Source: an uncultured Burkholderiales bacterium
GTDB taxonomy: Bacteria; Pseudomonadota; Gammaproteobacteria; Burkholderiales; Burkholderiaceae_C
DNA length: 64,000 nucleotides
Assembly: GCA_937873395.1 (NCBI GenBank)
Contig: CALMYH010000043.1
Location: 1-64,000, forward strand
Direction of reading: 5' to 3'
A model generated the notes under the pieces. That model searched no databases. It was not told the origin of the DNA and saw only the letters and a program-made list of their open reading frames with translations. This document shows positions 1 through 64,000 of the stretch, piece by piece (position 1 is the first letter of the stretch; the number at the start of each line of letters is the position of its first letter). Both the position numbers and the translations under genes were made by a program.

Positions 1-54
1 GCAGGTGCAGGTGCAGGTGCAGGTGCAGGTGCAGGTGCAGGTGCAGGTGCAGGT
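1..54. repeat. hexanucleotide tandem repeat (GCAGGT)9, continuing off the left edge
   Basis: Nine perfect copies of GCAGGT are present, followed by two or three degenerate copies up to about position 72. Read on the minus strand, the unit is CCTGCA in frame and encodes alternating Pro-Ala. The repeat therefore lies inside the coding sequence of the lipoprotein that runs off the left edge. Because the unit is six bases long, copy-number slippage would lengthen or shorten the protein linker without changing the frame. Confidence 0.95.
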
Positions 55-224
55 GTAAGTGGAGGTGCAGGCACTCTGGCAACGGCTTCGCTGATGAAGC
101 CACCGGAGTTTACGGTCTCAGTGCCACCGCCACAGGCGCTCAAGACCGCCACGCATGCACATGCTGCAAAGAACTGGTACAGACGGGGTCGGCGCGCACC
201 AACCGAGTTGGACAGAGTGATCAT
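1..224 (-). CDS. lipoprotein with Pro-Ala repeat linker, N-terminal part only
   Basis: This is the 5' end of a leftward gene whose remainder lies outside the window; 74 codons are visible. The start is the ATG at 224-222. The protein begins MITLSNSVGARRPRLYQ, followed by a hydrophobic stretch and a lipobox, LSAC-GGG, around residues 29-32, which predicts signal peptidase II cleavage and lipid attachment at the Cys. About 25 residues after the Cys it becomes a Pro-Ala repeat. This is the usual layout of a surface or periplasmic lipoprotein with an extended linker that holds a downstream domain away from the membrane. No good Shine-Dalgarno sequence precedes the ATG. The function cannot be named because the mature domain is outside the window. 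Confidence 0.75.
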   Translation of the reverse strand, partial: MITLSNSVGARRPRLYQFFAACACVAVLSACGGGTETVNSGGFISEAVARVPAPPLTPAPAPAPAPAPAPAPAP

Positions 225-1129
225 GATTGTCAACAAGAAGTTAACCAGTGAGGCCTGACGATCTCTGTGCTCACCTGGCTGTCGGGTGAAAGCACCAGAA
301 GAATCTCAGGGCTTGTCATCAGTGTTATCGACACGGTCGCCCGGAGATAAGTCGGACTGGACAAACGGGCGCAACGAAAGGCTGGAAGGAGAGAGTGTCG
401 CTACAGAACCAGCGCGACCCTATACCGCAAGTTAATGCGTGTAACCGGCTGTTCGGCAAGCTCTGCCAAGCCACGGTGAACCGCAGCATGCGAGGCAGGG
501 ACAAGGTCAAGCAAGTGGCCCGCGCTCGTGAGAACTGAGTCGAGCGACTGGGCCATGAGGACGAAGGCTCGCGCGAAAAGAGGCGATTCGCCGCATGGCT
601 CTGTTCCGTGAGTTCTTGCGACTGGGTGCAGGCCAAGCAGCCTGCCCGGCAAGATCTCCCCACCCCCGCTTCGCCACCCGCCTGAAAGCTGCGGCCTGAG
701 CTTTCCGCTCCGAGTCCGAACAAGAACAGCCGTGGCGAGCGCGGCCTTGAGATGCGCCAGGCCAAGTGGGGCAGCCAGTGGGTCGAGCCCGGGTCTTGCT
801 GACCTGCACCCGACGTGAGGCGGTCACAAAATATAGCAAATGAGCCCGGGTGAAACGGGGTTCGAACACCGGACCAAGGGGTGCCAAGGGTGTCGCCATC
901 TTTCCTTGCCTCCGCGGCAATGCTTTCAACAAGGTCAGGACCCCCCTTTTCAGGGGCGAGGTAAATCGGTGTCACCTTGATCGTTCGGGTCGCGTGAACA
1001 TCGTTGATAATTCGGTGTCCGCTCGCGGAGGATGTGCGGGTTTTTGGAAGATTCAAATACTCCTCGTGTGCCTTATGCCAGGACAGGCGTTTGGAAGGCG
1101 CATCTGATGTCAGGCAAAGATACCCCGAC
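225..1129. other. about 900 bp without a confident gene
   Basis: No ORF here looks like a real gene. The longest open frame, a leftward one over roughly 325-1209, overlaps the wecB start, is rich in Arg, Ser and Cys, and has no recognisable motif. A GGTTCGAAC string near 853-861 resembles a tRNA T-loop, but its flanks do not pair as a T-stem and no acceptor or anticodon arm can be folded. The stretch could hold decayed mobile-element or repeat sequence. It must also contain the promoter for wecB and perhaps the leftward lipoprotein promoter, but I see no convincing -35/-10 pair. Confidence 0.5.
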
Positions 1130-2236
1130 GTGAAGAAGAAAATACTCTGCATCATCGGTACGCGACCCGAAGTCATCAAGATGGCGCCGGTGATACGCAT
1201 GCTCCGCACGGCCCCCGACTTCGATGTCAGCGTGCTGGCTTCGGGTCAGCATCGGGAGATGCTGATTCCGCTCATCGACTGGTTCGAGCTTTCAGTGGAT
1301 GGCGATCTGCGCGTGATGACCGAGAACCAGACGCTGTCCGATCTGACCGCGCGCCTGATGCAGGCATTCCAGCAGAAGTTAGACGCTGTGCGCCCCGACC
1401 TCGTGCTGGCGCAGGGCGATACCACCACGGTGATGTGCGCGGCGCTGAGCTGTTTTTACAGGAACATAGCTTTCGGTCATGTCGAAGCAGGGCTGCGCAC
1501 GTTCGACATACGCAATCCGTTTCCCGAGGAGTTCAACCGTGTCGCCGTGACCCGTTTGGCGCAGTTGCATTTCTGCCCGACCCAAAGGTCGCTCGACAAC
1601 GTGTTGGCCGAGCACATCAATGCGACAGCCGCACACCTCACCGGCAACACGGTGGTCGATGCGCTCCAGTTCACCCTCGGCAAACTCGGTACCCAGCAGG
1701 CACGCCGTTTTGACCACGACATCCTGCTCACCGCGCACCGTCGCGAGAACTTCGGCGCGCCTCTTGCCGACATCTGCGGCGCGCTGATCGATTTGTGCAC
1801 CGAGTTTCCTGAGTTGAAGGTGCTGTATCCGGTGCATCCCAACCCCAACGTGCGCGGCACGGTGCAGCGCCTGTTGGCCGGCCACCCGCAGATCACCCTT
1901 GAACAGCCACTGGATTATCCCGACCTCGTTGCCGCCATGCGTCAGGCGAAACTGATATTGACGGATTCGGGCGGCATTCAGGAGGAGGCGCCTGCGATGT
2001 CCAAGCCGGTCCTGGTACTGCGCACCGTGACCGAACGTCCGGAGGCGGCTGAAATGGGAGTGGCAAGGGTGATTGGCACCGCACGCGCGACCATCGTCGA
2101 CGAGACGCGCCGTCTGCTGCTCGATGCCGGGCATTACGCAGCCATGGCGCGCGGCGGCTCCCCCTATGGCGACGGACATGCCGCGCAACGAATACTCGAC
2201 ATCATTCGGGCGTACCTGCGTACTGCGGATTCCTGA
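1130..2236 (+). CDS. wecB: UDP-N-acetylglucosamine 2-epimerase (non-hydrolysing)
   Basis: Predicted to interconvert UDP-GlcNAc and UDP-ManNAc in the cytoplasm, supplying ManNAc-type residues for a surface polysaccharide. The 368 residues match the family length. Family motifs are in order: IGTRPEVIK near the N-terminus, GDTTT, HVEAGLRT, FPEEFNR, HRREN, HPNPNVR and the nucleotide-binding DSGGIQEEA, followed by RTVTERPEA. The start is taken as the GTG at 1130 because the conserved fold begins immediately (KKKILCIIGTRP) and AGGCAAAG lies about 11 bases upstream; the frame stays open to 1004, but that stretch has no homologous character. The next gene follows almost directly. The nearby WecG/TagA-type transferase is the natural user of the product. 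No UDP-ManNAc dehydrogenase (wecC) is visible, so the sugar may be used as ManNAc rather than ManNAcA. Confidence 0.93.
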   Translation: MKKKILCIIGTRPEVIKMAPVIRMLRTAPDFDVSVLASGQHREMLIPLIDWFELSVDGDLRVMTENQTLSDLTARLMQAFQQKLDAVRPDLVLAQGDTTTVMCAALSCFYRNIAFGHVEAGLRTFDIRNPFPEEFNRVAVTRLAQLHFCPTQRSLDNVLAEHINATAAHLTGNTVVDALQFTLGKLGTQQARRFDHDILLTAHRRENFGAPLADICGALIDLCTEFPELKVLYPVHPNPNVRGTVQRLLAGHPQITLEQPLDYPDLVAAMRQAKLILTDSGGIQEEAPAMSKPVLVLRTVTERPEAAEMGVARVIGTARATIVDETRRLLLDAGHYAAMARGGSPYGDGHAAQRILDIIRAYLRTADS

Positions 2237-2252
2237 TTACGGACGACATACC

Positions 2253-3368
2253 TTGTTGGCAACACTGGCAACCTTTGCGCGGCTCGCCGCGAGCGATCTG
2301 CTGGGCACACAGCCCCGCCGAGGCGACCCCGAAACACACTTGCTGGCCGCGGAGGCCTGGCTCAGGCGCGCCCAAGATCAGGGAACGGATGACGGGGTCA
2401 GCTACGGCTACTCGATTCGCGGCGGCTGGCGGCCTTCGTACCGGGAAACCTCGGGCTACATCGCCACCACTTTCTTTGATCTGGCAAAGTATCGAAATGA
2501 TGCAAGCTATCGCGAGCGTGCACTGCGCATTTGTCGCTGGCTGCTGAGCGTGCAAAACCGCGACGGATCGTTTTCGAACCCGCGTTACGGCAGTTCCGGC
2601 ATCGTTTTTGACACCGGGCAAGATCTGTTCGGGCTGGTCCGCGCCTACGAGGAAACCCGCGAGGCCGTTTTCCGGGACGGTGCCGCTCGGGCGGCGGACT
2701 GGCTGGTCGGTATCGCCGACAGCCGCGACCGCTGGACGCGCAACGAGCACCTGAATACCCCCCACGTCTACAACACCCGCACTGCGTGGGCGCTTCTGCG
2801 CATGAACCAGGTCGAGTACAGCGCCGAGCGCGAACGCGTGGCGCGGGCCAATCTCGACTGGGCGGTATCGGAGCAGCAGGCCAGCGGCTTCTTCGACCAA
2901 TGCGCTTTCAAGGCGGGTGTGCCGCCATTCACCCACACCATCGCTTACGCGACCCGTGGACTGCTGGAGTCTGCAGAATTGCTCGACGAGCAGAAGTACA
3001 TGGCGGCGGCGAGGCGCTGCGCGGACGCGGCACTGGGGCATGTACGGGAGGACGGCTTTCTGCCCGGGCAAATCACCATAGACGGCAGGCCTGCTGCCGG
3101 TTACTGCTGCCTGACCGGCAACTGCCAGTTCTCGATCATCTGGGCCAAGCTCTTTGACCGCACTGCGGATGAACGGTACCGATCCGCGGTGATCCGCGCT
3201 CTCGATTACGTCATGGGATGCCAGGATATCCACTGTCCCAATCCGGACATCCGCGGCGCCATCAAGGGTTCGCAGCCAATCTGGGGGCGGTACGCTCCGA
3301 TGAGCTTTCCCAACTGGCCTGCGAAGTTCTTCGTGGACGCCATGCTGCTGCGCAGACGGTGGCCATGA
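2253..3368 (+). CDS. (alpha/alpha)6-barrel-like protein of polysaccharide loci, function unknown
   Basis: This 371-residue protein contains repeated amphipathic helix pairs ending in short motifs such as GYIATTFFDLAK, WLLSVQNRDGSF, DTGQDLFGLVRAYE and CQFSIIWAKLFD. The pattern resembles the alpha/alpha toroids of unsaturated glucuronyl hydrolases, epimerases and terpene-cyclase-like proteins. It lacks an export signal, so a cytoplasmic role is likely. I recall similar genes next to glycosyltransferases in betaproteobacterial exopolysaccharide clusters, where automatic names are unreliable. The start is a TTG at 2253 with GGACG upstream, chosen because the protein then begins LLATLATFARLAASDLLG; an in-frame ATG at 2178 would overlap wecB by 59 bases. 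It overlaps the next gene (ATGA at 3365-3368). A sugar hydrolase, lyase or epimerase role is possible but unproven. Confidence 0.7.
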   Translation: MLATLATFARLAASDLLGTQPRRGDPETHLLAAEAWLRRAQDQGTDDGVSYGYSIRGGWRPSYRETSGYIATTFFDLAKYRNDASYRERALRICRWLLSVQNRDGSFSNPRYGSSGIVFDTGQDLFGLVRAYEETREAVFRDGAARAADWLVGIADSRDRWTRNEHLNTPHVYNTRTAWALLRMNQVEYSAERERVARANLDWAVSEQQASGFFDQCAFKAGVPPFTHTIAYATRGLLESAELLDEQKYMAAARRCADAALGHVREDGFLPGQITIDGRPAAGYCCLTGNCQFSIIWAKLFDRTADERYRSAVIRALDYVMGCQDIHCPNPDIRGAIKGSQPIWGRYAPMSFPNWPAKFFVDAMLLRRRWP

Positions 3369-4111
3369 TGCGGCGGATCAGGCTCCTGAACGGGCAGTTC
3401 GATGCACTCACCCTGCCGCAGACCGTGGATGCCGTGTTCGAGCGTCTGCGCTCGGGTCAGCGCGGTTGGTTGTGCACCGTCAACGTCGCCATACTGATGA
3501 TGATGCGAAGTGACAAACGCCTGCAGGACTTTGCCGATCGCGCAGCTCTGGTGGTCGCCGACGGACAGCCGCTGGTCTGGTGCGCACCGTGGCTTGACCA
3601 GCCGTTGCCCGAGCGCGTCGCGGGCGTGGACTTGGTGCATGCCCTGTGCCAGCGAGCGGCGCGCGAAGGCAGGGGCGTCTATCTGCTTGGAGCGACGCAG
3701 GAGACCGTTGCCACCCTCGCGCTGCAGTTGCGCCAGCGCTACGCGAACCTGCATCTGGACTATGCGGACGGATACTTCGGGCGCGATGAAGCGGCCGATC
3801 GCGCCGATCGCGTGCGAGCCAGCGGTGCGGACATCCTGCTGGTCGGCATGGGGGTGCCGCGTCAGGAGTATTTTATCGAGGAACAGTGGGATCGCCTCGG
3901 TGTCGGCATGGCGATCGGTGTGGGCGGCAGTTTTGACGTGCTGTCGGGACTGCGAGCACGCGCACCGGCATGGGTGCAGAAGATAGGTATGGAGTGGTTT
4001 TACCGGCTGATCCAGGAACCTCGCCGCCTGTTCATGCGCTACCTGGTCACCAACAGCCTGTTTGTCTGGCTGGTGCTTCGCGCTCTGCTGGTGGGGGAGC
4101 GCGCCAGATGA
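3365..4111 (+). CDS. WecG/TagA/CpsF-family glycosyltransferase (GT26)
   Basis: The family transfers ManNAc or ManNAcA from the UDP-sugar to a polyprenyl-diphosphate-linked GlcNAc at the inner face of the inner membrane. The 248 residues show the family pattern: TVNVAILMM near residue 40, VVADGQPLVW, the nucleotide-binding-like GVYLLGATQE, LLVGMGVPRQE, VGGSFDVLSG and the C-terminal RAPAWVQKIGMEW with EPRRLFMRY. The start ATG at 3365 overlaps the stop of the preceding gene, indicating translational coupling. wecB lies two genes upstream, so UDP-ManNAc is the likely donor. The C-terminal basic and hydrophobic tail fits peripheral membrane attachment. Whether it uses ManNAc (TagA-like) or ManNAcA (WecG-like) cannot be told from the sequence. 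Confidence 0.88.
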   Translation: MMRRIRLLNGQFDALTLPQTVDAVFERLRSGQRGWLCTVNVAILMMMRSDKRLQDFADRAALVVADGQPLVWCAPWLDQPLPERVAGVDLVHALCQRAAREGRGVYLLGATQETVATLALQLRQRYANLHLDYADGYFGRDEAADRADRVRASGADILLVGMGVPRQEYFIEEQWDRLGVGMAIGVGGSFDVLSGLRARAPAWVQKIGMEWFYRLIQEPRRLFMRYLVTNSLFVWLVLRALLVGERAR

Positions 4112-4141
4112 ACTGCTGCGGTCGTTGAATGGCCGGCGCTG

Positions 4142-5062
4142 TCAGGGCGCAGCGCCTCGCTCGCGGTGGATTTCGTCGACTGCACGCTGCTTGCCTACCA
4201 GCAGGGCGCGCCATTGGTACCGGCGGAGAAATTTCCGGAACTCCGGGTTGTCGTAGCGCGGCTTGCGCAGCCATGCGCTCTTGAGCCAGCCCCACAGTGT
4301 CAACAGACTGCCCAGCACATACGGCTTTTCATTCATCCGGTAAACCGCGCTCGCGAGCATGTAGAGAAAGCCCGTGCCCATGAAGTACTGGCCATAGCCG
4401 TGGCGCATGCGTCCCGTGTACACACTCCGCTGACTTGAACCTTCCGGCCTCAGGTGGACAAACCGCAGTTCAGGCTCGTCCCAACTGCACGCGATCCAGC
4501 CCTTCATGCGGCAGCAATGGCAGTCGATGCCATCCCACATCACCTCGCGCACGAATCCGCCTATCGCCTTGAAGCAGGAAACACGGTAGAACTTGGTCAT
4601 GCCAAGGGACGTCTCATCACCATGGCCCTCGAAAACCATCTGCCCGCCTTTTTCGATGTAGGCCTTGCCGCTGCAGGTCGCAATGTTCGGGTTGTCCGCC
4701 ATGCGCTGCATCAGGAGTTCGAAGTAGCGTGGCGCCAGACGCAGATCGAGGTCAAGCTTGCACAGGAAGTCGTAATCGTCCGGGTTGATGACCTGATAGC
4801 CCGCGTAGAAGGCTTCGATTACACCGGGGCCGACCGAACGGAGCCCCCGGTCGCGCCGGGTAACCACATGTATCCAGTCATGCTGTGCCGCATACGCGGC
4901 CAGTATGCGCGGGGTGTCGTCGCTGGAGCCGTCGTCGACGATCACCCATTTGGCCGGCCGGATGGACTGCGCGATCACGGTGTCCAAGGTCTGGCGCATG
5001 TAGGCCGCCTCGTCACGGCAGGGTGAAATCAGGAGGTAACGGGAACCAGGTTGCGAGCTCAT
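4142..5062 (-). CDS. family 2 glycosyltransferase
   Basis: This 306-residue inverting GT-A enzyme begins MSSQPGSRYLLISPCRDEA. It shows the family's early strand, then VIVDDGSSDDTPRIL around residue 45 and a metal-binding DXD-type LDLDLR near residue 105. The acceptor region includes SGKAYIEKGGQMVFEG, and the C-terminal part is amphipathic and basic. The start ATG at 5062 is chosen because the fold begins there; the frame is open a further 26 codons upstream but that stretch is Trp- and Arg-rich and unlike the family. It is convergent with the WecG-type gene and divergent from the acyltransferase. The sugar transferred is unknown. Confidence 0.85.
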   Translation of the reverse strand: MSSQPGSRYLLISPCRDEAAYMRQTLDTVIAQSIRPAKWVIVDDGSSDDTPRILAAYAAQHDWIHVVTRRDRGLRSVGPGVIEAFYAGYQVINPDDYDFLCKLDLDLRLAPRYFELLMQRMADNPNIATCSGKAYIEKGGQMVFEGHGDETSLGMTKFYRVSCFKAIGGFVREVMWDGIDCHCCRMKGWIACSWDEPELRFVHLRPEGSSQRSVYTGRMRHGYGQYFMGTGFLYMLASAVYRMNEKPYVLGSLLTLWGWLKSAWLRKPRYDNPEFRKFLRRYQWRALLVGKQRAVDEIHRERGAAP

Positions 5063-5545
5063 GTCGTTGGGTCGGTGCCTAAGCCAGACGAAACAGCAGC
5101 GCCAGTTTCGCATCCAGAACATCGATCGAATGGCACTCAATCGCGCGCTGATGCACTGATGTCGGATGCAATATTCAAGGGAAAAGTGATTATTGCACAG
5201 GTGACAGATGAGGCGGAATCAAAGAACAAGAGCACCTTGAGTACCCACTTGAAGCCTCGATGCCCATGCGTTGGGTCGAGTGTGGCTGGTTGGCGCCCGC
5301 TCGCGCAGGTACCAAAGCACGGCGACATGCGACCCAGCCTGCGAGCGAGCATGAAGGAGGACTCCCCACGAAGATTTCCTACCCGGAGCAAGAGTGCCGG
5401 GTCGGTTCACGGGTGCGCCGTAGTAGGTATTCCTCCACACCTAGCCTACACTTGACAGTCCGAGCAGGGTGCAGTTTGAACGCCTTGCATGCGCTCGTGC
5501 ATGGGCATGTCCACCTTTTCGACATCACGAACCTCAAGAAATGTT
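5063..5545. promoter_or_regulatory. divergent intergenic region between a glycosyltransferase and an acyltransferase
   Basis: This stretch of about 480 bases separates two divergent genes and should hold a promoter for each. A perfect TTGACA is at 5452-5457 on the plus strand, but the hexamer 17 bases later (TTTGAA) is a poor -10. No coding sequence or clear operator is seen. Confidence 0.35.
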
Positions 5546-6607
5546 ATGCATGTGCCGAGTAAATCAATTCCCTCGCTGGACGGTATTCGTGCAGTCTCAA
5601 TCCTGATCGTATTGTTTTCGCATGTTGGCTTGGGCCACATTGTTCCTGGCGGATTTGGCGTCACGGTGTTCTTCTTTCTCAGCGGGTATCTGATCACCAC
5701 CCTTCTGGTTCAGGAATTTCACTCAAAACAGAGCATCGACATAGGGCGATTCTATTTCAGGCGTTTTCTGCGGCTGGCCCCCCCGTTGCTCATTGCCTTG
5801 ACGATCGCCTATTTGCTTGTGCTGGCGGGCCAGTTGGGTGGAGGCGTAAGCTGGCAGGGTTTCCTGGCTCAGATCTTCTATTTCGCCAATTACTACCAGC
5901 TGTTTTGGGATCCCGGTCAAAGCACGCCGGATGGGACCAATGTGTTGTGGTCGCTGGCGGTCGAAGAGCACTTCTACCTGGGCTACCCCTTCGTCTTTCT
6001 GGCCCTGCGCCGACACCTTTCATCTCGACAAATTGGTTGGGTTCTGATGGTTTTGAGCCTGTTGATTCTGGCCTGGCGATACCACCTGGCCACTCAAGTT
6101 GGATTTGAATCCACTAGAACTTATTACGCCACTGATACCCGAATTGATTCAATCTTGTGGGGTTGCATACTTGCGTTGATGGTCAATCCATGGGCGGGTA
6201 CGTTGAATAGAGGCAAGGCCGGCATCCTGCCATGGACAGCGCTCATCATCGGCTGCCTGATGCTGCTTGTATCTTTTTTGATCAGGGATGAAGTTTTTCG
6301 TGAAACCTTGCGCTACACGATGCAAGGCGTGGCGTTGATGCCCCTGTTCTACTTCGCGGTTAGGTATCCTGATACGCTGCTTATGCGTCCCCTCAAATGG
6401 TCATTCATCAAAGAGCTGGGTGTGTATTCCTATTCGATTTACCTGATCCACTTCGTCATCGTGCATTTTCTTCAGCAGCGCTCGGCATTGTTCCAGAATT
6501 GGTTGCTGCTCTTTGTGGTCACGCTGGCGCTTTCCGTGATGTTTGCGTCCGCTGTGGAACGGTACGTGGATAGTCGGCTGCGGCGTGTGCGAGCGCGTTA
6601 CCACTGA
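5546..6607 (+). CDS. acyltransferase 3 family integral membrane O-acyltransferase
   Basis: Predicted to move an acyl group, usually acetyl, across the inner membrane onto a sugar of the surface polysaccharide. The 353 residues start with the family signature SIPSLDGIRAVSILIVLFSH, whose His is essential in characterised members. It continues with FGVTVFFFLSGYLIT, YFRRFLRLAPPLL (the conserved RxxR-type motif) and about ten hydrophobic segments. The ATG at 5546 is chosen because SLDGIRA normally lies 8-12 residues from the start. There is no C-terminal SGNH domain. The separate SGNH proteins at 13-18 kb could be partners, as seen in two-component acetylation systems; that is inference. It is monocistronic and convergent with the amidotransferase gene. 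Confidence 0.88.
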   Translation: MHVPSKSIPSLDGIRAVSILIVLFSHVGLGHIVPGGFGVTVFFFLSGYLITTLLVQEFHSKQSIDIGRFYFRRFLRLAPPLLIALTIAYLLVLAGQLGGGVSWQGFLAQIFYFANYYQLFWDPGQSTPDGTNVLWSLAVEEHFYLGYPFVFLALRRHLSSRQIGWVLMVLSLLILAWRYHLATQVGFESTRTYYATDTRIDSILWGCILALMVNPWAGTLNRGKAGILPWTALIIGCLMLLVSFLIRDEVFRETLRYTMQGVALMPLFYFAVRYPDTLLMRPLKWSFIKELGVYSYSIYLIHFVIVHFLQQRSALFQNWLLLFVVTLALSVMFASAVERYVDSRLRRVRARYH

Positions 6608-6623
6608 TGGCGAGGTTCTGGCT

Positions 6624-6657
6624 GATCGGTCCTTCGTTCTGAACGAAAGACCAGATC
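6624..6657. terminator. long hairpin between convergent genes
   Basis: The arms GATCGGTC-TTCGTT and AACGAA-GACC-GATC pair around a CTG loop, with one mismatch and one bulged base. The hairpin lies between the stops of the acyltransferase and the asparagine-synthase gene. There is no good U-tract on either strand, so it may be a transcript-end stabiliser rather than a classical Rho-independent terminator. Confidence 0.5.
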
Positions 6658-6670
6658 GTCAAGAAACAGA

Positions 6671-8614
6671 TTACAAGGTAACTCTGTTGACGCGTACCCA
6701 GCGAATCAGGGAATACAAGGCCCAGATGCGGGACCAGTAAAGACCTTTGGCACCAGCAGTGAATGACTGCCACAGGCGGGCCACAGCTTGGGGCTGCAAG
6801 CCAGCTGAAGCCACCCAAGTGGAATCCAGCAGGGAACTGCCGATCTCCTCTCCCAGCGAACTCTTGAGCCATCGATTGAAAGGAAGCTCAAAGCCTGATT
6901 TTGGGCGATCGAACATTTTGAGGTCGAGTCCCTTCAAGCCAGCCCTTCTCAAGGCAAGTTTGGTCTTCAACGGATGGAATCGCGCGTCCGTTTCCATCCT
7001 ACTGATGACTGAAAGCAGTTTTGTGTCGACGAAGGGAAGCCGGGTCTCCAGCGACGCCGCCATGCTCGTGGCGTCCGTGTCGCGCAGCAGGCGCTCGCCC
7101 AGGAACATGCGATGCTCCAGCACACTGATGGCGTCCAGCGTCGATCTTCCATTCAGTTCCGCGCCCAAGGAGTCACGCCGGCTGGAGGGAAGCCCGTCTT
7201 CAAGCATGTCTGATCGGATGTCCTTGTGGATCAGAGATCGCTGGGCGTCCGGCAGAAAGAGCGAATAGGCGATTTGATAAAGGGAGATCAGCGATTCCCC
7301 TTGTTCAATCATGGTAGGGAGCTTGGCCCAACGGGTCTGGGGAGGGAATCCATCGCTCGTATGGCTGAAAAGCGCACGGGCCATCGACGCTGCCAGCCCG
7401 CTCGTCGCACCGGGAAGTGCACGCAGAAACCGCAACCCATTGTGGAGCTTCGGGAGATCGGAAAAGGACTGGTACCCACCGAACAGCTCGTCACCACCCG
7501 TGCCCACCAGTGCCACTTTGAAGCCGGCATCGCGGACAGCCCGAGACATGAAGTACGTATTGAGGCCGTCGAAACTGGGTTGGTCAAGACTGTCAAGGGC
7601 CGACTCCAGATGGTCCAGGAAAGACTGCTCCGTCAGAAGGATTTCCTGATGTCTGGTCCCGATCGCATCGGCGACCTGCCTGGCAAAAAACGCTTCGTTC
7701 CGATCAGCTTCCTCAAAGGTGAGGGTGAAGGAGTTGATTTCTGCAGCGCCAGCTCGCTTTGCCAGGTTCGCAACGGCCGACGAATCGACACCACCAGACA
7801 GGAAAATACCCAGCGGAACATCGCTGATCATGTGCGCCCGAACTGATTCGATCAGCGCACTCTCGACCTCTTCCTGTGTGGCAATGTTCCCCTTGTGGCC
7901 CTGCGGGTGGTGCCAGTAGTTGAATCTTCGGATCACGCGTCCTTGCTGGTTCAACCACATCGCCTCTCCGGGCAGGAGTGATTCGATACCCAGCACTGCC
8001 GTTTCAGGCGCCACCGTATAGCCATTCCACACAACCGAACCCACCGCCTTGGGATTGAGCCGGGCATTGCGAATCAGTTTTGCTGCAAGAAGCGCCCGCA
8101 CTTCAGAGGCGAAAGCACAAGTCCAGTCATCGGAGCCCGAAACGTTCATCGCAAAGTACAGAGGCTTGATGCCCATGGGATCCCGCGCGATCAACAGATG
8201 TCCGGTGGCCTTGTGCCAGAAGGCAAATGCATACATTCCTCGCAGCCTTGGAAGTGCATGGTCGGATTGAGCGGACAATGCCCTCAACAGCACCGCCGTG
8301 TCACCAGAGGATTGCAGCACGCCGGGCTCATCGCCGAGTTCAGCACCAAGCGTCTGGAAGTTGTAGATCTCGCCATTGAGGACGATGACATCCCCAGAAG
8401 CGGGATGGAGCATGGGTTGGGCCCCGTGGTCGGAGAGATCCAGTATCGACAATCTGCGATGGCCGAACATGACTGTGTTGCCGTCCTGATCAGCGGGTGA
8501 CTCCCAGAACCCCTCTGCGTCCGGCCCACGCAGCCGCATGGCGTCGGTCATTCGGCGCAGGGCGGCCCGATTCGCATCCGACGAGGCACCAATGATTCCG
8601 GCGATGCCGCACAT
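6671..8614 (-). CDS. asnB: asparagine synthase-like glutamine-dependent amidotransferase
   Basis: Glutamine-hydrolysing asparagine synthase family, 647 residues. The catalytic Cys2 follows the start Met (MCGIAGIIG), which fixes the start at 8614. The class II glutaminase domain continues with LRGPD, RRLSILDLS, LNGEIYN and GDTAVLL. The C-terminal synthetase domain has the pyrophosphate motif SGGVDSS at about residues 273-279 and VGTGGDELFGGY. In polysaccharide loci such paralogues are thought to amidate uronic acids or aminosugar carboxylates rather than make free asparagine. The genomic context, just downstream of Wzy and Wzx, favours that reading here; the substrate is not shown by the sequence. 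It is in the same orientation as Wzy but separated from it by about 190 bases. Confidence 0.9.
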   Translation of the reverse strand: MCGIAGIIGASSDANRAALRRMTDAMRLRGPDAEGFWESPADQDGNTVMFGHRRLSILDLSDHGAQPMLHPASGDVIVLNGEIYNFQTLGAELGDEPGVLQSSGDTAVLLRALSAQSDHALPRLRGMYAFAFWHKATGHLLIARDPMGIKPLYFAMNVSGSDDWTCAFASEVRALLAAKLIRNARLNPKAVGSVVWNGYTVAPETAVLGIESLLPGEAMWLNQQGRVIRRFNYWHHPQGHKGNIATQEEVESALIESVRAHMISDVPLGIFLSGGVDSSAVANLAKRAGAAEINSFTLTFEEADRNEAFFARQVADAIGTRHQEILLTEQSFLDHLESALDSLDQPSFDGLNTYFMSRAVRDAGFKVALVGTGGDELFGGYQSFSDLPKLHNGLRFLRALPGATSGLAASMARALFSHTSDGFPPQTRWAKLPTMIEQGESLISLYQIAYSLFLPDAQRSLIHKDIRSDMLEDGLPSSRRDSLGAELNGRSTLDAISVLEHRMFLGERLLRDTDATSMAASLETRLPFVDTKLLSVISRMETDARFHPLKTKLALRRAGLKGLDLKMFDRPKSGFELPFNRWLKSSLGEEIGSSLLDSTWVASAGLQPQAVARLWQSFTAGAKGLYWSRIWALYSLIRWVRVNRVTL

Positions 8615-8803
8615 CAGTGGCTCCGTTCCGTGGCATGCGGCGCATTTTCTTTCCCTGGCAACAAGATACTCATATGGAATTGCTTCAAAAAGGCGCCCGA
8701 CTGCGGGGTTTCCGCAACCAGACATATTCTGGCTCGGAGCGTGGACATTGCCACACATGACACTCTCCCCGTTTCAGCAGCGCTGGGCTTTAGAGTCCGG
8801 GAA

Positions 8804-10309
8804 TCACTGAAAAGTCGAGTGAGCAGGAGCAACTGGTGCAACCAAGGCAGAGCTGAACCCGAGCATAAGCATGTAGTAGTCAAGAAAGTATCCTGTCATG
8901 CTCGTAGTTCCCATCAAGAACGCCATAGAGATGATGATCGCGGAAAGCATTAGTGACTGCTCGGGTACAGTGTCTCTCTCAACAATGATTTGGCGCGCGG
9001 TTGCGCGCAGCATGGCAAACAGCGCCAGCAGCAGCGATCCGAGAAACAATGCCAAGCCTAGCATACCTTCAAGCATCGCCACGTAAAGGTAGGTGTTGAC
9101 CAAATCGATGATGCCTTCACCCTGGCGCAGATGCTCGAGTCTGCCGGTCGCTTCAACCTCAGCCATTCCGTTGTATCCTGCGACTGGGCGATCAAGAATC
9201 ATTGGTATCGCTGATTCAATCAATTGTTGCCGATAACTGAAAGTCCCATATTCGTCATCGAATTCCTCGACGACTCTTTGCCCCACGGGCAAGAGAATTG
9301 CCGCCAAACCACAGGCAGCGAGGAAATGCCGCGGAGACTTGATGAACCAGCGCGTCACCAGCAATCCAATAGCGAGGGCAGCTGCTAACCAGGATCCGCG
9401 AGCACCGGTAAAATACAGGCACAACGCGAGCGATGTTAGCGCACAAAAGAAAAAAAGGCGACTGCGTATTTCTTGACGCAACACCAACAAGATCCCGATG
9501 GAAATTGCCATCAGGAGCCCCAGACCCCCGCCGATCGTTGAGCGAATACGGACGAAGCCGTCACGTTCGTAGTGAGCGAGTGAAAACCACTCCAATTCCA
9601 AGCCCAAACGATCGGGTATGTTCCGGTAGAACCACCAGTTCGTCCACTGCTCAAATATTCCGATTGACGCGACAATCAGTGCTGAATAGAGCAAAGTACG
9701 AAGCGCCTCCTTCAAACGCCCCCCCTCAGTCAGGTATCGCGACACCACGAAATATGGTAAACCCAAAAAGACCATTTGCTGGAACAACATACGAAGGCCA
9801 TGCGTGAGCCCGTTGCGATCGAACGCAAGAGCTACTGTCCACAGCAGGTACGAAAAAACAAAAAAGTCGATGCTTCCGGCGGTACGAGATCTGGGTACGA
9901 GTGAGGTCATTGTCAAGGTCCTCGCCGCCATCGGTAGCAACACCACCATAGCCAAAACGCGCGCATAGTCGACGCTGAACAGGATTTCTATCCCAGCGAA
10001 GCCCGGAATCACGAACTCGAATTTTGGCAAAGCAGGAAGTATTCCAATGAAGTAAATGACCCTGTCTTCGGGCGCTCTTGGGGCACCGACCCAGCACACC
10101 AACGCGATCAGCACATACAACGACCACATCGAGAGGCTGAAAAACGCTACAAAGTTCACCGCAACCCAACTGACCACGACGCGCCTAGCGAGTGGCACCG
10201 AAAAGCCAAAGAATCGCATGCCGCCAACAGCCAATGCGATCGAGATCAGCACATAAACCAGCGCTGAGAAGTGTGGTGGCAAAAGCGACAACACAGTCAG
10301 AAAACCCAC
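8804..10309 (-). CDS. O-antigen ligase/polymerase-like membrane protein (Wzy type)
   Basis: A polytopic inner-membrane protein of 501 residues with roughly eleven to twelve hydrophobic segments. A large periplasmic loop in the second half contains ARGSWLAAALAIG followed by a segment with SYRQQLIESAIPMILDRP and GYNGMAEVEATG. The RGSW-type motif and late periplasmic loop are characteristic of the Wzy_C/O-antigen ligase family. The ATG at 10309 overlaps the Wzx stop at 10297, so the two are translationally coupled. Next to a Wzx flippase the best role is polymerase of undecaprenyl-linked repeat units at the periplasmic face. A ligase role cannot be excluded. Confidence 0.85.
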   Translation of the reverse strand: MGFLTVLSLLPPHFSALVYVLISIALAVGGMRFFGFSVPLARRVVVSWVAVNFVAFFSLSMWSLYVLIALVCWVGAPRAPEDRVIYFIGILPALPKFEFVIPGFAGIEILFSVDYARVLAMVVLLPMAARTLTMTSLVPRSRTAGSIDFFVFSYLLWTVALAFDRNGLTHGLRMLFQQMVFLGLPYFVVSRYLTEGGRLKEALRTLLYSALIVASIGIFEQWTNWWFYRNIPDRLGLELEWFSLAHYERDGFVRIRSTIGGGLGLLMAISIGILLVLRQEIRSRLFFFCALTSLALCLYFTGARGSWLAAALAIGLLVTRWFIKSPRHFLAACGLAAILLPVGQRVVEEFDDEYGTFSYRQQLIESAIPMILDRPVAGYNGMAEVEATGRLEHLRQGEGIIDLVNTYLYVAMLEGMLGLALFLGSLLLALFAMLRATARQIIVERDTVPEQSLMLSAIIISMAFLMGTTSMTGYFLDYYMLMLGFSSALVAPVAPAHSTFQ

Positions 10310-11655
10310 TCGAGGACGAAAATGATGATCGAATCGGTCAGTAAACCAAAACCATATCCCAGCATCCCGGCAATGGCACTGCGAACAATGACAGTCCTAC
10401 GAAAGTAGCCTGATTTAATCAGACCATATTGGAGCCAGACGAGCGCCGGAATTTCCGCAAATACAATACCCCAAATCACACCTTGGGCGCCAAAGGCGCT
10501 CCAGCCTGCCAGTATGAAGAGGGGTGTCGACACGCCGTTGAACCCCTGTTCGATGGTGTTGTAGTGGGGCCGTCCGCTTGCCACCAGGCAATTGCTGGCG
10601 GCGCGCGCCGAGCAGGCCAACGCACTCTTGACACCCAGAGCCTGCAGCATCCAGCCGGCATCGGCATAGCGGGGATCGAAGAGCATGGTGATGATCAATG
10701 GCCCCAGTGCGGCCAGCGCCGTGGATCCGAACACGAAGAAATCCAGCCAGCGCTGAGCGATGTCATGAGCCGCGCGAACGCTGGCGTCTGAATCCCGATG
10801 CGCTTGCGAGAAGGCCGGGAAGCAGACGCTGCCCGCCAGTTGCTCGGTCACCATCCGGGGCAGTCGCGACAACTGGTCGGCGATGGCGTAGCTGCCAAGA
10901 AAAGCCATGGTCGCGAGTGCGCCAATCATCAGTCGATCGAGTTGTGATGCCGCGAAACCAAGGGCCGTGCTCATGACAATCCACTTGCCGAACCTGAACA
11001 GTTCCTTGGCAACTTCCCGATCGAACACGAGATTCGGTCGGTAATCACGCCACAGCACGAAGCTGCCGATGACCGTGACCGCAGCGGTCACGAGTCCACC
11101 GACCAGAAGCGACCACACCGTGGGCCACACCCAGGTTGCTGTAATCGTCAGGAAGGTGCCCGCGAGACTTGCGCCGAGATTCAGGGCCGTGACGCCTCCC
11201 AGATGGAGCTGACGCATCGCGAGTGGAATGGAAACCGAGGTGAACCCTGATATCAGCAGCGAGAGCGCTGCGATCGGGATCATGTATGCGAGCTGCCATT
11301 GCCCGTAAGCCAGGGAGGCAGGGTACGCAAGCATCAGTGCGCACACAAAGAGCGCACAGCCGCGGTATACCTGAATCGTCCAAGCCGTGTGCAGGAAGCG
11401 TTGCTCTTGGGCCCGGGGATGCCTGATAATGAACTGTTTGATTCCTGCGTCTGACAACAACTCGAGGCCAACGACGAACACCGTCACCAGTGCCATCAGG
11501 CCGAATGCTTCCGGAAACAGCAACCGCGTCAGGATGAGGCTGGAACCAAGCCGGACAGCTTGCGAGACGCCGAAGCCCAGCACGGTCCAGAGCGCGCCGC
11601 GGCTCACCGACCTGTTGAGCACGCCACGCCAAGCATTTCTGATCAGACTTATCAC
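10297..11655 (-). CDS. wzx: lipid-linked oligosaccharide flippase (Wzx/MOP family)
   Basis: Predicted to flip undecaprenyl-diphosphate-linked repeat units across the inner membrane. The protein has about 452 residues with twelve or more hydrophobic helices. The polysaccharide-synthase N-terminal signature SRGALWTVLGFGVSQAVRLGS is followed by LILTRLLFPEAFGLMALV, and a mid-protein FRFGKWIVMSTALGFAASQLDRLMIG stretch is typical of the family. No ATG suits the start; the GTG at 11655 (VISLIRNAWRG) places about fifteen residues before the first conserved block. A TTG at 11667 is an alternative, and the frame is open to 11850 with non-family sequence. It is divergent from the GT4 gene at 11965 and coupled to the polymerase gene. 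Confidence 0.85.
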   Translation of the reverse strand: MISLIRNAWRGVLNRSVSRGALWTVLGFGVSQAVRLGSSLILTRLLFPEAFGLMALVTVFVVGLELLSDAGIKQFIIRHPRAQEQRFLHTAWTIQVYRGCALFVCALMLAYPASLAYGQWQLAYMIPIAALSLLISGFTSVSIPLAMRQLHLGGVTALNLGASLAGTFLTITATWVWPTVWSLLVGGLVTAAVTVIGSFVLWRDYRPNLVFDREVAKELFRFGKWIVMSTALGFAASQLDRLMIGALATMAFLGSYAIADQLSRLPRMVTEQLAGSVCFPAFSQAHRDSDASVRAAHDIAQRWLDFFVFGSTALAALGPLIITMLFDPRYADAGWMLQALGVKSALACSARAASNCLVASGRPHYNTIEQGFNGVSTPLFILAGWSAFGAQGVIWGIVFAEIPALVWLQYGLIKSGYFRRTVIVRSAIAGMLGYGFGLLTDSIIIFVLEWVF

Positions 11656-11964
11656 TGGCGAACTCAACGCGCTTTGGAGGGTGCAGACATAGACGAGTGG
11701 CGGACCACAAATGCGCAAACGTGGCGCATCCCGATCTGGCGGCAACCGGCATGGCTTTCGCCGCCCGAGCGACAGGAACTTTCGTGGGATACTACCATCG
11801 TGCGGGTGGCACGCTGTTGCAGACACAGGCTGATAGTCAGTACACATCACGGCGCGATTGAACCAGTTGCGGGCAGAGCCGTCACACGCTTCGCTGCCGA
11901 CCTAACAACTGGCCGGCTCTTGAAAACGAAGCCATCAGGGACGACTGCGTTGTCAAACACGAAT
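11656..11964. promoter_or_regulatory. divergent intergenic region between wzx and a GT4 gene
   Basis: About 310 bases lie between two divergent starts. Both promoters should lie here, but I see no convincing hexamer pair and no clear inverted repeat. Open frames extend through the region in both directions without recognisable protein character, so either gene could start somewhat earlier than annotated. Confidence 0.3.
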
Positions 11965-13224
11965 ATGAATGGTAGTTTCTTGCCCGGCGACCGAGAAAAA
12001 TTCCACCCGGAGATCTTCCTGGTAAGTCCTGACTGGCCTCCTGAGGGAACCCACAATGGCATTTGCACCTACGTGGCTCACCTGCGTGAGGGGCTGGTCG
12101 GGCTGGGATGCGGGCCGACCGTGTTGGCCATGGCGGGTGAGGTCCCTGAAACGGGGTCGGGGGATGTGGTCGATCTGGGTGCCGTCCGACCTGAGCCCCG
12201 TTCAATTTTCGCTCGCGTGCGCGTCGGGTTCCGTAGTCGAATGTCCTGGTCTTTTGGCATCTCGGACGCAACCGCGCGCCGGATCTCTGCCGCCATGTCC
12301 AACATCTCGGGGGGCCGGCCGCGTGTGCTCGAGATTGAGGAGTCGTTCGGTTTTGGTGGGCACTTCAAGGATCGGGACTTTGCTCTCGTGATCCGCGCCC
12401 ACGGCCCCTTTTTCAAGGGCGCTGCTGCACTGGGCATCCCTTTTGATCGAAGGGTTCGTGACAGGTGTGCCGCCGAGGCGCGGGCGGTTCGGCACGCGGA
12501 CGGCATCAGCGCGCCAAGCCAGTACATATTGGATGCGATTTCGCGCGAATGGGATATTTCAGGCATTCCGACCGCGGTGATTCCGAACCCCGCAGTACCT
12601 GTTCCGCCCGACCTTCGTTGGCGCCCAGGTACCACCGGTCCGAAGCAGATTCTCTACGTCGGGCGTTTCGATCGCCTGAAGGGGGCAGACCTGATGCTGA
12701 AGGCCTTCAATTTCATTGCAGAAGAGAAAGCCGATGTTGAGTTGCTGTTCGCCGGACCAGACCGTGGTTTGACCGACGACGACGGGCGGCATTGGAAGCT
12801 GCATCAATACGCTGAGGCGCATCTGTCGCCAGACGCCCGCAGCCGCTTTCGTTACCTCGGAGTGGTCTCGCGAACCCTCCTGCAAGACTTGCGCCGAACC
12901 TCGGCGGTTTGTGTTGTCGCGTCCCGCGAAGAGACCTTCTCCTATGCTGCGCTGGAAGCACTCGGTGCAGGATGTCCTCTGGTCGCGGCCAGAATGGGCG
13001 GTGTGCCCGAGATGGTTGCCGATGAGCACAACGGGTTGCTATTTGAGAGCGGCCGCTTTGAGAGCCTCGCCGCTCAACTGCTGCGCGTCCTGGAAGACAA
13101 TGATCTCTGCAAGCGATTGTCCGTGGCGGCATTGGAGAGCTTTGACCGATACCTGCCAGCCAACGTGGCACAGGAAACGCTGAACTTCTATGCGCGTGTT
13201 TGCAGATTGACCTTGACCCAGTGA
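11965..13224 (+). CDS. family 4 (GT-B) glycosyltransferase
   Basis: A retaining GT-B enzyme of 419 residues. The N-terminal half begins FLVSPDWPPEGTHNGICTYV, including the glycine-rich acceptor loop. The C-terminal half carries ILYVGRFDRLKGADLMLKAF, then LLFAGPDRG, and the donor-binding SREETFSYAALEALGAGCP with GGVPEMVADEHNG. These are the E-x7-E-type features of family 4. The start is the ATG at 11965; the frame extends upstream without homologous character. It is the only rightward gene between 6.6 and 26 kb, and its 3' end converges on the first SGNH gene. The sugar specificity is unknown. Confidence 0.88.
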   Translation: MNGSFLPGDREKFHPEIFLVSPDWPPEGTHNGICTYVAHLREGLVGLGCGPTVLAMAGEVPETGSGDVVDLGAVRPEPRSIFARVRVGFRSRMSWSFGISDATARRISAAMSNISGGRPRVLEIEESFGFGGHFKDRDFALVIRAHGPFFKGAAALGIPFDRRVRDRCAAEARAVRHADGISAPSQYILDAISREWDISGIPTAVIPNPAVPVPPDLRWRPGTTGPKQILYVGRFDRLKGADLMLKAFNFIAEEKADVELLFAGPDRGLTDDDGRHWKLHQYAEAHLSPDARSRFRYLGVVSRTLLQDLRRTSAVCVVASREETFSYAALEALGAGCPLVAARMGGVPEMVADEHNGLLFESGRFESLAAQLLRVLEDNDLCKRLSVAALESFDRYLPANVAQETLNFYARVCRLTLTQ

Positions 13225-13265
13225 CCGGCGTCCCCCAGTTTTGCTCGTGATTCAACATGAACATT

Positions 13266-14450
13266 TCAGGGTCGACTACCCATCACCGACAAGACGAAGC
13301 GGGCGACCTCAGCATTACCCTCATCGTTATAATGCTGTGTCGGCCCAAAGAAGGCCTGTAGTGGCATTTTGCGCTCTTCAGCGCGCGCAATGAGGTACGG
13401 GCCAAAGTCGGCCATGGCCAAGCCGTCCTTTTTGTGGCGTTCAACCAGAGCGCTGTAGGTCCACACCTTCGTCCGCTGATAGTAGATGAAGTCCTCAGGG
13501 TGCGGGAGGATGAGTATCAGTGACTTCTTTCCGCGGCTCTCTGCGAGTTCGGCAAATTTCCGAGAGATGCCGGCGGTTATTTCCAGGCCGTGCATCGGAT
13601 GCCCCTCCTGAAGGAAAGGCATCCATTCGGGATAGCGACCGACGCGTGCCCTAAAGCGATAGTAAAACAGCGCATTCTTGATGACGGCAAGCGAGTAGGG
13701 GAAGGTCAGTGCCACAGCACCACTCGGGCCGCCGGGCTGCATCGTTTCGTGCTCGATGTTCAAAAATGGCTTCTTCGCACCGACCGCACGGAGATACTCG
13801 TCGTATGTCAGTATTGGAATTGGTACGAGATCAATATCGCCCTCCTGATTTAGTACGAACCTCGGCTTTAGCGCGAAATGCTGAGCATAGATTTCAAGGT
13901 CACGAATGCGCGTGAGGTTACGGGTGACATCGGCCGTGTGAAAGCCGAGAATAGTAAGCGGCGCCTTGTCGTCGGCGCGGGTCTCGAAGCGCAAATAGGC
14001 CTGATCTGTCCCATGGCCTCCCATCGCGAAGTTTGCTACGTAGCAGTTCAGGCTTGCGGACAACAGATCGCTCCATCTCTTGTCCGGCGATGAGATGTCG
14101 CCGCCCTCTGTGAAGGAGTCACCGTAAAGCGAGATGCAAGCCTTCTCGAGCGGCGCGTCAAGGTAATGCGTATTGACAAGAGCTCCGTTCTTTGCCAAAG
14201 AGTCACCGTATTGCATAGGATACGGCCACCCGAAGATCGGATTGCGTACCTCCATGTAACTCTCGAAGCTACGTGGATAGTCCGCCGCGGGCTCCGCCGC
14301 CCGCCACATTCCCCATTTTCGCTCCAGAACCTTGCCTGCAGCGAAGAACATAGCCTCGATTGAAGCGAACAGGAATGTAGCGGCGAGCACGCTGAGGATG
14401 ATCCTTTTCCGCCGATCCAAGGGGGGTGGGGCATGTACCTCATTGACCAT
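13266..14450 (-). CDS. membrane-anchored SGNH/GDSL-family protein, copy A
   Basis: 394 residues with one N-terminal transmembrane segment (about residues 16-38), so the rest is probably periplasmic. Block I of the SGNH fold is LYGDSFTEGG near residue 110. Block II/III-like elements are VANFAMGGHGTDQA and LGFHTADVTRN, and a C-terminal HYNDEGN resembles the block V His region. The architecture recalls the AlgJ/AlgX and PatB-type O-acetyltransferases that modify exopolysaccharides in the periplasm. It aligns by eye along its whole length with the protein at 15970-17103 (for example NPIFGWPYP versus DPVLGWPSP, and the conserved TDQA), so the two are paralogues. Catalysis is inferred. Confidence 0.75.
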   Translation of the reverse strand: MVNEVHAPPPLDRRKRIILSVLAATFLFASIEAMFFAAGKVLERKWGMWRAAEPAADYPRSFESYMEVRNPIFGWPYPMQYGDSLAKNGALVNTHYLDAPLEKACISLYGDSFTEGGDISSPDKRWSDLLSASLNCYVANFAMGGHGTDQAYLRFETRADDKAPLTILGFHTADVTRNLTRIRDLEIYAQHFALKPRFVLNQEGDIDLVPIPILTYDEYLRAVGAKKPFLNIEHETMQPGGPSGAVALTFPYSLAVIKNALFYYRFRARVGRYPEWMPFLQEGHPMHGLEITAGISRKFAELAESRGKKSLILILPHPEDFIYYQRTKVWTYSALVERHKKDGLAMADFGPYLIARAEERKMPLQAFFGPTQHYNDEGNAEVARFVLSVMGSRP

Positions 14451-14573
14451 TTGCGTCCTCTTTCTTTGCTTTGATTACGTTGCGGTCTTATGCTCTAGCA
14501 CTTACTCGAAACCGCTACTTTTTGGGGTGTTTGTCATTATCTCGAATGCGACCCCTATGGGCCTTCTGGGAGA

Positions 14574-15806
14574 TTACCGGTAAGCTCGGCGCAATCCGGC
14601 CAACAGTTCCATCCAGTGTTCTGCAACCCTTGACCATCGCCATTCTTCGGCACGCTCTCGGGCTAGGCGCGACATCTGCTCGGCCAGCTCACCATCTTGG
14701 CTAAGTCGATCCAAGTGATCAGCGATTTGAGAGGTGATGAACTCCACGCTCCGCGGTTCCACCAGGAAGCCGGTTCGGCCGTGATCGATCAGCAACTGTG
14801 GACCACCCCAATCCAGGCAGACAGGCGGCAACCCCAGCGCCATGGCCTCTTGCACGACGATTCCGTTGGCGTCCTCTATGCTAGGCAATACCATGCCTCG
14901 ATACGTCGAAAAGGAAGCAATCAAGTCGTCGTGACTGGTGTACCAACCGACGAAACGCACGCGCGCATCCAAGCCCAGATCTTTGACCAAGCGCTTGCAT
15001 GAATCCAGTTCCGGGCCAGCTCCAACGATGTCGAGCTCCACCTGATGTCGAGTCTTTGCCAGGCTCGCGATGATGAGCGCCGTCCCTTTGTGGAACACCA
15101 GTCTGCCATAGTGAACGAATCGAAGGTTGATGCCTCGCTGAACGACACGTGGCCTGTTGAGCAAAGCGTCCGGCACCCCGCAATCGACCACATTGACCAT
15201 TCTGGCCTCTGAACAGCCGGCCGCCTGCAGCGACGTCGTCGTTCTGTTGCCGCCGGCCACGAAAATCAAGTCCGCCCTGGACAGATCATTGAAAAGAAGA
15301 CGATTGATTCGCTGTAGCGGAAAGTGAAGGACTCTCCGAACACGCGGACCAAGTCCCTCTTGGCGTCGAAAAATCGCGGGATAATAGATATTGCCATTGA
15401 TCGGACCAAAAACGTTCAAATGTGTGCGGGATACTATACGAGGCAATACTGGTGAGTTAGGCTCCGTTTGATGAACGACCACATCATCACCACAAACTCC
15501 CATTTCAGCTGCGATTCTTTCCGCGAGCCGCACGGCACGCCGAAAGAACCAGTAGTCGATCAGGAAGCGAAGAACCCTGGTCCGCCAGATCGCACGCGAG
15601 ACCCAGGTGTCATCAACGAAGTGAATGTCGGGCAGCTTGAGCCGGCCCTCCAGTTCTTCTCTGTTGCGTCCGTGAGTGATTTGCACCGTAGAAGGTTGAA
15701 CTTTCTTTAGCTCTGTGAATATCTGGAGGGCTTTCATGGCTTCGCCACCCATCTGCTGGGAGACATTGGGGGCAATAAGCACGATGAATGGCAGTCTCTT
15801 TGTCAT
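14574..15806 (-). CDS. family 4 (GT-B) glycosyltransferase
   Basis: A 410-residue GT-B enzyme. The N-terminal acceptor loop is APNVSQQMGGEAMKAL. The C-terminal donor half carries FVHYGRLVFHKGTALII, LDIVGAGPELDSCKRL and the nucleotide-sugar motif ANGIVVQEAMALGLPPVCLDWGGP, where the family E-x7-E appears with a variant second position. The start is the ATG at 15806; a TTG ten codons earlier is possible. It lies between the two SGNH paralogues on the same strand, so the three probably form one transcription unit with the carbamoyltransferase group upstream. The sugar and acceptor are unknown. Confidence 0.88.
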   Translation of the reverse strand: MTKRLPFIVLIAPNVSQQMGGEAMKALQIFTELKKVQPSTVQITHGRNREELEGRLKLPDIHFVDDTWVSRAIWRTRVLRFLIDYWFFRRAVRLAERIAAEMGVCGDDVVVHQTEPNSPVLPRIVSRTHLNVFGPINGNIYYPAIFRRQEGLGPRVRRVLHFPLQRINRLLFNDLSRADLIFVAGGNRTTTSLQAAGCSEARMVNVVDCGVPDALLNRPRVVQRGINLRFVHYGRLVFHKGTALIIASLAKTRHQVELDIVGAGPELDSCKRLVKDLGLDARVRFVGWYTSHDDLIASFSTYRGMVLPSIEDANGIVVQEAMALGLPPVCLDWGGPQLLIDHGRTGFLVEPRSVEFITSQIADHLDRLSQDGELAEQMSRLARERAEEWRWSRVAEHWMELLAGLRRAYR

Positions 15807-15969
15807 AGGTAGGACAGAATCAATAATCAAGTGCAAGCTCGGCGAACACTTTGGAGCGCTGCTCCTGTTGGAGATGAAAATGTCAATCGCCTCTCAAATA
15901 GGGGTTCGTCGTCGAAGCGGGGGAACCCTCAATTTTCAGGTTGCTCACCCTTCATGGAAGTCCATGGAT

Positions 15970-17103
15970 TCAATCCTTTTGCAGGGCTGACAATTGATCA
16001 AGGACGGCATCCGCGAGCAAGGAATAACCCTCCGGATTGAAGTGAGAAGATCCGCAGCGCGTATAGATTTCGCACACGTTTCGACCACCAATAGCTCTTG
16101 CAATGAATACGCCTGAATCAATTGTCCTGACGCCATTCTTTTCAAGTGCAACCTTTAGGGGAAGGTAACTTGGATCCCGCCCAGCCTGCAAAGCAATGAG
16201 ATCATGAAGATCTGGAATTAATAGAAGAAAGAGCTTTTGTCCTCTTTGGTGGGCAACATTGACCGCCTCTAAAATTATGGCTTCTGTAATTTGTAGTGCG
16301 CCTGATGGATGCTGTGCCTGATAAAACGGAATATAAGTGGGTCTAATTCCTGCTAGGGCCGAAGAAATTCGATAGTGCCGTAATGCCTGCAGCACAGCCA
16401 ATGAGTAAGGAAACCGCATAATTCCGGGGCCCCCTTCTGTACCGGGTGCGAAATATTCATGAGGAAGCAAATCAACTGCGGTGTAGGAGATGCTGGCATA
16501 TTCTTCGATTGAAATATTTGGCATAGGTAGGACTTCAACACCATCAGATCCTAAAATAAATCTTGGCTTGAACCCGAACCTCCCTCCAGCAAGAAAATCT
16601 CGAAGGCGATTCACATTTCGAAGTATGTTGTCAGAAAAGTGGCCAAGCACTATGATTGGCTCCTCACCTTTAGTACTCTGAATGTAACGAATGACTGCTT
16701 GATCGGTACCGTAGCCTCCGATACCAAAATTAGCCACTCGGCACCCCAGCCCTTTTGCTAGGACATTTCCGTACGCATGCTCCGCTGAAACCTCGTCACC
16801 CCATGTAAATGAGTCTCCGAATAGAGCAACGCATGCGGGGTGATCAGTCTCTGGAAATTCGGGTACGATTCTGGAGCCGGTGATATCAAACTCGCCTTTG
16901 CCAAATTCTTTTGGAGAAGGCCATCCCAGCACAGGATCTCTTGCTGTCAAATACTCCTGATAATTTGCTGTGTCTGTTGCGCCTGCCATTAACCCCATGT
17001 TGAGCAGCACTCGTGCCGCGAAATAGGATATTGCCTCAAGAAAAACAATGATGAGTACAGCTAGTGACGCTCGAAATATCCAATGTTTTCTTGAGGTGTT
17101 CAT
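15970..17103 (-). CDS. membrane-anchored SGNH/GDSL-family protein, copy B
   Basis: A 377-residue paralogue of the protein at 13266-14450. A single N-terminal transmembrane helix is followed by block I LFGDSFTWGDE, then VANFGIGGYGTDQAVIRY, LGHFSDNILRN and a C-terminal SSHFNPEGYSLLADA, which supplies a plausible catalytic His. The start is the ATG at 17103, a few residues before the hydrophobic helix. Base composition is visibly AT-richer than in the flanking glycosyltransferases. As with its paralogue, a periplasmic esterase or O-acetyltransferase acting on the repeat unit is the reasonable guess. The two copies may modify different positions or act with different acyltransferases. Confidence 0.75.
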   Translation of the reverse strand: MNTSRKHWIFRASLAVLIIVFLEAISYFAARVLLNMGLMAGATDTANYQEYLTARDPVLGWPSPKEFGKGEFDITGSRIVPEFPETDHPACVALFGDSFTWGDEVSAEHAYGNVLAKGLGCRVANFGIGGYGTDQAVIRYIQSTKGEEPIIVLGHFSDNILRNVNRLRDFLAGGRFGFKPRFILGSDGVEVLPMPNISIEEYASISYTAVDLLPHEYFAPGTEGGPGIMRFPYSLAVLQALRHYRISSALAGIRPTYIPFYQAQHPSGALQITEAIILEAVNVAHQRGQKLFLLLIPDLHDLIALQAGRDPSYLPLKVALEKNGVRTIDSGVFIARAIGGRNVCEIYTRCGSSHFNPEGYSLLADAVLDQLSALQKD

Positions 17104-17301
17104 ATGGTATGAAAAGAACAAGAAGGTCAAGCATGAAATTCAACAAGAAGATATACCTCGAAGGAAAGAGATGCCCTCAGCCAGTTGAGCCACGGATGAG
17201 AAAGCCCGGACGACTTGATCTGAACAATCATTAATGGCTCGGTTAAACCTGAAAGGGAAGGTTGTAAGATCATATGAAGCCCTTTCCTGCACCTCACATA
17301 A

Positions 17302-18432
17302 TCACCGGGAGGAGTGAGATTTAAGTGCGCGATTAACCGACGCGGCTATTGCGACATATCCGTTGGCATTGGGATGTGTATCTGATAAAGGGAATACATC
17401 CCGTAACTGGTTTGCTTGCCTCAAGGCTGGCAATAGATCTAGATGGTCGATACCTTCTTGATTAAACAAGGTGAGCAGACGCTGCTTGATTTGCATTTCA
17501 TGCTTAATTGAGATGAGCAACCGATCAACTCCAGGCGCATCGACGGACTGTTTCAAGTATTCCTCATATACGGACTCTTTAAGAGGAAACATCACAACCA
17601 GAATCTGAATTCCTTTTTGCCGGCCAGTTTCAGCAATTTCTCGAAAAGCTGCTTCGGTAATGCGCATACCTTCTTTTGCGCGCTCGTCCGTGAGATCCAG
17701 ATAGACGGTCGGCTCCTGATAAGAAAATAGCATCCGTCGCCCGCCGAACGTGGCTTCAATGGTATTGCTCGCTAGGCGTTTGAACTGATTTTCTCGGAAT
17801 ACATCGAAAAGGGGCAGCGAAGTGAAGGCTCTGTAAAGCACTGAGTTCCTCGATAGCCAGTCACGCAGAGTGCCGAACAACTTTCCATCTGTCGATGCAT
17901 CTGACCTTACTCTTTGGGTAGGAGCGGAATCGAATTGTCGGGTTGAGAACCGCGACCAATACTCGAGCCCGTGGGCTGTATTGAATGCATCCATGACATC
18001 ATTGCCAAAGTAGAAGCCGACAATGACAGTTGTTGGTTTCAATTCAAGGGCTTTCGTGCGCAGCAGATGAAGGTACTGCAGCGGGCCATAACCGCCAAGT
18101 CCCATGTTGTAGACGTTTTGCCCTGAAAGTCTGCCCAGCACAAGTGGGTAGCTCTCCTCAGCCCGTGCTGCCATACCGTATGTCATGGAGTCCCCTATCG
18201 CGACAATGTCTGCCGTGATAGGGCGCTCAAAATTCCTGAAGCCCCAGTCGTCGTGCCCTCCCGTTCCCCCCTCGATCTTGTGAACAAGGTGGTCGTCCTT
18301 CGTCAGAGTTGGATTCAAATAGTTGACGGGATTCAGAATGAGACGTGCCAAGAGTTCTCCGAGGACTACGGAGATCAAGATGGTTGAAGCCAGCAGAGAT
18401 CCATTAATCCAAATTGATCGAAGTTTGATCAT
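17302..18432 (-). CDS. SGNH/GDSL hydrolase-like protein beside the carbamoyltransferase
   Basis: 376 residues. An N-terminal membrane helix is followed by block I VAIGDSMTYG at about residue 75, then YNMGLGGYGPLQYLHLL (block II), GFYFGNDVMDAFN (block III with the Asn) and a C-terminal LSDTHPNANGYVAIA (block V with Asp and His). The complete SGNH set is therefore visible, unlike the more divergent copies A and B. The start is decided by GGGAG placed four bases before the ATG at 18432; an upstream GTG at 18459 lacks a binding site. It is immediately downstream of the carbamoyltransferase trio. A role in acylating or deacylating the same glycan is inferred. Confidence 0.78.
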   Translation of the reverse strand: MIKLRSIWINGSLLASTILISVVLGELLARLILNPVNYLNPTLTKDDHLVHKIEGGTGGHDDWGFRNFERPITADIVAIGDSMTYGMAARAEESYPLVLGRLSGQNVYNMGLGGYGPLQYLHLLRTKALELKPTTVIVGFYFGNDVMDAFNTAHGLEYWSRFSTRQFDSAPTQRVRSDASTDGKLFGTLRDWLSRNSVLYRAFTSLPLFDVFRENQFKRLASNTIEATFGGRRMLFSYQEPTVYLDLTDERAKEGMRITEAAFREIAETGRQKGIQILVVMFPLKESVYEEYLKQSVDAPGVDRLLISIKHEMQIKQRLLTLFNQEGIDHLDLLPALRQANQLRDVFPLSDTHPNANGYVAIAASVNRALKSHSSR

Positions 18433-18510
18433 ATTGCTCCCAATGCCGGACTCCTTCACTTTAAACTTTGTACGTCCAGCGCACAGACCTGGCGCTAAAT
18501 CGATGCAAAA

Positions 18511-20346
18511 TCAGTCGAGTTCGAACAAGCTCTCGTAGCGCTCACGCAAACTGGGGTCTTGGTCGGATTTTTCCAGAATGCAGTTCTCAACCGCCAAAAC
18601 ATCTATATCGGTCCCCATAAGACACCGGAAACTGTCTTCAGGGGTACACACGATGGGCTCTCCCCGAACATTGAAACTGGTGTTCACCAAAATCGGACAG
18701 CCCGTGATTTCGCCAAACCGCTTGATCAATGCATGGTATCGAGGATTGGTTTCATGATGGATTGTTTGGATGCGTGCTGAATAGTCAACATGGGTTACCG
18801 CAGGGATCTTCGATCGCGGTATATTTAGCTTGTCAATGCCAAACAAATTATCCTGCTCAGCCGTCATTTTTAGGCGGTGCTCCTCCTTCACATCAGCAAC
18901 CAGAAGCATGTAAGGACTGTCACTGTCGATATCGAACCAGTCTGAGACAGCTTCCCTGATCACTGAGGGCGCAAACGGTCGGAAAGATTCCCTAAATTTC
19001 ACTTTTAAGTTGAGCAGTTTCTGCATCGTTGGAGATCTCGGGTCACCCAAAATGGATCTCCCTCCAAGCGCCCTGGGCCCGAACTCCATGCGGCCCTGAT
19101 GCCATCCGAGAGCCTGACCACGAGCCAATGCCTGGACACAGTACTCGATCATCTGCTCTTCGGACAAGGTTCGAAATTTGGCGCCAACCGAATGGAGTCG
19201 GGTCTCCACATCCGCTTGTGCGAAGCGCGGACCCAAATAGCTACCCTTCATGGTATCCCGCGTTCTGCCGGAGCGAGGGCCCTGTTTGAATAGGTGGTAA
19301 CTTGCAAGGGCGGCGCCAAGCGCGCCTCCCGCATCTCCCGATGCGGGTTGAATCCAGATGTCGTCAAAAATTTTCTCTCGCAAAAGCTTGCCATTTGCCA
19401 CGCAGTTGAGGGCCACACCACCGGCCAGACAGAGATGTCGCTCTCCGGTTTCCTTCCTTATGCCCCGCGCAAGTTTGATGACCAACTCCTCCGTCACCAC
19501 TTGCACGCTGGCAGCAAGATCCATTTCTCGTTGAGTCAGCTCACTTTCGGCCCTTCTAGGCGGACTGCCGAACAACTCATCAAACTTGTGATTCGTCATC
19601 GTGAGACCGGTACAGTAATCAAAGTACTCCATATTGAGGCGGAAGCTACCGTCTTCCTTGATGTCGATTAGGTGTTCGCGGATCCTGTCAGCGAATCGAG
19701 GGGATCCATAAGGAGCCAACCCCATCACTTTGTACTCGCCGGAATTGACCTTGAAGCCGGTGTAATAAGTGAATGCCGAATACAACAATCCGATTGAATG
19801 GGGGAAATGTATTTCACGGACAACCTTGAGGTCATTGCCAGACCCCAGCGCAACAGAGGTGGTAGCCCACTCTCCAACACCGTCCATGGTGAGCACCGCG
19901 GCCCGATCGAAGGGGGATGGAAAAAACGCGCTGGCCGCGTGACTGAGGTGGTGCTCGGAAAAGAGCAGCTTGCTGCGCCAGTTCTCGCTTTGCCCTAAGC
20001 TTTCAGCAATCGAATTGCTGATCATGTCTTTCTGGAAGAGCTTCTCCTTGATCCACAATGGCAAGGCTTGCCTGAACGAGGTAAAGCCTTTGGGCGCAAA
20101 TGCCAAATATGTTTCAAGCAGTCTCTCAAACTTCAGCAACGGTTTGTCGTAAAATGCGACAAAGTCCAGCTCGGAAGGCTGAATTCCCGCCTCCCCCAAA
20201 CAATATCGAATTGCATTGACCGGAAATTCTGGATCATGCTTCTTCCGGGTAAATCTCTCTTCCTGTGCAGCGGCGACTATGTTTCCATCTTCAATCAGAG
20301 CGGCAGCTGCATCGTGATAGTACGCGGAAATACCGAGAATCTTCAT
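18511..20346 (-). CDS. O-carbamoyltransferase of the NodU/CmcH family
   Basis: Transfers a carbamoyl group from carbamoyl phosphate, through carbamoyl-adenylate, to a hydroxyl of a sugar or small molecule. The 611 residues match the family. The N-terminal Kae1-like domain contains ISAYYHDAAAALI, EERFTRKKHD and the His-rich SEHHLSHAASAFFPSPF, followed by DGVGEW and LCLAGGVALNC. The C-terminal YrdC-like domain contains GRMEFGPRALGGRSILGDPR and NTSFNVRGEPIV. It precedes a complete SGNH protein and follows two small membrane proteins of the SxtJ and DUF5989 families. This arrangement mirrors sxtI-sxtJ-sxtK of saxitoxin clusters and is also found in polysaccharide loci, so carbamoylation of a glycan at the membrane is likely. 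Composition is AT-richer than in the flanks. Confidence 0.92.
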   Translation of the reverse strand: MKILGISAYYHDAAAALIEDGNIVAAAQEERFTRKKHDPEFPVNAIRYCLGEAGIQPSELDFVAFYDKPLLKFERLLETYLAFAPKGFTSFRQALPLWIKEKLFQKDMISNSIAESLGQSENWRSKLLFSEHHLSHAASAFFPSPFDRAAVLTMDGVGEWATTSVALGSGNDLKVVREIHFPHSIGLLYSAFTYYTGFKVNSGEYKVMGLAPYGSPRFADRIREHLIDIKEDGSFRLNMEYFDYCTGLTMTNHKFDELFGSPPRRAESELTQREMDLAASVQVVTEELVIKLARGIRKETGERHLCLAGGVALNCVANGKLLREKIFDDIWIQPASGDAGGALGAALASYHLFKQGPRSGRTRDTMKGSYLGPRFAQADVETRLHSVGAKFRTLSEEQMIEYCVQALARGQALGWHQGRMEFGPRALGGRSILGDPRSPTMQKLLNLKVKFRESFRPFAPSVIREAVSDWFDIDSDSPYMLLVADVKEEHRLKMTAEQDNLFGIDKLNIPRSKIPAVTHVDYSARIQTIHHETNPRYHALIKRFGEITGCPILVNTSFNVRGEPIVCTPEDSFRCLMGTDIDVLAVENCILEKSDQDPSLRERYESLFELD

Positions 20347-20358
20347 ATCGGCCCTTGG

Positions 20359-20511
20359 TTAGAAAAGCGTATAAATGAACGGGGCTACCGCTGACCCTTT
20401 GGCCAGAATCAAGAGGCCTCCAATTAATAGCATGACCAAGATGATGGGCAACATCCAGAATTTTTTGCGCACCTTGAGAAAGGCAATTAATTCTTTGAGT
20501 AGTTCGAGCAT
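20359..20511 (-). CDS. DUF5989 small membrane protein (SxtK-like)
   Basis: Fifty residues: a short amphipathic N-terminus (MLELLKELIAFLKVRKKFW), then one transmembrane helix (LPIILVMLLIGGLLIL) and a short tail ending APFIYTLF. This size and sequence type is the DUF5989 family, which I recall as a constant companion of NodU/CmcH-type carbamoyltransferases. The start ATG at 20511 gives the family length; the frame is open further upstream. It lies between the SxtJ-type gene and the carbamoyltransferase, 12 bases from the latter. It may anchor the carbamoyltransferase to the membrane; that is inference. Confidence 0.82.
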   Translation of the reverse strand: MLELLKELIAFLKVRKKFWMLPIILVMLLIGGLLILAKGSAVAPFIYTLF

Positions 20512-20527
20512 GATGGGCGATCCGTAT

Positions 20528-20926
20528 TTAAAATTGATTTGTAAAACTTCCGGGTGCATCAGGCCCGGGAGGAGTTCTGGGAACCCAATAAGTATTTAAG
20601 TTACTGTCGAAATTTCTTTTGAGCTCATCGCGACCGATGATTTTAAAGAATAGTGCTACTGGAGTGATTATCAAAAAATAGATAACTCCCAACATCAAGG
20701 GGCTGACGATCTTGTTCAACAAGGCTCCAAGCGCCATCCAAGCGATGTTCAAAGGTCGCAAGATCCTCGGAACTGAGTAGGCCGTGATCAAGAACATCCC
20801 CGCCGGGATTGCAAACCATTGCCATGGTAATGTGCCCCTCCATGCGAACCAGACGGAAACAAGAGCGAAAACAATCGAAAAGAGAATTCCAATCGATTTG
20901 TCACTGGGGAGTTGAATGTCTTTCAT
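20528..20926 (-). CDS. SxtJ-family membrane protein
   Basis: 132 residues with two hydrophobic segment pairs (around 10-50 and 60-95) and a basic cytoplasmic-looking tail with GRDELKRNFD and TYWVPRTPPGPD. The family is named after SxtJ from saxitoxin clusters and has no known activity. It is the first gene of the SxtJ/DUF5989/carbamoyltransferase trio, and the spacing is tight (16 bases to the DUF5989 gene). The decayed insertion element starts only about 20 bases upstream of its start codon. The insertion could therefore have separated the trio from an original promoter or supplied a new one. Confidence 0.82.
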   Translation of the reverse strand: MKDIQLPSDKSIGILFSIVFALVSVWFAWRGTLPWQWFAIPAGMFLITAYSVPRILRPLNIAWMALGALLNKIVSPLMLGVIYFLIITPVALFFKIIGRDELKRNFDSNLNTYWVPRTPPGPDAPGSFTNQF

Positions 20927-20945
20927 CGGGTGAGTCGGTTGTTGT

Positions 20946-21984
20946 GGTTAAGGAAGATCTGCATACCCACCGCGGAATAGGTCGTTGCGGGTTGAAGTTT
21001 CAGATGACGGCATCCCTGGGCGTTCAAGCGGTAGTTTTGGGGCGAATGTGGCCACGTTCATGGGCATCCGGCCCATTTCGGGATCACTCATGCCTCCGCT
21101 CCCCCCACATTCAAGAGTGGTTTGCGCATCCTGCACAGGTTCAATAGCGCAAACAGCGTCACCAGATTGGCTTTGTTCTTGGGCGGCCTGGCGCTTGATC
21201 TTGGTGTAGCCGCACTGACGCTTGATGACCCGAAAGGGGTGTTTCACGTTGACGCGAACGCTGGCGGTGGTCTTCTCAGGCCTTTTTTCCAGAATAGCGC
21301 CTATGGGCGCGTCCTTGTCCAGCGCCTCACGATTGCCCGGGATCAGCGCGGTGTCGCTCTTCAAGTTGGGGTGCTGAGCCTGAACTTTCATGCCGAAATA
21401 GGTCTGGTTTCCCTTCTTGCTCTGGTGAATCTCCGGGGCGCGTTGACCGTCCTGATTCCTGGTGGAGTTGGGCACTGCAATGAGCGTTGGATCAAAAACG
21501 GGATCCTGCTTGAATGACAGCCCCTTGGCTGTCAATGTTGGGATGGCGGTGTCCGGAATTTGAACGGTCAGGTTATTCGCTTCGGGCGAGTGTAGAAAGC
21601 GCAGGATGGTGCTCTCATCGGACAGATGGTTTTCTCCCATGTCCAGAGCCGCAAAGCCCTGAAACATCGGCGTGTTGTACAGCGCATCTTCCATGGATGG
21701 GTCCGGCGGCTTGAACCATTGCTGCAGAAAGTGTATGTGCAGCATGGTTGCCACGGCAAATGGCGGGCATCCGCTCTTGGTGCTGTGCACCGGTGCAGGC
21801 GGTGCAATCAGTGCTACCAGTTCAGACCACAGCACCACCAAGTTCAACTCGTTGACGAATTCGTGCTTGCGCGTACTCATGGTCTTGCGCTCAAAGCCGG
21901 GTGCGTCAAGGCTCATTTGTTTCATGCCGATACTGCCTCACATCCTGTGGTCACCGCCGGGGGAATGGAGAATTTCCTTAAACC
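20946..21984 (-). mobile_element. decayed IS5-family insertion sequence
   Basis: The element is bounded by imperfect terminal inverted repeats: GGTTAAGGAAGATCT at 20946-20960 and AGAATTTCCTTAAACC at 21969-21984, whose reverse complement begins GGTTTAAGGAAAT. Between them lies a damaged transposase reading leftward. I see no convincing target-site duplication in the flanking bases, so either the target site has diverged or the ends are slightly misplaced. It separates the AT-richer carbamoyltransferase block from the high-GC export operon. Confidence 0.75.
20948..21925 (-). pseudogene. IS5-type transposase remnant with internal deletion and frameshift
   Basis: The N-terminal part is recognisably IS5-like (MKQMSLDAPGFERKTM, MLHIHFLQQWF, ALYNTPMFQGFAALD, ESTILRFLH, IHQSKKGNQTYFGMKVQA). 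After the KKGNQTYFGMK motif the usual stretch of around eighty residues that carries later catalytic positions is largely missing, and the frame rejoins at VNVKHPFRVIKRQCGYTKIK. Around 21175-21190 an extra base shifts the frame. In the neighbouring frame the expected ending (NLVTLFALLNLCRMRKPLL) continues to a stop near 21088. The open frame that appears to reach 20948 is therefore an accident. The transposase is not expected to be active. Confidence 0.85.
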
Positions 21985-22180
21985 TAATGCGCCCCGTTTA
22001 AAAGCGTCGCCGTAAACCCTGAACATTGTATTCGGTCGCACCAGAATGCACATTTCCAGCTAAATCCGGCGCGCAGAAGAACCCACCCTCATTCAGCATC
22101 AACGCCTGCATGGACTTTCTCAGCGAATGGCCAAAACGTACCGTTCTTCGTCAGAAGCATTCGCAACGCCCGAGACTCCC

Positions 22181-23047
22181 TCAGTAATAAGCGTTATGGG
22201 TAGGCGCGTCGTCTTTGTTGAGAACCACACCAAGCAGACGGCCTTTCGAAAGCCGACGCATCGACTCATTGATTTCGTTCCGGGTGGCAGTGCCGTTGCC
22301 TACGACCATGAGGAGGCAATCAATACGAGGGAGGATAGCCAGAACGTCGTCGACGGCGAGCACAGGGGGTAGATCCACCACCAACACCCGGTCCGCATAG
22401 CGTTCACGCAATTCCGACATCATCGCCGCCACCTTGCTGGACCCCAGAAGTTCAGCCGACCCTGGCATGGCTTGCCGGGAGGGCAAAACCACCAGGCGCG
22501 GAATGCTCGGGTTGACCATGGCCTCTTCCACACGAGCGGCGCCGGCCAGCACCTCATTGAGCGAAATCTTGGCAGCCAGGCCCAGCGAGGCGGCCACCCG
22601 GGGACGACGCAAGTCCAGATCGACCAGCAAGGCGGTCCGGTTGGAGTGCTGGGCAATGGCGATGGCCAGATTGATCGCCACCACCGTCTTGCCAGCCTCC
22701 GGCGTCGGAGAAGTGACGGCCAAGGTGCGCCATCCATGCTCATCCATGGTTTGCAGCACTTGTGTCCGCAACAGATCGAACGCCCAGGAAGCCGGATGTG
22801 CCTTCTGATGGGCCACGATGCGATGGCTTTCCAAGTGAGCCGCGTCCAGTTTGATGACCGGGGTCTGCCGATACCAGACGTCGCCATCCGTCACATCGGT
22901 GGTTCCGATGGCGTGAGGGCGTGCCATCGCGGTCGTCGGTTCCAACCCGCGAGGGACTGCCTCCAGTGCCACCGCGCCGGGCCTGCTCTCCTCAGGTACC
23001 CCGCGTTGGGTCTTGGCTTTTTCAATGGCCTCTTTGATGCGTTCCAT
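22181..23047 (-). CDS. polysaccharide-biosynthesis tyrosine autokinase (CpsD/Wzc kinase domain)
   Basis: A cytoplasmic BY-kinase of 288 residues. The deviant P-loop SPTPEAGKT is at residues 113-121, Walker A' LLVDLDLRRP at about 140-149 and Walker B VLVVDLPP at 221-228. It works with the Wzz-like membrane protein encoded immediately downstream to control chain length and export. The C-terminus ends NAYY. This is a very short tyrosine tail compared with the Tyr-rich clusters of classical Wzc/CpsD, so autophosphorylation may be limited to two sites. The start ATG at 23047 has AGGAAGG eleven bases upstream. It is the last gene of the four-gene leftward operon running from 26333. Confidence 0.9.
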   Translation of the reverse strand: MERIKEAIEKAKTQRGVPEESRPGAVALEAVPRGLEPTTAMARPHAIGTTDVTDGDVWYRQTPVIKLDAAHLESHRIVAHQKAHPASWAFDLLRTQVLQTMDEHGWRTLAVTSPTPEAGKTVVAINLAIAIAQHSNRTALLVDLDLRRPRVAASLGLAAKISLNEVLAGAARVEEAMVNPSIPRLVVLPSRQAMPGSAELLGSSKVAAMMSELRERYADRVLVVDLPPVLAVDDVLAILPRIDCLLMVVGNGTATRNEINESMRRLSKGRLLGVVLNKDDAPTHNAYY

Positions 23048-23061
23048 GGTGGGGCCCTTCC

Positions 23062-24660
23062 TCAGTCGGGGCGCGAAGAGACAGACTTCAGCACGTTCTG
23101 CAAGGGCATGACCCACAGGTGAACGGCCAGCAACACCAGCAAGATCGCCACCAAGGCTATCCAGACAGCCCTCTTGCGCCACTGTTCAACAGCCTGGATT
23201 TCAGATTGGGTGGAGATGTAGGGTATGACCGCCAGCGGTCGCTGGTTCACCGCCGCCACCAGAGCGTTCAAGCCCCAGACACGGGCAAACAGCAACTCCA
23301 GCAACAAGGCCGCTCCAAGCGCCGCCCCCACCGCCACCACAAATCCGGCCGCGGCAATCTTTCTTCGGGTCGCCTCGACCGGGTACTCAGGCATCACCGG
23401 CGGCTCCAGCAATGTGAAGCGTTCCACCTGCTGGCCTCCCTCCAGGTTTTCGACCAACTGGGCCGACGACAACTGGCTTCTCAGTTCGTTGTACTTGGTC
23501 TGGGCCGCCTCTTGTTCGCGTTGCAATGCTGCCAGTTGGCGTTCCAGCTGAGGACCTCGGGTGGCCTGTGCGCGCAGCTGGCCGATGCTGGCCCGCAGAC
23601 TCGATTGCTGGGCTGCAAAGAGGTCCACCCGGTTGCGGGCTGCTTCCACCTGAGCTTCCAGACGCGAAACGGCCAGCCCTGCCTGCTCCCTGGCGGCCGT
23701 TCTGGCCGGGGTCTGCGCCCTTGGCTCAGTTGCCACCGCCTGTTCCAGGCCCTGGATGCGCCGGATCAGGGAGCGCACGTCTGGATGGCTCTCCGAATAG
23801 ATGGCACGCAGCCCGGCCAGTTCGGTGCGGGCCCGCTCAAGTTCCTGCTCGGCTTCACTCGGGCCGGGGTCAGCCACCACACCCGGGGCAGTCACGCCGC
23901 GGCGCGCAGCCGCGAGGTCCACTTCAAGTGCCCGTAACTCGCTCACGGCCAGTCGGTGATCCCGCTCGGCGATGCGCAGTTCGGCCTCCATGCTCTGCAA
24001 GCCACCCAATGACATGGCGAGGTTGTCCGGCAAGCTCCCGGCCTGTTGTGACTTGAAGGCAGCGATCCGGGCCTCCAGCGCTTCCAGTTCCTGTCGCACC
24101 CGATCGGCCTCGGCACTCAGGAAACCCGTCGTGCGCGTGGCCTGGTCCATCCGGTCCTGCTGGTTGCTGGACAGAAACAGCTCCGCCAGTTCACGGGTGA
24201 CCGCATACGCCTTCTCCGGGCTTTCACCCTGAAACGACACGCTGAAGGAGATCGCGGCCGGGCGTGGCCCCCACGGGTTCTCCGCCCCCATCACGTTCAG
24301 CCGGATGCTGGCACGCATGGCAGTGGCCACTTTCGTGTCGGACAATTCCCGCTCACCTTCACTCACAAACAACTCGTGGCGATCGGCGATGCTGATCAGG
24401 CTCTCCCGGGTCATCAACCGCTGCTGGATCAGCCTCACGCGGTCTTCCGGGCGGGGCTGATTCGCACGGTCACCCGCCGCCACCTGAACCTGCGGCCCCT
24501 CCACCAGAATGGTGGCCGTGGATTCGTAAACACGCGGCTGAAGCATGGCAAAGACCACGGCGGCAGTCAGCACTGAGCCGAACACCAGAATCATCACCAG
24601 CGCACGGCGGCGCAGGATGGAGAGGTAGTCATGAAGACTGAGGTCGTAGTCACCGAACAT
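23062..24660 (-). CDS. Wzz/GNVR-type chain-length determinant protein
   Basis: A polysaccharide co-polymerase of 532 residues. The N-terminal cytoplasmic segment (SLHDYLSILRRRA) leads into a first transmembrane helix around residues 24-44. A long periplasmic part rich in heptad coiled coil follows (about residues 150-410), including the GNVR-type region ending LSSAQLVENLEGGQQVERFTLL. The Pro-rich EPPVMPEYPVEA comes just before the second transmembrane helix. A further hydrophobic helix lies at the very C-terminus (about 500-520). It has no kinase domain of its own, which is supplied by the separate downstream gene. The start ATG at 24660 is 10 bases from the preceding barrel gene. Confidence 0.9.
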   Translation of the reverse strand: MFGDYDLSLHDYLSILRRRALVMILVFGSVLTAAVVFAMLQPRVYESTATILVEGPQVQVAAGDRANQPRPEDRVRLIQQRLMTRESLISIADRHELFVSEGERELSDTKVATAMRASIRLNVMGAENPWGPRPAAISFSVSFQGESPEKAYAVTRELAELFLSSNQQDRMDQATRTTGFLSAEADRVRQELEALEARIAAFKSQQAGSLPDNLAMSLGGLQSMEAELRIAERDHRLAVSELRALEVDLAAARRGVTAPGVVADPGPSEAEQELERARTELAGLRAIYSESHPDVRSLIRRIQGLEQAVATEPRAQTPARTAAREQAGLAVSRLEAQVEAARNRVDLFAAQQSSLRASIGQLRAQATRGPQLERQLAALQREQEAAQTKYNELRSQLSSAQLVENLEGGQQVERFTLLEPPVMPEYPVEATRRKIAAAGFVVAVGAALGAALLLELLFARVWGLNALVAAVNQRPLAVIPYISTQSEIQAVEQWRKRAVWIALVAILLVLLAVHLWVMPLQNVLKSVSSRPD

Positions 24661-24670
24661 GGCCCAGCCC

Positions 24671-25771
24671 TCAGCGACCCGGGTAGGCGTAGACCAGACC
24701 GGCCCGAACCGACCAGCCGCGCCCCGCAACGCCGCCCACAGGGCTTGAGCGGCGGTGCTCGACACCCAGGGTTGAAGACCAGTTGGCTCCCAGTTCGTTT
24801 TCCAGCGCCAGGCCCGACACCAGCCCGCGGGACGCACCAGCGCCCGCCGAACGGCTGCTCGCCAAGCTGGCCGACAACGTCGCTGTCTCAGTCAGCCTGT
24901 AGGCTTGGCGCAAAGATAGGATTTCGGTCCTCACAAAGGCCGCATCGGCAACGCTGACGGAAAAGTCACGGGACCAACCGCCCCCCGCCGACCAGCGACT
25001 GCCCACAAAGTCCAGTTGCAAACCGGCTAAGGTGCCCGTCGACGACGGCGTTCCGCCGATGCGTCCCTGGCCTGCAAAGGCGGTGAGCGTCCATTCGGGC
25101 GCCAGTTCTCCGCGAACGCCGACCTGCCAGCGGGCCTGCGTCACTGAATCGGGTGAACCGGAGCGCGTCAGACGGACGTAGGCTGGCTCGATGAAATAGA
25201 ACATTCTCTCGGTGGCCTCCCACGAGACGCGGCTGGACAACTCGACTTCGCTGTAGTCGGTCAGTGAGGCCTGGTCAAAACTGACACGGGCGCGTGCCAG
25301 ATCCACGACCCAGTCTGTCCGTTCCGTCAACTCCTGGTTCCACCGGACCCCTGCATCCAGCCTGCGCTCGCGGCTGTCGACAGTGACGCGGCCAAACTCC
25401 TCGAATTCCGTGTTCCGGGTCGAGGATTCGGCCAGGTTGCCGCGCAGTTCGAGACTGGAGGTGGGCCAACTGTAGGTCCATGTGTAACCCAGACTGGGGT
25501 AATTGCGGCTGGCCAACAGGGCCGTGTTGCTTGAGCGCTCCAGCGTTGCTCCCAGTGCCAAGCGGGATTGCGAGCGATCCCCCCTGGTCTCGAAGGTATA
25601 GCTGGGCGCGACGCGCAGCACTGTCACCCCGCCGGGACTGGTGGCCGAAAGGGCCGGGTTCTCGATTCGTTCCACACTCACGACAACATTGGCAGCGTGT
25701 TGGGCATGGGCCATGCCAGCGCTCCACAACAGGCCCGCGGCTAGACAGCAAAGCGACTGCAATTTATTCAT
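24671..25771 (-). CDS. predicted outer-membrane beta-barrel protein of the export operon
   Basis: 366 residues beginning with a clear Sec signal peptide (MNKLQSLCCLAAGLLWSAG, cleavage after AHA). The mature part consists of alternating-residue beta strands with aromatic ends throughout (for example SLGYTWTYSWPTSSLELRG and RMFYFIEPAYVRLTR). The chain finishes in WSVRAGLVYAYPGR. This is the profile of an outer-membrane barrel of about sixteen strands. It sits between the Wza-like export protein and the Wzz-like protein. It could form an outer-membrane porin for the polymer, analogous in role to the barrels of exopolysaccharide systems. I do not recognise a specific family. Confidence 0.75.
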   Translation of the reverse strand: MNKLQSLCCLAAGLLWSAGMAHAQHAANVVVSVERIENPALSATSPGGVTVLRVAPSYTFETRGDRSQSRLALGATLERSSNTALLASRNYPSLGYTWTYSWPTSSLELRGNLAESSTRNTEFEEFGRVTVDSRERRLDAGVRWNQELTERTDWVVDLARARVSFDQASLTDYSEVELSSRVSWEATERMFYFIEPAYVRLTRSGSPDSVTQARWQVGVRGELAPEWTLTAFAGQGRIGGTPSSTGTLAGLQLDFVGSRWSAGGGWSRDFSVSVADAAFVRTEILSLRQAYRLTETATLSASLASSRSAGAGASRGLVSGLALENELGANWSSTLGVEHRRSSPVGGVAGRGWSVRAGLVYAYPGR

Positions 25772-25772
25772 G

Positions 25773-26333
25773 TCAGGGCACCAGAATCGTGTCGCCGGGC
25801 TGAAGCACCACGTTGGTCTCCAGTGCGTTGCCCCGGATCAGATCGTTGTAGCGCACCGGCAGCACGGTCGCGCCACTGCTGGTCTGTCGCAGCACCCGAA
25901 TACCGTTGCCATCGGCAAACCGGTCCAGACCGCCTGCCTGGCTGAGCACCTGAAGCACCGTGGTGGAGGGTGACATCAGGGTGACCGGTCCGGGCTCGGC
26001 GACCTTGCCCAGCACATAGACCCGACTGCCGTCGATGCCGGTGACCGCCACGGTGACCACCGCTTCCGGGATGTAGGTCTTGATCTTGCTGGCGATGCGC
26101 TCTTCGGCCTGGGGCGTCGTGAGGCCGGCCACCTCGACCCGGCCAGCCAGGGGGAAGGTAATGCTACCGTCCGGCAGAACCCGCACCTCAATCTGCAATG
26201 CCTCTTCTTTCCAGACCGACACGGTCAGGGCATCACCATGGCGCAACTGGTACGGCTGCGTTGCCTGTGCCCACAGTGCAGCAGTCGCCAGCAGCAGCCA
26301 CGAGAGGCCCAAGGCTCGCATTGCGGATTTCAT
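25773..26333 (-). CDS. Wza-like polysaccharide export protein (Poly_export/SLBB)
   Basis: 186 residues: a signal peptide (MKSAMRALGLSWLLLATAALWAQA), the polysaccharide-export domain starting YQLRHGDALTVSVWKEE and containing LPDGSITFPLAGRVEVAGLT, and then one SLBB domain (VYVLGKVAEPGPVTL and ending LQPGDTILVP). It lacks a lipobox and the C-terminal amphipathic barrel helix of full Wza, so it resembles the short periplasmic or outer-membrane export proteins of EpsC type. The start is fixed by GGGAG before the ATG at 26333. It is the first gene of the operon, and its stop is followed one base later by the barrel gene's ATG. Confidence 0.88.
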   Translation of the reverse strand: MKSAMRALGLSWLLLATAALWAQATQPYQLRHGDALTVSVWKEEALQIEVRVLPDGSITFPLAGRVEVAGLTTPQAEERIASKIKTYIPEAVVTVAVTGIDGSRVYVLGKVAEPGPVTLMSPSTTVLQVLSQAGGLDRFADGNGIRVLRQTSSGATVLPVRYNDLIRGNALETNVVLQPGDTILVP

Positions 26334-26710
26334 GTCGGAACTCCCATGTTGAGGAATACAGCACACCCAAGGCCATCCGATCCTGCTGATCAAGTCACAT
26401 GCAGCAGATACCAGCGGCAAACTGTAGTAAGAACAAGAGCGAGGACCAGACCCTGTGTCACAATTTGTTCCTACATCTTTGATGTTAATCCAACATGGCT
26501 CAAGTCATACGTGAACAGATCGACGATTGTTGGACGTATCGCCAGTATCTGTAACCATGAAGGCTGGCCAACCAGGGCCATAGACGCCAGATGTGTTGGC
26601 TGTTTCTGCTTCCGAGACCACTCATTGACGAGATCAGCCGGGATCCATGGGCGTTACAAGGTCCAAATGGGAAGATGTGTGACCAGAACTCAATACTTGG
26701 ATCTCGGGTA
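26334..26710. promoter_or_regulatory. divergent intergenic region between the export operon and the glycosyltransferase/PKS-NRPS side
   Basis: About 380 bases separate the two oppositely transcribed halves of the exopolysaccharide locus, so both main promoters are expected here. The sequence is less GC-rich than the genes. I could not pick out a reliable -35/-10 pair or a palindromic operator. No ORF in it has protein-family character. Confidence 0.35.
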
Positions 26711-27676
26711 ATGACTGCAGAGGTCACAGGCGCCGTCATCATCGGCCGCAACGAGGGCGAGCGCCTGCGGGCCTGTCTGGCTTCGCTCCTGCCAGGCATG
26801 AGCGCCGTGGTCTATGTCGATTCGGGCTCCACCGACGGATCGGTCGCCTTGGCACGGGCCATGGGGGCCGAGGTGCTGGCGCTGGACATGTCGCAGCCCT
26901 TCACCGCCGCCCGGGCCCGGAACGCCGGCTTTCGGCGCCTGCAGGCCCTGCATCGCGGCCTTTGCTTTGTGCAGTTCGTGGACGGCGATTGCGAAGTGGT
27001 CGAGGGCTGGCTGGAGGCCGGTGTGCAATACCTTGAGAGTCACCCAGACTGCGCGGTGGTCTGTGGTCGCCGCCGCGAGCGCTTCCCCGAGCGCTCCATC
27101 TTCAACCGCATGTGCGACCTGGAATGGGACACTCCGGTGGGCGACGCCTTGAGCTGCGGCGGCGATGCTCTGTTCAGGATCGAGGCGATGGTGCAAACGG
27201 GCGGCTACCGGGATGACCTGATCGCGGGCGAAGAACCCGAGCTGTGCCTTCGCTTGCGATGTCAGGGCTGGCGTGTGCACCGGCTGGACCATGAAATGAC
27301 CCGCCACGATGCCGCGATGACACGCTGGACGCAGTGGTGGCAACGGGCGGTGCGCAGCGGCCATGCGTTTGCCGAAGGCACATGGTTGCACGGCGCTTCG
27401 CCGGAGCGCCACTGGGTGCGCGAAACGATGCGTGCCGTCGCATGGGGGCTGCTGCTGCCGTTGGGCATCGGGGCGCTTGCCCTGTTCGTGGACCCCCGTT
27501 CCGGCTGGCTCGCATTGATCTACCCGGCACAATGGCTGCGCTTGAGCATTCGCGACCGCTCGGCGGCCATGGCCTTCTTCACCCTGGCGGGCAAGTTCGC
27601 GGAAGCCCAGGGCGTGTTGAAGTTCTGCTTGAACAGGCTGCTCGGTCGAAGCGGGCGGCTCATCGAATACAAGTAG
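26711..27676 (+). CDS. family 2 glycosyltransferase with C-terminal membrane helices
   Basis: 321 residues. The GT-A core starts GAVIIGRNEGERLRACLASLL, with VYVDSGSTDGS at about residue 38 and a metal-binding VDGDCEVV. The later ALSCGGDALFRIEAM and AGEEPELCLRLRCQGW contain the acceptor-side ED/E motif. Two hydrophobic helices lie near residues 235-275. The start ATG at 26711 begins the fold; the frame is open upstream without homologous sequence. It opens a rightward operon with an unknown membrane protein and a GT4 enzyme. The sugar is unknown. Confidence 0.87.
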   Translation: MTAEVTGAVIIGRNEGERLRACLASLLPGMSAVVYVDSGSTDGSVALARAMGAEVLALDMSQPFTAARARNAGFRRLQALHRGLCFVQFVDGDCEVVEGWLEAGVQYLESHPDCAVVCGRRRERFPERSIFNRMCDLEWDTPVGDALSCGGDALFRIEAMVQTGGYRDDLIAGEEPELCLRLRCQGWRVHRLDHEMTRHDAAMTRWTQWWQRAVRSGHAFAEGTWLHGASPERHWVRETMRAVAWGLLLPLGIGALALFVDPRSGWLALIYPAQWLRLSIRDRSAAMAFFTLAGKFAEAQGVLKFCLNRLLGRSGRLIEYK

Positions 27677-27699
27677 CAGATGGATGGGGAAATGACTTC

Positions 27700-28269
27700 A
27701 TGAACGACGGCTGGATCGGCAGCTGGTCACCGGGCATTGGCGACTCCACGCTGGGCGGCTGGCTGACGGTGGCCCTGTATGCCTGGGCGGCGTGGCTGTC
27801 GTTTCGCTTGCTCCAGCGAGAACGCGGTCAGCGCATCGTGCTGAGCGTTAACGAAAGGACGGTCTGGCGCCTGATGATGGCGGGCATGATCGCGCTGGGC
27901 ATCAACAAGCAGCTGGACCTGCAGTCGGCCATGACCGAAATCGGACGCATCCTGTCGATGGAACAAGGCTGGTATGGCAACCGTCGCCAGATTCAGGAAG
28001 CATTCATCTTCGCGGTACCGATCGTGGGACTGACGGCACTGGCGGCCATGGCCGTGCTGGTCTGGAAGGCACCTGCAGCCACCCTGTGGGCCTGCGCCGG
28101 CGCCGCCGTCCTGCTGGTTTTCATCGCCATCCGCGCGACGTCTTTTCACCGCGTCGACGAGATGCTCGGCTGGCGCTTGGCCGGTTTGCCGCTGAACTGG
28201 GTGCTCGAGATGGGCTCCCTGCTGGTCATTGGCTGGGGGGCGCGCAGAAGGGCCAGGGTGCGCGCATGA
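27700..28269 (+). CDS. multi-spanning membrane protein of unknown function in a glycosyltransferase operon
   Basis: 189 residues with about four hydrophobic segments (near 15-35, 45-65, 100-120, 125-145) and a final one before the basic tail ARRRARVRA. A conserved-looking polar loop, INKQLDLQSAMTEIGRILS with GWYGNRRQ, lies between helices two and three. I recognise no named family, although similar small membrane proteins occur beside exopolysaccharide glycosyltransferases. GGGGA stands ten bases before the ATG, and the stop overlaps the next start (ATGA at 28266), so it is co-translated with the GT4 enzyme. A role in membrane anchoring or in lipid-linked intermediate handling is only a guess. 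Confidence 0.72.
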   Translation: MNDGWIGSWSPGIGDSTLGGWLTVALYAWAAWLSFRLLQRERGQRIVLSVNERTVWRLMMAGMIALGINKQLDLQSAMTEIGRILSMEQGWYGNRRQIQEAFIFAVPIVGLTALAAMAVLVWKAPAATLWACAGAAVLLVFIAIRATSFHRVDEMLGWRLAGLPLNWVLEMGSLLVIGWGARRRARVRA

Positions 28270-29471
28270 GGGTCGCCTATTTCATCAATCAGTACCCAAA
28301 AGTCAGTCACAGCTTCATCCGGCGCGAAATCCTGGCGCTCGAACGGCAGGGTCTGGAGGTCGAGCGAATCGCCCTGCGCGGCTGGCAGGACCCCGTCGTC
28401 GATGTCGAAGACAAGGCCGAGCAGACACGAACGTTCCACGTGCTCAGGCAAGGCCTGATCGGCCTGGCCAGCGCGATGATCGGTCAGGCGGTCAGGACGC
28501 CCGTGGCCTTCATGCGTGCACTCGGCCAGGCCTGGCGGATGAGCCGGGGTTCCGATCGGCCATTGATCTACCACCTGGCCTATCTGGCCGAAGCCTGCCA
28601 GGTGCTGGCTCATCTGCGGCACCGTCCGGTGCGTCACATTCATGCCCACTTCGGCACCAACTCAGCCGAGGTGGTCCTGCTGGCCCGCACCCTGGGCGGC
28701 CCACCCTACTCCTTCACCGCCCACGGGCCGGAAGAGTTCGATCGCCCAGAGGCTCTGCACCTGCGGGAAAAGATCGAGAAGGCCGCCTTCGTGGTGGCTA
28801 TCAGCTCCTTCGGGCGCAGCCAGCTGTACCGCTGGGTAGGGCATGAGCACTGGCCCCGCATTCATGTGATTCACTGCGGCCTGGACAAAGGCTTTCACGA
28901 GGACGCCGAGGCGGTGCCCCTGCCCGACCGGCACCGCCTCGTCTGTGTGGGTCGTCTTTGCGAACAGAAAGGGCAGCTCATCCTGCTCGAAGCCGTTCGC
29001 CAGATCCGAGACCGGGGCATCGACTTTGAACTGGTGCTGGCGGGCGATGGCGAGATGCGGGCCGAGGTCGAGCAGCTGATCGAACAACACCGTCTGCAGG
29101 ACATGGTCCGCATCACCGGCTGGATCGACAGCGAGCAGGTGCGGCAAGAGCTGCAGGCCGCCCGTGCCATGGTGTTGCCCAGCTTTGCCGAAGGCCTGCC
29201 GGTGGTCATCATGGAAGCCATGGCGCTGGAGCGTCCGGTGGTCAGCACGACCGTGGCCGGCATACCGGAACTGGTGCGTCAGGGCGTGGACGGATGGTTG
29301 GTCGCGCCCGGCGACGCGGACGCCCTGACCGATGCCTTGGTGCAGGTACTGAACGCCGACGCCGAGGCACTGCGGGCGATGGGGCGCGAGGGACGCCGGC
29401 GTGTGACGGCGCGACACGATGTTGACTTAGAGGCCACAAAGCTCCATTTGCTCATAGCTGGTCGAACCTGA
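28266..29471 (+). CDS. family 4 (GT-B) glycosyltransferase
   Basis: 401 residues. The start MRVAYFINQYPKVSHSFIRREI is characteristic of exopolysaccharide GT4 enzymes acting on lipid-linked oligosaccharides. Later features are HIHAHFGTNSAEV, FTAHGPEEFD, VCVGRLCEQKGQLILLEA, LVLAGDGEMRAEVE and the donor motif PSFAEGLPVVIMEAMALERPVV followed by AGIPELVRQGVDGWLV. The E-x7-E pattern is intact. It is translationally coupled to the preceding membrane protein. It is the last gene of this three-gene group before a gap of about 245 bases and the ExeA-type ATPase. Confidence 0.9.
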   Translation: MRVAYFINQYPKVSHSFIRREILALERQGLEVERIALRGWQDPVVDVEDKAEQTRTFHVLRQGLIGLASAMIGQAVRTPVAFMRALGQAWRMSRGSDRPLIYHLAYLAEACQVLAHLRHRPVRHIHAHFGTNSAEVVLLARTLGGPPYSFTAHGPEEFDRPEALHLREKIEKAAFVVAISSFGRSQLYRWVGHEHWPRIHVIHCGLDKGFHEDAEAVPLPDRHRLVCVGRLCEQKGQLILLEAVRQIRDRGIDFELVLAGDGEMRAEVEQLIEQHRLQDMVRITGWIDSEQVRQELQAARAMVLPSFAEGLPVVIMEAMALERPVVSTTVAGIPELVRQGVDGWLVAPGDADALTDALVQVLNADAEALRAMGREGRRRVTARHDVDLEATKLHLLIAGRT

Positions 29472-29716
29472 AACATCTACAAAAACCGCACACGAACCCG
29501 CAGCGCCTGGCAGGCCATCAGCTTTTATGACATGGCAGCTGGATGAGTAATTGTCTGATGCGGTTTGCTCGATGAGCGTCCAGTAGTCCCGCTACGTCGT
29601 ACACCTCATGGCATTGGATAATGAACGTGCCTGACTGGAACGCGTGGTTGTTTTTTGGCAAGACTGCAGAAATTCAACGTGGCGTCGACCCTTTGGTTCT
29701 TACCGCGTATTCCACC

Positions 29717-30631
29717 ATGTACGAAGCTTTCTACGGCCTGAAGGAAAAACCCTTCTCCATCCAGCCGGACCCGGACTTTCTCTACATGGGCAAGCGGCAT
29801 TCGCTCGCCTACACCATGCTGCAGTACGCGCTGCAGAACCGCGCCGGCTTCACCGTCATCTGCGGCGAGATCGGGTGCGGCAAGACGACGCTGATCCGTC
29901 GGCTGCTCAACGAGCTGGGTGAAGGCGTCTCGGTCGGGCTGGTGACCAACACCCACCCCGATCTGGCCGACCTGACCGAGTGGATCATGCTGGCCTTCGG
30001 CCTGCCCTACGACCGGCTGACGCCGGTGGCGCGCTACGACGCCTTCCAGCGCTTCCTCATCAACGAGTACGGGCAGGGGCGACGGGTGGTGCTGATCGTC
30101 GACGAAGCCCAGAACCTGAGCGCACCGGCCATGGAGTCGCTGCGCATGCTCTCCAACATCAACGCCGACAAGGACCAGCTGCTGCAGATCATCCTGGTCG
30201 GCCAGCCGCAGCTGCGCGACCTGCTCAAGCGCCCCGAACTGCAGCAGTTTGCCCAGCGCGTCGCGGCCGACTTCTTCATTCCTCCGCTCAATTCGGTCGA
30301 AGTGGGCGATTACATCGAACACCGCCTGAAGGTGGCGGGCCGGGATCGCCAGCTGTTCACGCCGCTGGCCACCGCCAAGATCGCCAAGGCGGCCGGCGGC
30401 ATCCCGCGCAGCATCAACATCCTGTGTGACATGGCCCTGGTCTACGGCTTTGCGGCCGAGGCGCGCCTGATCGACGTGCACATCATCGACGAGGTGCTGC
30501 GCGACCGCAGCCACTACGGCGTGCTGGGCGACGTGAACTTCCACAGCAGCCAGCCGGCCGATCTGCGCTTGGTTGAAAGCTCTTCCGCCAGCGCGCGGCT
30601 CATGGACAACACACCTCCCCCAAAAGCGTGA
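29717..30631 (+). CDS. ExeA/GspA-type AAA ATPase
   Basis: 304 residues. It starts MYEAFYGLKEKPFSIQPDPDFLY, the signature of the ExeA-like ATPases of type II secretion and of exosortase/PEP-CTERM exopolysaccharide loci. Walker A is GEIGCGKTT at about residues 52-60, and Walker B is VVLIVDEAQNLS at about 125-136. A sensor-like LVGQPQLRDLL and arginine-rich GIPRSINILCDMAL follow. The ATG at 29717 is chosen because MYEAFYG is the family start. No exosortase or PEP-CTERM protein is visible in the window. The partner is unknown; it stands directly upstream of the PKS gene. Confidence 0.88.
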   Translation: MYEAFYGLKEKPFSIQPDPDFLYMGKRHSLAYTMLQYALQNRAGFTVICGEIGCGKTTLIRRLLNELGEGVSVGLVTNTHPDLADLTEWIMLAFGLPYDRLTPVARYDAFQRFLINEYGQGRRVVLIVDEAQNLSAPAMESLRMLSNINADKDQLLQIILVGQPQLRDLLKRPELQQFAQRVAADFFIPPLNSVEVGDYIEHRLKVAGRDRQLFTPLATAKIAKAAGGIPRSINILCDMALVYGFAAEARLIDVHIIDEVLRDRSHYGVLGDVNFHSSQPADLRLVESSSASARLMDNTPPPKA

Positions 30632-30721
30632 TGTAACTCGCACCTCGGTTACAAAATGTTGAGCAATAATGGTTAACCCGGGGGAGGAAGAAGTGCCCGG
30701 GATCCTTCGTCAGAGGCCCGC

Positions 30722-33700
30722 GTGACCACGCCCAGTTCATCCAGCAACGACATCGCCATCGTCGGCATGGCGGCTCACCTGCCGGGCGCCGCCAACCCGC
30801 AAGCCTACTGGGCCAATCTGCGCGCCGGCATCGAGTCGATCCGCCGTCTGAGCGAAGCCGAGCTGCTGGCCAACGGCGAAAACCCCGACCGCATGCGGCA
30901 CCGCAACTACGTGCCCGCGGCTGCCGTGCTCGATGGCTTCGAGCAGTTCGATGCCGACTTCTTCGGCTTCAGCCCCAAGGAAGCGGCCATCATGGACCCG
31001 CAGCACCGCCAGTTCCTGGAGGTGGCCTGGGAGGCGCTGGAGAACGCCGGCCATCCGCCCGAGCGTTTCCCCGGCCCGATCGCCGTCTATGCCGGCTGCG
31101 GCATGGGCAGCTACTTCTACTTCAACATCTGCTCCAACCGCGACCTGGTGGCCAGCACCGGCATGTTCCTGCTGCGCCACACCGGCAACGACAAGGACTT
31201 CCTGTCGACCCGGGTCAGCCACGTGTTCGACCTCAAGGGGCCGAGCGTCAACATCCAGACCGCGTGTTCGACCTCGCTGGTGGCGGTGCACCACGCCTGC
31301 CAGTCGCTGCTGCTGGGCGAATGCGACATGGCCCTGGCCGGGGGCGTGACCATCGAGCTGCCGCACGCGCGCGGCTACATCTTCCAGGAGGGCGAGATCC
31401 TCTCGCCCGACGGCCATTGCCATGCCTTCGATCACCGCGCCCAGGGCACGGTCTTCGGCTCGGGCGCTGGCGTGGTGGTCTTGCGCCGTCAGGAGGACGC
31501 GATCCAGGACGGTGACCACATCTGGGCCGTCATCAAGGGCACGGCGGTCAACAACGACGGAGCGGCCAAGGCAGGTTACCTGGCGCCCAGCGTGGACGGC
31601 CAGGCCAAGGCCATCGCTGAGGCGCACGCAGTGGCCGGTGTGCCGGCCGACACCATCGACTATGTCGAATGCCACGGCACCGGTACCTACCTGGGCGACC
31701 CGATCGAGGTGGCGGCGCTGACGCAGGCCTTTGCCGCGTCGACGCAGGACACCGGCTTCTGCCGCATCGGCTCGGTCAAGACCAACATCGGGCACCTGGA
31801 CACCGCGGCCGGCGTCGCCAGCCTGATCAAGGTCTCGCTGGCGCTCAAGCACCGCGAGCTGCCGCCCAGCCTGGGCTACGAGGCGCCGAACCCCGCCATC
31901 GACTTCGACTCCAGCCCCTTCCGCGTCAACGACACGCTGCGCGACTGGGTCTCGCACAAGGGGCCGCGGCGCGCCGGCGTCAACTCGCTGGGCGTGGGTG
32001 GCACCAACGCGCATGCGGTGGTCGAAGAAGCCCCGGAGCGCGCGCCCTCCGATCCGTCGGACTGGCCGTTCCAGCTGCTGGTGGTCTCGGGCCGCTCCAA
32101 GGCCGCACTGGAAGCCAACGCCAGAGCCCTGGCCGCCCACCTGCGGACCCACCCCGAACAGGACCTGGCCGATGTGGCCTGGACACTGAAAGAGGGCCGG
32201 CGTGCGTTCGAGCACCGCCGCGTGCTGGTCGCCGCCAGCCACGCCGAAGCCGCCGACCTGCTGGAGGGCAGCGACACCCGGCGCGTCTTCAACCACCAGC
32301 ACCTGGTCGACGACCCGGAAGTGGTGTTCATGTTCCCGGGCGGTGGCGCGCAGTACGCCGGCATGGCGCGCGAGCTCTACGCCACCGAGCCGGTGTTCCA
32401 GGACTGGATGGATCGCGGGCTGGATGTCCTGCAAAAGCGCATCGACTACGACATCCGCGCGCTCTGGCTGCCCGAGCCGCAGGACCATGCGCAGGCGGTC
32501 GAGCGGCTCAAGCGGCCCTCGGTGCAGCTGCCGCTGATCATGATCGTGGAGTATGCGCTGGCGCAGCTCTGGATGTCCTGGGGCGTCAAGCCCACGGCCC
32601 TGGTCGGCCACAGCATGGGCGAGAACACCGCTGCCTGCCTGGCCGGTGTCCTGTCGTTTGAGGACTGCATCGGCCTGGTGCACCTACGCGGCCAGCTGTT
32701 CGACACGGTGCCTCAGGGCGGCATGCTCAGCGTGCCGCAATCGGCCAGTGCGCTGCAGGCCGAACTCGGCGAAGGCCTGGACATGGCCAGTGTCAACGCG
32801 CCCGATCTGTGTGTGGTCTCGGGTCCGCAGCACCTGCTGGACGCACTGGAGGCTCGCCTGCGCGCGCGCGACATCGAACCGCAGCGCATCCCGATCGACA
32901 TCGCGGCCCACTCGCGCATGCTCGAGCCCATCCTGGGCCGCTTCGAAGCCTACCTGCGCAGCATCCGGCTGAACCCGCCGAAGCTGCCCATCATCTCCAA
33001 CCGCAACGGCGCCACACTCAGCGCGCAACAGGCCACCGACCCGATGTACTGGGTGGGCCACCTGCGCAACACGGTGCACTTTGCCGACTGCATGGCCACG
33101 CTGATGGCAGCCAACCCGCAGCGCGTCTACCTGGAGGTCGGCCCCGGCAAGGCGCTGGGCTCGCTGGCCCAGGCCAACGGCGTGCCGGCCTCGCAGGTCA
33201 TCAATTCGCTGCGCCACCCCGAACACGCGGTGCCCGACGACGTCTGGTTCATGGCCACCCTGGGTCGCCTGTGGGCGAACGGCGTTCCGGTCGACTGGGA
33301 GCCGATCTGGGGCGAGTCGCGCCGCCTGCGTGTGCCGCTGCCCACCTACGCTTTCCAGCGCAAGCCTTATTTCATCCAGCCCGGCGTGGCTGCCGCGCCT
33401 GCGGAAGAGGCGCGGCCTGCGCACATCGACGACATCACCCGCTGGGGCTACCAGCCGCGCTGGCGGCCCCGCACCGCCGACTGCGAGATCGACGTGGCGA
33501 CCGAACTGGGGCAGACCGAGCCCCGTCACTGGCTGGTGTTTGCCGACGAGGTCGGGCTGACCGATGCGGTCACCGCCCGCCTGCGCGAAGCCGGGCACCG
33601 GGTGACGGTGGTTCGGGCCGGTGACCTGTTCGCCCGGGTGGCCGAACACGAATACCTGCTGGCCCCGGAGCGTGGCCGCGAGGGCTACGACGAGCTGGTG

Positions 33701-36700
33701 CGCGAGCTCATGGCCAGCGGCCACCCGCCCCAGGCGGTGTTGCACGGCTGGCTGGTCACGCGCGAACAGCGCTTCCGCCCGGGCAGCAGCTTCTTCCACC
33801 GCAACCTCGAACAGGGCTTCTTCAGCCTGCTGTTCCTGGCGCAGGCGATGGCCGAGGAAAACCTGCCCAAGCCGATGCAGCTGACGGTGCTGAGCACCGG
33901 CGCCGTGCGGGTCAAGGACGAGCCCCTGCCCTACCCCGAAAAAGCCACGGTCGCCGGGCCGGTCAAGGTCGCCCCGCGCGAGCTGCCGGGCCTGAGCTGT
34001 GGCTGGCTGGACCTGCAGCTGCCCGAAGCACCCACCGGCTGGCGCGCCCGCCCGGATCCCGCCGCCCTGCAGGCCCTGGTCGACCCGGTACTCGAAGAGC
34101 TGCTGTCTTCGCCCGGCAACCGCCAGGCGGCCCTGCGCGGCCCGCGCCGGCTCGAACTGGGCTTTGCCCATCTGCCGCTGCCCCCGGCGGCCGACCTGAC
34201 CCCGCTGCCCGAACGGGCGGTGTGCCTGATCACCGGCGGCCTGGGCGGCATTGGCCTGACCGTGGCCGAGCGCCTGGCGCGCGAGAAACAGGCCCGGCTG
34301 GTGCTGCTGGCCCGCAGCCCGCTGCCGGCCCCCGAAACCTGGGACGAGGTGCTGCGCACCCGCAGCCCCGACGACCCCCAGGTGCGCCGCATCCTGGCCG
34401 TGCGCCATTTGCAGTCCCTGGGCAGCGAGGTCACGGTGCTGGCGGCCGATGTCTGCAACGTCAACGACATGCAGGCCGCGGCCCGCCAGGCGCAGGCGCT
34501 GGGTGGCCGCGTCCACCTGGTCGTGCACGCGGCCGGGGTGGTCGACGACGGACCGCTGCTGACCAAGACCTCGGGCCAGGTCGAAGAGGTGTTTGCGCCC
34601 AAGGTGCACGCGGTGCAGATCCTGGACGAGCTGTTCCCCGACGGCAGCATCGACACGCTGGTGCTGTTCTCGTCCACCAGCACGGTCACGGCGCCGGCCG
34701 GCCAGGTCGACTACGTGGCCGCCAACGGGTACCTCAACGCCTACGCGAGTCACCGCGCGGGCGGCAAGACCCGGGTGCTGGCCATCAACTGGGGCGTCTG
34801 GAACGAAGTCGGCATTGCCGCCTCGGCCATGGCCGAACGCCTGGGCGAAAAGCCCCCGGCCCCGCGCCACCCGGCCGGCCAGCCCCTGCTCGACGAGGCC
34901 AGTTTCGACAGCCAGGGGCACCGCCTGTTCAGCAGCACATTGCGCTGCGAGGACCGCTGGATCCTGGACGGCCACCGGACCAAGGCCGGACAGGCCCTGC
35001 TGCCGGGCACCGGCCATCTGGAGCTGGCAGCCGAGGCCTTGCGGGCCAACGGCGAGGTCGGCGGCTTCACCCTCGAAGACCTGTATTTCTTCCGGCCGCT
35101 GGAGGTCGACGACGACCAGGCCCGCCAGTTGCGGGTGCGCCTGGCGCGCAGCGAGGAAGGCTACCGCTACGAAGCCCGCAGCGATTGTCTCGTCGACGGC
35201 CGCACCGGCTTCCAGCTCAACGCCCAAGCCACGCTGCTGCCCGGCCAGCCCCCGGCGGCTGCCGCGCTCGACCTGCAGGCGCTGCTGGCGCGCTGCCCCT
35301 CCCACCGGGAAGAAGACCCGGCCGGCTGGCGCTCGCCCCAGGAATACCACCTGAATTTCGGTCCGCGCTGGCGCGTGGTGCGCTCGGTCGCCTACGGCCA
35401 GGGTGAAGGCTTGGCCCATCTGCAACTGCCCGCCGCCTTCGAAGACGACCTCAAGCAAGGCTGGCTGCTGCACCCGGCCCTGCTGGACCTGGCCACCGGC
35501 TGGGCCATGCGGCTGATCAGTGGCTATGCCCCCGACCACCTCTGGGTGCCGGTGTCCTACCGACGCGTGCGGGTGCACCGCCCCTTGCCGGCCACTGTCT
35601 GGAGCTGGATGCGCAACGCCCAGGACAACCGGTCCGACGCCCCCATGGCCGTGTTCGATGTCACCCTGTGTGATGAACAGGGCCAGGTCTGCCTGGAGGT
35701 CGAGGGCTTCTCGATCCGGCGCCTGGACGCCTCGGGCTTTGCCAGCAGCAGCCAGATCAACCCGCGCGAAGTCGAGTTCGACCCCGCCTCGCACGGGGGC
35801 ACGAGCGAACACAAGCTCTCGCCTGGCGAGGAGCAGCTGCAGTACAACATCTCGCAAGGCATACGGCCCGCCGAAGGCGCCGATGCCTTTGGCCGCGCCC
35901 TGGCCACCGGTTTGCCACAGGTCATCGTCTCGTCGATGGAGCTGGACGCGCTGGTGCGCCAGGCCGGCCAGTCGGTCGCCAGCGAAGGCGGCGACGGCCA
36001 GAAATTCCAGCGTCCCGATCTGGACAGCGAGTACATCGCGCCGCGCAACGACGTCGAACGCACGCTGGTCGGCTTCTGGGAAGAGTTGCTGGGCGTGAAC
36101 CAGGTCGGGGTGCAGGACAGCTTCTTCGACCTCGGTGGCCATTCGCTGATCGCGGTGCGCCTGTTCGCCATGATCAAGAAGGCCTACCGGGTCGAGTTCC
36201 CGATTTCGGTGCTGTTCGAGGCGCCCACCATCGCCCTGTGCGCCGAGATGATCCGCGAGCGCATCGGCGACACGGACAGCGGCGCGGCCGACGCCCCGGC
36301 AGTGCCCAAGGCGGCGCGGCGGCGCTTCACCCACCTGGTGGCCATGCACGACGGCGAGGGTGGTGCGCGCACCCCCTTCTTCCTCGTGGCCGGCATGTTC
36401 GGCAATGTGCTGAACCTGCGTCACCTGGCACGCCTGATCGGCGCCGACCGGCCCTTCTATGGCCTGCAGGCGCGGGGCCTGTACGGCGACCAGCCGCCAC
36501 ACGAGACCTTCGAAGAAGCGGCGGCCGACTGCATCGCCGAGATGCGTCAGGTGCAGCCGCACGGGCCTTACCTGCTGGGCGGATTCTCGGGCGGCGGCAT
36601 CACGGCCTACGAGATTGCGCGCCAACTCGAAGCGGCCGGTGAACGGGTCGATCTGCTGGTCCTGCTGGACACGCCGCTGCCCATGCGCCCGCCGCTCAGC

Positions 36701-37162
36701 CGCACCGACAAGGCCCTGATCAAATGGGCCGAACTGCGGCGGCGCGGCCCCGGTTTCCTGGTGCAATGGGTGCGCAACCGGATCCAGTGGGAGCTCGGAC
36801 GCAGCCAGCGCGCCCAGGCACCGGCACCGGTCACGAACCAGCTGAACAACGCCGCCATCGAGGCGGCCTTCCGAAACGCCCTGCCCGGATACCGGGTGCA
36901 GTCCTGGAGCGGTCCGGCCGTGCTGTTCCGCCCGCCGCTGGACCTGCACTGGAAGGTTTCGGGCGGGCGCTGGGTCAGCGCCGGGCGCGAATACGTCCAC
37001 CCGGACAACGACTGGACCCGCTTCATGCCGGCCTTGCGGGTGCTGGAGGTACCGGGTGACCACGATTCCATGGTGCTGGAGCCCAATGTGCGCGTGCTGG
37101 CCAGCCTGATGAAGGACTGCATCGCCCGCGCCGAGGCAGGGACCGGACGGAGCGGCGCATGA
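30722..37162 (+). CDS. type I polyketide synthase, KS-AT-KR-DH-ACP-TE
   Basis: A 2146-residue modular synthase starting at a GTG with AGAGG six bases upstream. The ketosynthase (about 8-435) has Cys182 in TACSTS and the two active-site His at 318 and 358. The acyltransferase (about 540-850) has Ser631 in GHSMG and a later IAAH (His730) in place of the usual HAFH or YASH, so extender choice is unclear. The ketoreductase has a structural half from about 900 and a NADPH loop GGLGGIG at 1172-1178, with Tyr1331 and Asn1335. A dehydratase-type double hot-dog follows, with His1418 and Asp1589. The carrier serine is Ser1808 in GGHS. The thioesterase carries Ser1956, Asp1983 and His2114. KR before DH is the reverse of the common order. 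It overlaps the downstream glycosyltransferase (ATGA). Confidence 0.92.
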   Translation: MTTPSSSSNDIAIVGMAAHLPGAANPQAYWANLRAGIESIRRLSEAELLANGENPDRMRHRNYVPAAAVLDGFEQFDADFFGFSPKEAAIMDPQHRQFLEVAWEALENAGHPPERFPGPIAVYAGCGMGSYFYFNICSNRDLVASTGMFLLRHTGNDKDFLSTRVSHVFDLKGPSVNIQTACSTSLVAVHHACQSLLLGECDMALAGGVTIELPHARGYIFQEGEILSPDGHCHAFDHRAQGTVFGSGAGVVVLRRQEDAIQDGDHIWAVIKGTAVNNDGAAKAGYLAPSVDGQAKAIAEAHAVAGVPADTIDYVECHGTGTYLGDPIEVAALTQAFAASTQDTGFCRIGSVKTNIGHLDTAAGVASLIKVSLALKHRELPPSLGYEAPNPAIDFDSSPFRVNDTLRDWVSHKGPRRAGVNSLGVGGTNAHAVVEEAPERAPSDPSDWPFQLLVVSGRSKAALEANARALAAHLRTHPEQDLADVAWTLKEGRRAFEHRRVLVAASHAEAADLLEGSDTRRVFNHQHLVDDPEVVFMFPGGGAQYAGMARELYATEPVFQDWMDRGLDVLQKRIDYDIRALWLPEPQDHAQAVERLKRPSVQLPLIMIVEYALAQLWMSWGVKPTALVGHSMGENTAACLAGVLSFEDCIGLVHLRGQLFDTVPQGGMLSVPQSASALQAELGEGLDMASVNAPDLCVVSGPQHLLDALEARLRARDIEPQRIPIDIAAHSRMLEPILGRFEAYLRSIRLNPPKLPIISNRNGATLSAQQATDPMYWVGHLRNTVHFADCMATLMAANPQRVYLEVGPGKALGSLAQANGVPASQVINSLRHPEHAVPDDVWFMATLGRLWANGVPVDWEPIWGESRRLRVPLPTYAFQRKPYFIQPGVAAAPAEEARPAHIDDITRWGYQPRWRPRTADCEIDVATELGQTEPRHWLVFADEVGLTDAVTARLREAGHRVTVVRAGDLFARVAEHEYLLAPERGREGYDELVRELMASGHPPQAVLHGWLVTREQRFRPGSSFFHRNLEQGFFSLLFLAQAMAEENLPKPMQLTVLSTGAVRVKDEPLPYPEKATVAGPVKVAPRELPGLSCGWLDLQLPEAPTGWRARPDPAALQALVDPVLEELLSSPGNRQAALRGPRRLELGFAHLPLPPAADLTPLPERAVCLITGGLGGIGLTVAERLAREKQARLVLLARSPLPAPETWDEVLRTRSPDDPQVRRILAVRHLQSLGSEVTVLAADVCNVNDMQAAARQAQALGGRVHLVVHAAGVVDDGPLLTKTSGQVEEVFAPKVHAVQILDELFPDGSIDTLVLFSSTSTVTAPAGQVDYVAANGYLNAYASHRAGGKTRVLAINWGVWNEVGIAASAMAERLGEKPPAPRHPAGQPLLDEASFDSQGHRLFSSTLRCEDRWILDGHRTKAGQALLPGTGHLELAAEALRANGEVGGFTLEDLYFFRPLEVDDDQARQLRVRLARSEEGYRYEARSDCLVDGRTGFQLNAQATLLPGQPPAAAALDLQALLARCPSHREEDPAGWRSPQEYHLNFGPRWRVVRSVAYGQGEGLAHLQLPAAFEDDLKQGWLLHPALLDLATGWAMRLISGYAPDHLWVPVSYRRVRVHRPLPATVWSWMRNAQDNRSDAPMAVFDVTLCDEQGQVCLEVEGFSIRRLDASGFASSSQINPREVEFDPASHGGTSEHKLSPGEEQLQYNISQGIRPAEGADAFGRALATGLPQVIVSSMELDALVRQAGQSVASEGGDGQKFQRPDLDSEYIAPRNDVERTLVGFWEELLGVNQVGVQDSFFDLGGHSLIAVRLFAMIKKAYRVEFPISVLFEAPTIALCAEMIRERIGDTDSGAADAPAVPKAARRRFTHLVAMHDGEGGARTPFFLVAGMFGNVLNLRHLARLIGADRPFYGLQARGLYGDQPPHETFEEAAADCIAEMRQVQPHGPYLLGGFSGGGITAYEIARQLEAAGERVDLLVLLDTPLPMRPPLSRTDKALIKWAELRRRGPGFLVQWVRNRIQWELGRSQRAQAPAPVTNQLNNAAIEAAFRNALPGYRVQSWSGPAVLFRPPLDLHWKVSGGRWVSAGREYVHPDNDWTRFMPALRVLEVPGDHDSMVLEPNVRVLASLMKDCIARAEAGTGRSGA

Positions 37163-38151
37163 GTGTGGCCTCCCTTCCCACTGTGCTGACCGTGGTGCTG
37201 AACTACCGCACACCCGATCTGGCGATCCGGGCGGTCGAAGCGGCGCTGGTCGCGATGGAGGGGCTGAGCGGCGCCATCACCGTGGTCGACAACGACTCCC
37301 AGGACGGGTCCTTCGAGCGTCTGTCCGAGGCCGTTCGGGCCCGCGGCTGGGACCGGGTGCGCGTGCTGCCATCGGGGCGCAACGGGGGCTACGGGGCTGG
37401 CAACAACTTCGGCATCCGCCAGGGCCTGCCCGACGGATCGAAACCCGACTTCGTCTACATCCTCAACTCCGACGCTTTCCCGGAGCCCGACGCCATTCGA
37501 CGCTTGCTCGACCCGCTGCAGGCGCATCCCGACGCCGGATTCGCCGGCAGCCGCCTGCACGGCGAGGACGGCGTCTACCACCAGACGGCCTTCCGCTTCC
37601 CGGGCATCTTCAGCGAGTTCGAAAGCGGTGCGGGCACGGGCCCCATTTCGCGGCTGCTCAGGCGCTACGTCGTGGCATTGCCCGAACCCAAAGAGGCCCA
37701 GTGGGTCGACTGGATGGCGGGGGCCAGTCTGCTGGTGCGCCAGCGGATGCTCGATGAAGTGGGTCTGTTCGACGAGACCTTCTTCCTGTATTTCGAAGAA
37801 ACCGACCTCTCGCTGCGGGCCCGGCGCGCCGGATGGAAGTCGGTCTATGTGCCCGAGAGCCGCGTCATGCACATCGGCTCGGTGTCCACCGGCATGAAGA
37901 CCTGGAAACGCATGCCATCCTTCTGGTTCGACTCCCGGCTGCACTACTTTGTCAAAAATCATGGCGTGGCCTATGCCACTGCCGCTACCTTGGCTTACAC
38001 GGCGGGCGCCATGATTTTCAAGCTGAGATCCGTGCTTGGAAAGAGACGTTCCGGCCCCGCCGAGCGCTTCCTTTCCGACCTGCTTCAACATGCCCTGCGC
38101 AGTGCGTGGCAACGCCGAATCGGTGCCGGCAGCGGGGCCAGCCCATCCTGA
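37159..38151 (+). CDS. family 2 glycosyltransferase between the PKS and NRPS genes
   Basis: 330 residues of the rhamnosyltransferase-like GT2 group. VLTVVLNYRTPDLAIRAVEA opens the GT-A fold, ITVVDNDSQDGSFE follows near residue 38, and GRNGGYGAGNNFGIRQ is typical of this group. The DXD-type metal site is ILNSDAFPEPDA, and WMAGASLLVRQRM and FLYFEETDLSLRARRAGW carry the acceptor-side acidic motif. The ATG overlaps the PKS stop, and the NRPS starts 30 bases downstream. Its product is therefore made together with both assembly-line enzymes. This implies a glycosylated polyketide/peptide, or a link between that product and the polysaccharide; which one is not shown. Confidence 0.88.
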   Translation: MSVASLPTVLTVVLNYRTPDLAIRAVEAALVAMEGLSGAITVVDNDSQDGSFERLSEAVRARGWDRVRVLPSGRNGGYGAGNNFGIRQGLPDGSKPDFVYILNSDAFPEPDAIRRLLDPLQAHPDAGFAGSRLHGEDGVYHQTAFRFPGIFSEFESGAGTGPISRLLRRYVVALPEPKEAQWVDWMAGASLLVRQRMLDEVGLFDETFFLYFEETDLSLRARRAGWKSVYVPESRVMHIGSVSTGMKTWKRMPSFWFDSRLHYFVKNHGVAYATAATLAYTAGAMIFKLRSVLGKRRSGPAERFLSDLLQHALRSAWQRRIGAGSGASPS

Positions 38152-38180
38152 CATTGCTTTTCCGATCACCGGAGCTCCCC

Positions 38181-41100
38181 ATGAGCCACTTCACCTGCGT
38201 CGTCATCGGCAACGAATCCCTGCTCATCCAGTGCGCCGAGCGCATCCGGCAGGGCGGCCACACCATCGGCGCGGTGGTCACCCGTCACCCCGACATCCGT
38301 CACTGGGCCACCGGCCTGGGCCTGCGCGTCGAGGCTCCCGGCCGGGATCTGGCCTCCCGCCTGGCCGACCTGGACTACGACTGGCTGCTGAGCATCGCCA
38401 ACCTGTCGGTGATCGACCAGGCCCTGATCGACAAGGCCCGGCAGGGCGCCATCAATTTCCACGACGGCCCGCTGCCGCGCCACGCGGGCCTGAACGCGCC
38501 GGTGTGGGCCATCCTGGCCGGCGAAAAACAGCACGGCGTGACCTGGCACCTGATGCAGGGCGGCATCGACGAAGGCGACATCCTCAAGCAGAAGCTGTTC
38601 GACCTGGCCCCGCAGGAAACCGCGCTGACCCTCAACACGCGCTGCTACGAAGCGGCCATCGAGAGCTTCGAAGAGCTGCTGGGCGAGCTGCAGGCCGGCA
38701 CGGTCCTGCGCACGCCGCAGGACCTGAGCCAGCGCAGCTACCACGCCCGGCTGGACCGGCCCGCCGCAGCTGCGCGCCTCGACCTGGCCCGTCCGGCCCA
38801 CGAGGTGCTGGCGCTGGTGGCCGCGCTCGACCATGGCAGCTACTGGAATCCGCTGTGCCTGCCCAAGCTTGAAACCGGTGGCCGTGTATTGGCCGTCGGC
38901 TCGGCCGCATTGGAAGCCGATGCGACGCCAGTGCCGCCGGGTCAGGTGGTCGAAGCCACCATGGGTGGCCTGGTGGTGGGCACCGGCTCGACCCCGGTCC
39001 GGCTGACCGGCCTGCGCGACATGAGCGGTCAGGCGGTCTGCCCGACCTCCGTGGCCAAGGCCGGCGAACGCCTGGTCCTGCCGGACGCCGCGTCGGCTCA
39101 GCTGCTGTCCGACGCCCTGGCGCGGGTGGTCGGTGGTGAAGCCGCCTGGCGGCGCTGCCTGCAGGCGCCCGAACCGGTCGAGCTGCCGTCGGTAAGCACC
39201 GGCAACGGGCAGGCCGACTGGCGGCCGATCGGCCTGAGCCTGCCCGCTGGTCTGGACGGCTCCCGCCTGGCCGCTGTGGTCGCGGCCTGGGCGGCCCGGA
39301 TCAGCGGTCGCACCGTGCTCGACCTGGCCTGGCGCGCGGCCGATGCGCCCCTGCTGCCCGGCCATTTCTCGACCTGGGTTCCTCTGCGTCTGAGCGCCAG
39401 CAACGACACCCGCTTCGGCGAGTTCGAACAACAGGTGGAACGTCTGCTGGAACCCGCGCGACGCCACCCGGCGTTCCTGCTCGACCTCGTGTTGCGCGAC
39501 CCGGCCATCCGCGCGCTGAACCTGCCGCAGCTCGGCGTGAACGAGGCCTTCGGCGCCATCGACGGTTGCGCCGTGACGGTGGCGCTGACCGGCACGAACG
39601 GGCCGACGCTGTGGTTCGACGCCAGCCGCCTGTCCGAGTCCGCCGCCCAGGAACTGGCCCAACGCCTGCAGCGCGCGGCCGAGACACTGAGCGCACCGGG
39701 CGGGCAGGATCTGAGCCTGGGCGCCCTCTCGCTGATGTCGGCCGCCGAGCGCCAGCGCGTGCTGTACGACTGGAACGAGACCCGCTGCGACTACGAACGC
39801 CAGACCTGCGTGCACCAGTTCTTCGAGCAACAGGTGCAGCGAACCCCCGACGCCACCGCCGTGGTGTTCGAGGACGAGGCGCTGAGCTACGACCAGCTCA
39901 ACCGCCGCGCCAACCGGGTGGCGCACCGGCTCGCCACCATGGGTGTCAAACCGGGCACCCTGGTCGGCCTTTACACCCGGCGTTCGCTGGACCTGCTGGT
40001 GGGTGCGCTGGCCATCCAGAAGGCCGGTGGGGGCTATGTGCCGCTGGACCCGGCCTACCCGGCCGACCGCATCGCGCTCTACATCGAGGACAGCGGTGCA
40101 CCGGTCATCGTGGCCCAGTCCGGACTGCTCGATGACCTGCCGCCCCACCAGGCCCAGGTGCTGGTGATCGACCAGGACGCCGCCATTTCCGCCCAGCCCG
40201 AGGACGACCTGGACAGCGGCGTGCAGCCCTCGGACATCGCCTACATGATCTACACCTCGGGCTCGACCGGCCGGCCCAAGGGTGTCATGGTCGAGCACCG
40301 CAACGTGGCCAACTTCTTCCGCGGCATGGACGACCGCATCGAGCACGACCCGCCGGGCGTCTGGCTGGCGGTGACCAGCCTGTCCTTCGACATCTCGGTG
40401 CTGGAGTTGTTCTACACCCTGGCGCGCGGCTTCAAGCTGGTGCTCTCCAGCGACGAAAACCGCGCCCTGGTCTCCAGCGGCCGCCTGCCGCTGTCGGCCA
40501 GCCAGATGGACTTCAGCATCTACTACTGGGGCAACGACGACGGCGCCGGTCCCAAGAAGTACGAATTGCTGCTCGAAGGCGCCAAGTTCGCCGACACCCA
40601 CGGCTTCTGCGCGGTCTGGACGCCCGAGCGCCACTTCCACGCCTTCGGCGGACCGTACCCGAACCCCTCGGTCACCGGGGCTGCCGTGGCCGCAGTGACC
40701 CGCAACATCGCGGTGCGTGCGGGCAGCTGCGTGGTGCCGCTGCACCACCCGGCGCGCATCGCCGAAGAGTGGGCCGTCATCGACAACCTGACCAACGGCC
40801 GCGCCGGCCTGGCCGTGGCCTCCGGCTGGCACCCGGACGACTTCGTCTTGCGGCCCGAGAACACGCCGCCGGCCAACCGCCAGGCCCTGTTCGAGGCCAC
40901 CGAGCAGATCCGCCGCCTGTGGCGCGGCGAGGCGGTCGAGTTTCCCACCCAGACCGGCACCTTCGCGGTCAGGACCCAGCCCCGTCCGGTGTCCAAGGAG
41001 CTGCCGATCTGGGTCACCATCGCCGGCAACCCCGAAACCTGGCGCGAGGCGGGTCAGGTCGGCGCCCACGTGCTGACCCACCTGCTCGGCCAGTCGATCG

Positions 41101-42809
41101 ACGAGGTGGCCGACAAGATCCGCATCTACCACGACGCCTTGCGCGCCGCCGGTCGCGATCCGGCGCAGTTCAAGGTCACGCTGATGCTGCACACCTATGT
41201 GGCGCGCGACCGCGAGCAGGCCCGCGAGACCGCCCGCGGCCCCATGAAAGACTACCTGCGCAGCGCCGCTGGCCTGATCAAGCAGTACGCCTGGGCCTTC
41301 CCGGCCTTCAAGAAGCCCCAGGGCGTGACCAACCCGGCCGAGATCGACATCCGCACCCTGGATGCCGAAGAACTGGAGGGCATCCTGGACTTCGCCTTCC
41401 AGCGCTACTTCGAGGATTCGGGCCTGTTCGGCACCGTCGACGACTGCCTGCAACGCGTCGAACAGCTCAAGCGCATCGGCGTCACCGAGGTGGCCTGCCT
41501 GATCGACTACGGCATCCCGAGCGAAAAGGTCATGGAAGGCCTGTACCCGCTGGCCGAGGTGCTGCGCCGCTCCAACGAGCCGGCGCAGTTGCCGGCCGAC
41601 GACTTCTCCATCGCGGCGCAGATCGTGCGCCATGGCGTGACCCACCTGCAGTGCACGCCCAGCATGGCGCGCATGATCGCCATGAACGACGAGGCCCGCA
41701 TGGCGCTGGCCCGGGTCAAGCTGATGATGATCGGGGGCGAGGCCCTGCCCGGCACCCTGGTGGCCGAACTGGGCCGTTACACCCAGGCCCGCATCGAGAA
41801 CATGTACGGTCCGACCGAGACCACCATCTGGTCGTCCACCGAGACCGCCAGCCCCGACGAATCGGTGGTGAACATCGGCCGCCCGATCGCCAACACCCAG
41901 CTCTACGTGCTCGACGAGCACCGCGAACCGGTGGCTGTCGGTGTGCCGGGCGAGCTCTACATCGGTGGCGACGGGGTGACCCGAGGCTACTGGCAGCGCC
42001 CCGACCTGACCGCCGAGCGATTCGTACCCGACCCCTTCGTGAAACCCGAGTGCGCAGCCCCCGGCGGTGCCCGCATGTACCGCACCGGTGACCTGGCGCG
42101 CTGGCGACCCGACGGCCGCATCGACTTCCTGGGCCGGGCCGACTTCCAGGTCAAGATCCGCGGCTACCGCATCGAGCTGGGCGAAATCGAAGCCGTGCTC
42201 GAAGGCCAGCCCGGCGTGCGCCAGGCCGTGGTGGTGGCGCGCGAAGACAACCCAGGCGACGTGCGCCTGGTGGCCTACCTGCGCACCGACCCGGGCGTCT
42301 CGACCGATGCGCTGCGTGAAGCCATGGCCGCCGTGCTGCCCGAGCACATGCTGCCAGCCCATTTCGTGACGGTGGACGAGTTCCCGCTCACGCCCAACCG
42401 CAAGGTCGACCGCAAGGCACTGCCCGCACCCGGCGCCGCCAGCCCGCAACGGGCGGCGACCGAGGCCTATGTGGCGCCGGAAAACGAGATCGAGCAGAAG
42501 ATTGCCGAGATTTGGGTCAAGGTGCTGGGCGTGCCGCGCGTGGGCTCCAAGGACAACTTCTTCGCCCTGGGCGGCCACTCGCTGCTGGCCGTGCAGGCGC
42601 ACCGCGAAATCCGCCAGAGCCTCGGCACCAGCAAGCTGAGCATCACCGACATCTTCCGCTTCCCGGTGCTCGAAGCCCTGGCGCGGCACCTGGACGACAG
42701 GCCCGAGGACACGGCGGCGACCGCTGCCGAGACGGCCGAGCGGGCCCAGTTGCGCGCCGACGCGATGTCAAGACGGCGGGCGATGCGGGCGGGGCAGGGA
42801 ACGAACTGA
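38181..42809 (+). CDS. NRPS: formyltransferase - degenerate C - A interrupted by luciferase-like monooxygenase - PCP
   Basis: 1542 residues; GGAG precedes the ATG. Residues 1-300 are a formyltransferase with Asn92, His94 and Asp130, the same spacing as in methionyl-tRNA formyltransferase. Residues about 330-520 resemble the second half of a condensation domain but lack an HHxxxDG motif. Adenylation begins about 535, with the phosphate-binding YTSGSTGRPKG at 691 and FDIS at 736. A MupA/Atu3671-type flavin monooxygenase (MDFSIYYWGNDD onward) occupies about 776-1125. Adenylation resumes with the NMYGPTETT motif at 1207 and Lys1408. The carrier serine is Ser1467 in GGHS. My reading of the ten-residue specificity code is DILQMGMIWK, near the glycine code DILQLGLIWK. 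Insertion between A4 and A5 matches, as I recall, the glycine-hydroxylating modules MtaG and MelG of myxothiazol and melithiazol. Confidence 0.92.
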   Translation: MSHFTCVVIGNESLLIQCAERIRQGGHTIGAVVTRHPDIRHWATGLGLRVEAPGRDLASRLADLDYDWLLSIANLSVIDQALIDKARQGAINFHDGPLPRHAGLNAPVWAILAGEKQHGVTWHLMQGGIDEGDILKQKLFDLAPQETALTLNTRCYEAAIESFEELLGELQAGTVLRTPQDLSQRSYHARLDRPAAAARLDLARPAHEVLALVAALDHGSYWNPLCLPKLETGGRVLAVGSAALEADATPVPPGQVVEATMGGLVVGTGSTPVRLTGLRDMSGQAVCPTSVAKAGERLVLPDAASAQLLSDALARVVGGEAAWRRCLQAPEPVELPSVSTGNGQADWRPIGLSLPAGLDGSRLAAVVAAWAARISGRTVLDLAWRAADAPLLPGHFSTWVPLRLSASNDTRFGEFEQQVERLLEPARRHPAFLLDLVLRDPAIRALNLPQLGVNEAFGAIDGCAVTVALTGTNGPTLWFDASRLSESAAQELAQRLQRAAETLSAPGGQDLSLGALSLMSAAERQRVLYDWNETRCDYERQTCVHQFFEQQVQRTPDATAVVFEDEALSYDQLNRRANRVAHRLATMGVKPGTLVGLYTRRSLDLLVGALAIQKAGGGYVPLDPAYPADRIALYIEDSGAPVIVAQSGLLDDLPPHQAQVLVIDQDAAISAQPEDDLDSGVQPSDIAYMIYTSGSTGRPKGVMVEHRNVANFFRGMDDRIEHDPPGVWLAVTSLSFDISVLELFYTLARGFKLVLSSDENRALVSSGRLPLSASQMDFSIYYWGNDDGAGPKKYELLLEGAKFADTHGFCAVWTPERHFHAFGGPYPNPSVTGAAVAAVTRNIAVRAGSCVVPLHHPARIAEEWAVIDNLTNGRAGLAVASGWHPDDFVLRPENTPPANRQALFEATEQIRRLWRGEAVEFPTQTGTFAVRTQPRPVSKELPIWVTIAGNPETWREAGQVGAHVLTHLLGQSIDEVADKIRIYHDALRAAGRDPAQFKVTLMLHTYVARDREQARETARGPMKDYLRSAAGLIKQYAWAFPAFKKPQGVTNPAEIDIRTLDAEELEGILDFAFQRYFEDSGLFGTVDDCLQRVEQLKRIGVTEVACLIDYGIPSEKVMEGLYPLAEVLRRSNEPAQLPADDFSIAAQIVRHGVTHLQCTPSMARMIAMNDEARMALARVKLMMIGGEALPGTLVAELGRYTQARIENMYGPTETTIWSSTETASPDESVVNIGRPIANTQLYVLDEHREPVAVGVPGELYIGGDGVTRGYWQRPDLTAERFVPDPFVKPECAAPGGARMYRTGDLARWRPDGRIDFLGRADFQVKIRGYRIELGEIEAVLEGQPGVRQAVVVAREDNPGDVRLVAYLRTDPGVSTDALREAMAAVLPEHMLPAHFVTVDEFPLTPNRKVDRKALPAPGAASPQRAATEAYVAPENEIEQKIAEIWVKVLGVPRVGSKDNFFALGGHSLLAVQAHREIRQSLGTSKLSITDIFRFPVLEALARHLDDRPEDTAATAAETAERAQLRADAMSRRRAMRAGQGTN

Positions 42810-42811
42810 AC

Positions 42812-43567
42812 ATGGCAAGCGTCGCGCCGATGCACCAAGGGCTGCAAACCCAGTTGCGAGCCCACATGGGTCCGAACGTGGCGGTCATTTGTTCAGGCGT
42901 GGATGGCGACCCGGACACGCTGTGGAGCGAAGAACGAGCAGCCATCGCTCAGGCCATTCCCCGACGGCAGCGTGAATTCGCCGCTGGCCGAGCAGCGGCG
43001 AGGCAGGCCATGAAACTGCTGGGCTGGCCTGCCTGCCCAGTGCCAGCCAACCCGGACAGGTCACCCTGTTGGCCTGCGGGACTGACCGGCTCGCTTTCGC
43101 ATTCATCGACAGTTTGTGTGGTTGTGCTGGGAAGGAATGAGCTCTGTCATTCGATAGGCATCGACATTGAAACAGACGGTGGCATCGAGCCATTGCTGTG
43201 GGATACCATTTGCTCTCGCTCCGAACTGGCATGGCTCTCATCGTTGCCGGAGCATGAGAGGTCTCTTCAGGTGTCTCGCATATTCACCGCCAAAGAAGCC
43301 CTTTACAAGTCACGTCCGCCCAAGGAACAGACTCAACTGGAGTTTCAGAGCGCTACGACCCTTTGGATTCGCATGAGTCAAGATTTCCAAGCATTCCGGA
43401 TTTTCACCGAAGCAGCTCATGACAAATGGCACAACGGCTATTGCATGACCGGACAAGGCTTCGTGATCTCTTGGGTTGCCGAGATCGCGAGGGCCCGTCA
43501 AAAAGAACACACGGCACCTCAAGTGTGCCCCGCAGCCAGCACTCTTTCGTCACCCGCTAGATTCTGA
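42812..43567 (+). CDS. 4'-phosphopantetheinyl transferase (EntD/Sfp type)
   Basis: 251 residues. It converts apo carrier domains to the holo form using CoA. Signatures are an N-terminal EERAAIAQA and RQREFAAGRAAARQA, then GLTGSLSHSSTVCVVV, the Mg-binding IGIDIE near residue 115, and FTAKEALYK near 160. It starts two bases after the NRPS stop, so the operon carries its own activation enzyme for the ACP (Ser1808 of the PKS) and PCP (Ser1467 of the NRPS). It may also serve other synthases in the cell. The base composition falls towards its 3' end, where the following glycosyltransferase is also less GC-rich. Confidence 0.9.
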   Translation: MASVAPMHQGLQTQLRAHMGPNVAVICSGVDGDPDTLWSEERAAIAQAIPRRQREFAAGRAAARQAMKLLGWPACPVPANPDRSPCWPAGLTGSLSHSSTVCVVVLGRNELCHSIGIDIETDGGIEPLLWDTICSRSELAWLSSLPEHERSLQVSRIFTAKEALYKSRPPKEQTQLEFQSATTLWIRMSQDFQAFRIFTEAAHDKWHNGYCMTGQGFVISWVAEIARARQKEHTAPQVCPAASTLSSPARF

Positions 43568-43580
43568 TGGGATCGCCACC

Positions 43581-44825
43581 ATGACCCGTGCCAATGTTGA
43601 CTTTTCTGCTGTCAAGGAAAGATTGACCAAGGTCAGGTACCTGTTGGTTTGCCCCATTGGATGGGCTCGTGACGAACAAGGTGATATATGGACAGACCGC
43701 CTTTGGGCGAAAGACTTGCTGCTGCATTTTGAGTATTTGACGGAGGTTACCGTCCTGGCCCCCGAAAAAAAGCTCTTTCGAGGCCAGTCAACCGACGATT
43801 GGATCAAATTGGACCCGAACCCAGCCGGCCTGAAATTCAGAAACTTACCGATCGGCGACTCAATCGGCGGGGCCTTGCTCAGGCTACCCGCCCAGTTGTT
43901 CAAATCCGCAAGTGCCATACTTCAATCCGACGTGGTGCACAGTGGGGCAGCTGGTTGGCCGATTCCGCCAGGACTTGCAGTCAACCCTCTGGCAGTCCTG
44001 CTGGGAAGGCCTCTCGTGCTGGTGTTCGAAAGTGCCTTTTGGCGCAATTACAGCCAGAGAAAATCTCTTAAGGCGCGTCTGCGTCACTGGTTCACGGAAG
44101 GGTTTGCAAAATGGTCTTGCAGGAATTCACGTCTTGCCATCTTTACCCATCAAGGGTACCTGAAGGAGTTGCTGCCTGCTCCCAAAGCCAGGAACCATGT
44201 GCTTGTCTCCCCGGCCAGTTGGATAGATGAGGCGACCACGTTGAATGCACAAGAAGCGATCGAAAGCTGGCACAAAAAGCCTACACACATTCAGCTTCTT
44301 GTCGCGGCTCGACTCGTGAAAGAAAAGGGTATCGCCTCGGTGATGGCCGTCATTGAGGAGGCCGAAATGCGAAAAATACCGCTTCGCATCGACTTCATTG
44401 GGGAGGGCCCAATGAAGAGTCAATTGATCTTGTTATCCGAGAGAGTTCGCCATGCAACAGTCAGAGTACTGGACCCCATTCCGTATGGCGAACCTTTTTT
44501 TTCTTTGATTCGGAACTATCATGCCTTGCTGGTCCCGACACTGTCTGATGAGCAACCCCGGGTGATATTCGACTCTTTCTCGCAGGCGGTTCCCGTCATC
44601 GCCTCAAGCACCGCCGGGAATCGAGATTTGATTTCAGATGGGATTACAGGCATCCTGTACAACCACTTGTCACATAAATCTCTCCTTGAGGCTGTCCGAG
44701 CATTGACGCCTCAATCATTGGAAAAAATGGGTTTGGCAGGTCTCAACCAGGCTGAACAGAGAACCCATCAAGCCATGCACCATGCAAGAGCCATCAAGCT
44801 CTGTGAAGTCCTCCTGGATACATGA
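43581..44825 (+). CDS. GT-B (family 4-like) glycosyltransferase
   Basis: 414 residues. The N-terminal half begins YLLVCPIGWARDEQGDIWTDR and the C-terminal half has LLVAARLVKEKGIASVM, IDFIGEGPMKSQLI and a donor site LVPTLSDEQPRVIFDSFSQAVPVI with STAGNRDLISDGITG. Thus only part of the family E-x7-E is kept (DEQPRVIFDSF). It begins 14 bases after the phosphopantetheinyl transferase stop and is visibly AT-richer than the PKS and NRPS, suggesting a different origin. Its position at the end of the assembly-line operon favours glycosylation of the PKS/NRPS product or use of that product as acceptor. Confidence 0.82.
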   Translation: MTRANVDFSAVKERLTKVRYLLVCPIGWARDEQGDIWTDRLWAKDLLLHFEYLTEVTVLAPEKKLFRGQSTDDWIKLDPNPAGLKFRNLPIGDSIGGALLRLPAQLFKSASAILQSDVVHSGAAGWPIPPGLAVNPLAVLLGRPLVLVFESAFWRNYSQRKSLKARLRHWFTEGFAKWSCRNSRLAIFTHQGYLKELLPAPKARNHVLVSPASWIDEATTLNAQEAIESWHKKPTHIQLLVAARLVKEKGIASVMAVIEEAEMRKIPLRIDFIGEGPMKSQLILLSERVRHATVRVLDPIPYGEPFFSLIRNYHALLVPTLSDEQPRVIFDSFSQAVPVIASSTAGNRDLISDGITGILYNHLSHKSLLEAVRALTPQSLEKMGLAGLNQAEQRTHQAMHHARAIKLCEVLLDT

Positions 44826-45107
44826 GAGCCTCATGGCATCTAGAGTTTAATTTGCTAAATGTCGTATCTTGAATGGTTGCTGCTGGCATTCCTTCACTCG
44901 TTGTCGGTATTTTCAACAAGGCTATGAACTCCAATTTTCAGGGACAAGGTCACGCGGTCCGGGTGGCGGATGTCATGCTCAGCCATCCGGACGAACACCG
45001 GCCCCAACACGATGCTGGCACCTGATAATGATGTTTCCTTTCTTGCCGCGCCGCGAAAGCTGACCCTAAACTTCAGGCAATCCCCAGCAACCACTCCGAA
45101 TAACCCC

Positions 45108-45917
45108 ATGTCAATTATCAATAACCTCGACCGCGATGCGCTGCGCAAAAGTTATCAAGCTGCGCGCCCGTTCCCACATATGGTGGTGGACAACTTCCTG
45201 GCTCCGGAAGCGGCGGTTGCAGCGGCCGGCTCGTTTTTCAGTTTCGACGAAGCCCGGGCGCGCGGCTTCGAGTTCAAGGCCGTCAACGAGAACCTGAAGA
45301 TCCAGATCACCGACCCCAGCAAGTTTCCGCCGGCGATTGCAAAGCTCGCCGATGCCTTGTCGAGCCCGGAGTTCATTCGGGATCTGTCGTACATCTCAGG
45401 CATCGACAACCTTGTCTGGGATCCGACCTACTCTGGCGGAGGCATGCACCAGACCGCGAAGTCAGGCTGGCTTGATGTTCACGTCGACTTCAACTACAAC
45501 GAGGCACTGCAGATGCACCGTCGACTCAACATCCTCGTCTACCTGAACCCGGTGTGGGAAGAGGGGTGGGGCGGCTTGCTTGAACTCTGGGACCCGGAAG
45601 TGCAGCACTGCGGTCAGCGGGTGGTACCGTCGTTCAACCGCTGCGCCGTCTTCTCGACGAGCGCGATCAGCTTTCACGGAGTGACTGCGGTGACGTGTCC
45701 GGACGGCAAGCAGCGATGTTCGTTCGCTGCGTACTACTACACGCGCGAGGCGCCCGCCGGCTGGGATGGCACCAAGCACTCGACGATCTTCAAGGCACGC
45801 CCGGACGAGTACCTCAAGAAACATGTGCTCATGCCCGCCGAGGCCGCCAAACGCGCAGCGGGCCGCGGCATCGGTGCACTGAAGGGCGGGATCAAGAAAA
45901 TGGTGGGGCGTGACTGA
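45108..45917 (+). CDS. 2-oxoglutarate/Fe(II)-dependent oxygenase
   Basis: 269 residues of the prolyl-4-hydroxylase-like 2OG-Fe(II) oxygenase group. The iron ligands are visible as His125 and Asp127 in DVHVDF and His190 in SFHGV, and an Arg in KQRCSF, ten to twenty residues later, is suited to bind the 2-oxoglutarate carboxylate. The N-terminus FPHMVVDNFLAPEAA and the LNILVYLNP strand are also typical. The start ATG at 45108 is chosen because MSIINNLDRDALR opens the fold. It stands about 280 bases after the last glycosyltransferase in the same direction, so it may be a separate unit. Hydroxylation of a sugar, a peptide or the PKS/NRPS product is possible. Confidence 0.87.
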   Translation: MSIINNLDRDALRKSYQAARPFPHMVVDNFLAPEAAVAAAGSFFSFDEARARGFEFKAVNENLKIQITDPSKFPPAIAKLADALSSPEFIRDLSYISGIDNLVWDPTYSGGGMHQTAKSGWLDVHVDFNYNEALQMHRRLNILVYLNPVWEEGWGGLLELWDPEVQHCGQRVVPSFNRCAVFSTSAISFHGVTAVTCPDGKQRCSFAAYYYTREAPAGWDGTKHSTIFKARPDEYLKKHVLMPAEAAKRAAGRGIGALKGGIKKMVGRD

Positions 45918-46066
45918 TCACTGGGCCAGTGACGGGCCCAGGCCGTCGAATCCGGTTTCACCGAGTACCGCTTGCTCCACTTTGTCACTGTGGCACATCG
46001 GGTGCCGATCCTCCATTTCGGCCCTCTTTTCAAGACGGGTTGGCCGAAAGGCGATGCCTGTGCAAG

Positions 46067-46567
46067 CTAGTTGGCCACAAAGTGCCCGCTCTTGCCCCCC
46101 CGCTTCTCCAGCAGCCTGACCGCTTCCAGCGTCATGCCCCTATCGACCGCCTTGCACATGTCGTAGATGGTCAGCAAGGCCACGCTGCAGGCGGTGAGGG
46201 CTTCCATTTCGACACCGGTCTGGCCGGTGCATTCGGCGGTGGCGCGGCAGATGACGACCGGCGCTGCGGCCTCGAGTTCGAACTCCACCGCCACCCGGGT
46301 CAGGGCGATCGGGTGGCACAAGGGGATCAGTTCGGCGGTGTGCTTGGCGCCCTGGATGCCGGCGATGCGGGCGATGCCCAGCACATCGCCCTTCTTGGCG
46401 CTGCCGGAGCGGATCAGTTCCAGGGTGGCCGGTTCCATGCGGATGCGGCCTTCGGCCACCGCCACCCGGTGGGTGTGGGCCTTGTTGGCCACATCGACCA
46501 TGTGGGCCTGGCCTTCGGCGTCGAAATGCGTCAGTCCGCCGTGGGGGGGGTGGGGTGTTTCTTGCAT
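46067..46567 (-). CDS. moaC: cyclic pyranopterin monophosphate synthase MoaC
   Basis: 166 residues. The enzyme turns 3',8-cyclo-7,8-dihydro-GTP, made by MoaA, into cyclic pyranopterin monophosphate in molybdenum cofactor synthesis. The family blocks are clear: [19 protein letters not shown] at the start, [54 protein letters not shown] and a C-terminal [10 protein letters not shown]. The start ATG at 46567 gives the normal family length. It is divergent from the bepA-type gene across 69 bases. The polysaccharide cluster ends here and ordinary chromosomal genes begin. Confidence 0.96.
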
Positions 46568-46636
46568 GGCGCCGCTTTGCCTGGAATTTACCGGAGGCCG
46601 GGGTGAACCCCGGTGTTTTGCCGGCATCATACGGCC

Positions 46637-48283
46637 ATGAGGATGACTGTTCACTGGGCGGCCCGGCTCGGGCGCCCGAGGCTTGTGTTTCTGGCCGCCG
46701 CCCTGGCGCTGTCCCTGGGCCCTCTGTCGGCCCAGCCCGTCCCGGCCGCGTCCTCGTTGCCTTCGCTCGGCGACGTCGACGGCATGACGCTGGCCGACGA
46801 GCGCCGCCTGGGTGACCGCATTGCACGGGACATCTACCGCGATCCGGACTACCTGGACGACCCCTTGCTGGGCGACTACCTGCAGCGGCTGTGGCAACCG
46901 CTGCTGGCGGCGGCGCGCTCGCGCGGCGAGATCTCGCCCGAGCTGGCCGAGCGCATGGCCTGGGAGCTGATGATCTCGCGCGACCGTCGCGTCAATGCCT
47001 TTGCGCTGCCTGGTGGCTATTTCGGTGTGCACCTGGGGCTGATCGGCGTCACCGACAACTCGGCCGAGCTGGCCTCGGTGCTGGCCCATGAGCTGGCGCA
47101 CGTCTCGCAGCGCCACATCGCGCGCATGCTCAGCCGACAGGACCGCATGGCGCCCTGGGTGCTGGGGGCGATGATCCTGGGTGCGCTGGCGGCGCGCAGC
47201 AACGTCGACGCGGCCAATGCCGCCATTGTCGGCAGCCAGGCGGTGGCAGCCCAGACCCAGCTCAACTTCTCGCGCGACATGGAGCGCGAGGCGGACCGGA
47301 TCGGCTTCACCGTGCTGACCGGCGCCGGCTTCGAGGGCGAAGGGTTCGTGAGCATGTTCGAGAAGCTGCAGCAGGCTTCCCGTCTGAACGACGACGGGGC
47401 ATTTCCCTACCTGCGCAGCCACCCGCTGACCAGCGAGCGCATGGCCGACATGCGGGCGCGCCTTCCGCAGGGCGGACCGGGTGGCGCCAGCGGACCCCTG
47501 GTCTCCCGGGACCCAGCGGCGCCCTCGCCCGTCAATCAGGGGATCCTGAACCTCTCCCTGCCGTCGGACGGCAAGCTCCCGGCGGCGGTACTGCCGCCAG
47601 CGGGTCTGCACGCGTTGATGGCGGCACGGGCGCGGGTGCTGGCCGAAAACGGTCCCGACCGGCTGCGCGCCTGGATGGCCAGCGGCCAGGGCGCACAGGC
47701 GCGGCCCGGCGACCGCTACGCCGCGGCTTGGTCGGCGCACCGCCTGGGACAGCCCGAGGTGGCCGAGCGGCTGGCCCGCCAGCTGCGCAACGAGGTGGAC
47801 GCCGATGTCGCCTGGGTGGCCGATGCGCTGTGGATGGAGGTGGTCATGGCGCCGGGCCTGCAGCGCACGGCGGCGCAGCAGGCCGAGCTGGCCCGGCTGC
47901 GCGACCTCAAGCTGGCGGCCGGCGACCGCGCCAGCCTGCTGCTCGGTGCCCAGGCCGCGATGGCCACCGGCGAGCCCCGCCCGGCGGCCTCGCGCCTGCA
48001 GACCTGGGTGGTGAACCGGCCGGGCGATGCGCTGGCCTGGCAAAGCCTGGGCGCCGTCTACCGGCTGCAGGGCCAGACGCTGAGGGCGGTGCGCGCCGAC
48101 GCCGAAGCCCATGTGGCGATGCGGGACTACGCCGGGGCGCAGGAGCGCCTGAGGGCGGCGCAGAGCCTGCCTGCCGCCCAGCGCGCGGCCGACCCGGTCG
48201 AGATGGCGGTGGTCGATGCGCGCCTGCGCGACGTGCAGGCCTTGTTGCGCCAGGCCGAGCAGGCGGAGCGGGACAGCCGCTGA
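46637..48283 (+). CDS. bepA: M48-family periplasmic metalloprotease with TPR region (BepA-like)
   Basis: 548 residues. A signal peptide (hydrophobic to about residue 30, AQPVPA) precedes the M48 peptidase domain, with the zinc motif HELAH ([13 protein letters not shown]) at about residues 150-160. The third ligand region is [19 protein letters not shown]. The C-terminal third consists of tetratricopeptide-like helix pairs ([25 protein letters not shown] and later). BepA-type proteins degrade stalled outer-membrane proteins and assist LptD assembly in the periplasm. The ATG at 46637 is the closest start to the signal peptide. It is followed by a short membrane protein gene on the opposite strand. 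Confidence 0.9.
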
Positions 48284-48308
48284 ACGCTGCAGTGCCCGCC
48301 GCCTGCGT

Positions 48309-48665
48309 TCAGTTGCCGGGCGGAAACACCGAGCGCAGCGCCGACTCGATGAGCAGCATCAGCAGCGAGTAGATGATGGAGCCAAGCAGCGCAGCCCAGA
48401 AACCGTCGACACCGAAACCACCGAGCAGTCCGGAGGCGGCCCAGAACATCAGGGCGTTGATGACGAACAGGAACAGGCCCAGGGTGACCAGGGTCACCGG
48501 CAGGGTCAGGATCACCAGGATGGGGCGGACCAGCGTGTTGAAGAACGCGATCACCGCCGCGGCAATCAGGGCCGAACCGTAACTCTGCACCTGGACACCC
48601 GGATAGATGTAGGCCACCAGCAGCAGGGCACAGGCGGCAAGCAGCCATTTGGCGATCAGTTTCAT
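48309..48665 (-). CDS. small four-helix membrane protein (phage-holin 4 superfamily/YvlD type)
   Basis: 118 residues with four hydrophobic helices and the family features [41 protein letters not shown] and [11 protein letters not shown]. Despite the superfamily name, this chromosomal type is not a lysis protein; its role in the inner membrane is unknown. The start ATG at 48665 gives the family length. It is convergent with the protease gene and divergent from the DUF1289 gene. Confidence 0.88.
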
Positions 48666-48777
48666 GGGCGGTGTTCGGGCTGTGGCAACTGAGGGTGGGC
48701 ACGAGGGACCCACCTGTGCATCATAGACCCTCCCGCCACCGGGAACGGACCGCCCGCTATCATCGCAAGCCGAGCCT

Positions 48778-49182
48778 ATGGCAGCCCTCCACATCGTCGA
48801 CCTCGAAGCCGCCATCAATTTCTGGCGTGAGCGCTCACCCTCGCCGGACGGCGTTGTGCTGTGCGCCGAGCTGCGGGCGCTGGCCGAGGTCTATGCCCGC
48901 ATGGTGTACCTGGGGGCGCTCGAGGTGGACGAGGCCGAGCTGTCAGGGGCGGCCCGCGATGCCTGGATGGTCTGGTACGCCAGCCAGCCCGACACGCCCT
49001 GCATCGCGATCTGTTCGACCAGCCAGGGCGACGACGTCTGCAAGGGCTGCGGACGCAGTTTCGACGAGGTCCAGCACTGGACGGTGATGACGCCGGTCGA
49101 AAAAAGAGCCGTCTGGCGCCGCATCACGCTCGACGGCAGTTCCTGGCGCTTCAACCGCTACGCCGAACGCGCGATTGAGTGA
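48778..49182 (+). CDS. DUF3717-DUF1289 fusion protein
   Basis: 134 residues. The first half (IVDLEAAINFWRER and ELRALAEVYARMVY) is the DUF3717 type seen in Burkholderiales. The second half is DUF1289, a small Cys-rich domain (CIAICSTSQGDDVCKGCGRSFDE followed by a helix) that probably binds a metal through its Cys residues. The two families are usually annotated as separate small proteins; here they are one chain with a linker near residue 65. The function is unknown. Confidence 0.85.
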   Translation: MAALHIVDLEAAINFWRERSPSPDGVVLCAELRALAEVYARMVYLGALEVDEAELSGAARDAWMVWYASQPDTPCIAICSTSQGDDVCKGCGRSFDEVQHWTVMTPVEKRAVWRRITLDGSSWRFNRYAERAIE

Positions 49183-49211
49183 GCGGTGGAGGGTGGGGTC
49201 TCAAGCCTCCT

Positions 49212-49979
49212 TTATGCCGGCACCGTGTAGTTCGCCTGCGTCAGGTGGTCCACGCCGCAGCTCAGGTCCCCGATCCAGTCGATGAACTCCTGCACCGCCG
49301 GCCCGGCCAGGGGCGCGCCGTGTTGCGGCACGATCATGTCGATGGGGAGGGTGCGGGCCATGTGGGCCCACAGGCGCAGCACCTTCTGAGACACCATGTA
49401 GCGGCGGTGGAAGGCTTCCATCTTGGGCAGGTGGGGCGCCAGGCTGGTGATGGTTTTGGAGGCATCGGCCGAGGTGCCGATGGACACCCCCAGGTCGCCC
49501 GAAAACAGGATGCGGCTGACCGGGTCCCAGAACTGGAAATTGCCCTCGGAGTGCATGAAGTGCGCCGGCAGGGCGATGATCTCGCGGCGGCCCAGAGGAA
49601 TGCGCATGCCGGGGTCGGGGATGCCGACGATGCGGCCCACCGTCTTGCCGGGCTTGCAGAAATGGGGCGCAAAGCGTTCCCACAGGCGCGAGATGTAGAG
49701 CGTGGCCTGCGTGCTGGTCATCCAGCGGTCGAGCGAGGCGATGATGTCCGGGTCGGCGTGCGAGGCCAGGATCTCGGTCAGTTTGTTGGCCGGAAAGAAA
49801 CGGTTGATGGTCAGCAGCAGCTCGTTGTAGGCCACGTTGCCACCCGGGTCGATGATGGCGCCCTGGTCCTTGTCGATCACCAGGAACTGGTTGGCCTGCA
49901 CGGCTTCACCTCCCTCGTCGCTGAGGTGGGTGAACATGAGGCACACATGGCCATCTTGGTTGTACAGCTCTATGGCCAT
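49212..49979 (-). CDS. MBL-fold oxygen-binding di-iron protein (ODP-like)
   Basis: 255 residues of the metallo-beta-lactamase fold, closest in character to the di-iron domain of flavodiiron proteins. Metal-ligand regions are SHADPDIIASL (an HxDxD instead of the common HxExD), HFMHSEGNFQFWD, LFSGDLG and IVPQHGAPL. There is no flavodoxin domain. The start ATG at 49979 follows AAGGAG with nine bases' spacing. Such stand-alone proteins bind oxygen or act in redox sensing in some bacteria. The activity here is unproven. The gene is monocistronic and lies between a DUF1289 gene and purB. Confidence 0.85.
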   Translation of the reverse strand: MAIELYNQDGHVCLMFTHLSDEGGEAVQANQFLVIDKDQGAIIDPGGNVAYNELLLTINRFFPANKLTEILASHADPDIIASLDRWMTSTQATLYISRLWERFAPHFCKPGKTVGRIVGIPDPGMRIPLGRREIIALPAHFMHSEGNFQFWDPVSRILFSGDLGVSIGTSADASKTITSLAPHLPKMEAFHRRYMVSQKVLRLWAHMARTLPIDMIVPQHGAPLAGPAVQEFIDWIGDLSCGVDHLTQANYTVPA

Positions 49980-50226
49980 GATCGGCTTCTCCTTGTGGGC
50001 GTCAGGGGTCGGAAATGAGGGGGCACAAAGGCGCAGACTGTAGGGGGGAGCCGTCCCGTGCTGTTTGAGCCATGTCAATCGGCCTGTCGGCTGCGGCCCC
50101 CACTTTGTCACACACGGACGGAATATTGTGGTTTTTTGACGGCCGGAACAGGGTTGGCACGCAGACCGGGTGGTCAGCGGCTGTCCTGGCCGACAAATGG
50201 CGGAACCCGATCGGCCAATGGGGCCA

Positions 50227-50256
50227 GAAAAAAGCCGGTGTCAGGCACCGGCTTTC
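50227..50256 (-). terminator. Rho-independent terminator of purB
   Basis: The perfect ten-base stem AAAGCCGGTG/CACCGGCTTT (50231-50240 and 50246-50255) encloses a five-base loop. On the minus strand the stem is followed by a run of six T. It lies about 20 bases after the purB stop. Confidence 0.93.
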
Positions 50257-50276
50257 GGGGGCGATGGAGACGCCTG

Positions 50277-52434
<2,158 letters not shown>

Positions 52435-52439
52435 GCCGC

Positions 52440-52895
52440 TCAGCGGTTGACCCGTCGCCGCAGCCAGCGCATGAGGGCGCCGATGGCGGGCAGCTTTTCG
52501 TACAGCTCTTCGGCCGCATCCCAGTAGTCGCGGTGCTCGGTGACGCGCCCGTCGGGGCCGAGCACCAGGTGCGAGCCACCCTGGATGACCTGGGGGGTGT
52601 CCGGGCTGAAGCGTCTGAAGCGCAGATGGAACTGCCACACCAGGAACGCTTCCTGTCCGTCGACCAGGCGGCGGGTGACGACAAAGCGGGGCTGGTGCAG
52701 GTTCTCGAACATGTGTTCGAAGATGCGGGTGATGGCGGGCACACCCCGCACCTCGTTGAACGGGTCCTTGAAGCGGGCGTCGGGGGCGTACAGCGAACCG
52801 ATGTCGGGCAGCGACCGCGGGCTCAGCGTCTCGTAGAAGCTGCAGACGCGGTCAACCGCCGCGCGAGCGGCGTCCTGGGAAAGGCCGGCATTCAT
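52440..52895 (-). CDS. NTF2-like/SnoaL-fold protein, last gene of the lipid-modification operon
   Basis: 151 residues of the cone-shaped NTF2/SnoaL fold: an N-terminal helix pair (AARAAVDRVCSFYETL), LYAPDARFKDPFNEVRG, then beta strands with LVWQFHLRFRRF and TEHRDYWDAAEELYEKLP. The start at 52895 is the first ATG. It lies 11 bases after the SDR stop. The neighbourhood (FAD oxidoreductase, DUF1365, Cfa-like, chalcone-isomerase-like, MFS, DUF3833, SDR, NTF2) is one I recall from several proteobacteria near LitR and photolyase genes. It may bind or isomerise a hydrophobic substrate. Confidence 0.85.
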   Translation of the reverse strand: MNAGLSQDAARAAVDRVCSFYETLSPRSLPDIGSLYAPDARFKDPFNEVRGVPAITRIFEHMFENLHQPRFVVTRRLVDGQEAFLVWQFHLRFRRFSPDTPQVIQGGSHLVLGPDGRVTEHRDYWDAAEELYEKLPAIGALMRWLRRRVNR

Positions 52896-52906
52896 GGGGC
52901 GTGAGC

Positions 52907-53758
52907 TTACAGGCCCGTGAAGCGGCGCACCAGCGCGAAATACATCCGGTAGGGCAGCAGTCGCAGCAGCTTCATCCAGCGGGTGAAGCGGCGCGGGAAA
53001 TGGATGTCGAAATCTCCGCGTGCCCAGCCGTGGAGCATGGCGTCGGCGGCCTGGTCCGGGGTGATCAGGGCCGGCATCTCGAAGTTGTTGCCGGCGGTCA
53101 GCGGCGTCTTCACAAAGCCGGGGTGGATGGCGGAGATGCCGATGCCCAGCGGCTGCAGGTCGAGGTAGAGGTTTTCCGCCAGGTGGGTCAGGGCCGCCTT
53201 GGTGGGGCCATAGGCCAGGCTTTTCGGCAGGCCGCGGAAGCCGGCCACGCTGCTGATCAGGCTCAGGTGGCCCTGTCCGCGCGCGATCATGCCGGGCAGC
53301 ACGGCGGCCATGACGTTGAGCGCGCCGCTGTAGTTGATGTCCATGTGCCGGTGCATGTCGGTCAGGTCGATGGCGTCGGCGCGCATGGCCTGGTAGTGGC
53401 CGGCACAGTAGACCACCAGGTCCAGCGGGCCCTCGGCGAGCAGCGCAGCCGTGGTGCGCGCGACCGCGTCGGCGTCGGTGACGTCCAGTGGCCAGGCCTG
53501 GGCGCCCGGGTGAGTGGCCACGAAAGCCGCCAGTGCCTCGGCCTTGCGGGCCGACAGCAGCACCTGGGCACCCCTGGCGTGCAACGCGGCTGCGGTGGCT
53601 TCCCCGATGCCGCTGGAGGCGCCGACCAGCCAGACGCGGCGGCCCCGCCAGTCTTTCAGCGGCGGGTTGAGCGGCTTGAACCAGCCGCGCGCAGTCGCCG
53701 CGCGTGCGGGCTGGCGCGCCGGGGTCGTGGTGTCGATGAAGCTGCGGGTGTTGGACAT
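52907..53758 (-). CDS. short-chain dehydrogenase/reductase
   Basis: 283 residues. The NAD(P)-binding loop is GASSGIGEA at about residue 46, NYSGALN and LISSVAG supply the catalytic Asn and Ser, and YGPTKAAL supplies the Tyr and Lys. The N-terminal extension of about forty residues (Pro- and Arg-rich) and the basic, aromatic C-terminus (FPRRFTRWMKLLRLLPYRMYFALVRR) suggest membrane association and a lipophilic substrate. It is part of the leftward operon, between the DUF3833 lipoprotein and the NTF2-like gene. Confidence 0.92.
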   Translation of the reverse strand: MSNTRSFIDTTTPARQPARAATARGWFKPLNPPLKDWRGRRVWLVGASSGIGEATAAALHARGAQVLLSARKAEALAAFVATHPGAQAWPLDVTDADAVARTTAALLAEGPLDLVVYCAGHYQAMRADAIDLTDMHRHMDINYSGALNVMAAVLPGMIARGQGHLSLISSVAGFRGLPKSLAYGPTKAALTHLAENLYLDLQPLGIGISAIHPGFVKTPLTAGNNFEMPALITPDQAADAMLHGWARGDFDIHFPRRFTRWMKLLRLLPYRMYFALVRRFTGL

Positions 53759-53768
53759 CGTGTCTGCT

Positions 53769-54302
53769 TCAACGCTTGACGAAGGTCAGGGTGACCTCGC
53801 CCAGCCGGATACCGAACTTGCTCATCGTTGCCTTGTTGAGCATGACGCGCTCGTCCATCAGATACATCCAGTCGTCGAACTGGACCTCCCAGACGCGGCC
53901 GTCGACCGGCAGGGCCAGGGTGTAGCCCCAGCGGAAGGCGTTGCCGCGGGTCTCGCCGAAGGCCGTGCCGACCACATCGCCGGCGGTGCCGCTGTAGCGG
54001 CCGTCACCGAGATAGGTCAGGCGCCAGACGCGCTTTTCGGTGCTGCCGTCCGAGTAGGTGAAGTCTTCGTCGAGGATGCCCTCGTTGCCGTTCCACGTGC
54101 AGTTCATCACCACAGTGAAGCGGCGCACCACCTTGCCGCTTCGGTCGGTGAAGACACCGAAGGCATCGAGTGTGCCGATGAAGTATTCGCGCAGGTCCAG
54201 CTCGGGCCGTTCGGCGCTGTAGTCCGCGATCTGGGGGCCGGCACAGCCGGCCAGGGTGGCGGTACCGGCCAGACCGGCAAGCAGCAGGGCACGTCTTTGC
54301 AT
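53769..54302 (-). CDS. DUF3833 lipoprotein
   Basis: 177 residues with a lipoprotein signal peptide (MQRRALLLAGLAGTATLAGC, Cys at 20). The remainder is beta-rich, with a lipocalin-like feel: FGVFTDRSGKVVRRF, GILDEDFTYSDGSTEKRVWRL, NAFRWGYTLALP and WMYLMDERVMLNKATMSKFG. It is the DUF3833 family, of unknown function. It starts three bases after the MFS stop. Location in the envelope and the lipid-enzyme neighbours suggest binding or carriage of a modified lipid; this is inference. Confidence 0.88.
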   Translation of the reverse strand: MQRRALLLAGLAGTATLAGCAGPQIADYSAERPELDLREYFIGTLDAFGVFTDRSGKVVRRFTVVMNCTWNGNEGILDEDFTYSDGSTEKRVWRLTYLGDGRYSGTAGDVVGTAFGETRGNAFRWGYTLALPVDGRVWEVQFDDWMYLMDERVMLNKATMSKFGIRLGEVTLTFVKR

Positions 54303-54305
54303 GGT

Positions 54306-55646
54306 TCAGGGTCTCGTGGCTTGGCCCACAGGGGGCAGGTCGAGGGAGGCGTCGCGGCGGATCACCAGGGTGTAGAGCAGGCCGGCGGCCATGAGCTTGA
54401 GCGCGCAGGGCAGCAGGCAGTAGGCGACGGTCAGGGTCTGCAGGGCCTGCGGGTCGCGCGAGCCGGGGGTGTAGCCGAAGGCGGCGAGCAGCGGCAGCGC
54501 CAGGCCGGCGGCCAGCGCCAGGTTGAGCTTGGCGGCGAAATTCCACCAGCCGAAGTAGGCGCCCTCGCGCTGGCCCCGCTCACCGAGCTGGCCGACCACC
54601 CCGGCGAGCATGGCGCCGGGCAGGGCCAGGTCGGTGCCCAGGGCCAGTCCGGACAAGGCACAGACGATCAGGAAAGGCACGATGTCGCCTTCGCCCAGCG
54701 TGGCGGCCCAGACAAAGACGGCCACCGACAGCGCCATGCCGGCCAGCCAGGTTCGGGCCAGGCCCAGGCGGCCGACCAGGCGCACCCACAGCGGCATCGA
54801 CAGCGCGGCGCACAGGAAATAGGTGGCCAGGAAGGCCGGTTCGATCGAGGCCGGTGCCTGCAGACGGTCCTGCACGAAGAACAGCACCAGGGTGGCCGGG
54901 ATGGCGCTGGCCGTGCCGTTGAGCACGAACACCGCCAGCAGGCGCTGGAAGGCCGGCTGCCGCAGGGGCGAGTGGCCGACCACGCCGCCTGCCGGGGGCA
55001 GGGCACCCGACGGCGGAACCACCGCGCGTGTCCAGGCCAGCCAGCCCAGGGCCAGCAGCAGCGCAAAGGCGCTCACGGTGGCGCCCAGCCCCAGGGTGGC
55101 CGGCAGCACGGCGGCCAGCAGCACGCCCACCAGCGACAGCGCCTCGCGCCAGGCGACGATGCGGCTGCGCTGGGCTTCGGTGCCGCCCAGCCGGGCGCCC
55201 CAGGACTGGTGGGCCACACTGACGATGCTGTAGGCGGTGTAGGTGATGGCCATCAGGACACCGGCCCAGGTCAGCAGGGCGGCGGTGCTGCCTCGCGCGG
55301 CGTCGGGCGGGAACAGCAGGCCCCACAGACCGAGCGCCAGCACCACGGCCGAGGCGGCACAGACGCCGAGCACGGACCGGTGCGAGCGGGCGAACAGGCG
55401 GTCGCACCAGCGGCCGATCCAGGGGTCGAGCACCGCGTCGATCAGGCGTGCGCCCAGCAGCACGGCGCCCAGCAGACCCAGCGGGGCGGCGAATTCGCGC
55501 GCGTAGTGGTTGGGCAGGATCACGTACAGCGGCAGCGCCACAAAGGCCAGGGGCAGGCCGAGCAGACCGTAGCCCAGCCCCCGGCGCCAGGCGCCGGGGC
55601 CAAGGAAGCGGGCCGCCGCTTCGGTGGGCGCAGCGCCGGTGTTCAT
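54306..55646 (-). CDS. MFS transporter (GPH/MFS_2-like)
   Basis: 446 residues with twelve transmembrane helices. Features include the N-terminal GLLGLPLAFVALPLYVILPNHYARE and the helix-loop motif DAVLDPWIGRWCDRLFARSHR, which resembles the conserved D-P-x-x-G-x-x-S-D region of sugar:cation and lipid MFS_2 carriers. The central loop is ETLS-like (VAWREALSLVG). The ATG overlaps the stop of the chalcone-isomerase-like gene. Its operon context suggests transport of a lysolipid, fatty acid or related small molecule rather than a sugar. The substrate is unproven. Confidence 0.88.
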   Translation of the reverse strand: MNTGAAPTEAAARFLGPGAWRRGLGYGLLGLPLAFVALPLYVILPNHYAREFAAPLGLLGAVLLGARLIDAVLDPWIGRWCDRLFARSHRSVLGVCAASAVVLALGLWGLLFPPDAARGSTAALLTWAGVLMAITYTAYSIVSVAHQSWGARLGGTEAQRSRIVAWREALSLVGVLLAAVLPATLGLGATVSAFALLLALGWLAWTRAVVPPSGALPPAGGVVGHSPLRQPAFQRLLAVFVLNGTASAIPATLVLFFVQDRLQAPASIEPAFLATYFLCAALSMPLWVRLVGRLGLARTWLAGMALSVAVFVWAATLGEGDIVPFLIVCALSGLALGTDLALPGAMLAGVVGQLGERGQREGAYFGWWNFAAKLNLALAAGLALPLLAAFGYTPGSRDPQALQTLTVAYCLLPCALKLMAAGLLYTLVIRRDASLDLPPVGQATRP

Positions 55647-56236
55647 CAGCGGTTGACCGCGCCGGGAGCGGTCCCGTTGCCGTTGCCCTGGGCCTGCAGC
55701 TGGGCCAGCAGCGCTTCGCGCATGCGCGGCTGCGACGTGCGCTCGGACAGCCAGATACCGAAGAAGCGGCGCGAGAAGCGGTCTTCACCGACTTCGCCGA
55801 GCAGGCGGTCGTTGAGGTAGAAGCGGGCACCCGTGCCCGGCACGTGCACGCCGGTGATGCGGTCGCCGCGCTGCACATCGGGGAACAGGGCGCTCATGGC
55901 CGCCAGCCAGCGCGTGGCGTCCGCCTCATCCAATGCGCCGGTCTGGCGCATCTCGTCGACCGAGCGGCGCGCGATGTCGGCGCCCTTGAAACTGCGCAGG
56001 TAGGCGAGTTCCAGCGCAAAAGGCTGCTGCTCGAAACGGGTCAGTTCGAAACCGGTGCGTGCCCACAGGCGGGCGTCGTAGACCTCGAAGCCCCAGACGC
56101 GCAGGCGGGTGCTGGCCACCGCCTGTTTCTCGGCCAGCGCGGCCGACACCGTGGCCGGTGCCGGGCCACCGGTGGACAGGGACGGTACCGCCCAGGCCAG
56201 CGCCAGGCTGCAGACGATGGTCTGCAGGAGCCTCAC
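55646..56236 (-). CDS. chalcone isomerase-like envelope protein
   Basis: 196 residues. A signal peptide (VRLLQTIVCSLALAWAVPSLS) precedes a domain with LRVWGFEVYDARLWAR, PFALELAYLRSFKG, MSALFPDVQRGDRITGVHVPGTGARFYLN and FFGIWLSERTSQPRMREALL, which is the chalcone-isomerase-like fold found in bacteria. A GTG at 56236 is taken as the start because it gives the signal peptide directly and overlaps the Cfa-like stop (GTGA). The fold binds fatty acids in related proteins, which fits the neighbouring lipid enzymes. No catalytic role is established. Confidence 0.85.
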   Translation of the reverse strand: MRLLQTIVCSLALAWAVPSLSTGGPAPATVSAALAEKQAVASTRLRVWGFEVYDARLWARTGFELTRFEQQPFALELAYLRSFKGADIARRSVDEMRQTGALDEADATRWLAAMSALFPDVQRGDRITGVHVPGTGARFYLNDRLLGEVGEDRFSRRFFGIWLSERTSQPRMREALLAQLQAQGNGNGTAPGAVNR

Positions 56237-57456
56237 GCGGGCCTCCGCAGGGTGTACTGCACCACGTCGATGCTGGCCTGGGCAAAGGCCGCTTCGCAAT
56301 AGGCCAGGTAGAACTCCCAGACGCGCAGGAAGGGCGTGTCAAAGCCCTGTCTCAGCACCTCGTCCTGCCGTTGCAGGAAGCGCTCGCGCCAGAAGGCCAG
56401 CGTGCGGGCGTAGTCCTGGCCGAAGGCGAACTCGTCGACCACCTCCAGGCCCGCCTGGCGGGCCTGCTGGCGGAATTCGCGCGGGCAGGGCAGGCAGCCA
56501 CCCGGGAAGATGTACTGCTGGATGAAGTCGGTGCCCGAGACGTAGCGGTCGAACAGCGCGTCGTCGATCACGATGCTCTGGATACAGGCCTGGCCACCCG
56601 GTTTGAGCAGGTCGTGCACAGCCTTGAAGTAGGTCGGCCAGTATTCCTGGCCCACGGCTTCGACCATCTCGATCGAGCAGATGGCGTCGTAGGGACCGTC
56701 ATTGATGTCGCGATAGTCCATCAACCTCAGGTCGGCCCGATCCCCTGCCGCTTCCAGTCGCCGGGTCGCGTATTCGAGCTGCTCGGTCGAGAGCGTCACG
56801 CCGGTGATGCGGGCGCCGAACTCGGCGGTCGCCATTTCGGCCAGGGCACCCCAGCCGCAGCCGATCTCCAGCACGCGGTCGTCCGCCTGCACACCCGCCG
56901 ACTTCAGGGCACGGCGCACCTTGGCGTGCTGGGCCTGCACCATGTCCATGTCCGGCCGCTCGAACCAGGCCGACGAGTAGTTCATGGTCTCGTCCAGCCA
57001 CAGGCGGTAGAAGGCGTTGCCCAGGTCGTAGTGGGCGTGGATGTTGCGGCGGCTGTTGGCCTTGGAATTGCGGTTGAGCAGGTGGCGCACGCGGTAGGCC
57101 AGGCGGCCCAGCCACGATCCGTAGATGACCTTGTCGACCTCGCGCCGGTTGGCCAGCAGCAGGCCCAGCAGGGCGCTGAGGTTGGGTGTCGACCAGTCAC
57201 CGGCGATGTAGCTCTCGGCAAACCCGATGTCGCCCGACTTCAGGGCGGCGCCACAGACGTTCCAGTTGTGCAGCTGGATGCTCGCGTGAGGCCCGTCGGC
57301 GCTGCCAAAACGCTGCACTGTCCCGTCCGGCAGGGTCACGCTGAGGCTGCCGTGCCGGATGCGCTGCAGCAACTGCAGGGTGGTGCGGGCGGCCGCCGGG
57401 GCGTTGCGGGGCAGGGCGAAACCGGCAGGGCTGTGACGGGCGGTGGTGCTGTTCAT
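56233..57456 (-). CDS. cyclopropane-fatty-acyl-phospholipid synthase-like methyltransferase
   Basis: 407 residues. An N-terminal lipid-binding part (GSLSVTLPDGTVQRFG, FAESYIAGDWSTPNL) is followed by the methyltransferase domain. The linker motif AHYDLGNAFYRLWLDETMNYSSAWF is diagnostic, the SAM-binding loop is VLEIGCGWGALAEMA, and further residues are CSIEMVEAVGQEYWPTYF and FIQQYIFPGGCLP. The enzyme would add a methylene or methyl to unsaturated acyl chains of membrane phospholipids. In this kind of neighbourhood, homologues are linked to the photo-oxidative response, and methylated or furan fatty acids are possible products. The stop overlaps the next start, and the start overlaps the DUF1365 stop. 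Confidence 0.92.
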   Translation of the reverse strand: MNSTTARHSPAGFALPRNAPAAARTTLQLLQRIRHGSLSVTLPDGTVQRFGSADGPHASIQLHNWNVCGAALKSGDIGFAESYIAGDWSTPNLSALLGLLLANRREVDKVIYGSWLGRLAYRVRHLLNRNSKANSRRNIHAHYDLGNAFYRLWLDETMNYSSAWFERPDMDMVQAQHAKVRRALKSAGVQADDRVLEIGCGWGALAEMATAEFGARITGVTLSTEQLEYATRRLEAAGDRADLRLMDYRDINDGPYDAICSIEMVEAVGQEYWPTYFKAVHDLLKPGGQACIQSIVIDDALFDRYVSGTDFIQQYIFPGGCLPCPREFRQQARQAGLEVVDEFAFGQDYARTLAFWRERFLQRQDEVLRQGFDTPFLRVWEFYLAYCEAAFAQASIDVVQYTLRRPA

Positions 57457-58280
57457 GAGCGGGCTGGCTGTGCTTCGGGGTCTGAGGGGGCGGATCCGTC
57501 ACCGGTGCGGCCCAGGGTGACGAAGGTCTGGGGCGCCGGTGGCTGGCGAAAAAAAGGGGCACGCAGCATCCACAGGCGCAAGGCCTGCCAGTGGATGCGG
57601 GCGATCACGCCCATGGTCATGAGCGGGTGCTGCCACAGGGCACGGCGGGCGCTGGCGGGCGTCAAGGGCTGCAGCGTGCCACTGACACTGGTGTTGATGA
57701 GGGCGTCCTGCTGCGGGTCGTCGTGGTAGTCGATGCGTGCGACGGTGCGGTTGCCCTCGGGCCCGGCGTCGCGCAGGAAGACAAAGCGGTAACGGCCGCG
57801 AACGGGGCAGAAAGGCGAGACATGGAACACCTTGCTGGCTTCGCAGGCCTGTCCGTAACGCGGGTTTTCCAGCAGGTAACAGTGGCGTTCGCCGAACGTG
57901 TTGTTGACCTCGGCGACGATGGCGCGCAGGCTGCCGTCGGGACGGTGGGCGTACCAGAAACTCACCGGCTTGAAGCTGTAGCCCAGTACACGGGGGTACG
58001 TGTGCAGCCAGACTTCGCCATCGGCGTCGTCGATGCCGTGCTGCGCCAGCAGTTCATCGAACCAGGCCAGGCAGTCGTCGCGCCCGTCGCCGTGGTCCCG
58101 GTCGCGAAAACCGAGCCAGGCGGGCCGGTTGCGCATGAGGTGTCCGTCACCATGGCGGCGCAGGCTGCGCAGCGGCAGCATCAGGAAGTACGTCGGGTAG
58201 GCGAACGCGTTTCGGGCCGGACGGTGGCGCGTGTGGCGCACCTGTCCGAACCCGATCTGGGCGGTCGCTGCCTGGGTCAT
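57453..58280 (-). CDS. DUF1365 protein
   Basis: 275 residues of the DUF1365 family, whose members almost always lie beside a Cfa-like enzyme and an FAD oxidoreductase. Conserved elements are GQVRHTRHRPARNAFAYP at the start, LHTYPRVLGYSFKPVSFWY, VAEVNNTFGERHCYLL and KVFHVSPFCPVRGRYRFVF. The many His and aromatic residues could form a metal or lipid site. The start ATG at 58280 overlaps the FAD-oxidoreductase stop, and its stop overlaps the Cfa-like start, giving strong translational coupling. Activity is unknown. Confidence 0.9.
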   Translation of the reverse strand: MTQAATAQIGFGQVRHTRHRPARNAFAYPTYFLMLPLRSLRRHGDGHLMRNRPAWLGFRDRDHGDGRDDCLAWFDELLAQHGIDDADGEVWLHTYPRVLGYSFKPVSFWYAHRPDGSLRAIVAEVNNTFGERHCYLLENPRYGQACEASKVFHVSPFCPVRGRYRFVFLRDAGPEGNRTVARIDYHDDPQQDALINTSVSGTLQPLTPASARRALWQHPLMTMGVIARIHWQALRLWMLRAPFFRQPPAPQTFVTLGRTGDGSAPSDPEAQPARS

Positions 58281-59695
58281 GCGCCCACCTCCGACACCGG
58301 GTGGAGCCAGCCGCCGGCGGGGCGGGGTTGCGCGACGGGGTGGTTGTCGGCCAGCAGCGCGCGGGCCGCGGCCAGGCCGGACTTGAGCCCGTCCTCGTGG
58401 AAGCCGTAGCCGGTCCAGGCCCCCGCAAAATAGGTGCGCAGCTGACCCTGCAGCTGGGGCAGCTGACGCTGGGCGCGAATGGCCGACAGGTCGAACACCG
58501 GATGGGCGTACTCGTAGCGGCCGACCACGGCAGACTCGGCAATGGGGCGCTGCGGGTTGAGCGACACCACCACCGGCTGTTGCACCGGCAGCGGTTGCAG
58601 CTTGTTGAGCAGATAGTGCAGGCAGACCTGGGCCGATTCGCGGTCGGCGGTCGGGGCGCGCTCGTAGTTCCACGCTGCCCAGGCACGGCGGCTTTGCGGC
58701 AGCACCGACGCGTCGGTGTGAAGCACGGCCAGATTGGGCTGGTAGCGGATCGCGCCGAGCACCTCGCGCTCCAGCGGCTGCGCCCCTTCGCCCAGGATGC
58801 GCAAGGCCTGGTCGCTGTGGCAGGCCAGCACCAGGGCGTCAAAGCGCTCGACGCCCTGGTGGGTGATGACGCTCACACCCTGCTCGTCGCGCAGCACGCG
58901 CAGCACCGGTGTCGCCACGCGGTGGTCGGTCAGGCCGGCCAGAATCTTGTGCACATAGTGCCGGGCCCCGCCGGCCACTGTGTACCACTGGGGTCGCCGG
59001 GTGACCTGGATCAGGCCGTGGTTGTGGCAGAAGCGCACCATGGTGGCGACCGGGAACTGCAGCATCTGGTCGGTCGGGCAGCTCCAGATGCAACCCATCA
59101 TGGGCAGGAAGTACCAGTCGCGGAATTCGTCCGAAAATCCTTGCTGGCGCAGGAAGTCCCCCAGGGGCTGCATCAGCGGACTGTCCGGGCTCAGGTCTTC
59201 GCCACGCAGGGCCAGCGCGGTGGTCACGCGGTTGAAGCGCAAGATATCCGACAACATGCGCCAGAAGCGGGGTCGCAGCAGGTTGCTGCGCTGGGCGAAC
59301 ACGGTCGACAGGTCGGATCCGCTCCACTCCAGCGGGCCGCCTCCGGATCCGACGCCCGGCGCCTGCACCGAGAAGGACATGTCCGATGGAGCGATCGGCA
59401 CATCCAGCTCGGCAAACAGGGCCAGCAGGTTGGGGTAGGTGCGTTCGTTGAGGACCAGAAAACCGGTGTCGACGCCGAAGGAAAGCGGCTTCCCGTCTTT
59501 GTCCGGCAGGCTCATGTCGACGGTGTGCGTGTGACCGCCGAAGTAGTCGCCGGCCTCGAACAGGGTGACACGAGCCTGGTGTCGCAGGGCATGGGCGGCC
59601 GACAGGCCGGCGATGCCGGCGCCGACCACGGCCACGCGCGGTGGAGGCGACGGGTTGCGCTGCGGGCTGGGGGGAGAGGCGGGGTCCGAGTACAT
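58277..59695 (-). CDS. FAD-dependent oxidoreductase (amine-oxidase/desaturase-like)
   Basis: 472 residues. The dinucleotide-binding loop VAVVGAGIAGLSAAHAL is at about residues 20-36, and GGHTHTVDM, VDTGFLVLNERTYPNL and the C-terminal AGAWTGYGFHEDGLKSGLAAA are characteristic of the NAD(P)-binding Rossmann/FAD family of this operon. It may oxidise or desaturate acyl chains before or after the methyltransferase acts. The start ATG at 59695 has GAGAGGG about eight bases upstream. One base separates it from the stop of a short upstream ORF. It is the first large gene of the leftward eight-gene operon ending at 52440. Confidence 0.9.
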   Translation of the reverse strand: MYSDPASPPSPQRNPSPPPRVAVVGAGIAGLSAAHALRHQARVTLFEAGDYFGGHTHTVDMSLPDKDGKPLSFGVDTGFLVLNERTYPNLLALFAELDVPIAPSDMSFSVQAPGVGSGGGPLEWSGSDLSTVFAQRSNLLRPRFWRMLSDILRFNRVTTALALRGEDLSPDSPLMQPLGDFLRQQGFSDEFRDWYFLPMMGCIWSCPTDQMLQFPVATMVRFCHNHGLIQVTRRPQWYTVAGGARHYVHKILAGLTDHRVATPVLRVLRDEQGVSVITHQGVERFDALVLACHSDQALRILGEGAQPLEREVLGAIRYQPNLAVLHTDASVLPQSRRAWAAWNYERAPTADRESAQVCLHYLLNKLQPLPVQQPVVVSLNPQRPIAESAVVGRYEYAHPVFDLSAIRAQRQLPQLQGQLRTYFAGAWTGYGFHEDGLKSGLAAARALLADNHPVAQPRPAGGWLHPVSEVGA

Positions 59696-59696
59696 T

Positions 59697-59939
59697 TCAG
59701 ACCCTCTCGACGGGCTGTTGCCGGCCGCCGGTGTAAAAAAAGACTGCGAAGCGCCCCGAAACGAACAAGGGAGGGAGGGAGGAGGAGGAGAAGCGCCTCG
59801 GGATTGCATCCAGGAAAACACCTGGAAGGCTTCGCAGTTCAAAAACCTTGGCAAGGAAAACGGACATGCCATTCGCCTTGTCGCTTCTGACGGCTGTGAT
59901 GCGAGCCGACTTGAGAAAGTTCCGCAGGGAGGATGTCAT
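59697..59939 (-). CDS. possible leader ORF of the FAD-oxidoreductase operon
   Basis: An 80-codon ORF starts at an ATG (59939) with AGGA eight bases upstream and ends one base before the FAD-oxidoreductase start. The product (MTSSLRNFLKSARITAVRS at the N-terminus, later Ser- and Phe-rich) has no recognised domain. Its reading frame spans the polypurine tract and the whole terminator-like structure, so its translation could control both readthrough and the downstream start. It may also be fortuitous. Confidence 0.35.
   Translation of the reverse strand: MTSSLRNFLKSARITAVRSDKANGMSVFLAKVFELRSLPGVFLDAIPRRFSSSSLPPLFVSGRFAVFFYTGGRQQPVERV
59735..59838 (-). promoter_or_regulatory. terminator-like structure in the operon leader (candidate attenuator)
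   Basis: On the minus strand ACTGCGAAGC (59838-59829) can pair perfectly with GCTTCGCAGT (59752-59743), which is followed by seven T at 59741-59735. The 76-base loop holds a small hairpin and a second copy of GGCGCTTC, which could compete for the first arm. This is the layout of an attenuator, but the long loop makes the call tentative. Confidence 0.4.
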
Positions 59940-60008
59940 AGGGTTTTCCTGGGGGTGAGGGTTTCGATCGATACTTTTCAGAATCGAAATGAACTTGCCG
60001 GTTTCATT

Positions 60009-60024
60009 GTGACTGAACGGTCAC
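60009..60024. promoter_or_regulatory. palindrome GTGAC-N6-GTCAC
   Basis: A perfect five-base inverted repeat with six-base spacer overlaps the last base of the peroxidase stop codon. It lies upstream of the FAD operon in the direction of transcription. It could be an operator or part of a hairpin; no factor can be assigned. Confidence 0.3.
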
Positions 60025-60647
60025 TATTTGGTCGAGAGAAACCGTTCAATATCCCTTATAAGAGAAGGGCTATCGGGGCTCACCTGGCTCGGATAGCTGC
60101 GCACGGTCCGGCCATCCCGGGCCACCAGGTATTTGTGAAAGTTCCAGCCGGGCGCCTGTCCGGTGCGTGCAGCCAGGTCGCGGAACAGGGGGTTGGCCCG
60201 GGAGCCGGCGACCGAGGTCTTGCCGAACATCGGAAACTTCACCCCGAAGGTGTTCTCGCAGAACTCGGCGATGGTCTGGTTGCTGCCGGGCTCCTGGCGA
60301 CCAAAATCGTTCGAGGGGAAGCCCAGCACCACAAAGCCCTGCTCCCGATAGCGGCGGTGGAGGGCCTCCAGCCCCGCGTACTGGCCCGTGAAGCCGCACA
60401 GGCTCGCGGTGTTGACCACCAGAACCACCTGTCCGCGGTACTGGCAGAGGTCCTGCATGGCCTCGTCCTGCAGGCGTTCGAATCGATGGTCCAACAGGGG
60501 CGGACAGGGGACAGCGGCAGTGGCCGGCGAGGTGGAGGCTGGCGCCGTCCCGGCCGGCACCGGGCTGGCCGCCATCAGCATCGCCGCCAGACCCGTTGCC
60601 AGCAGGGGAACCCGGGTCTTGAGCTGGGTCTTGACATGGACATGCAT
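60024..60647 (-). CDS. exported glutathione peroxidase-family protein
   Basis: 207 residues. A Sec signal peptide (KTRVPLLATGLAAMLMAASPVPAG) precedes a thioredoxin-fold peroxidase domain. The peroxidatic Cys is Cys84 in NTASLCGFTGQY, followed by the catalytic Gln in FPSNDFGRQEPGSN and the Trp/Asn region GWNFHKYLV. Conserved ENTFGVKFPMF is also present. It is Cys-type rather than selenocysteine. Periplasmic location suggests removal of lipid or hydrogen peroxides in the envelope. AAGGAG lies nine bases before the ATG at 60647. It is divergent from the B12-photoreceptor gene with only 51 bases between starts, so shared control is likely. Confidence 0.92.
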   Translation of the reverse strand: MHVHVKTQLKTRVPLLATGLAAMLMAASPVPAGTAPASTSPATAAVPCPPLLDHRFERLQDEAMQDLCQYRGQVVLVVNTASLCGFTGQYAGLEALHRRYREQGFVVLGFPSNDFGRQEPGSNQTIAEFCENTFGVKFPMFGKTSVAGSRANPLFRDLAARTGQAPGWNFHKYLVARDGRTVRSYPSQVSPDSPSLIRDIERFLSTK

Positions 60648-60691
60648 GGCTTCACACTCCTTGTGGCGATAATTTCTGCCTATTTTGACGT

Positions 60692-60706
60692 TTTGTCCAT
60701 GACAAA
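60692..60706. promoter_or_regulatory. inverted repeat TTTGTC-CAT-GACAAA over the LitR start codon
   Basis: A perfect six-base palindrome with a three-base centre spans the ATG of the LitR/CarH-type gene and lies 45-59 bases upstream of the divergent peroxidase start. This position suits an autoregulatory operator for a MerR-type repressor. It does not match the TGTACA-type box I recall for LitR, so the assignment is tentative. Confidence 0.4.
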
Positions 60707-61709
60707 TTCGGTTTCCGGAGAATCCGTCCGCCACAGCATTGCCGACGTCGAGCGCGACACCGGGTTGTCCAAGGACACCCTCAGGGTGTGGGAGCGCCGC
60801 TACGGCTTTCCCACCCCGACCCGCGATGCCCAGGGCGAACGCGAATACGACGACGAGCAGTTGCTCAGGCTTCGCCACGTACGACGGCTGATCGACGCCG
60901 GCCACAGGCCCGGGCGGGTCGTAGCACTGGCCTTGCCGCAACTCCTGGCCCTGGATACGCCGGTGCAGGCGCAGCGGATGCAGACGGAATCGCCGGCCGA
61001 GACGCGCCGTGAGCGGCGCCGCGGTGGGCCGGCCCCGCAGCCGTGTGAGCACATCGGACCCTGGCTCGCCCTGCTCGACCTGCAGGATGTGGGGGCCCTG
61101 CGCCTGGCCCTGCAGCAGGCCTTGCTGGAGCGTGGTCTGGCCCGCTTGCTGGTCGAGTGCATTGCGCCCATGAACATGCAGGTCGGCCAGGCCTGGATCG
61201 AGGGTCGGCTGGCGGTGTACCAGGAGCACCTCTACACCGAGGTGGTGCAAGGCTTGCTGCGGCAGGCAATGGCCCAGGCAGCGGGGCAACGCGTGCTGCA
61301 GCCGCCGCGCGTGCTGTTGACCACCCTGCCAGGAGAGCCGCACGCGCTGGGACTGCTGATGGCCGAGTGCATGCTGGTGCTTGAGGGGTGCCAGACGGTG
61401 CCCCTGGGCACCCAGACCCCGCTGCCCGAGATCGTGGCTGCTGCCGAAGCCGGAGGGGCCGACATCGTGGCGCTGGGCTTCAGCGGCATCCAGAACCCGC
61501 GGGAAGTGCGCACCGCCCTGGAACAGTTGCGCCAACGCCTGCCACCGCAGGTCGACATCTGGGCCGGTGGCCAGGTGCCCGTGTTGCGACGCGGCGAGCG
61601 ATCCGGCGCCGCCCCCTGGCGGCCCATGGGCCGTCTGGTGGACATTCCGATGGGCGTGGCCGCCTGGCGTGCCGACCGCTCGCCCCTGGAGGGGGCGGCG
61701 GGTGCCTGA
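60699..61709 (+). CDS. litR: LitR/CarH-type adenosylcobalamin photoreceptor repressor (MerR family)
   Basis: 336 residues. The N-terminal MerR helix-turn-helix is SIADVERDTGLSKDTLRVWERRYGFP with REYDDEQLLRLRHVRRLI. A four-helix cap follows with Trp166, Glu176 and His177, matching the W-x9-EH light-sensing motif of CarH. The cobalamin-binding Rossmann domain carries His215 in GEPHALG (the E-x-H-x-x-G motif) and WAGGQVP. In the dark AdoCbl-bound tetramers repress; light breaks the Co-C bond and releases DNA. The arrangement predicts light induction of adjacent photolyase and lipid genes. The stop overlaps the DUF2256 start. A palindrome spans its own start codon. Confidence 0.93.
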   Translation: MTNSVSGESVRHSIADVERDTGLSKDTLRVWERRYGFPTPTRDAQGEREYDDEQLLRLRHVRRLIDAGHRPGRVVALALPQLLALDTPVQAQRMQTESPAETRRERRRGGPAPQPCEHIGPWLALLDLQDVGALRLALQQALLERGLARLLVECIAPMNMQVGQAWIEGRLAVYQEHLYTEVVQGLLRQAMAQAAGQRVLQPPRVLLTTLPGEPHALGLLMAECMLVLEGCQTVPLGTQTPLPEIVAAAEAGGADIVALGFSGIQNPREVRTALEQLRQRLPPQVDIWAGGQVPVLRRGERSGAAPWRPMGRLVDIPMGVAAWRADRSPLEGAAGA

Positions 61710-61872
61710 TCCTTCGCCACGCCCGGGATTCAGGGGCAACAAGGCCAGCCTGCCGCAAAAACCCTGTCTGGCCTGCGGCCGGCCCATGAGCTGGCGCCGC
61801 AAGTGGGCCCGGGACTGGGAGCAGGTGAAGTACTGCAGCGAGCGCTGCCGGCGCACCGGTCCGCAGGACTGA
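61702..61872 (+). CDS. DUF2256 zinc-ribbon-like small protein
   Basis: 56 residues starting at a GTG that overlaps the LitR stop, with GGAGG upstream. The core KPCLACGRPMSWRRKWARDW and VKYCSERCR carries four Cys as two CxxC/CxxxC pairs suited to bind zinc. DUF2256 genes commonly lie next to photolyase/cryptochrome genes. The function is unknown. It is tightly placed between LitR and the photolyase, so it is co-transcribed. Confidence 0.9.
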   Translation: MPDPSPRPGFRGNKASLPQKPCLACGRPMSWRRKWARDWEQVKYCSERCRRTGPQD

Positions 61873-61885
61873 AAGTCGACAGACC

Positions 61886-63457
61886 GTGTCCGAACCGTCT
61901 GTGCGCCGCCTCGTGCTGGTCCTGGGTGACCAGCTGTGGCTGGACAACCCGGCCCTGGCCGGTTCCGATCCCTCGCTGGACCGGGTGCTGCTGATCGAGG
62001 CCCCGGGCGAGGCCGACGCCGTCTGGAGCCACAAGGCCCGCATCGCGCTGTTTCTCTCGGCCATGCGGCATTTCAGCGCCGAGCTGCGCGAACGTGGCTG
62101 GCCGGTGATCCATGTGCAGCTGGATGACGCCGACGAGCGGGCGGCCGGCCGCCACCGGCTGGAGCAACGCCTGGCCGCGCAGTTGCAGGCCCTGCGCCCG
62201 CAGCAACTGCATGTGTGCGAGGCCGGCGAATGGCGGCTGCAACAGGTCATCGAAGCCTGTGCATCCGAGGCGGGCGTGCCGCTTCACTGGCACGAAGACA
62301 CCCACTTCCTGTGCAGCCGGGCGCGCTTTGCGCGCTGGACCCAGGGTCGGCGCGAATGGCGCATGGAGCACTTCTACCGCCAGATGCGGCGCGAGCACCG
62401 CGTGCTGATGGACCGCGACGAGCCGCTGGGTGGCGCCTGGAACTTCGACGCCGACAACCGCAAGGCCTACCCCAAGGCGGGCCCGGGCTGGATCCCGCCG
62501 CCGGCGCGCTTCGAGCCTGACGAAACCACTCGCGAGGTGCTGCAGCTGGTCGAACGCGAGTTTGCGAACCACCCTGGCTCGCTGGCCGACTTCGCCTGGC
62601 CGGTCACCCGCGAACAGGGTCTGCAGGCCCTGCGCCATTTCATCGACGAGCGCCTGATCGGCTTCGGCCCCTACCAGGACGCCATGTGGAACGACACCCC
62701 CTTCGGCTGGCATTCGCTGCTGTCGGTGGCGCTGAACCTGCACCTGATCCACCCGCGCGAGGTGATCGAGGCCGTCGAGGCCGCCCACCGCGAGTGCGGA
62801 CCACAGGCCCTGCCCTTGGCCAGCGTGGAAGGCTTCATCCGCCAGGTGCTGGGCTGGCGCGAGTTCATCCGCGGCGTCTACTGGCAGCAGATGCCCGGCC
62901 TGCGCGACGCGAATCACTTCGGCCACCAGCGCCCGCTGCCCGCCTGGTACTGGACCGGTCAGACCCACATGGCCTGCCTGCGGGACGCCATCGGCCAGAC
63001 CCTGCGGCACGGCTATGCGCACCACATCCAGCGCCTGATGCTCACCGGCCAGTTCGCGCTGCTGGCGCAGATCGACCCGCGGCCGGTGGCCGACTGGTAC
63101 CTGGCAATCTATGTGGATGCCATCGAATGGGTGGAGCTGCCCAACGTGGCTGGCATGGCGCTGTACGCCGACGGCGGCCGTTTCACCAGCAAACCCTACG
63201 TGGCCAGCGGCCAGTACATCGACCGCATGAGCAACCACTGTCAGGGTTGCCGCTACCGGCCGGCCCAGCGCACCGGTCCGCAGGCCTGTCCGTTCACCAC
63301 CCTGTACTGGGCTTTTCTGGACCGCCACGAAGCGGCGCTGGCCGCCAATGCGCGCACCGCGCTGATGGTGCGCAACCTGCAGCGGCTCTCACCTGACGAA
63401 CGCCAGGCCCTGCGTGCCCAGGCCGCCGATACCCTTGAGAATCTGAATGATTTGTAA
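61886..63457 (+). CDS. phrB: iron-sulfur bacterial photolyase/cryptochrome (PhrB/FeS-BCP family)
   Basis: 523 residues starting at a GTG. The N-terminal Rossmann domain starts RRLVLVLGDQLWLDNPAL, and the helical FAD-binding half includes WNFDADNRKAYPKAGP, DAMWNDTPFGWHSLLSVALNLHLIHP and MLTGQFALLAQIDPRPVADWY. Cys364, Cys452, Cys455 and Cys468 have the same spacing (88, 3 and 13) as the [4Fe-4S] ligands I recall for Agrobacterium PhrB (350, 438, 441, 454). Such enzymes repair (6-4) photoproducts or signal. It is in one transcription unit with LitR and DUF2256, so photorepair is probably light-induced through LitR. Confidence 0.93.
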   Translation: MSEPSVRRLVLVLGDQLWLDNPALAGSDPSLDRVLLIEAPGEADAVWSHKARIALFLSAMRHFSAELRERGWPVIHVQLDDADERAAGRHRLEQRLAAQLQALRPQQLHVCEAGEWRLQQVIEACASEAGVPLHWHEDTHFLCSRARFARWTQGRREWRMEHFYRQMRREHRVLMDRDEPLGGAWNFDADNRKAYPKAGPGWIPPPARFEPDETTREVLQLVEREFANHPGSLADFAWPVTREQGLQALRHFIDERLIGFGPYQDAMWNDTPFGWHSLLSVALNLHLIHPREVIEAVEAAHRECGPQALPLASVEGFIRQVLGWREFIRGVYWQQMPGLRDANHFGHQRPLPAWYWTGQTHMACLRDAIGQTLRHGYAHHIQRLMLTGQFALLAQIDPRPVADWYLAIYVDAIEWVELPNVAGMALYADGGRFTSKPYVASGQYIDRMSNHCQGCRYRPAQRTGPQACPFTTLYWAFLDRHEAALAANARTALMVRNLQRLSPDERQALRAQAADTLENLNDL

Positions 63458-63517
63458 GGTTTTTCTGACAACAAGCCTACAATTTCTGTGTGTTTTCCCA
63501 GGTGCCGGAGACCTGCC

Positions 63518-64000
63518 ATGCTGTACCCAGAACTCTTCAAACAACTCGAATCGGTCCGTTGGGACATGGACAAGGACATCCCCTGGGACCGCTTCGACGC
63601 CAGCCTGCTCAGTGACGAACAGGCCCAGACCATCAAGATGAACGCCATCACCGAGTGGGCGGCGCTGCCGGCCACCGAGATGTTCCTGCGTGACAACCGC
63701 GACGACTCCGACTTCTCGGCCTTCATGTCGATCTGGTTCTTCGAGGAGCAGAAGCACTCGCTGGTGCTGATGGAGTACCTGCGCCGCTTCCGCCCCGACC
63801 TGGCGCCCACCGAACAGGAACTGCACGACATCCGCTTCGAGTTCGACCCGGCGCCCGCCCTGGAAACCCTCATGCTGCATTTCTGCGGCGAAATCCGCCT
63901 GAACCACTGGTACCGCCGCGCCAGCGAATGGCACACCGAGCCGGTCATCAAGCACATCTACCAGACGCTCAGCCAGGACGAAGCCCGCCACGGCGGTGCC
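63518..64000 (+). CDS. ferritin-like di-iron protein, N-terminal part
   Basis: 161 codons are visible; the gene continues off the right edge. The ATG at 63518 begins MLYPELFKQLESVRWDMDK. Helical segments carry the carboxylate/His motifs of a di-iron four-helix bundle: ITEWAALPATEMFLRD, WFFEEQKHSLVL (E-x-x-H), LMLHFCGEIRLNHWY and SQDEARHGG (second E-x-x-H). This resembles ferritin-like oxidoreductases related to acyl-ACP desaturases. It follows the photolyase in the same orientation after about 60 bases, so it may belong to the light-related cluster. Confidence 0.82.
   Translation, partial: MLYPELFKQLESVRWDMDKDIPWDRFDASLLSDEQAQTIKMNAITEWAALPATEMFLRDNRDDSDFSAFMSIWFFEEQKHSLVLMEYLRRFRPDLAPTEQELHDIRFEFDPAPALETLMLHFCGEIRLNHWYRRASEWHTEPVIKHIYQTLSQDEARHGGA

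Follow-up and report, generated by a model that had tools for sequence, protein, structure and literature searches.

Why would a secreted sugar polymer need a PKS and an NRPS? This question is raised by a locus in the window, that is, the whole 64,000-nucleotide stretch of DNA that was analysed, whose host genus is Hydrogenophaga. As a rule, such polymers are decorated with acetyl, pyruvyl, simple acyl or amino acid groups. Our analysis suggests that natural-product-type enzymes here supply the secreted sugar polymer with an unusual acyl group, small in size and derived from an amino acid.

A PKS-NRPS cassette within a polysaccharide locus

Between positions 29621 and 43567, the window carries closely packed genes for an ATPase, a one-module PKS, a GT2 glycosyltransferase, an NRPS and a PPTase, all identified by Pfam/NCBIfam, followed by two accessory genes:

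29621..30631, plus strand: ATPase, TIGR03015-like (281.6 bits, below the cut-off of 324.5)
30722..37162, plus strand: type I PKS, 2146 aa, KS-AT-(structural KR)-KR-DH-ACP-TE
37159..38151, plus strand: GT2 glycosyltransferase, 330 aa
38181..42809, plus strand: NRPS, apparent initiation module, 1542 aa (formyltransferase, half C domain, interrupted A domain, PCP)
42812..43567, plus strand: 4'-phosphopantetheinyl transferase (PPTase, Sfp type), 251 aa, with 4PPT_N and ACPS domains
43581..44825, plus strand: GT-B glycosyltransferase, accessory
44970..45917, plus strand: 2OG-Fe(II) oxygenase, accessory

The first-pass annotation had described a block of PKS, GT2, NRPS, PPTase, GT-B and 2OG genes; all of them are present by Pfam/NCBIfam, and the core ones have orthologs. 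The tight packing that it reported, with genes overlapping or less than 30 bases apart, extends from the PKS to the GT-B gene: the PKS and GT2 genes overlap by 4 bp, and gaps of 29 bp (GT2-NRPS), 2 bp (NRPS-PPTase) and 13 bp (PPTase-GT-B) follow. The 2OG gene does lie downstream of the GT-B gene, at 144 bp (ATG at 44970) or 282 bp (ATG at 45108). Also as described, the PKS comes directly after the ATPase (gap of 90 bp), an arrangement found in all 14 other Hydrogenophaga loci uncut by contig ends, and the Wza/Wzz/kinase genes lie on the opposite (minus) strand, separated from the PKS by two glycosyltransferase genes, an ORF (27334-28269) that matched no family, and the ATPase. The PPTase most likely starts at 42812, the first ATG past the NRPS stop; elsewhere in the genome, PF01648 gave one further match, a 161-aa frame. 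GC3 is 0.61 for the PPTase and 0.58 for the GT-B gene, in contrast to 0.82-0.91 for the PKS, GT2 and NRPS genes.

The neighbours of the cassette in the window include Wza/Wzz/kinase, Wzx, Wzy and glycosyltransferase genes:

3218..4111, plus strand: WecG/TagA/CpsF glycosyltransferase
5489..6607, plus strand: acyltransferase family 3 (AT3), candidate polymer acyltransferase
8804..10309, minus strand: Wzy/O-antigen-ligase-type polymerase (Wzy_C)
10297..11850, minus strand: Wzx-type flippase
13266..14450, minus strand: GDSL/SGNH-type protein (weak Pfam match, below cut-off)
15970..17130, minus strand: GDSL/SGNH-type protein (weak Pfam match)
17302..18459, minus strand: SGNH protein with AlgX-type domain
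18511..20346, minus strand: carbamoyltransferase (NodU-like)
22181..23182, minus strand: tyrosine autokinase (TIGR03018, 154.9 bits, below the cut-off of 230.65)
23062..24837, minus strand: Wzz-like chain-length protein, 'type B' (TIGR03007, 207.6 bits, below the cut-off of 278.85)
24671..25771, minus strand: protein encoded between wza and wzz, no Pfam match (recovered at 94-100% coverage from 11 loci of the genus)
25773..26420, minus strand: Wza-like export protein (TIGR03027, 127.7 bits, below the cut-off of 180)
26591..27676, plus strand: GT2-type glycosyltransferase (EpsD/MftF-like match, below cut-offs)
28086..29471, plus strand: GT4 glycosyltransferase, EpsE-like

As Wzx, Wzy, Wza, Wzz/kinase and glycosyltransferases are found together, this is a Wzx/Wzy-dependent polysaccharide locus. 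Its Wza, Wzz, kinase and ATPase have homologs in XrtA/PEP-CTERM EPS systems, but none of the four reaches its XrtA family cut-off, and neither the Wzz (TIGR03007) nor the ATPase (TIGR03015) score places the locus in that group. Exosortase XrtA was not found among the window proteins scanned, and a canonical XrtA-type Wzz occurs in 0 of the 19 Hydrogenophaga genomes carrying the block.

The conserved core is linked to polysaccharide gene clusters

The conserved core consists of the PKS, GT2, NRPS and PPTase genes, and it is present in 19 of 67 Hydrogenophaga genomes. One EPS export type accompanies it in 17 of these 19 genomes versus 1 of the 48 cassette-free ones, in counts that treat related species as independent; 26 of the 48 have neither Wzz type. 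The single cassette-free genome with the same EPS type (G003) carries another NRPS and lacks the block, and the export system thus does not need the block. The expected conservation with the export genes held within Hydrogenophaga, but these genes are not exclusive to the block.

The accessory genes did not prove to be block members, since they are not conserved with the core in the 16 other Hydrogenophaga loci. A relative of the GT-B gene was found in one of them (G062, 33% identity, beside the PPTase on the opposite strand), and relatives of the 2OG gene in three (G005, G062 and G065), at other distances and never beside the PPTase. Other glycosyltransferase genes do lie downstream of the PPTase in Aminobacter and Paracoccus liaowanqingii.

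A wider survey covered the 80 best genome loci, whose titles point mostly to Rhodobacteraceae. Of these 80 loci, 78 contain the PKS, and the flanks carry another polysaccharide gene in 75, versus 1/20 and 1/20 control regions. Ruegeria conchae is one of the carriers of the cassette. Homologous blocks thus do not occur mainly outside polysaccharide loci: in two bacterial classes, the cassette sits among polysaccharide genes. In five loci, the stretch examined showed no further polysaccharide gene; two of them are on short contigs (L106, L114), one is an 18.5-kb stretch (L149) and two are at full length (L147 and L108, whose contig is as long as that of G012, a genome with its export genes further upstream). 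Two loci (G119 and G142, same order) were rejected as orthologs: their luciferase-like-monooxygenase NRPSs match at about 45% identity, along part of the protein, and no EPS gene there was matched by the window's proteins. Likewise, no EPS gene was found with the queries used around the relatives in Aliiroseovarius and Methylobacterium. The Methylobacterium relative has sugar genes nearby.

The NRPS looks like a chain-starting module

For the NRPS, 38181 is the most likely start, not 37833 as first annotated. Two of its parts had been missed: an N-terminal formyltransferase (residues about 1-299), whose catalytic N, H and D are present, giving an F-A-PCP module, and a luciferase-like monooxygenase inserted in the A domain (residues about 778-1127, counted from the 38181 start). 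The latter matches TIGR04020 with 480.2 bits against a cut-off of 244.45, at residues 894-1243 of ORF 37833-42809, between two AMP-binding stretches. Residues about 335-530 correspond to the C-terminal half of a condensation domain and match that lobe only; an active condensation domain (HHxxxDG) was not found in the NRPS, and a genome search for condensation domains gave no PF00668 match. Because only this lobe precedes the A domain and the genome has no PF00668 match, a peptide-forming NRPS was rejected. The short assembly line proposed earlier stands as regards the one-module PKS, but not as regards a condensing NRPS module, since the C-domain lobe lacks the catalytic motif. From its sequence, the NRPS looks like an initiation module.

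The A-domain code, read from motifs and not from structure alignment, is DILQ(M)GMIWK, a glycine type whose fifth position varies among orthologs. It is identical in 9 of 10 positions to the MOX-module code given in PMC12283262. The formyltransferase is fused to the glycine-type A domain in the aligned orthologs, leaving aside G018, which is cut by its contig, and G142, which is not an ortholog; in a Paracoccus record (L098), it is annotated as a separate, overlapping gene. By sequence and fold, its best relatives are methionyl-tRNA formyltransferase, ArnA and 10-FTHFD, ahead of gramicidin synthetase LgrA, which also matches and has an F domain in front of an A domain. By fold, the model of formyltransferase plus half-C was compared over residues 1-299, the formyltransferase part; LgrA is absent among the 50 fold matches listed, which excludes nothing.

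The catalytic motifs of the PKS are present. The DH motif has an odd spacing, judged by eye, which leaves DH activity uncertain; the domain search found no enoylreductase domain, and the C-terminal TE could release a free acid.

A proposed small acyl unit for the polymer, and its alternatives

We consider it probable, on balance, that the cassette supplies the polysaccharide of the same locus with one small acyl unit and that this unit is attached to the secreted polymer. The earlier idea of a small polyketide-aminoacyl unit survives in part: the set of domains agrees with a small acyl unit of aminoacyl origin, but not with one made by a condensing NRPS module. In our model, the PPTase would arm the NRPS PCP and the PKS ACP. 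The A domain would load glycine, the formyltransferase domain would N-formylate it, and the luciferase-like monooxygenase domain may oxidise this starter at the alpha carbon. The PKS would accept the formyl-glycine starter, presumably for one malonyl-type extension, and its KR and DH would reduce and dehydrate the extended unit. The predicted product is a C4 unit, of either 4-formamido-3-hydroxybutanoyl or 4-formamidobut-2-enoyl type and perhaps oxidised at the alpha position, which the TE would transfer or release. The acyl unit may then be placed on a repeat-unit sugar, the GT2 adding the acylated sugar or the next one; Wzx/Wzy/Wza/Wzz/kinase would flip, polymerise and export the chain, and the SGNH and AT3 proteins would complete the acylation pattern. 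The model builds on genes, motifs, gene order and the link to one EPS type, and gene neighbourhood is no proof of attachment.

A free small molecule (a signal, metallophore or antibiotic), co-regulated with polysaccharide loci or merely carried in them, would account for the terminal TE of the PKS, and free natural products are known whose assembly involves luciferase-like MOX and F domains. Distant relatives in Aliiroseovarius belong to another assembly line, and a Phaeobacter PKS and NRPS, possibly the same pair, are reported among secondary-metabolite genes in PMC4062626; Inhi_1972/1974 of Phaeobacter inhibens are candidates for the pair. However, the polysaccharide surroundings of the surveyed loci against their controls argue against this explanation, as do a GT2 gene adjoining the NRPS in 78 of the 80 best loci and top 16 neighbour families containing no exporter, regulator or resistance family; we regard it as unlikely.

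Alternatively, an iterative PKS could yield a longer chain, unsaturated in part, to act as the polymer's acyl chain or as its lipid or lipid-like anchor. A similar role has been suggested for other one-module PKSs from capsule loci, where such enzymes are known to occur (PMC3908369). In addition, an NRPS with a fatty-acyl-AMP-ligase-like domain lies in the same locus in H. pseudoflava, and therefore acyl-lipid chemistry may be at hand. Yet the starter protein is of the formyl-glycine type, the PKS has no enoylreductase domain, and the TE terminates the same protein, which makes iteration distinctly improbable. Still less credence is due to the formyltransferase domain acting on an amino sugar, like ArnA, with the rest of the NRPS protein serving another purpose: its closest relatives would fit this, but the fusion to a glycine-type A domain (apart from the separate Paracoccus gene) and the match to LgrA speak against it.

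Returning to the acyl unit for the polymer, it is possible, as a more tentative extension, that a widespread class of secreted polysaccharides of Rhodobacteraceae, Rhizobiales and Hydrogenophaga regularly carries in its repeat unit a formyl-glycine-started polyketide, the product of a dedicated PKS-NRPS operon. A single locus would then encode a polyketide-peptide-polysaccharide conjugate and would have passed between classes. If true, a unit made by an assembly line would be a new kind of biofilm-polymer building block, and a function would be found for a PKS/NRPS pair common in Rhodobacteraceae and so far viewed, if at all, as natural-product genes.

Comparison with known systems

Among the literature matches listed, which mostly lie outside subscription journals, we found no description of the cassette in polysaccharide loci; its parts resemble several known systems. 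In DltA/DltC D-alanylation of teichoic acids, an A domain and a carrier protein ready an acyl unit for a cell-surface polymer, as proposed here, whereas the unit of the window would be extended by a PKS. F-A-PCP initiation modules are found in gramicidin LgrA and in the formyl-glycine starters of oxazolomycin and conglobatin. Like these, the window NRPS has a formyltransferase fused to A and PCP domains, lacks a complete condensation domain and appears to start a chain; unlike them, it has a luciferase-like monooxygenase in its A domain, retains a half C domain and lies in a polysaccharide locus. The A-MOX glycine modules of the myxothiazol/melithiazol type (TIGR04020) act at the chain end and leave a terminal amide. 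They share the glycine-type A domain with an inserted luciferase-like monooxygenase and the nearly identical code (9/10), but the window module appears to start the chain. Finally, in RkpA/WcbR-type capsule loci, a one-module type I PKS is encoded within a polysaccharide locus, as in the window; compared by their description in PMC3908369, the window adds an NRPS starter of the formyl-glycine type and a GT2 to the operon, and its PKS has a TE.

A probable acyl-unit cassette in a polysaccharide locus

Our analysis supports the view that the block of PKS, GT2, NRPS and PPTase genes is a dedicated acyl-unit pathway of the polysaccharide locus in which it lies. The source genome comprises 3.70 Mb in 183 contigs, and the window corresponds to contig C43:1-64000. 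The block and the genes beside it are arranged as follows.

Genes of the block and its immediate neighbors (window positions)
29621-30631, ATPase; 90 bp to PKS
30722-37162, PKS; overlaps GT2 by 4 bp
37159-38151, GT2; 29 bp to NRPS
38181-42809, NRPS; 2 bp to PPTase
42812-43567, PPTase; 13 bp to GT-B
43581-44825, GT-B; 144 or 282 bp to 2OG, depending on its start
44970 or 45108 to 45917, 2OG

GC3 is 0.61 in the PPTase gene and 0.58 in the GT-B gene (42812-44825), compared with 0.82-0.91 in PKS, GT2 and NRPS. The left flank carries GT4, an ORF without family match and GT2, followed by divergently oriented genes for Wza, an unknown protein, Wzz and a kinase. The protein encoded between wza and wzz (24671-25771) has no Pfam match and shows 29-58% identity across 11 Hydrogenophaga loci. 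Farther left are an IS5-type transposase (20948-21925, between the carbamoyltransferase and the kinase), a carbamoyltransferase, three SGNH/GDSL-type proteins (one AlgX-type), Wzx and Wzy, and also WecG, an AT3 acyltransferase, an asparagine-synthase-type amidotransferase and a UDP-GlcNAc 2-epimerase. The window locus is a Wzx/Wzy-type polysaccharide locus. Since its proteins score under the cut-offs of four XrtA-named families, the locus is a divergent relative of the XrtA type and not a canonical XrtA system.

The block accompanies a divergent export type in Hydrogenophaga

We examined 67 Hydrogenophaga genomes (G000-G066). The TIGR04020 monooxygenase (MOX) domain of the NRPS was above cut-off in 17 and the PKS was present at ≥75% identity in 18, some fragmented; the union of both criteria places the block in 19/67, with G018 counted through an NRPS piece alone. 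The order ATPase-PKS-GT2-NRPS-PPTase was kept in 14 of 16 other Hydrogenophaga loci, a comparison that leaves out block genomes G035 and G041, and the remaining two (G004, G018) are truncated by contig ends. By the same comparison, GT-B and 2OG were rejected as members of the conserved core. In H. pseudoflava NBRC 102511 (G054; loci L051/L103) the PKS is spread over two reading frames, which may reflect either sequencing error or decay. A different PKS gene pair, whose frames span roughly 1500-1600 and 4230 aa and show 42-47% identity to part of the window PKS, occurs in G011, G027, G038, G046 and G064, both genes lying on one contig in four of the five.

Wza, Wzz and kinase genes were inside the stretch analyzed in 11/16 block loci. 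They lie about 30 kb upstream of the block in G024; in G004, Wzz shares a contig with the ATPase and the 5' portion of the PKS gene, and in G063 and G065 it is on a different contig from the block. Counting genomes as independent despite their kinship, a type B Wzz, which scores below the TIGR03007 cut-off (187-250 bits), was found in 17/19 block genomes versus 1/48 others (Fisher p 8.8e-13), whereas canonical Wzz, above the cut-off, was found in 0/19 versus 21/48 (Fisher p 2.6e-4). Type B Wzz was missing from two block genomes, G018 and G035, whose assemblies are 87% and 55% complete. Neither Wzz type was found in 26 of the 48 Hydrogenophaga genomes without the block.

Relatives beyond the genus lie among polysaccharide genes

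In a plasmid collection, the PKS (49-62% identity) adjoins the NRPS (49-58%) in Ruegeria, Parasedimentitalea, Paracoccus, Aminobacter, Shinella, Neorhizobium and Rhizobium, and Methylobacterium carries a pair at about 40% identity. The last four of the seven have the PKS on the opposite strand and no GT2 between PKS and NRPS. Annotated plasmid records place the pair among sugar transferases, glycosyltransferases, flippases, export proteins or O-antigen-ligase-type genes.

A genome scan for the NRPS family returned at least 552 stretches encoding a relative at E 1e-3, and the best 80 of these were analyzed with flanks of up to 10 kb either side of the match. PKS was present in 78/80, a GT2 adjoined the NRPS in 78/80, and a PPTase lay ≤400 bp away in 73/80. 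At least one further polysaccharide gene was found in the flanks of 75 loci and at least two in 63; five (L106, L108, L114, L147, L149) had none. Excluding eight Hydrogenophaga-type loci, 69/72 had at least one such gene. As a control, the same queries matched in 1/20 arbitrarily placed 20-kb regions of Hydrogenophaga and likewise 1/20 of Rhodobacteraceae. With EPS gene queries no polysaccharide gene was found around the Methylobacterium and Aliiroseovarius relatives; by Pfam, the surroundings of the former include a sugar-nucleotide dehydrogenase, an aminotransferase, GT4 and an epimerase.

Because the queries came from the window and its relatives' own loci, neighbor families in the best 80 loci were also counted without chosen queries. 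The core led (NRPS 80, GT2 79, PKS 78, PPTase 71), followed by another GT2 (42), Wzx-like (40), a further GT2 (39), a 523-aa family (34), Wzz (33), Wzy-like (31), GT4 (29), WecG (27), SGNH (25), kinase-like (24), GFO/IDH-epimerase (21) and a second GT4 (20). No exporter, regulator or resistance family was among the 16 commonest. The 523-aa family, found in these 34/80 loci, has no Pfam match (L181:7990-9558).

A partner SGNH gene and other assembly-line enzymes

In Ruegeria conchae the operon runs on, with a 4-bp overlap, into a gene for a protein without Pfam match. Across 23 aligned members of this family, an alignment omitting L107 (cut by the stretch end) and L171 (containing a stop), the motifs G-H-S-L and D-x-I-H are invariant, which is the SGNH pattern; the Hydrogenophaga proteins have, judged by eye, a lipoprotein-like N-terminus. 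This partner gene was found within the stretch examined in 25 of the best 80 genome loci, and in 17/19 Hydrogenophaga block genomes versus 2/48 others (Fisher p 8.0e-12); the window's own genome carries it on contig C121. As SGNH proteins often put acyl groups onto polysaccharides, or take them off, the partner, to judge by its motifs, would fit an acylated polymer.

G003 has the type B export genes, glycosyltransferases and the partner SGNH protein but lacks the PKS block (L204-L205 = G003:C1:395000-434999). Among these genes sits a different NRPS (1364-aa frame), 34% identical over nearly its full length to a Paracoccus C-A-PCP-TE protein; this NRPS in place of the PKS block is a natural swap. 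The H. pseudoflava polysaccharide locus encodes, directly before its SGNH gene, a 2001-aa NRPS (L103:18768-24770) with two A-type domains, C, two PCPs and TE, in the order fatty-acyl-AMP-ligase-like A (by PF23024), PCP, C, A, PCP, TE. Relatives of it lie downstream of the PPTase in 9/14 Hydrogenophaga loci covering that stretch. The G003 variant and the H. pseudoflava enzyme indicate that assembly-line enzymes come in more than one form in these polysaccharide loci; the PKS block may be one interchangeable option among them. Two Paracoccus polysaccharide loci (L094:674-4549, L102:6882-10937) have an additional NRPS directly before a WecG-type glycosyltransferase (C-A-PCP-TE in L094).

History, order of synthesis and comparison with known systems

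A 91-tip tree of the NRPS, with Aliiroseovarius as root, groups all 13 Hydrogenophaga tips in a single clade (support 1.0); the sister group of this clade is a Rhodobacteraceae subset with Gemmobacter, Cypionkella and Rhodobacter (support 0.98). Among 399 genomes sampled from the order, few of them Hydrogenophaga, a full-length close match was found in the window's own genome only; ten further genomes pass E 1e-300 at ≤45% identity, nine matching the KS-to-KR part only. All 12 Rhodobacteraceae genomes searched carry one copy of the NRPS at E 1e-100. The simplest history is a single transfer from Rhodobacteraceae to Hydrogenophaga.

A locus of Phaeobacter sp. (L182) carries the block. Among the PKS/NRPS genes of Phaeobacter inhibens, PMC4062626 lists Inhi_1972 (PKS) and Inhi_1974 (NRPS), whose locus tag numbers differ by two, and these may be a candidate match to the block's pair.

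Aliiroseovarius has an F-A-MOX-A-PCP-type gene (F, formyltransferase domain) followed by a single gene encoding KS-AT-KR-DH-ACP-C-A-PCP-TE, an order which suggests, by analogy, that the NRPS would act before the PKS. By domain logic, the unit would be a formyl-glycine starter with one extension, processed by KR and DH; our proposal hinges on its putative attachment to the polymer. Formyl-glycine starters have precedents in oxazolomycin and conglobatin, and MOX domains at chain ends in myxothiazol. If the MOX acted as in myxothiazol and hydroxylated formyl-glycine, the product might be liable to break down, so either order of formylation and oxidation is conceivable. Unlike in myxothiazol, where the MOX stands at the chain end, the block's NRPS has it in the starter, an odd placement.
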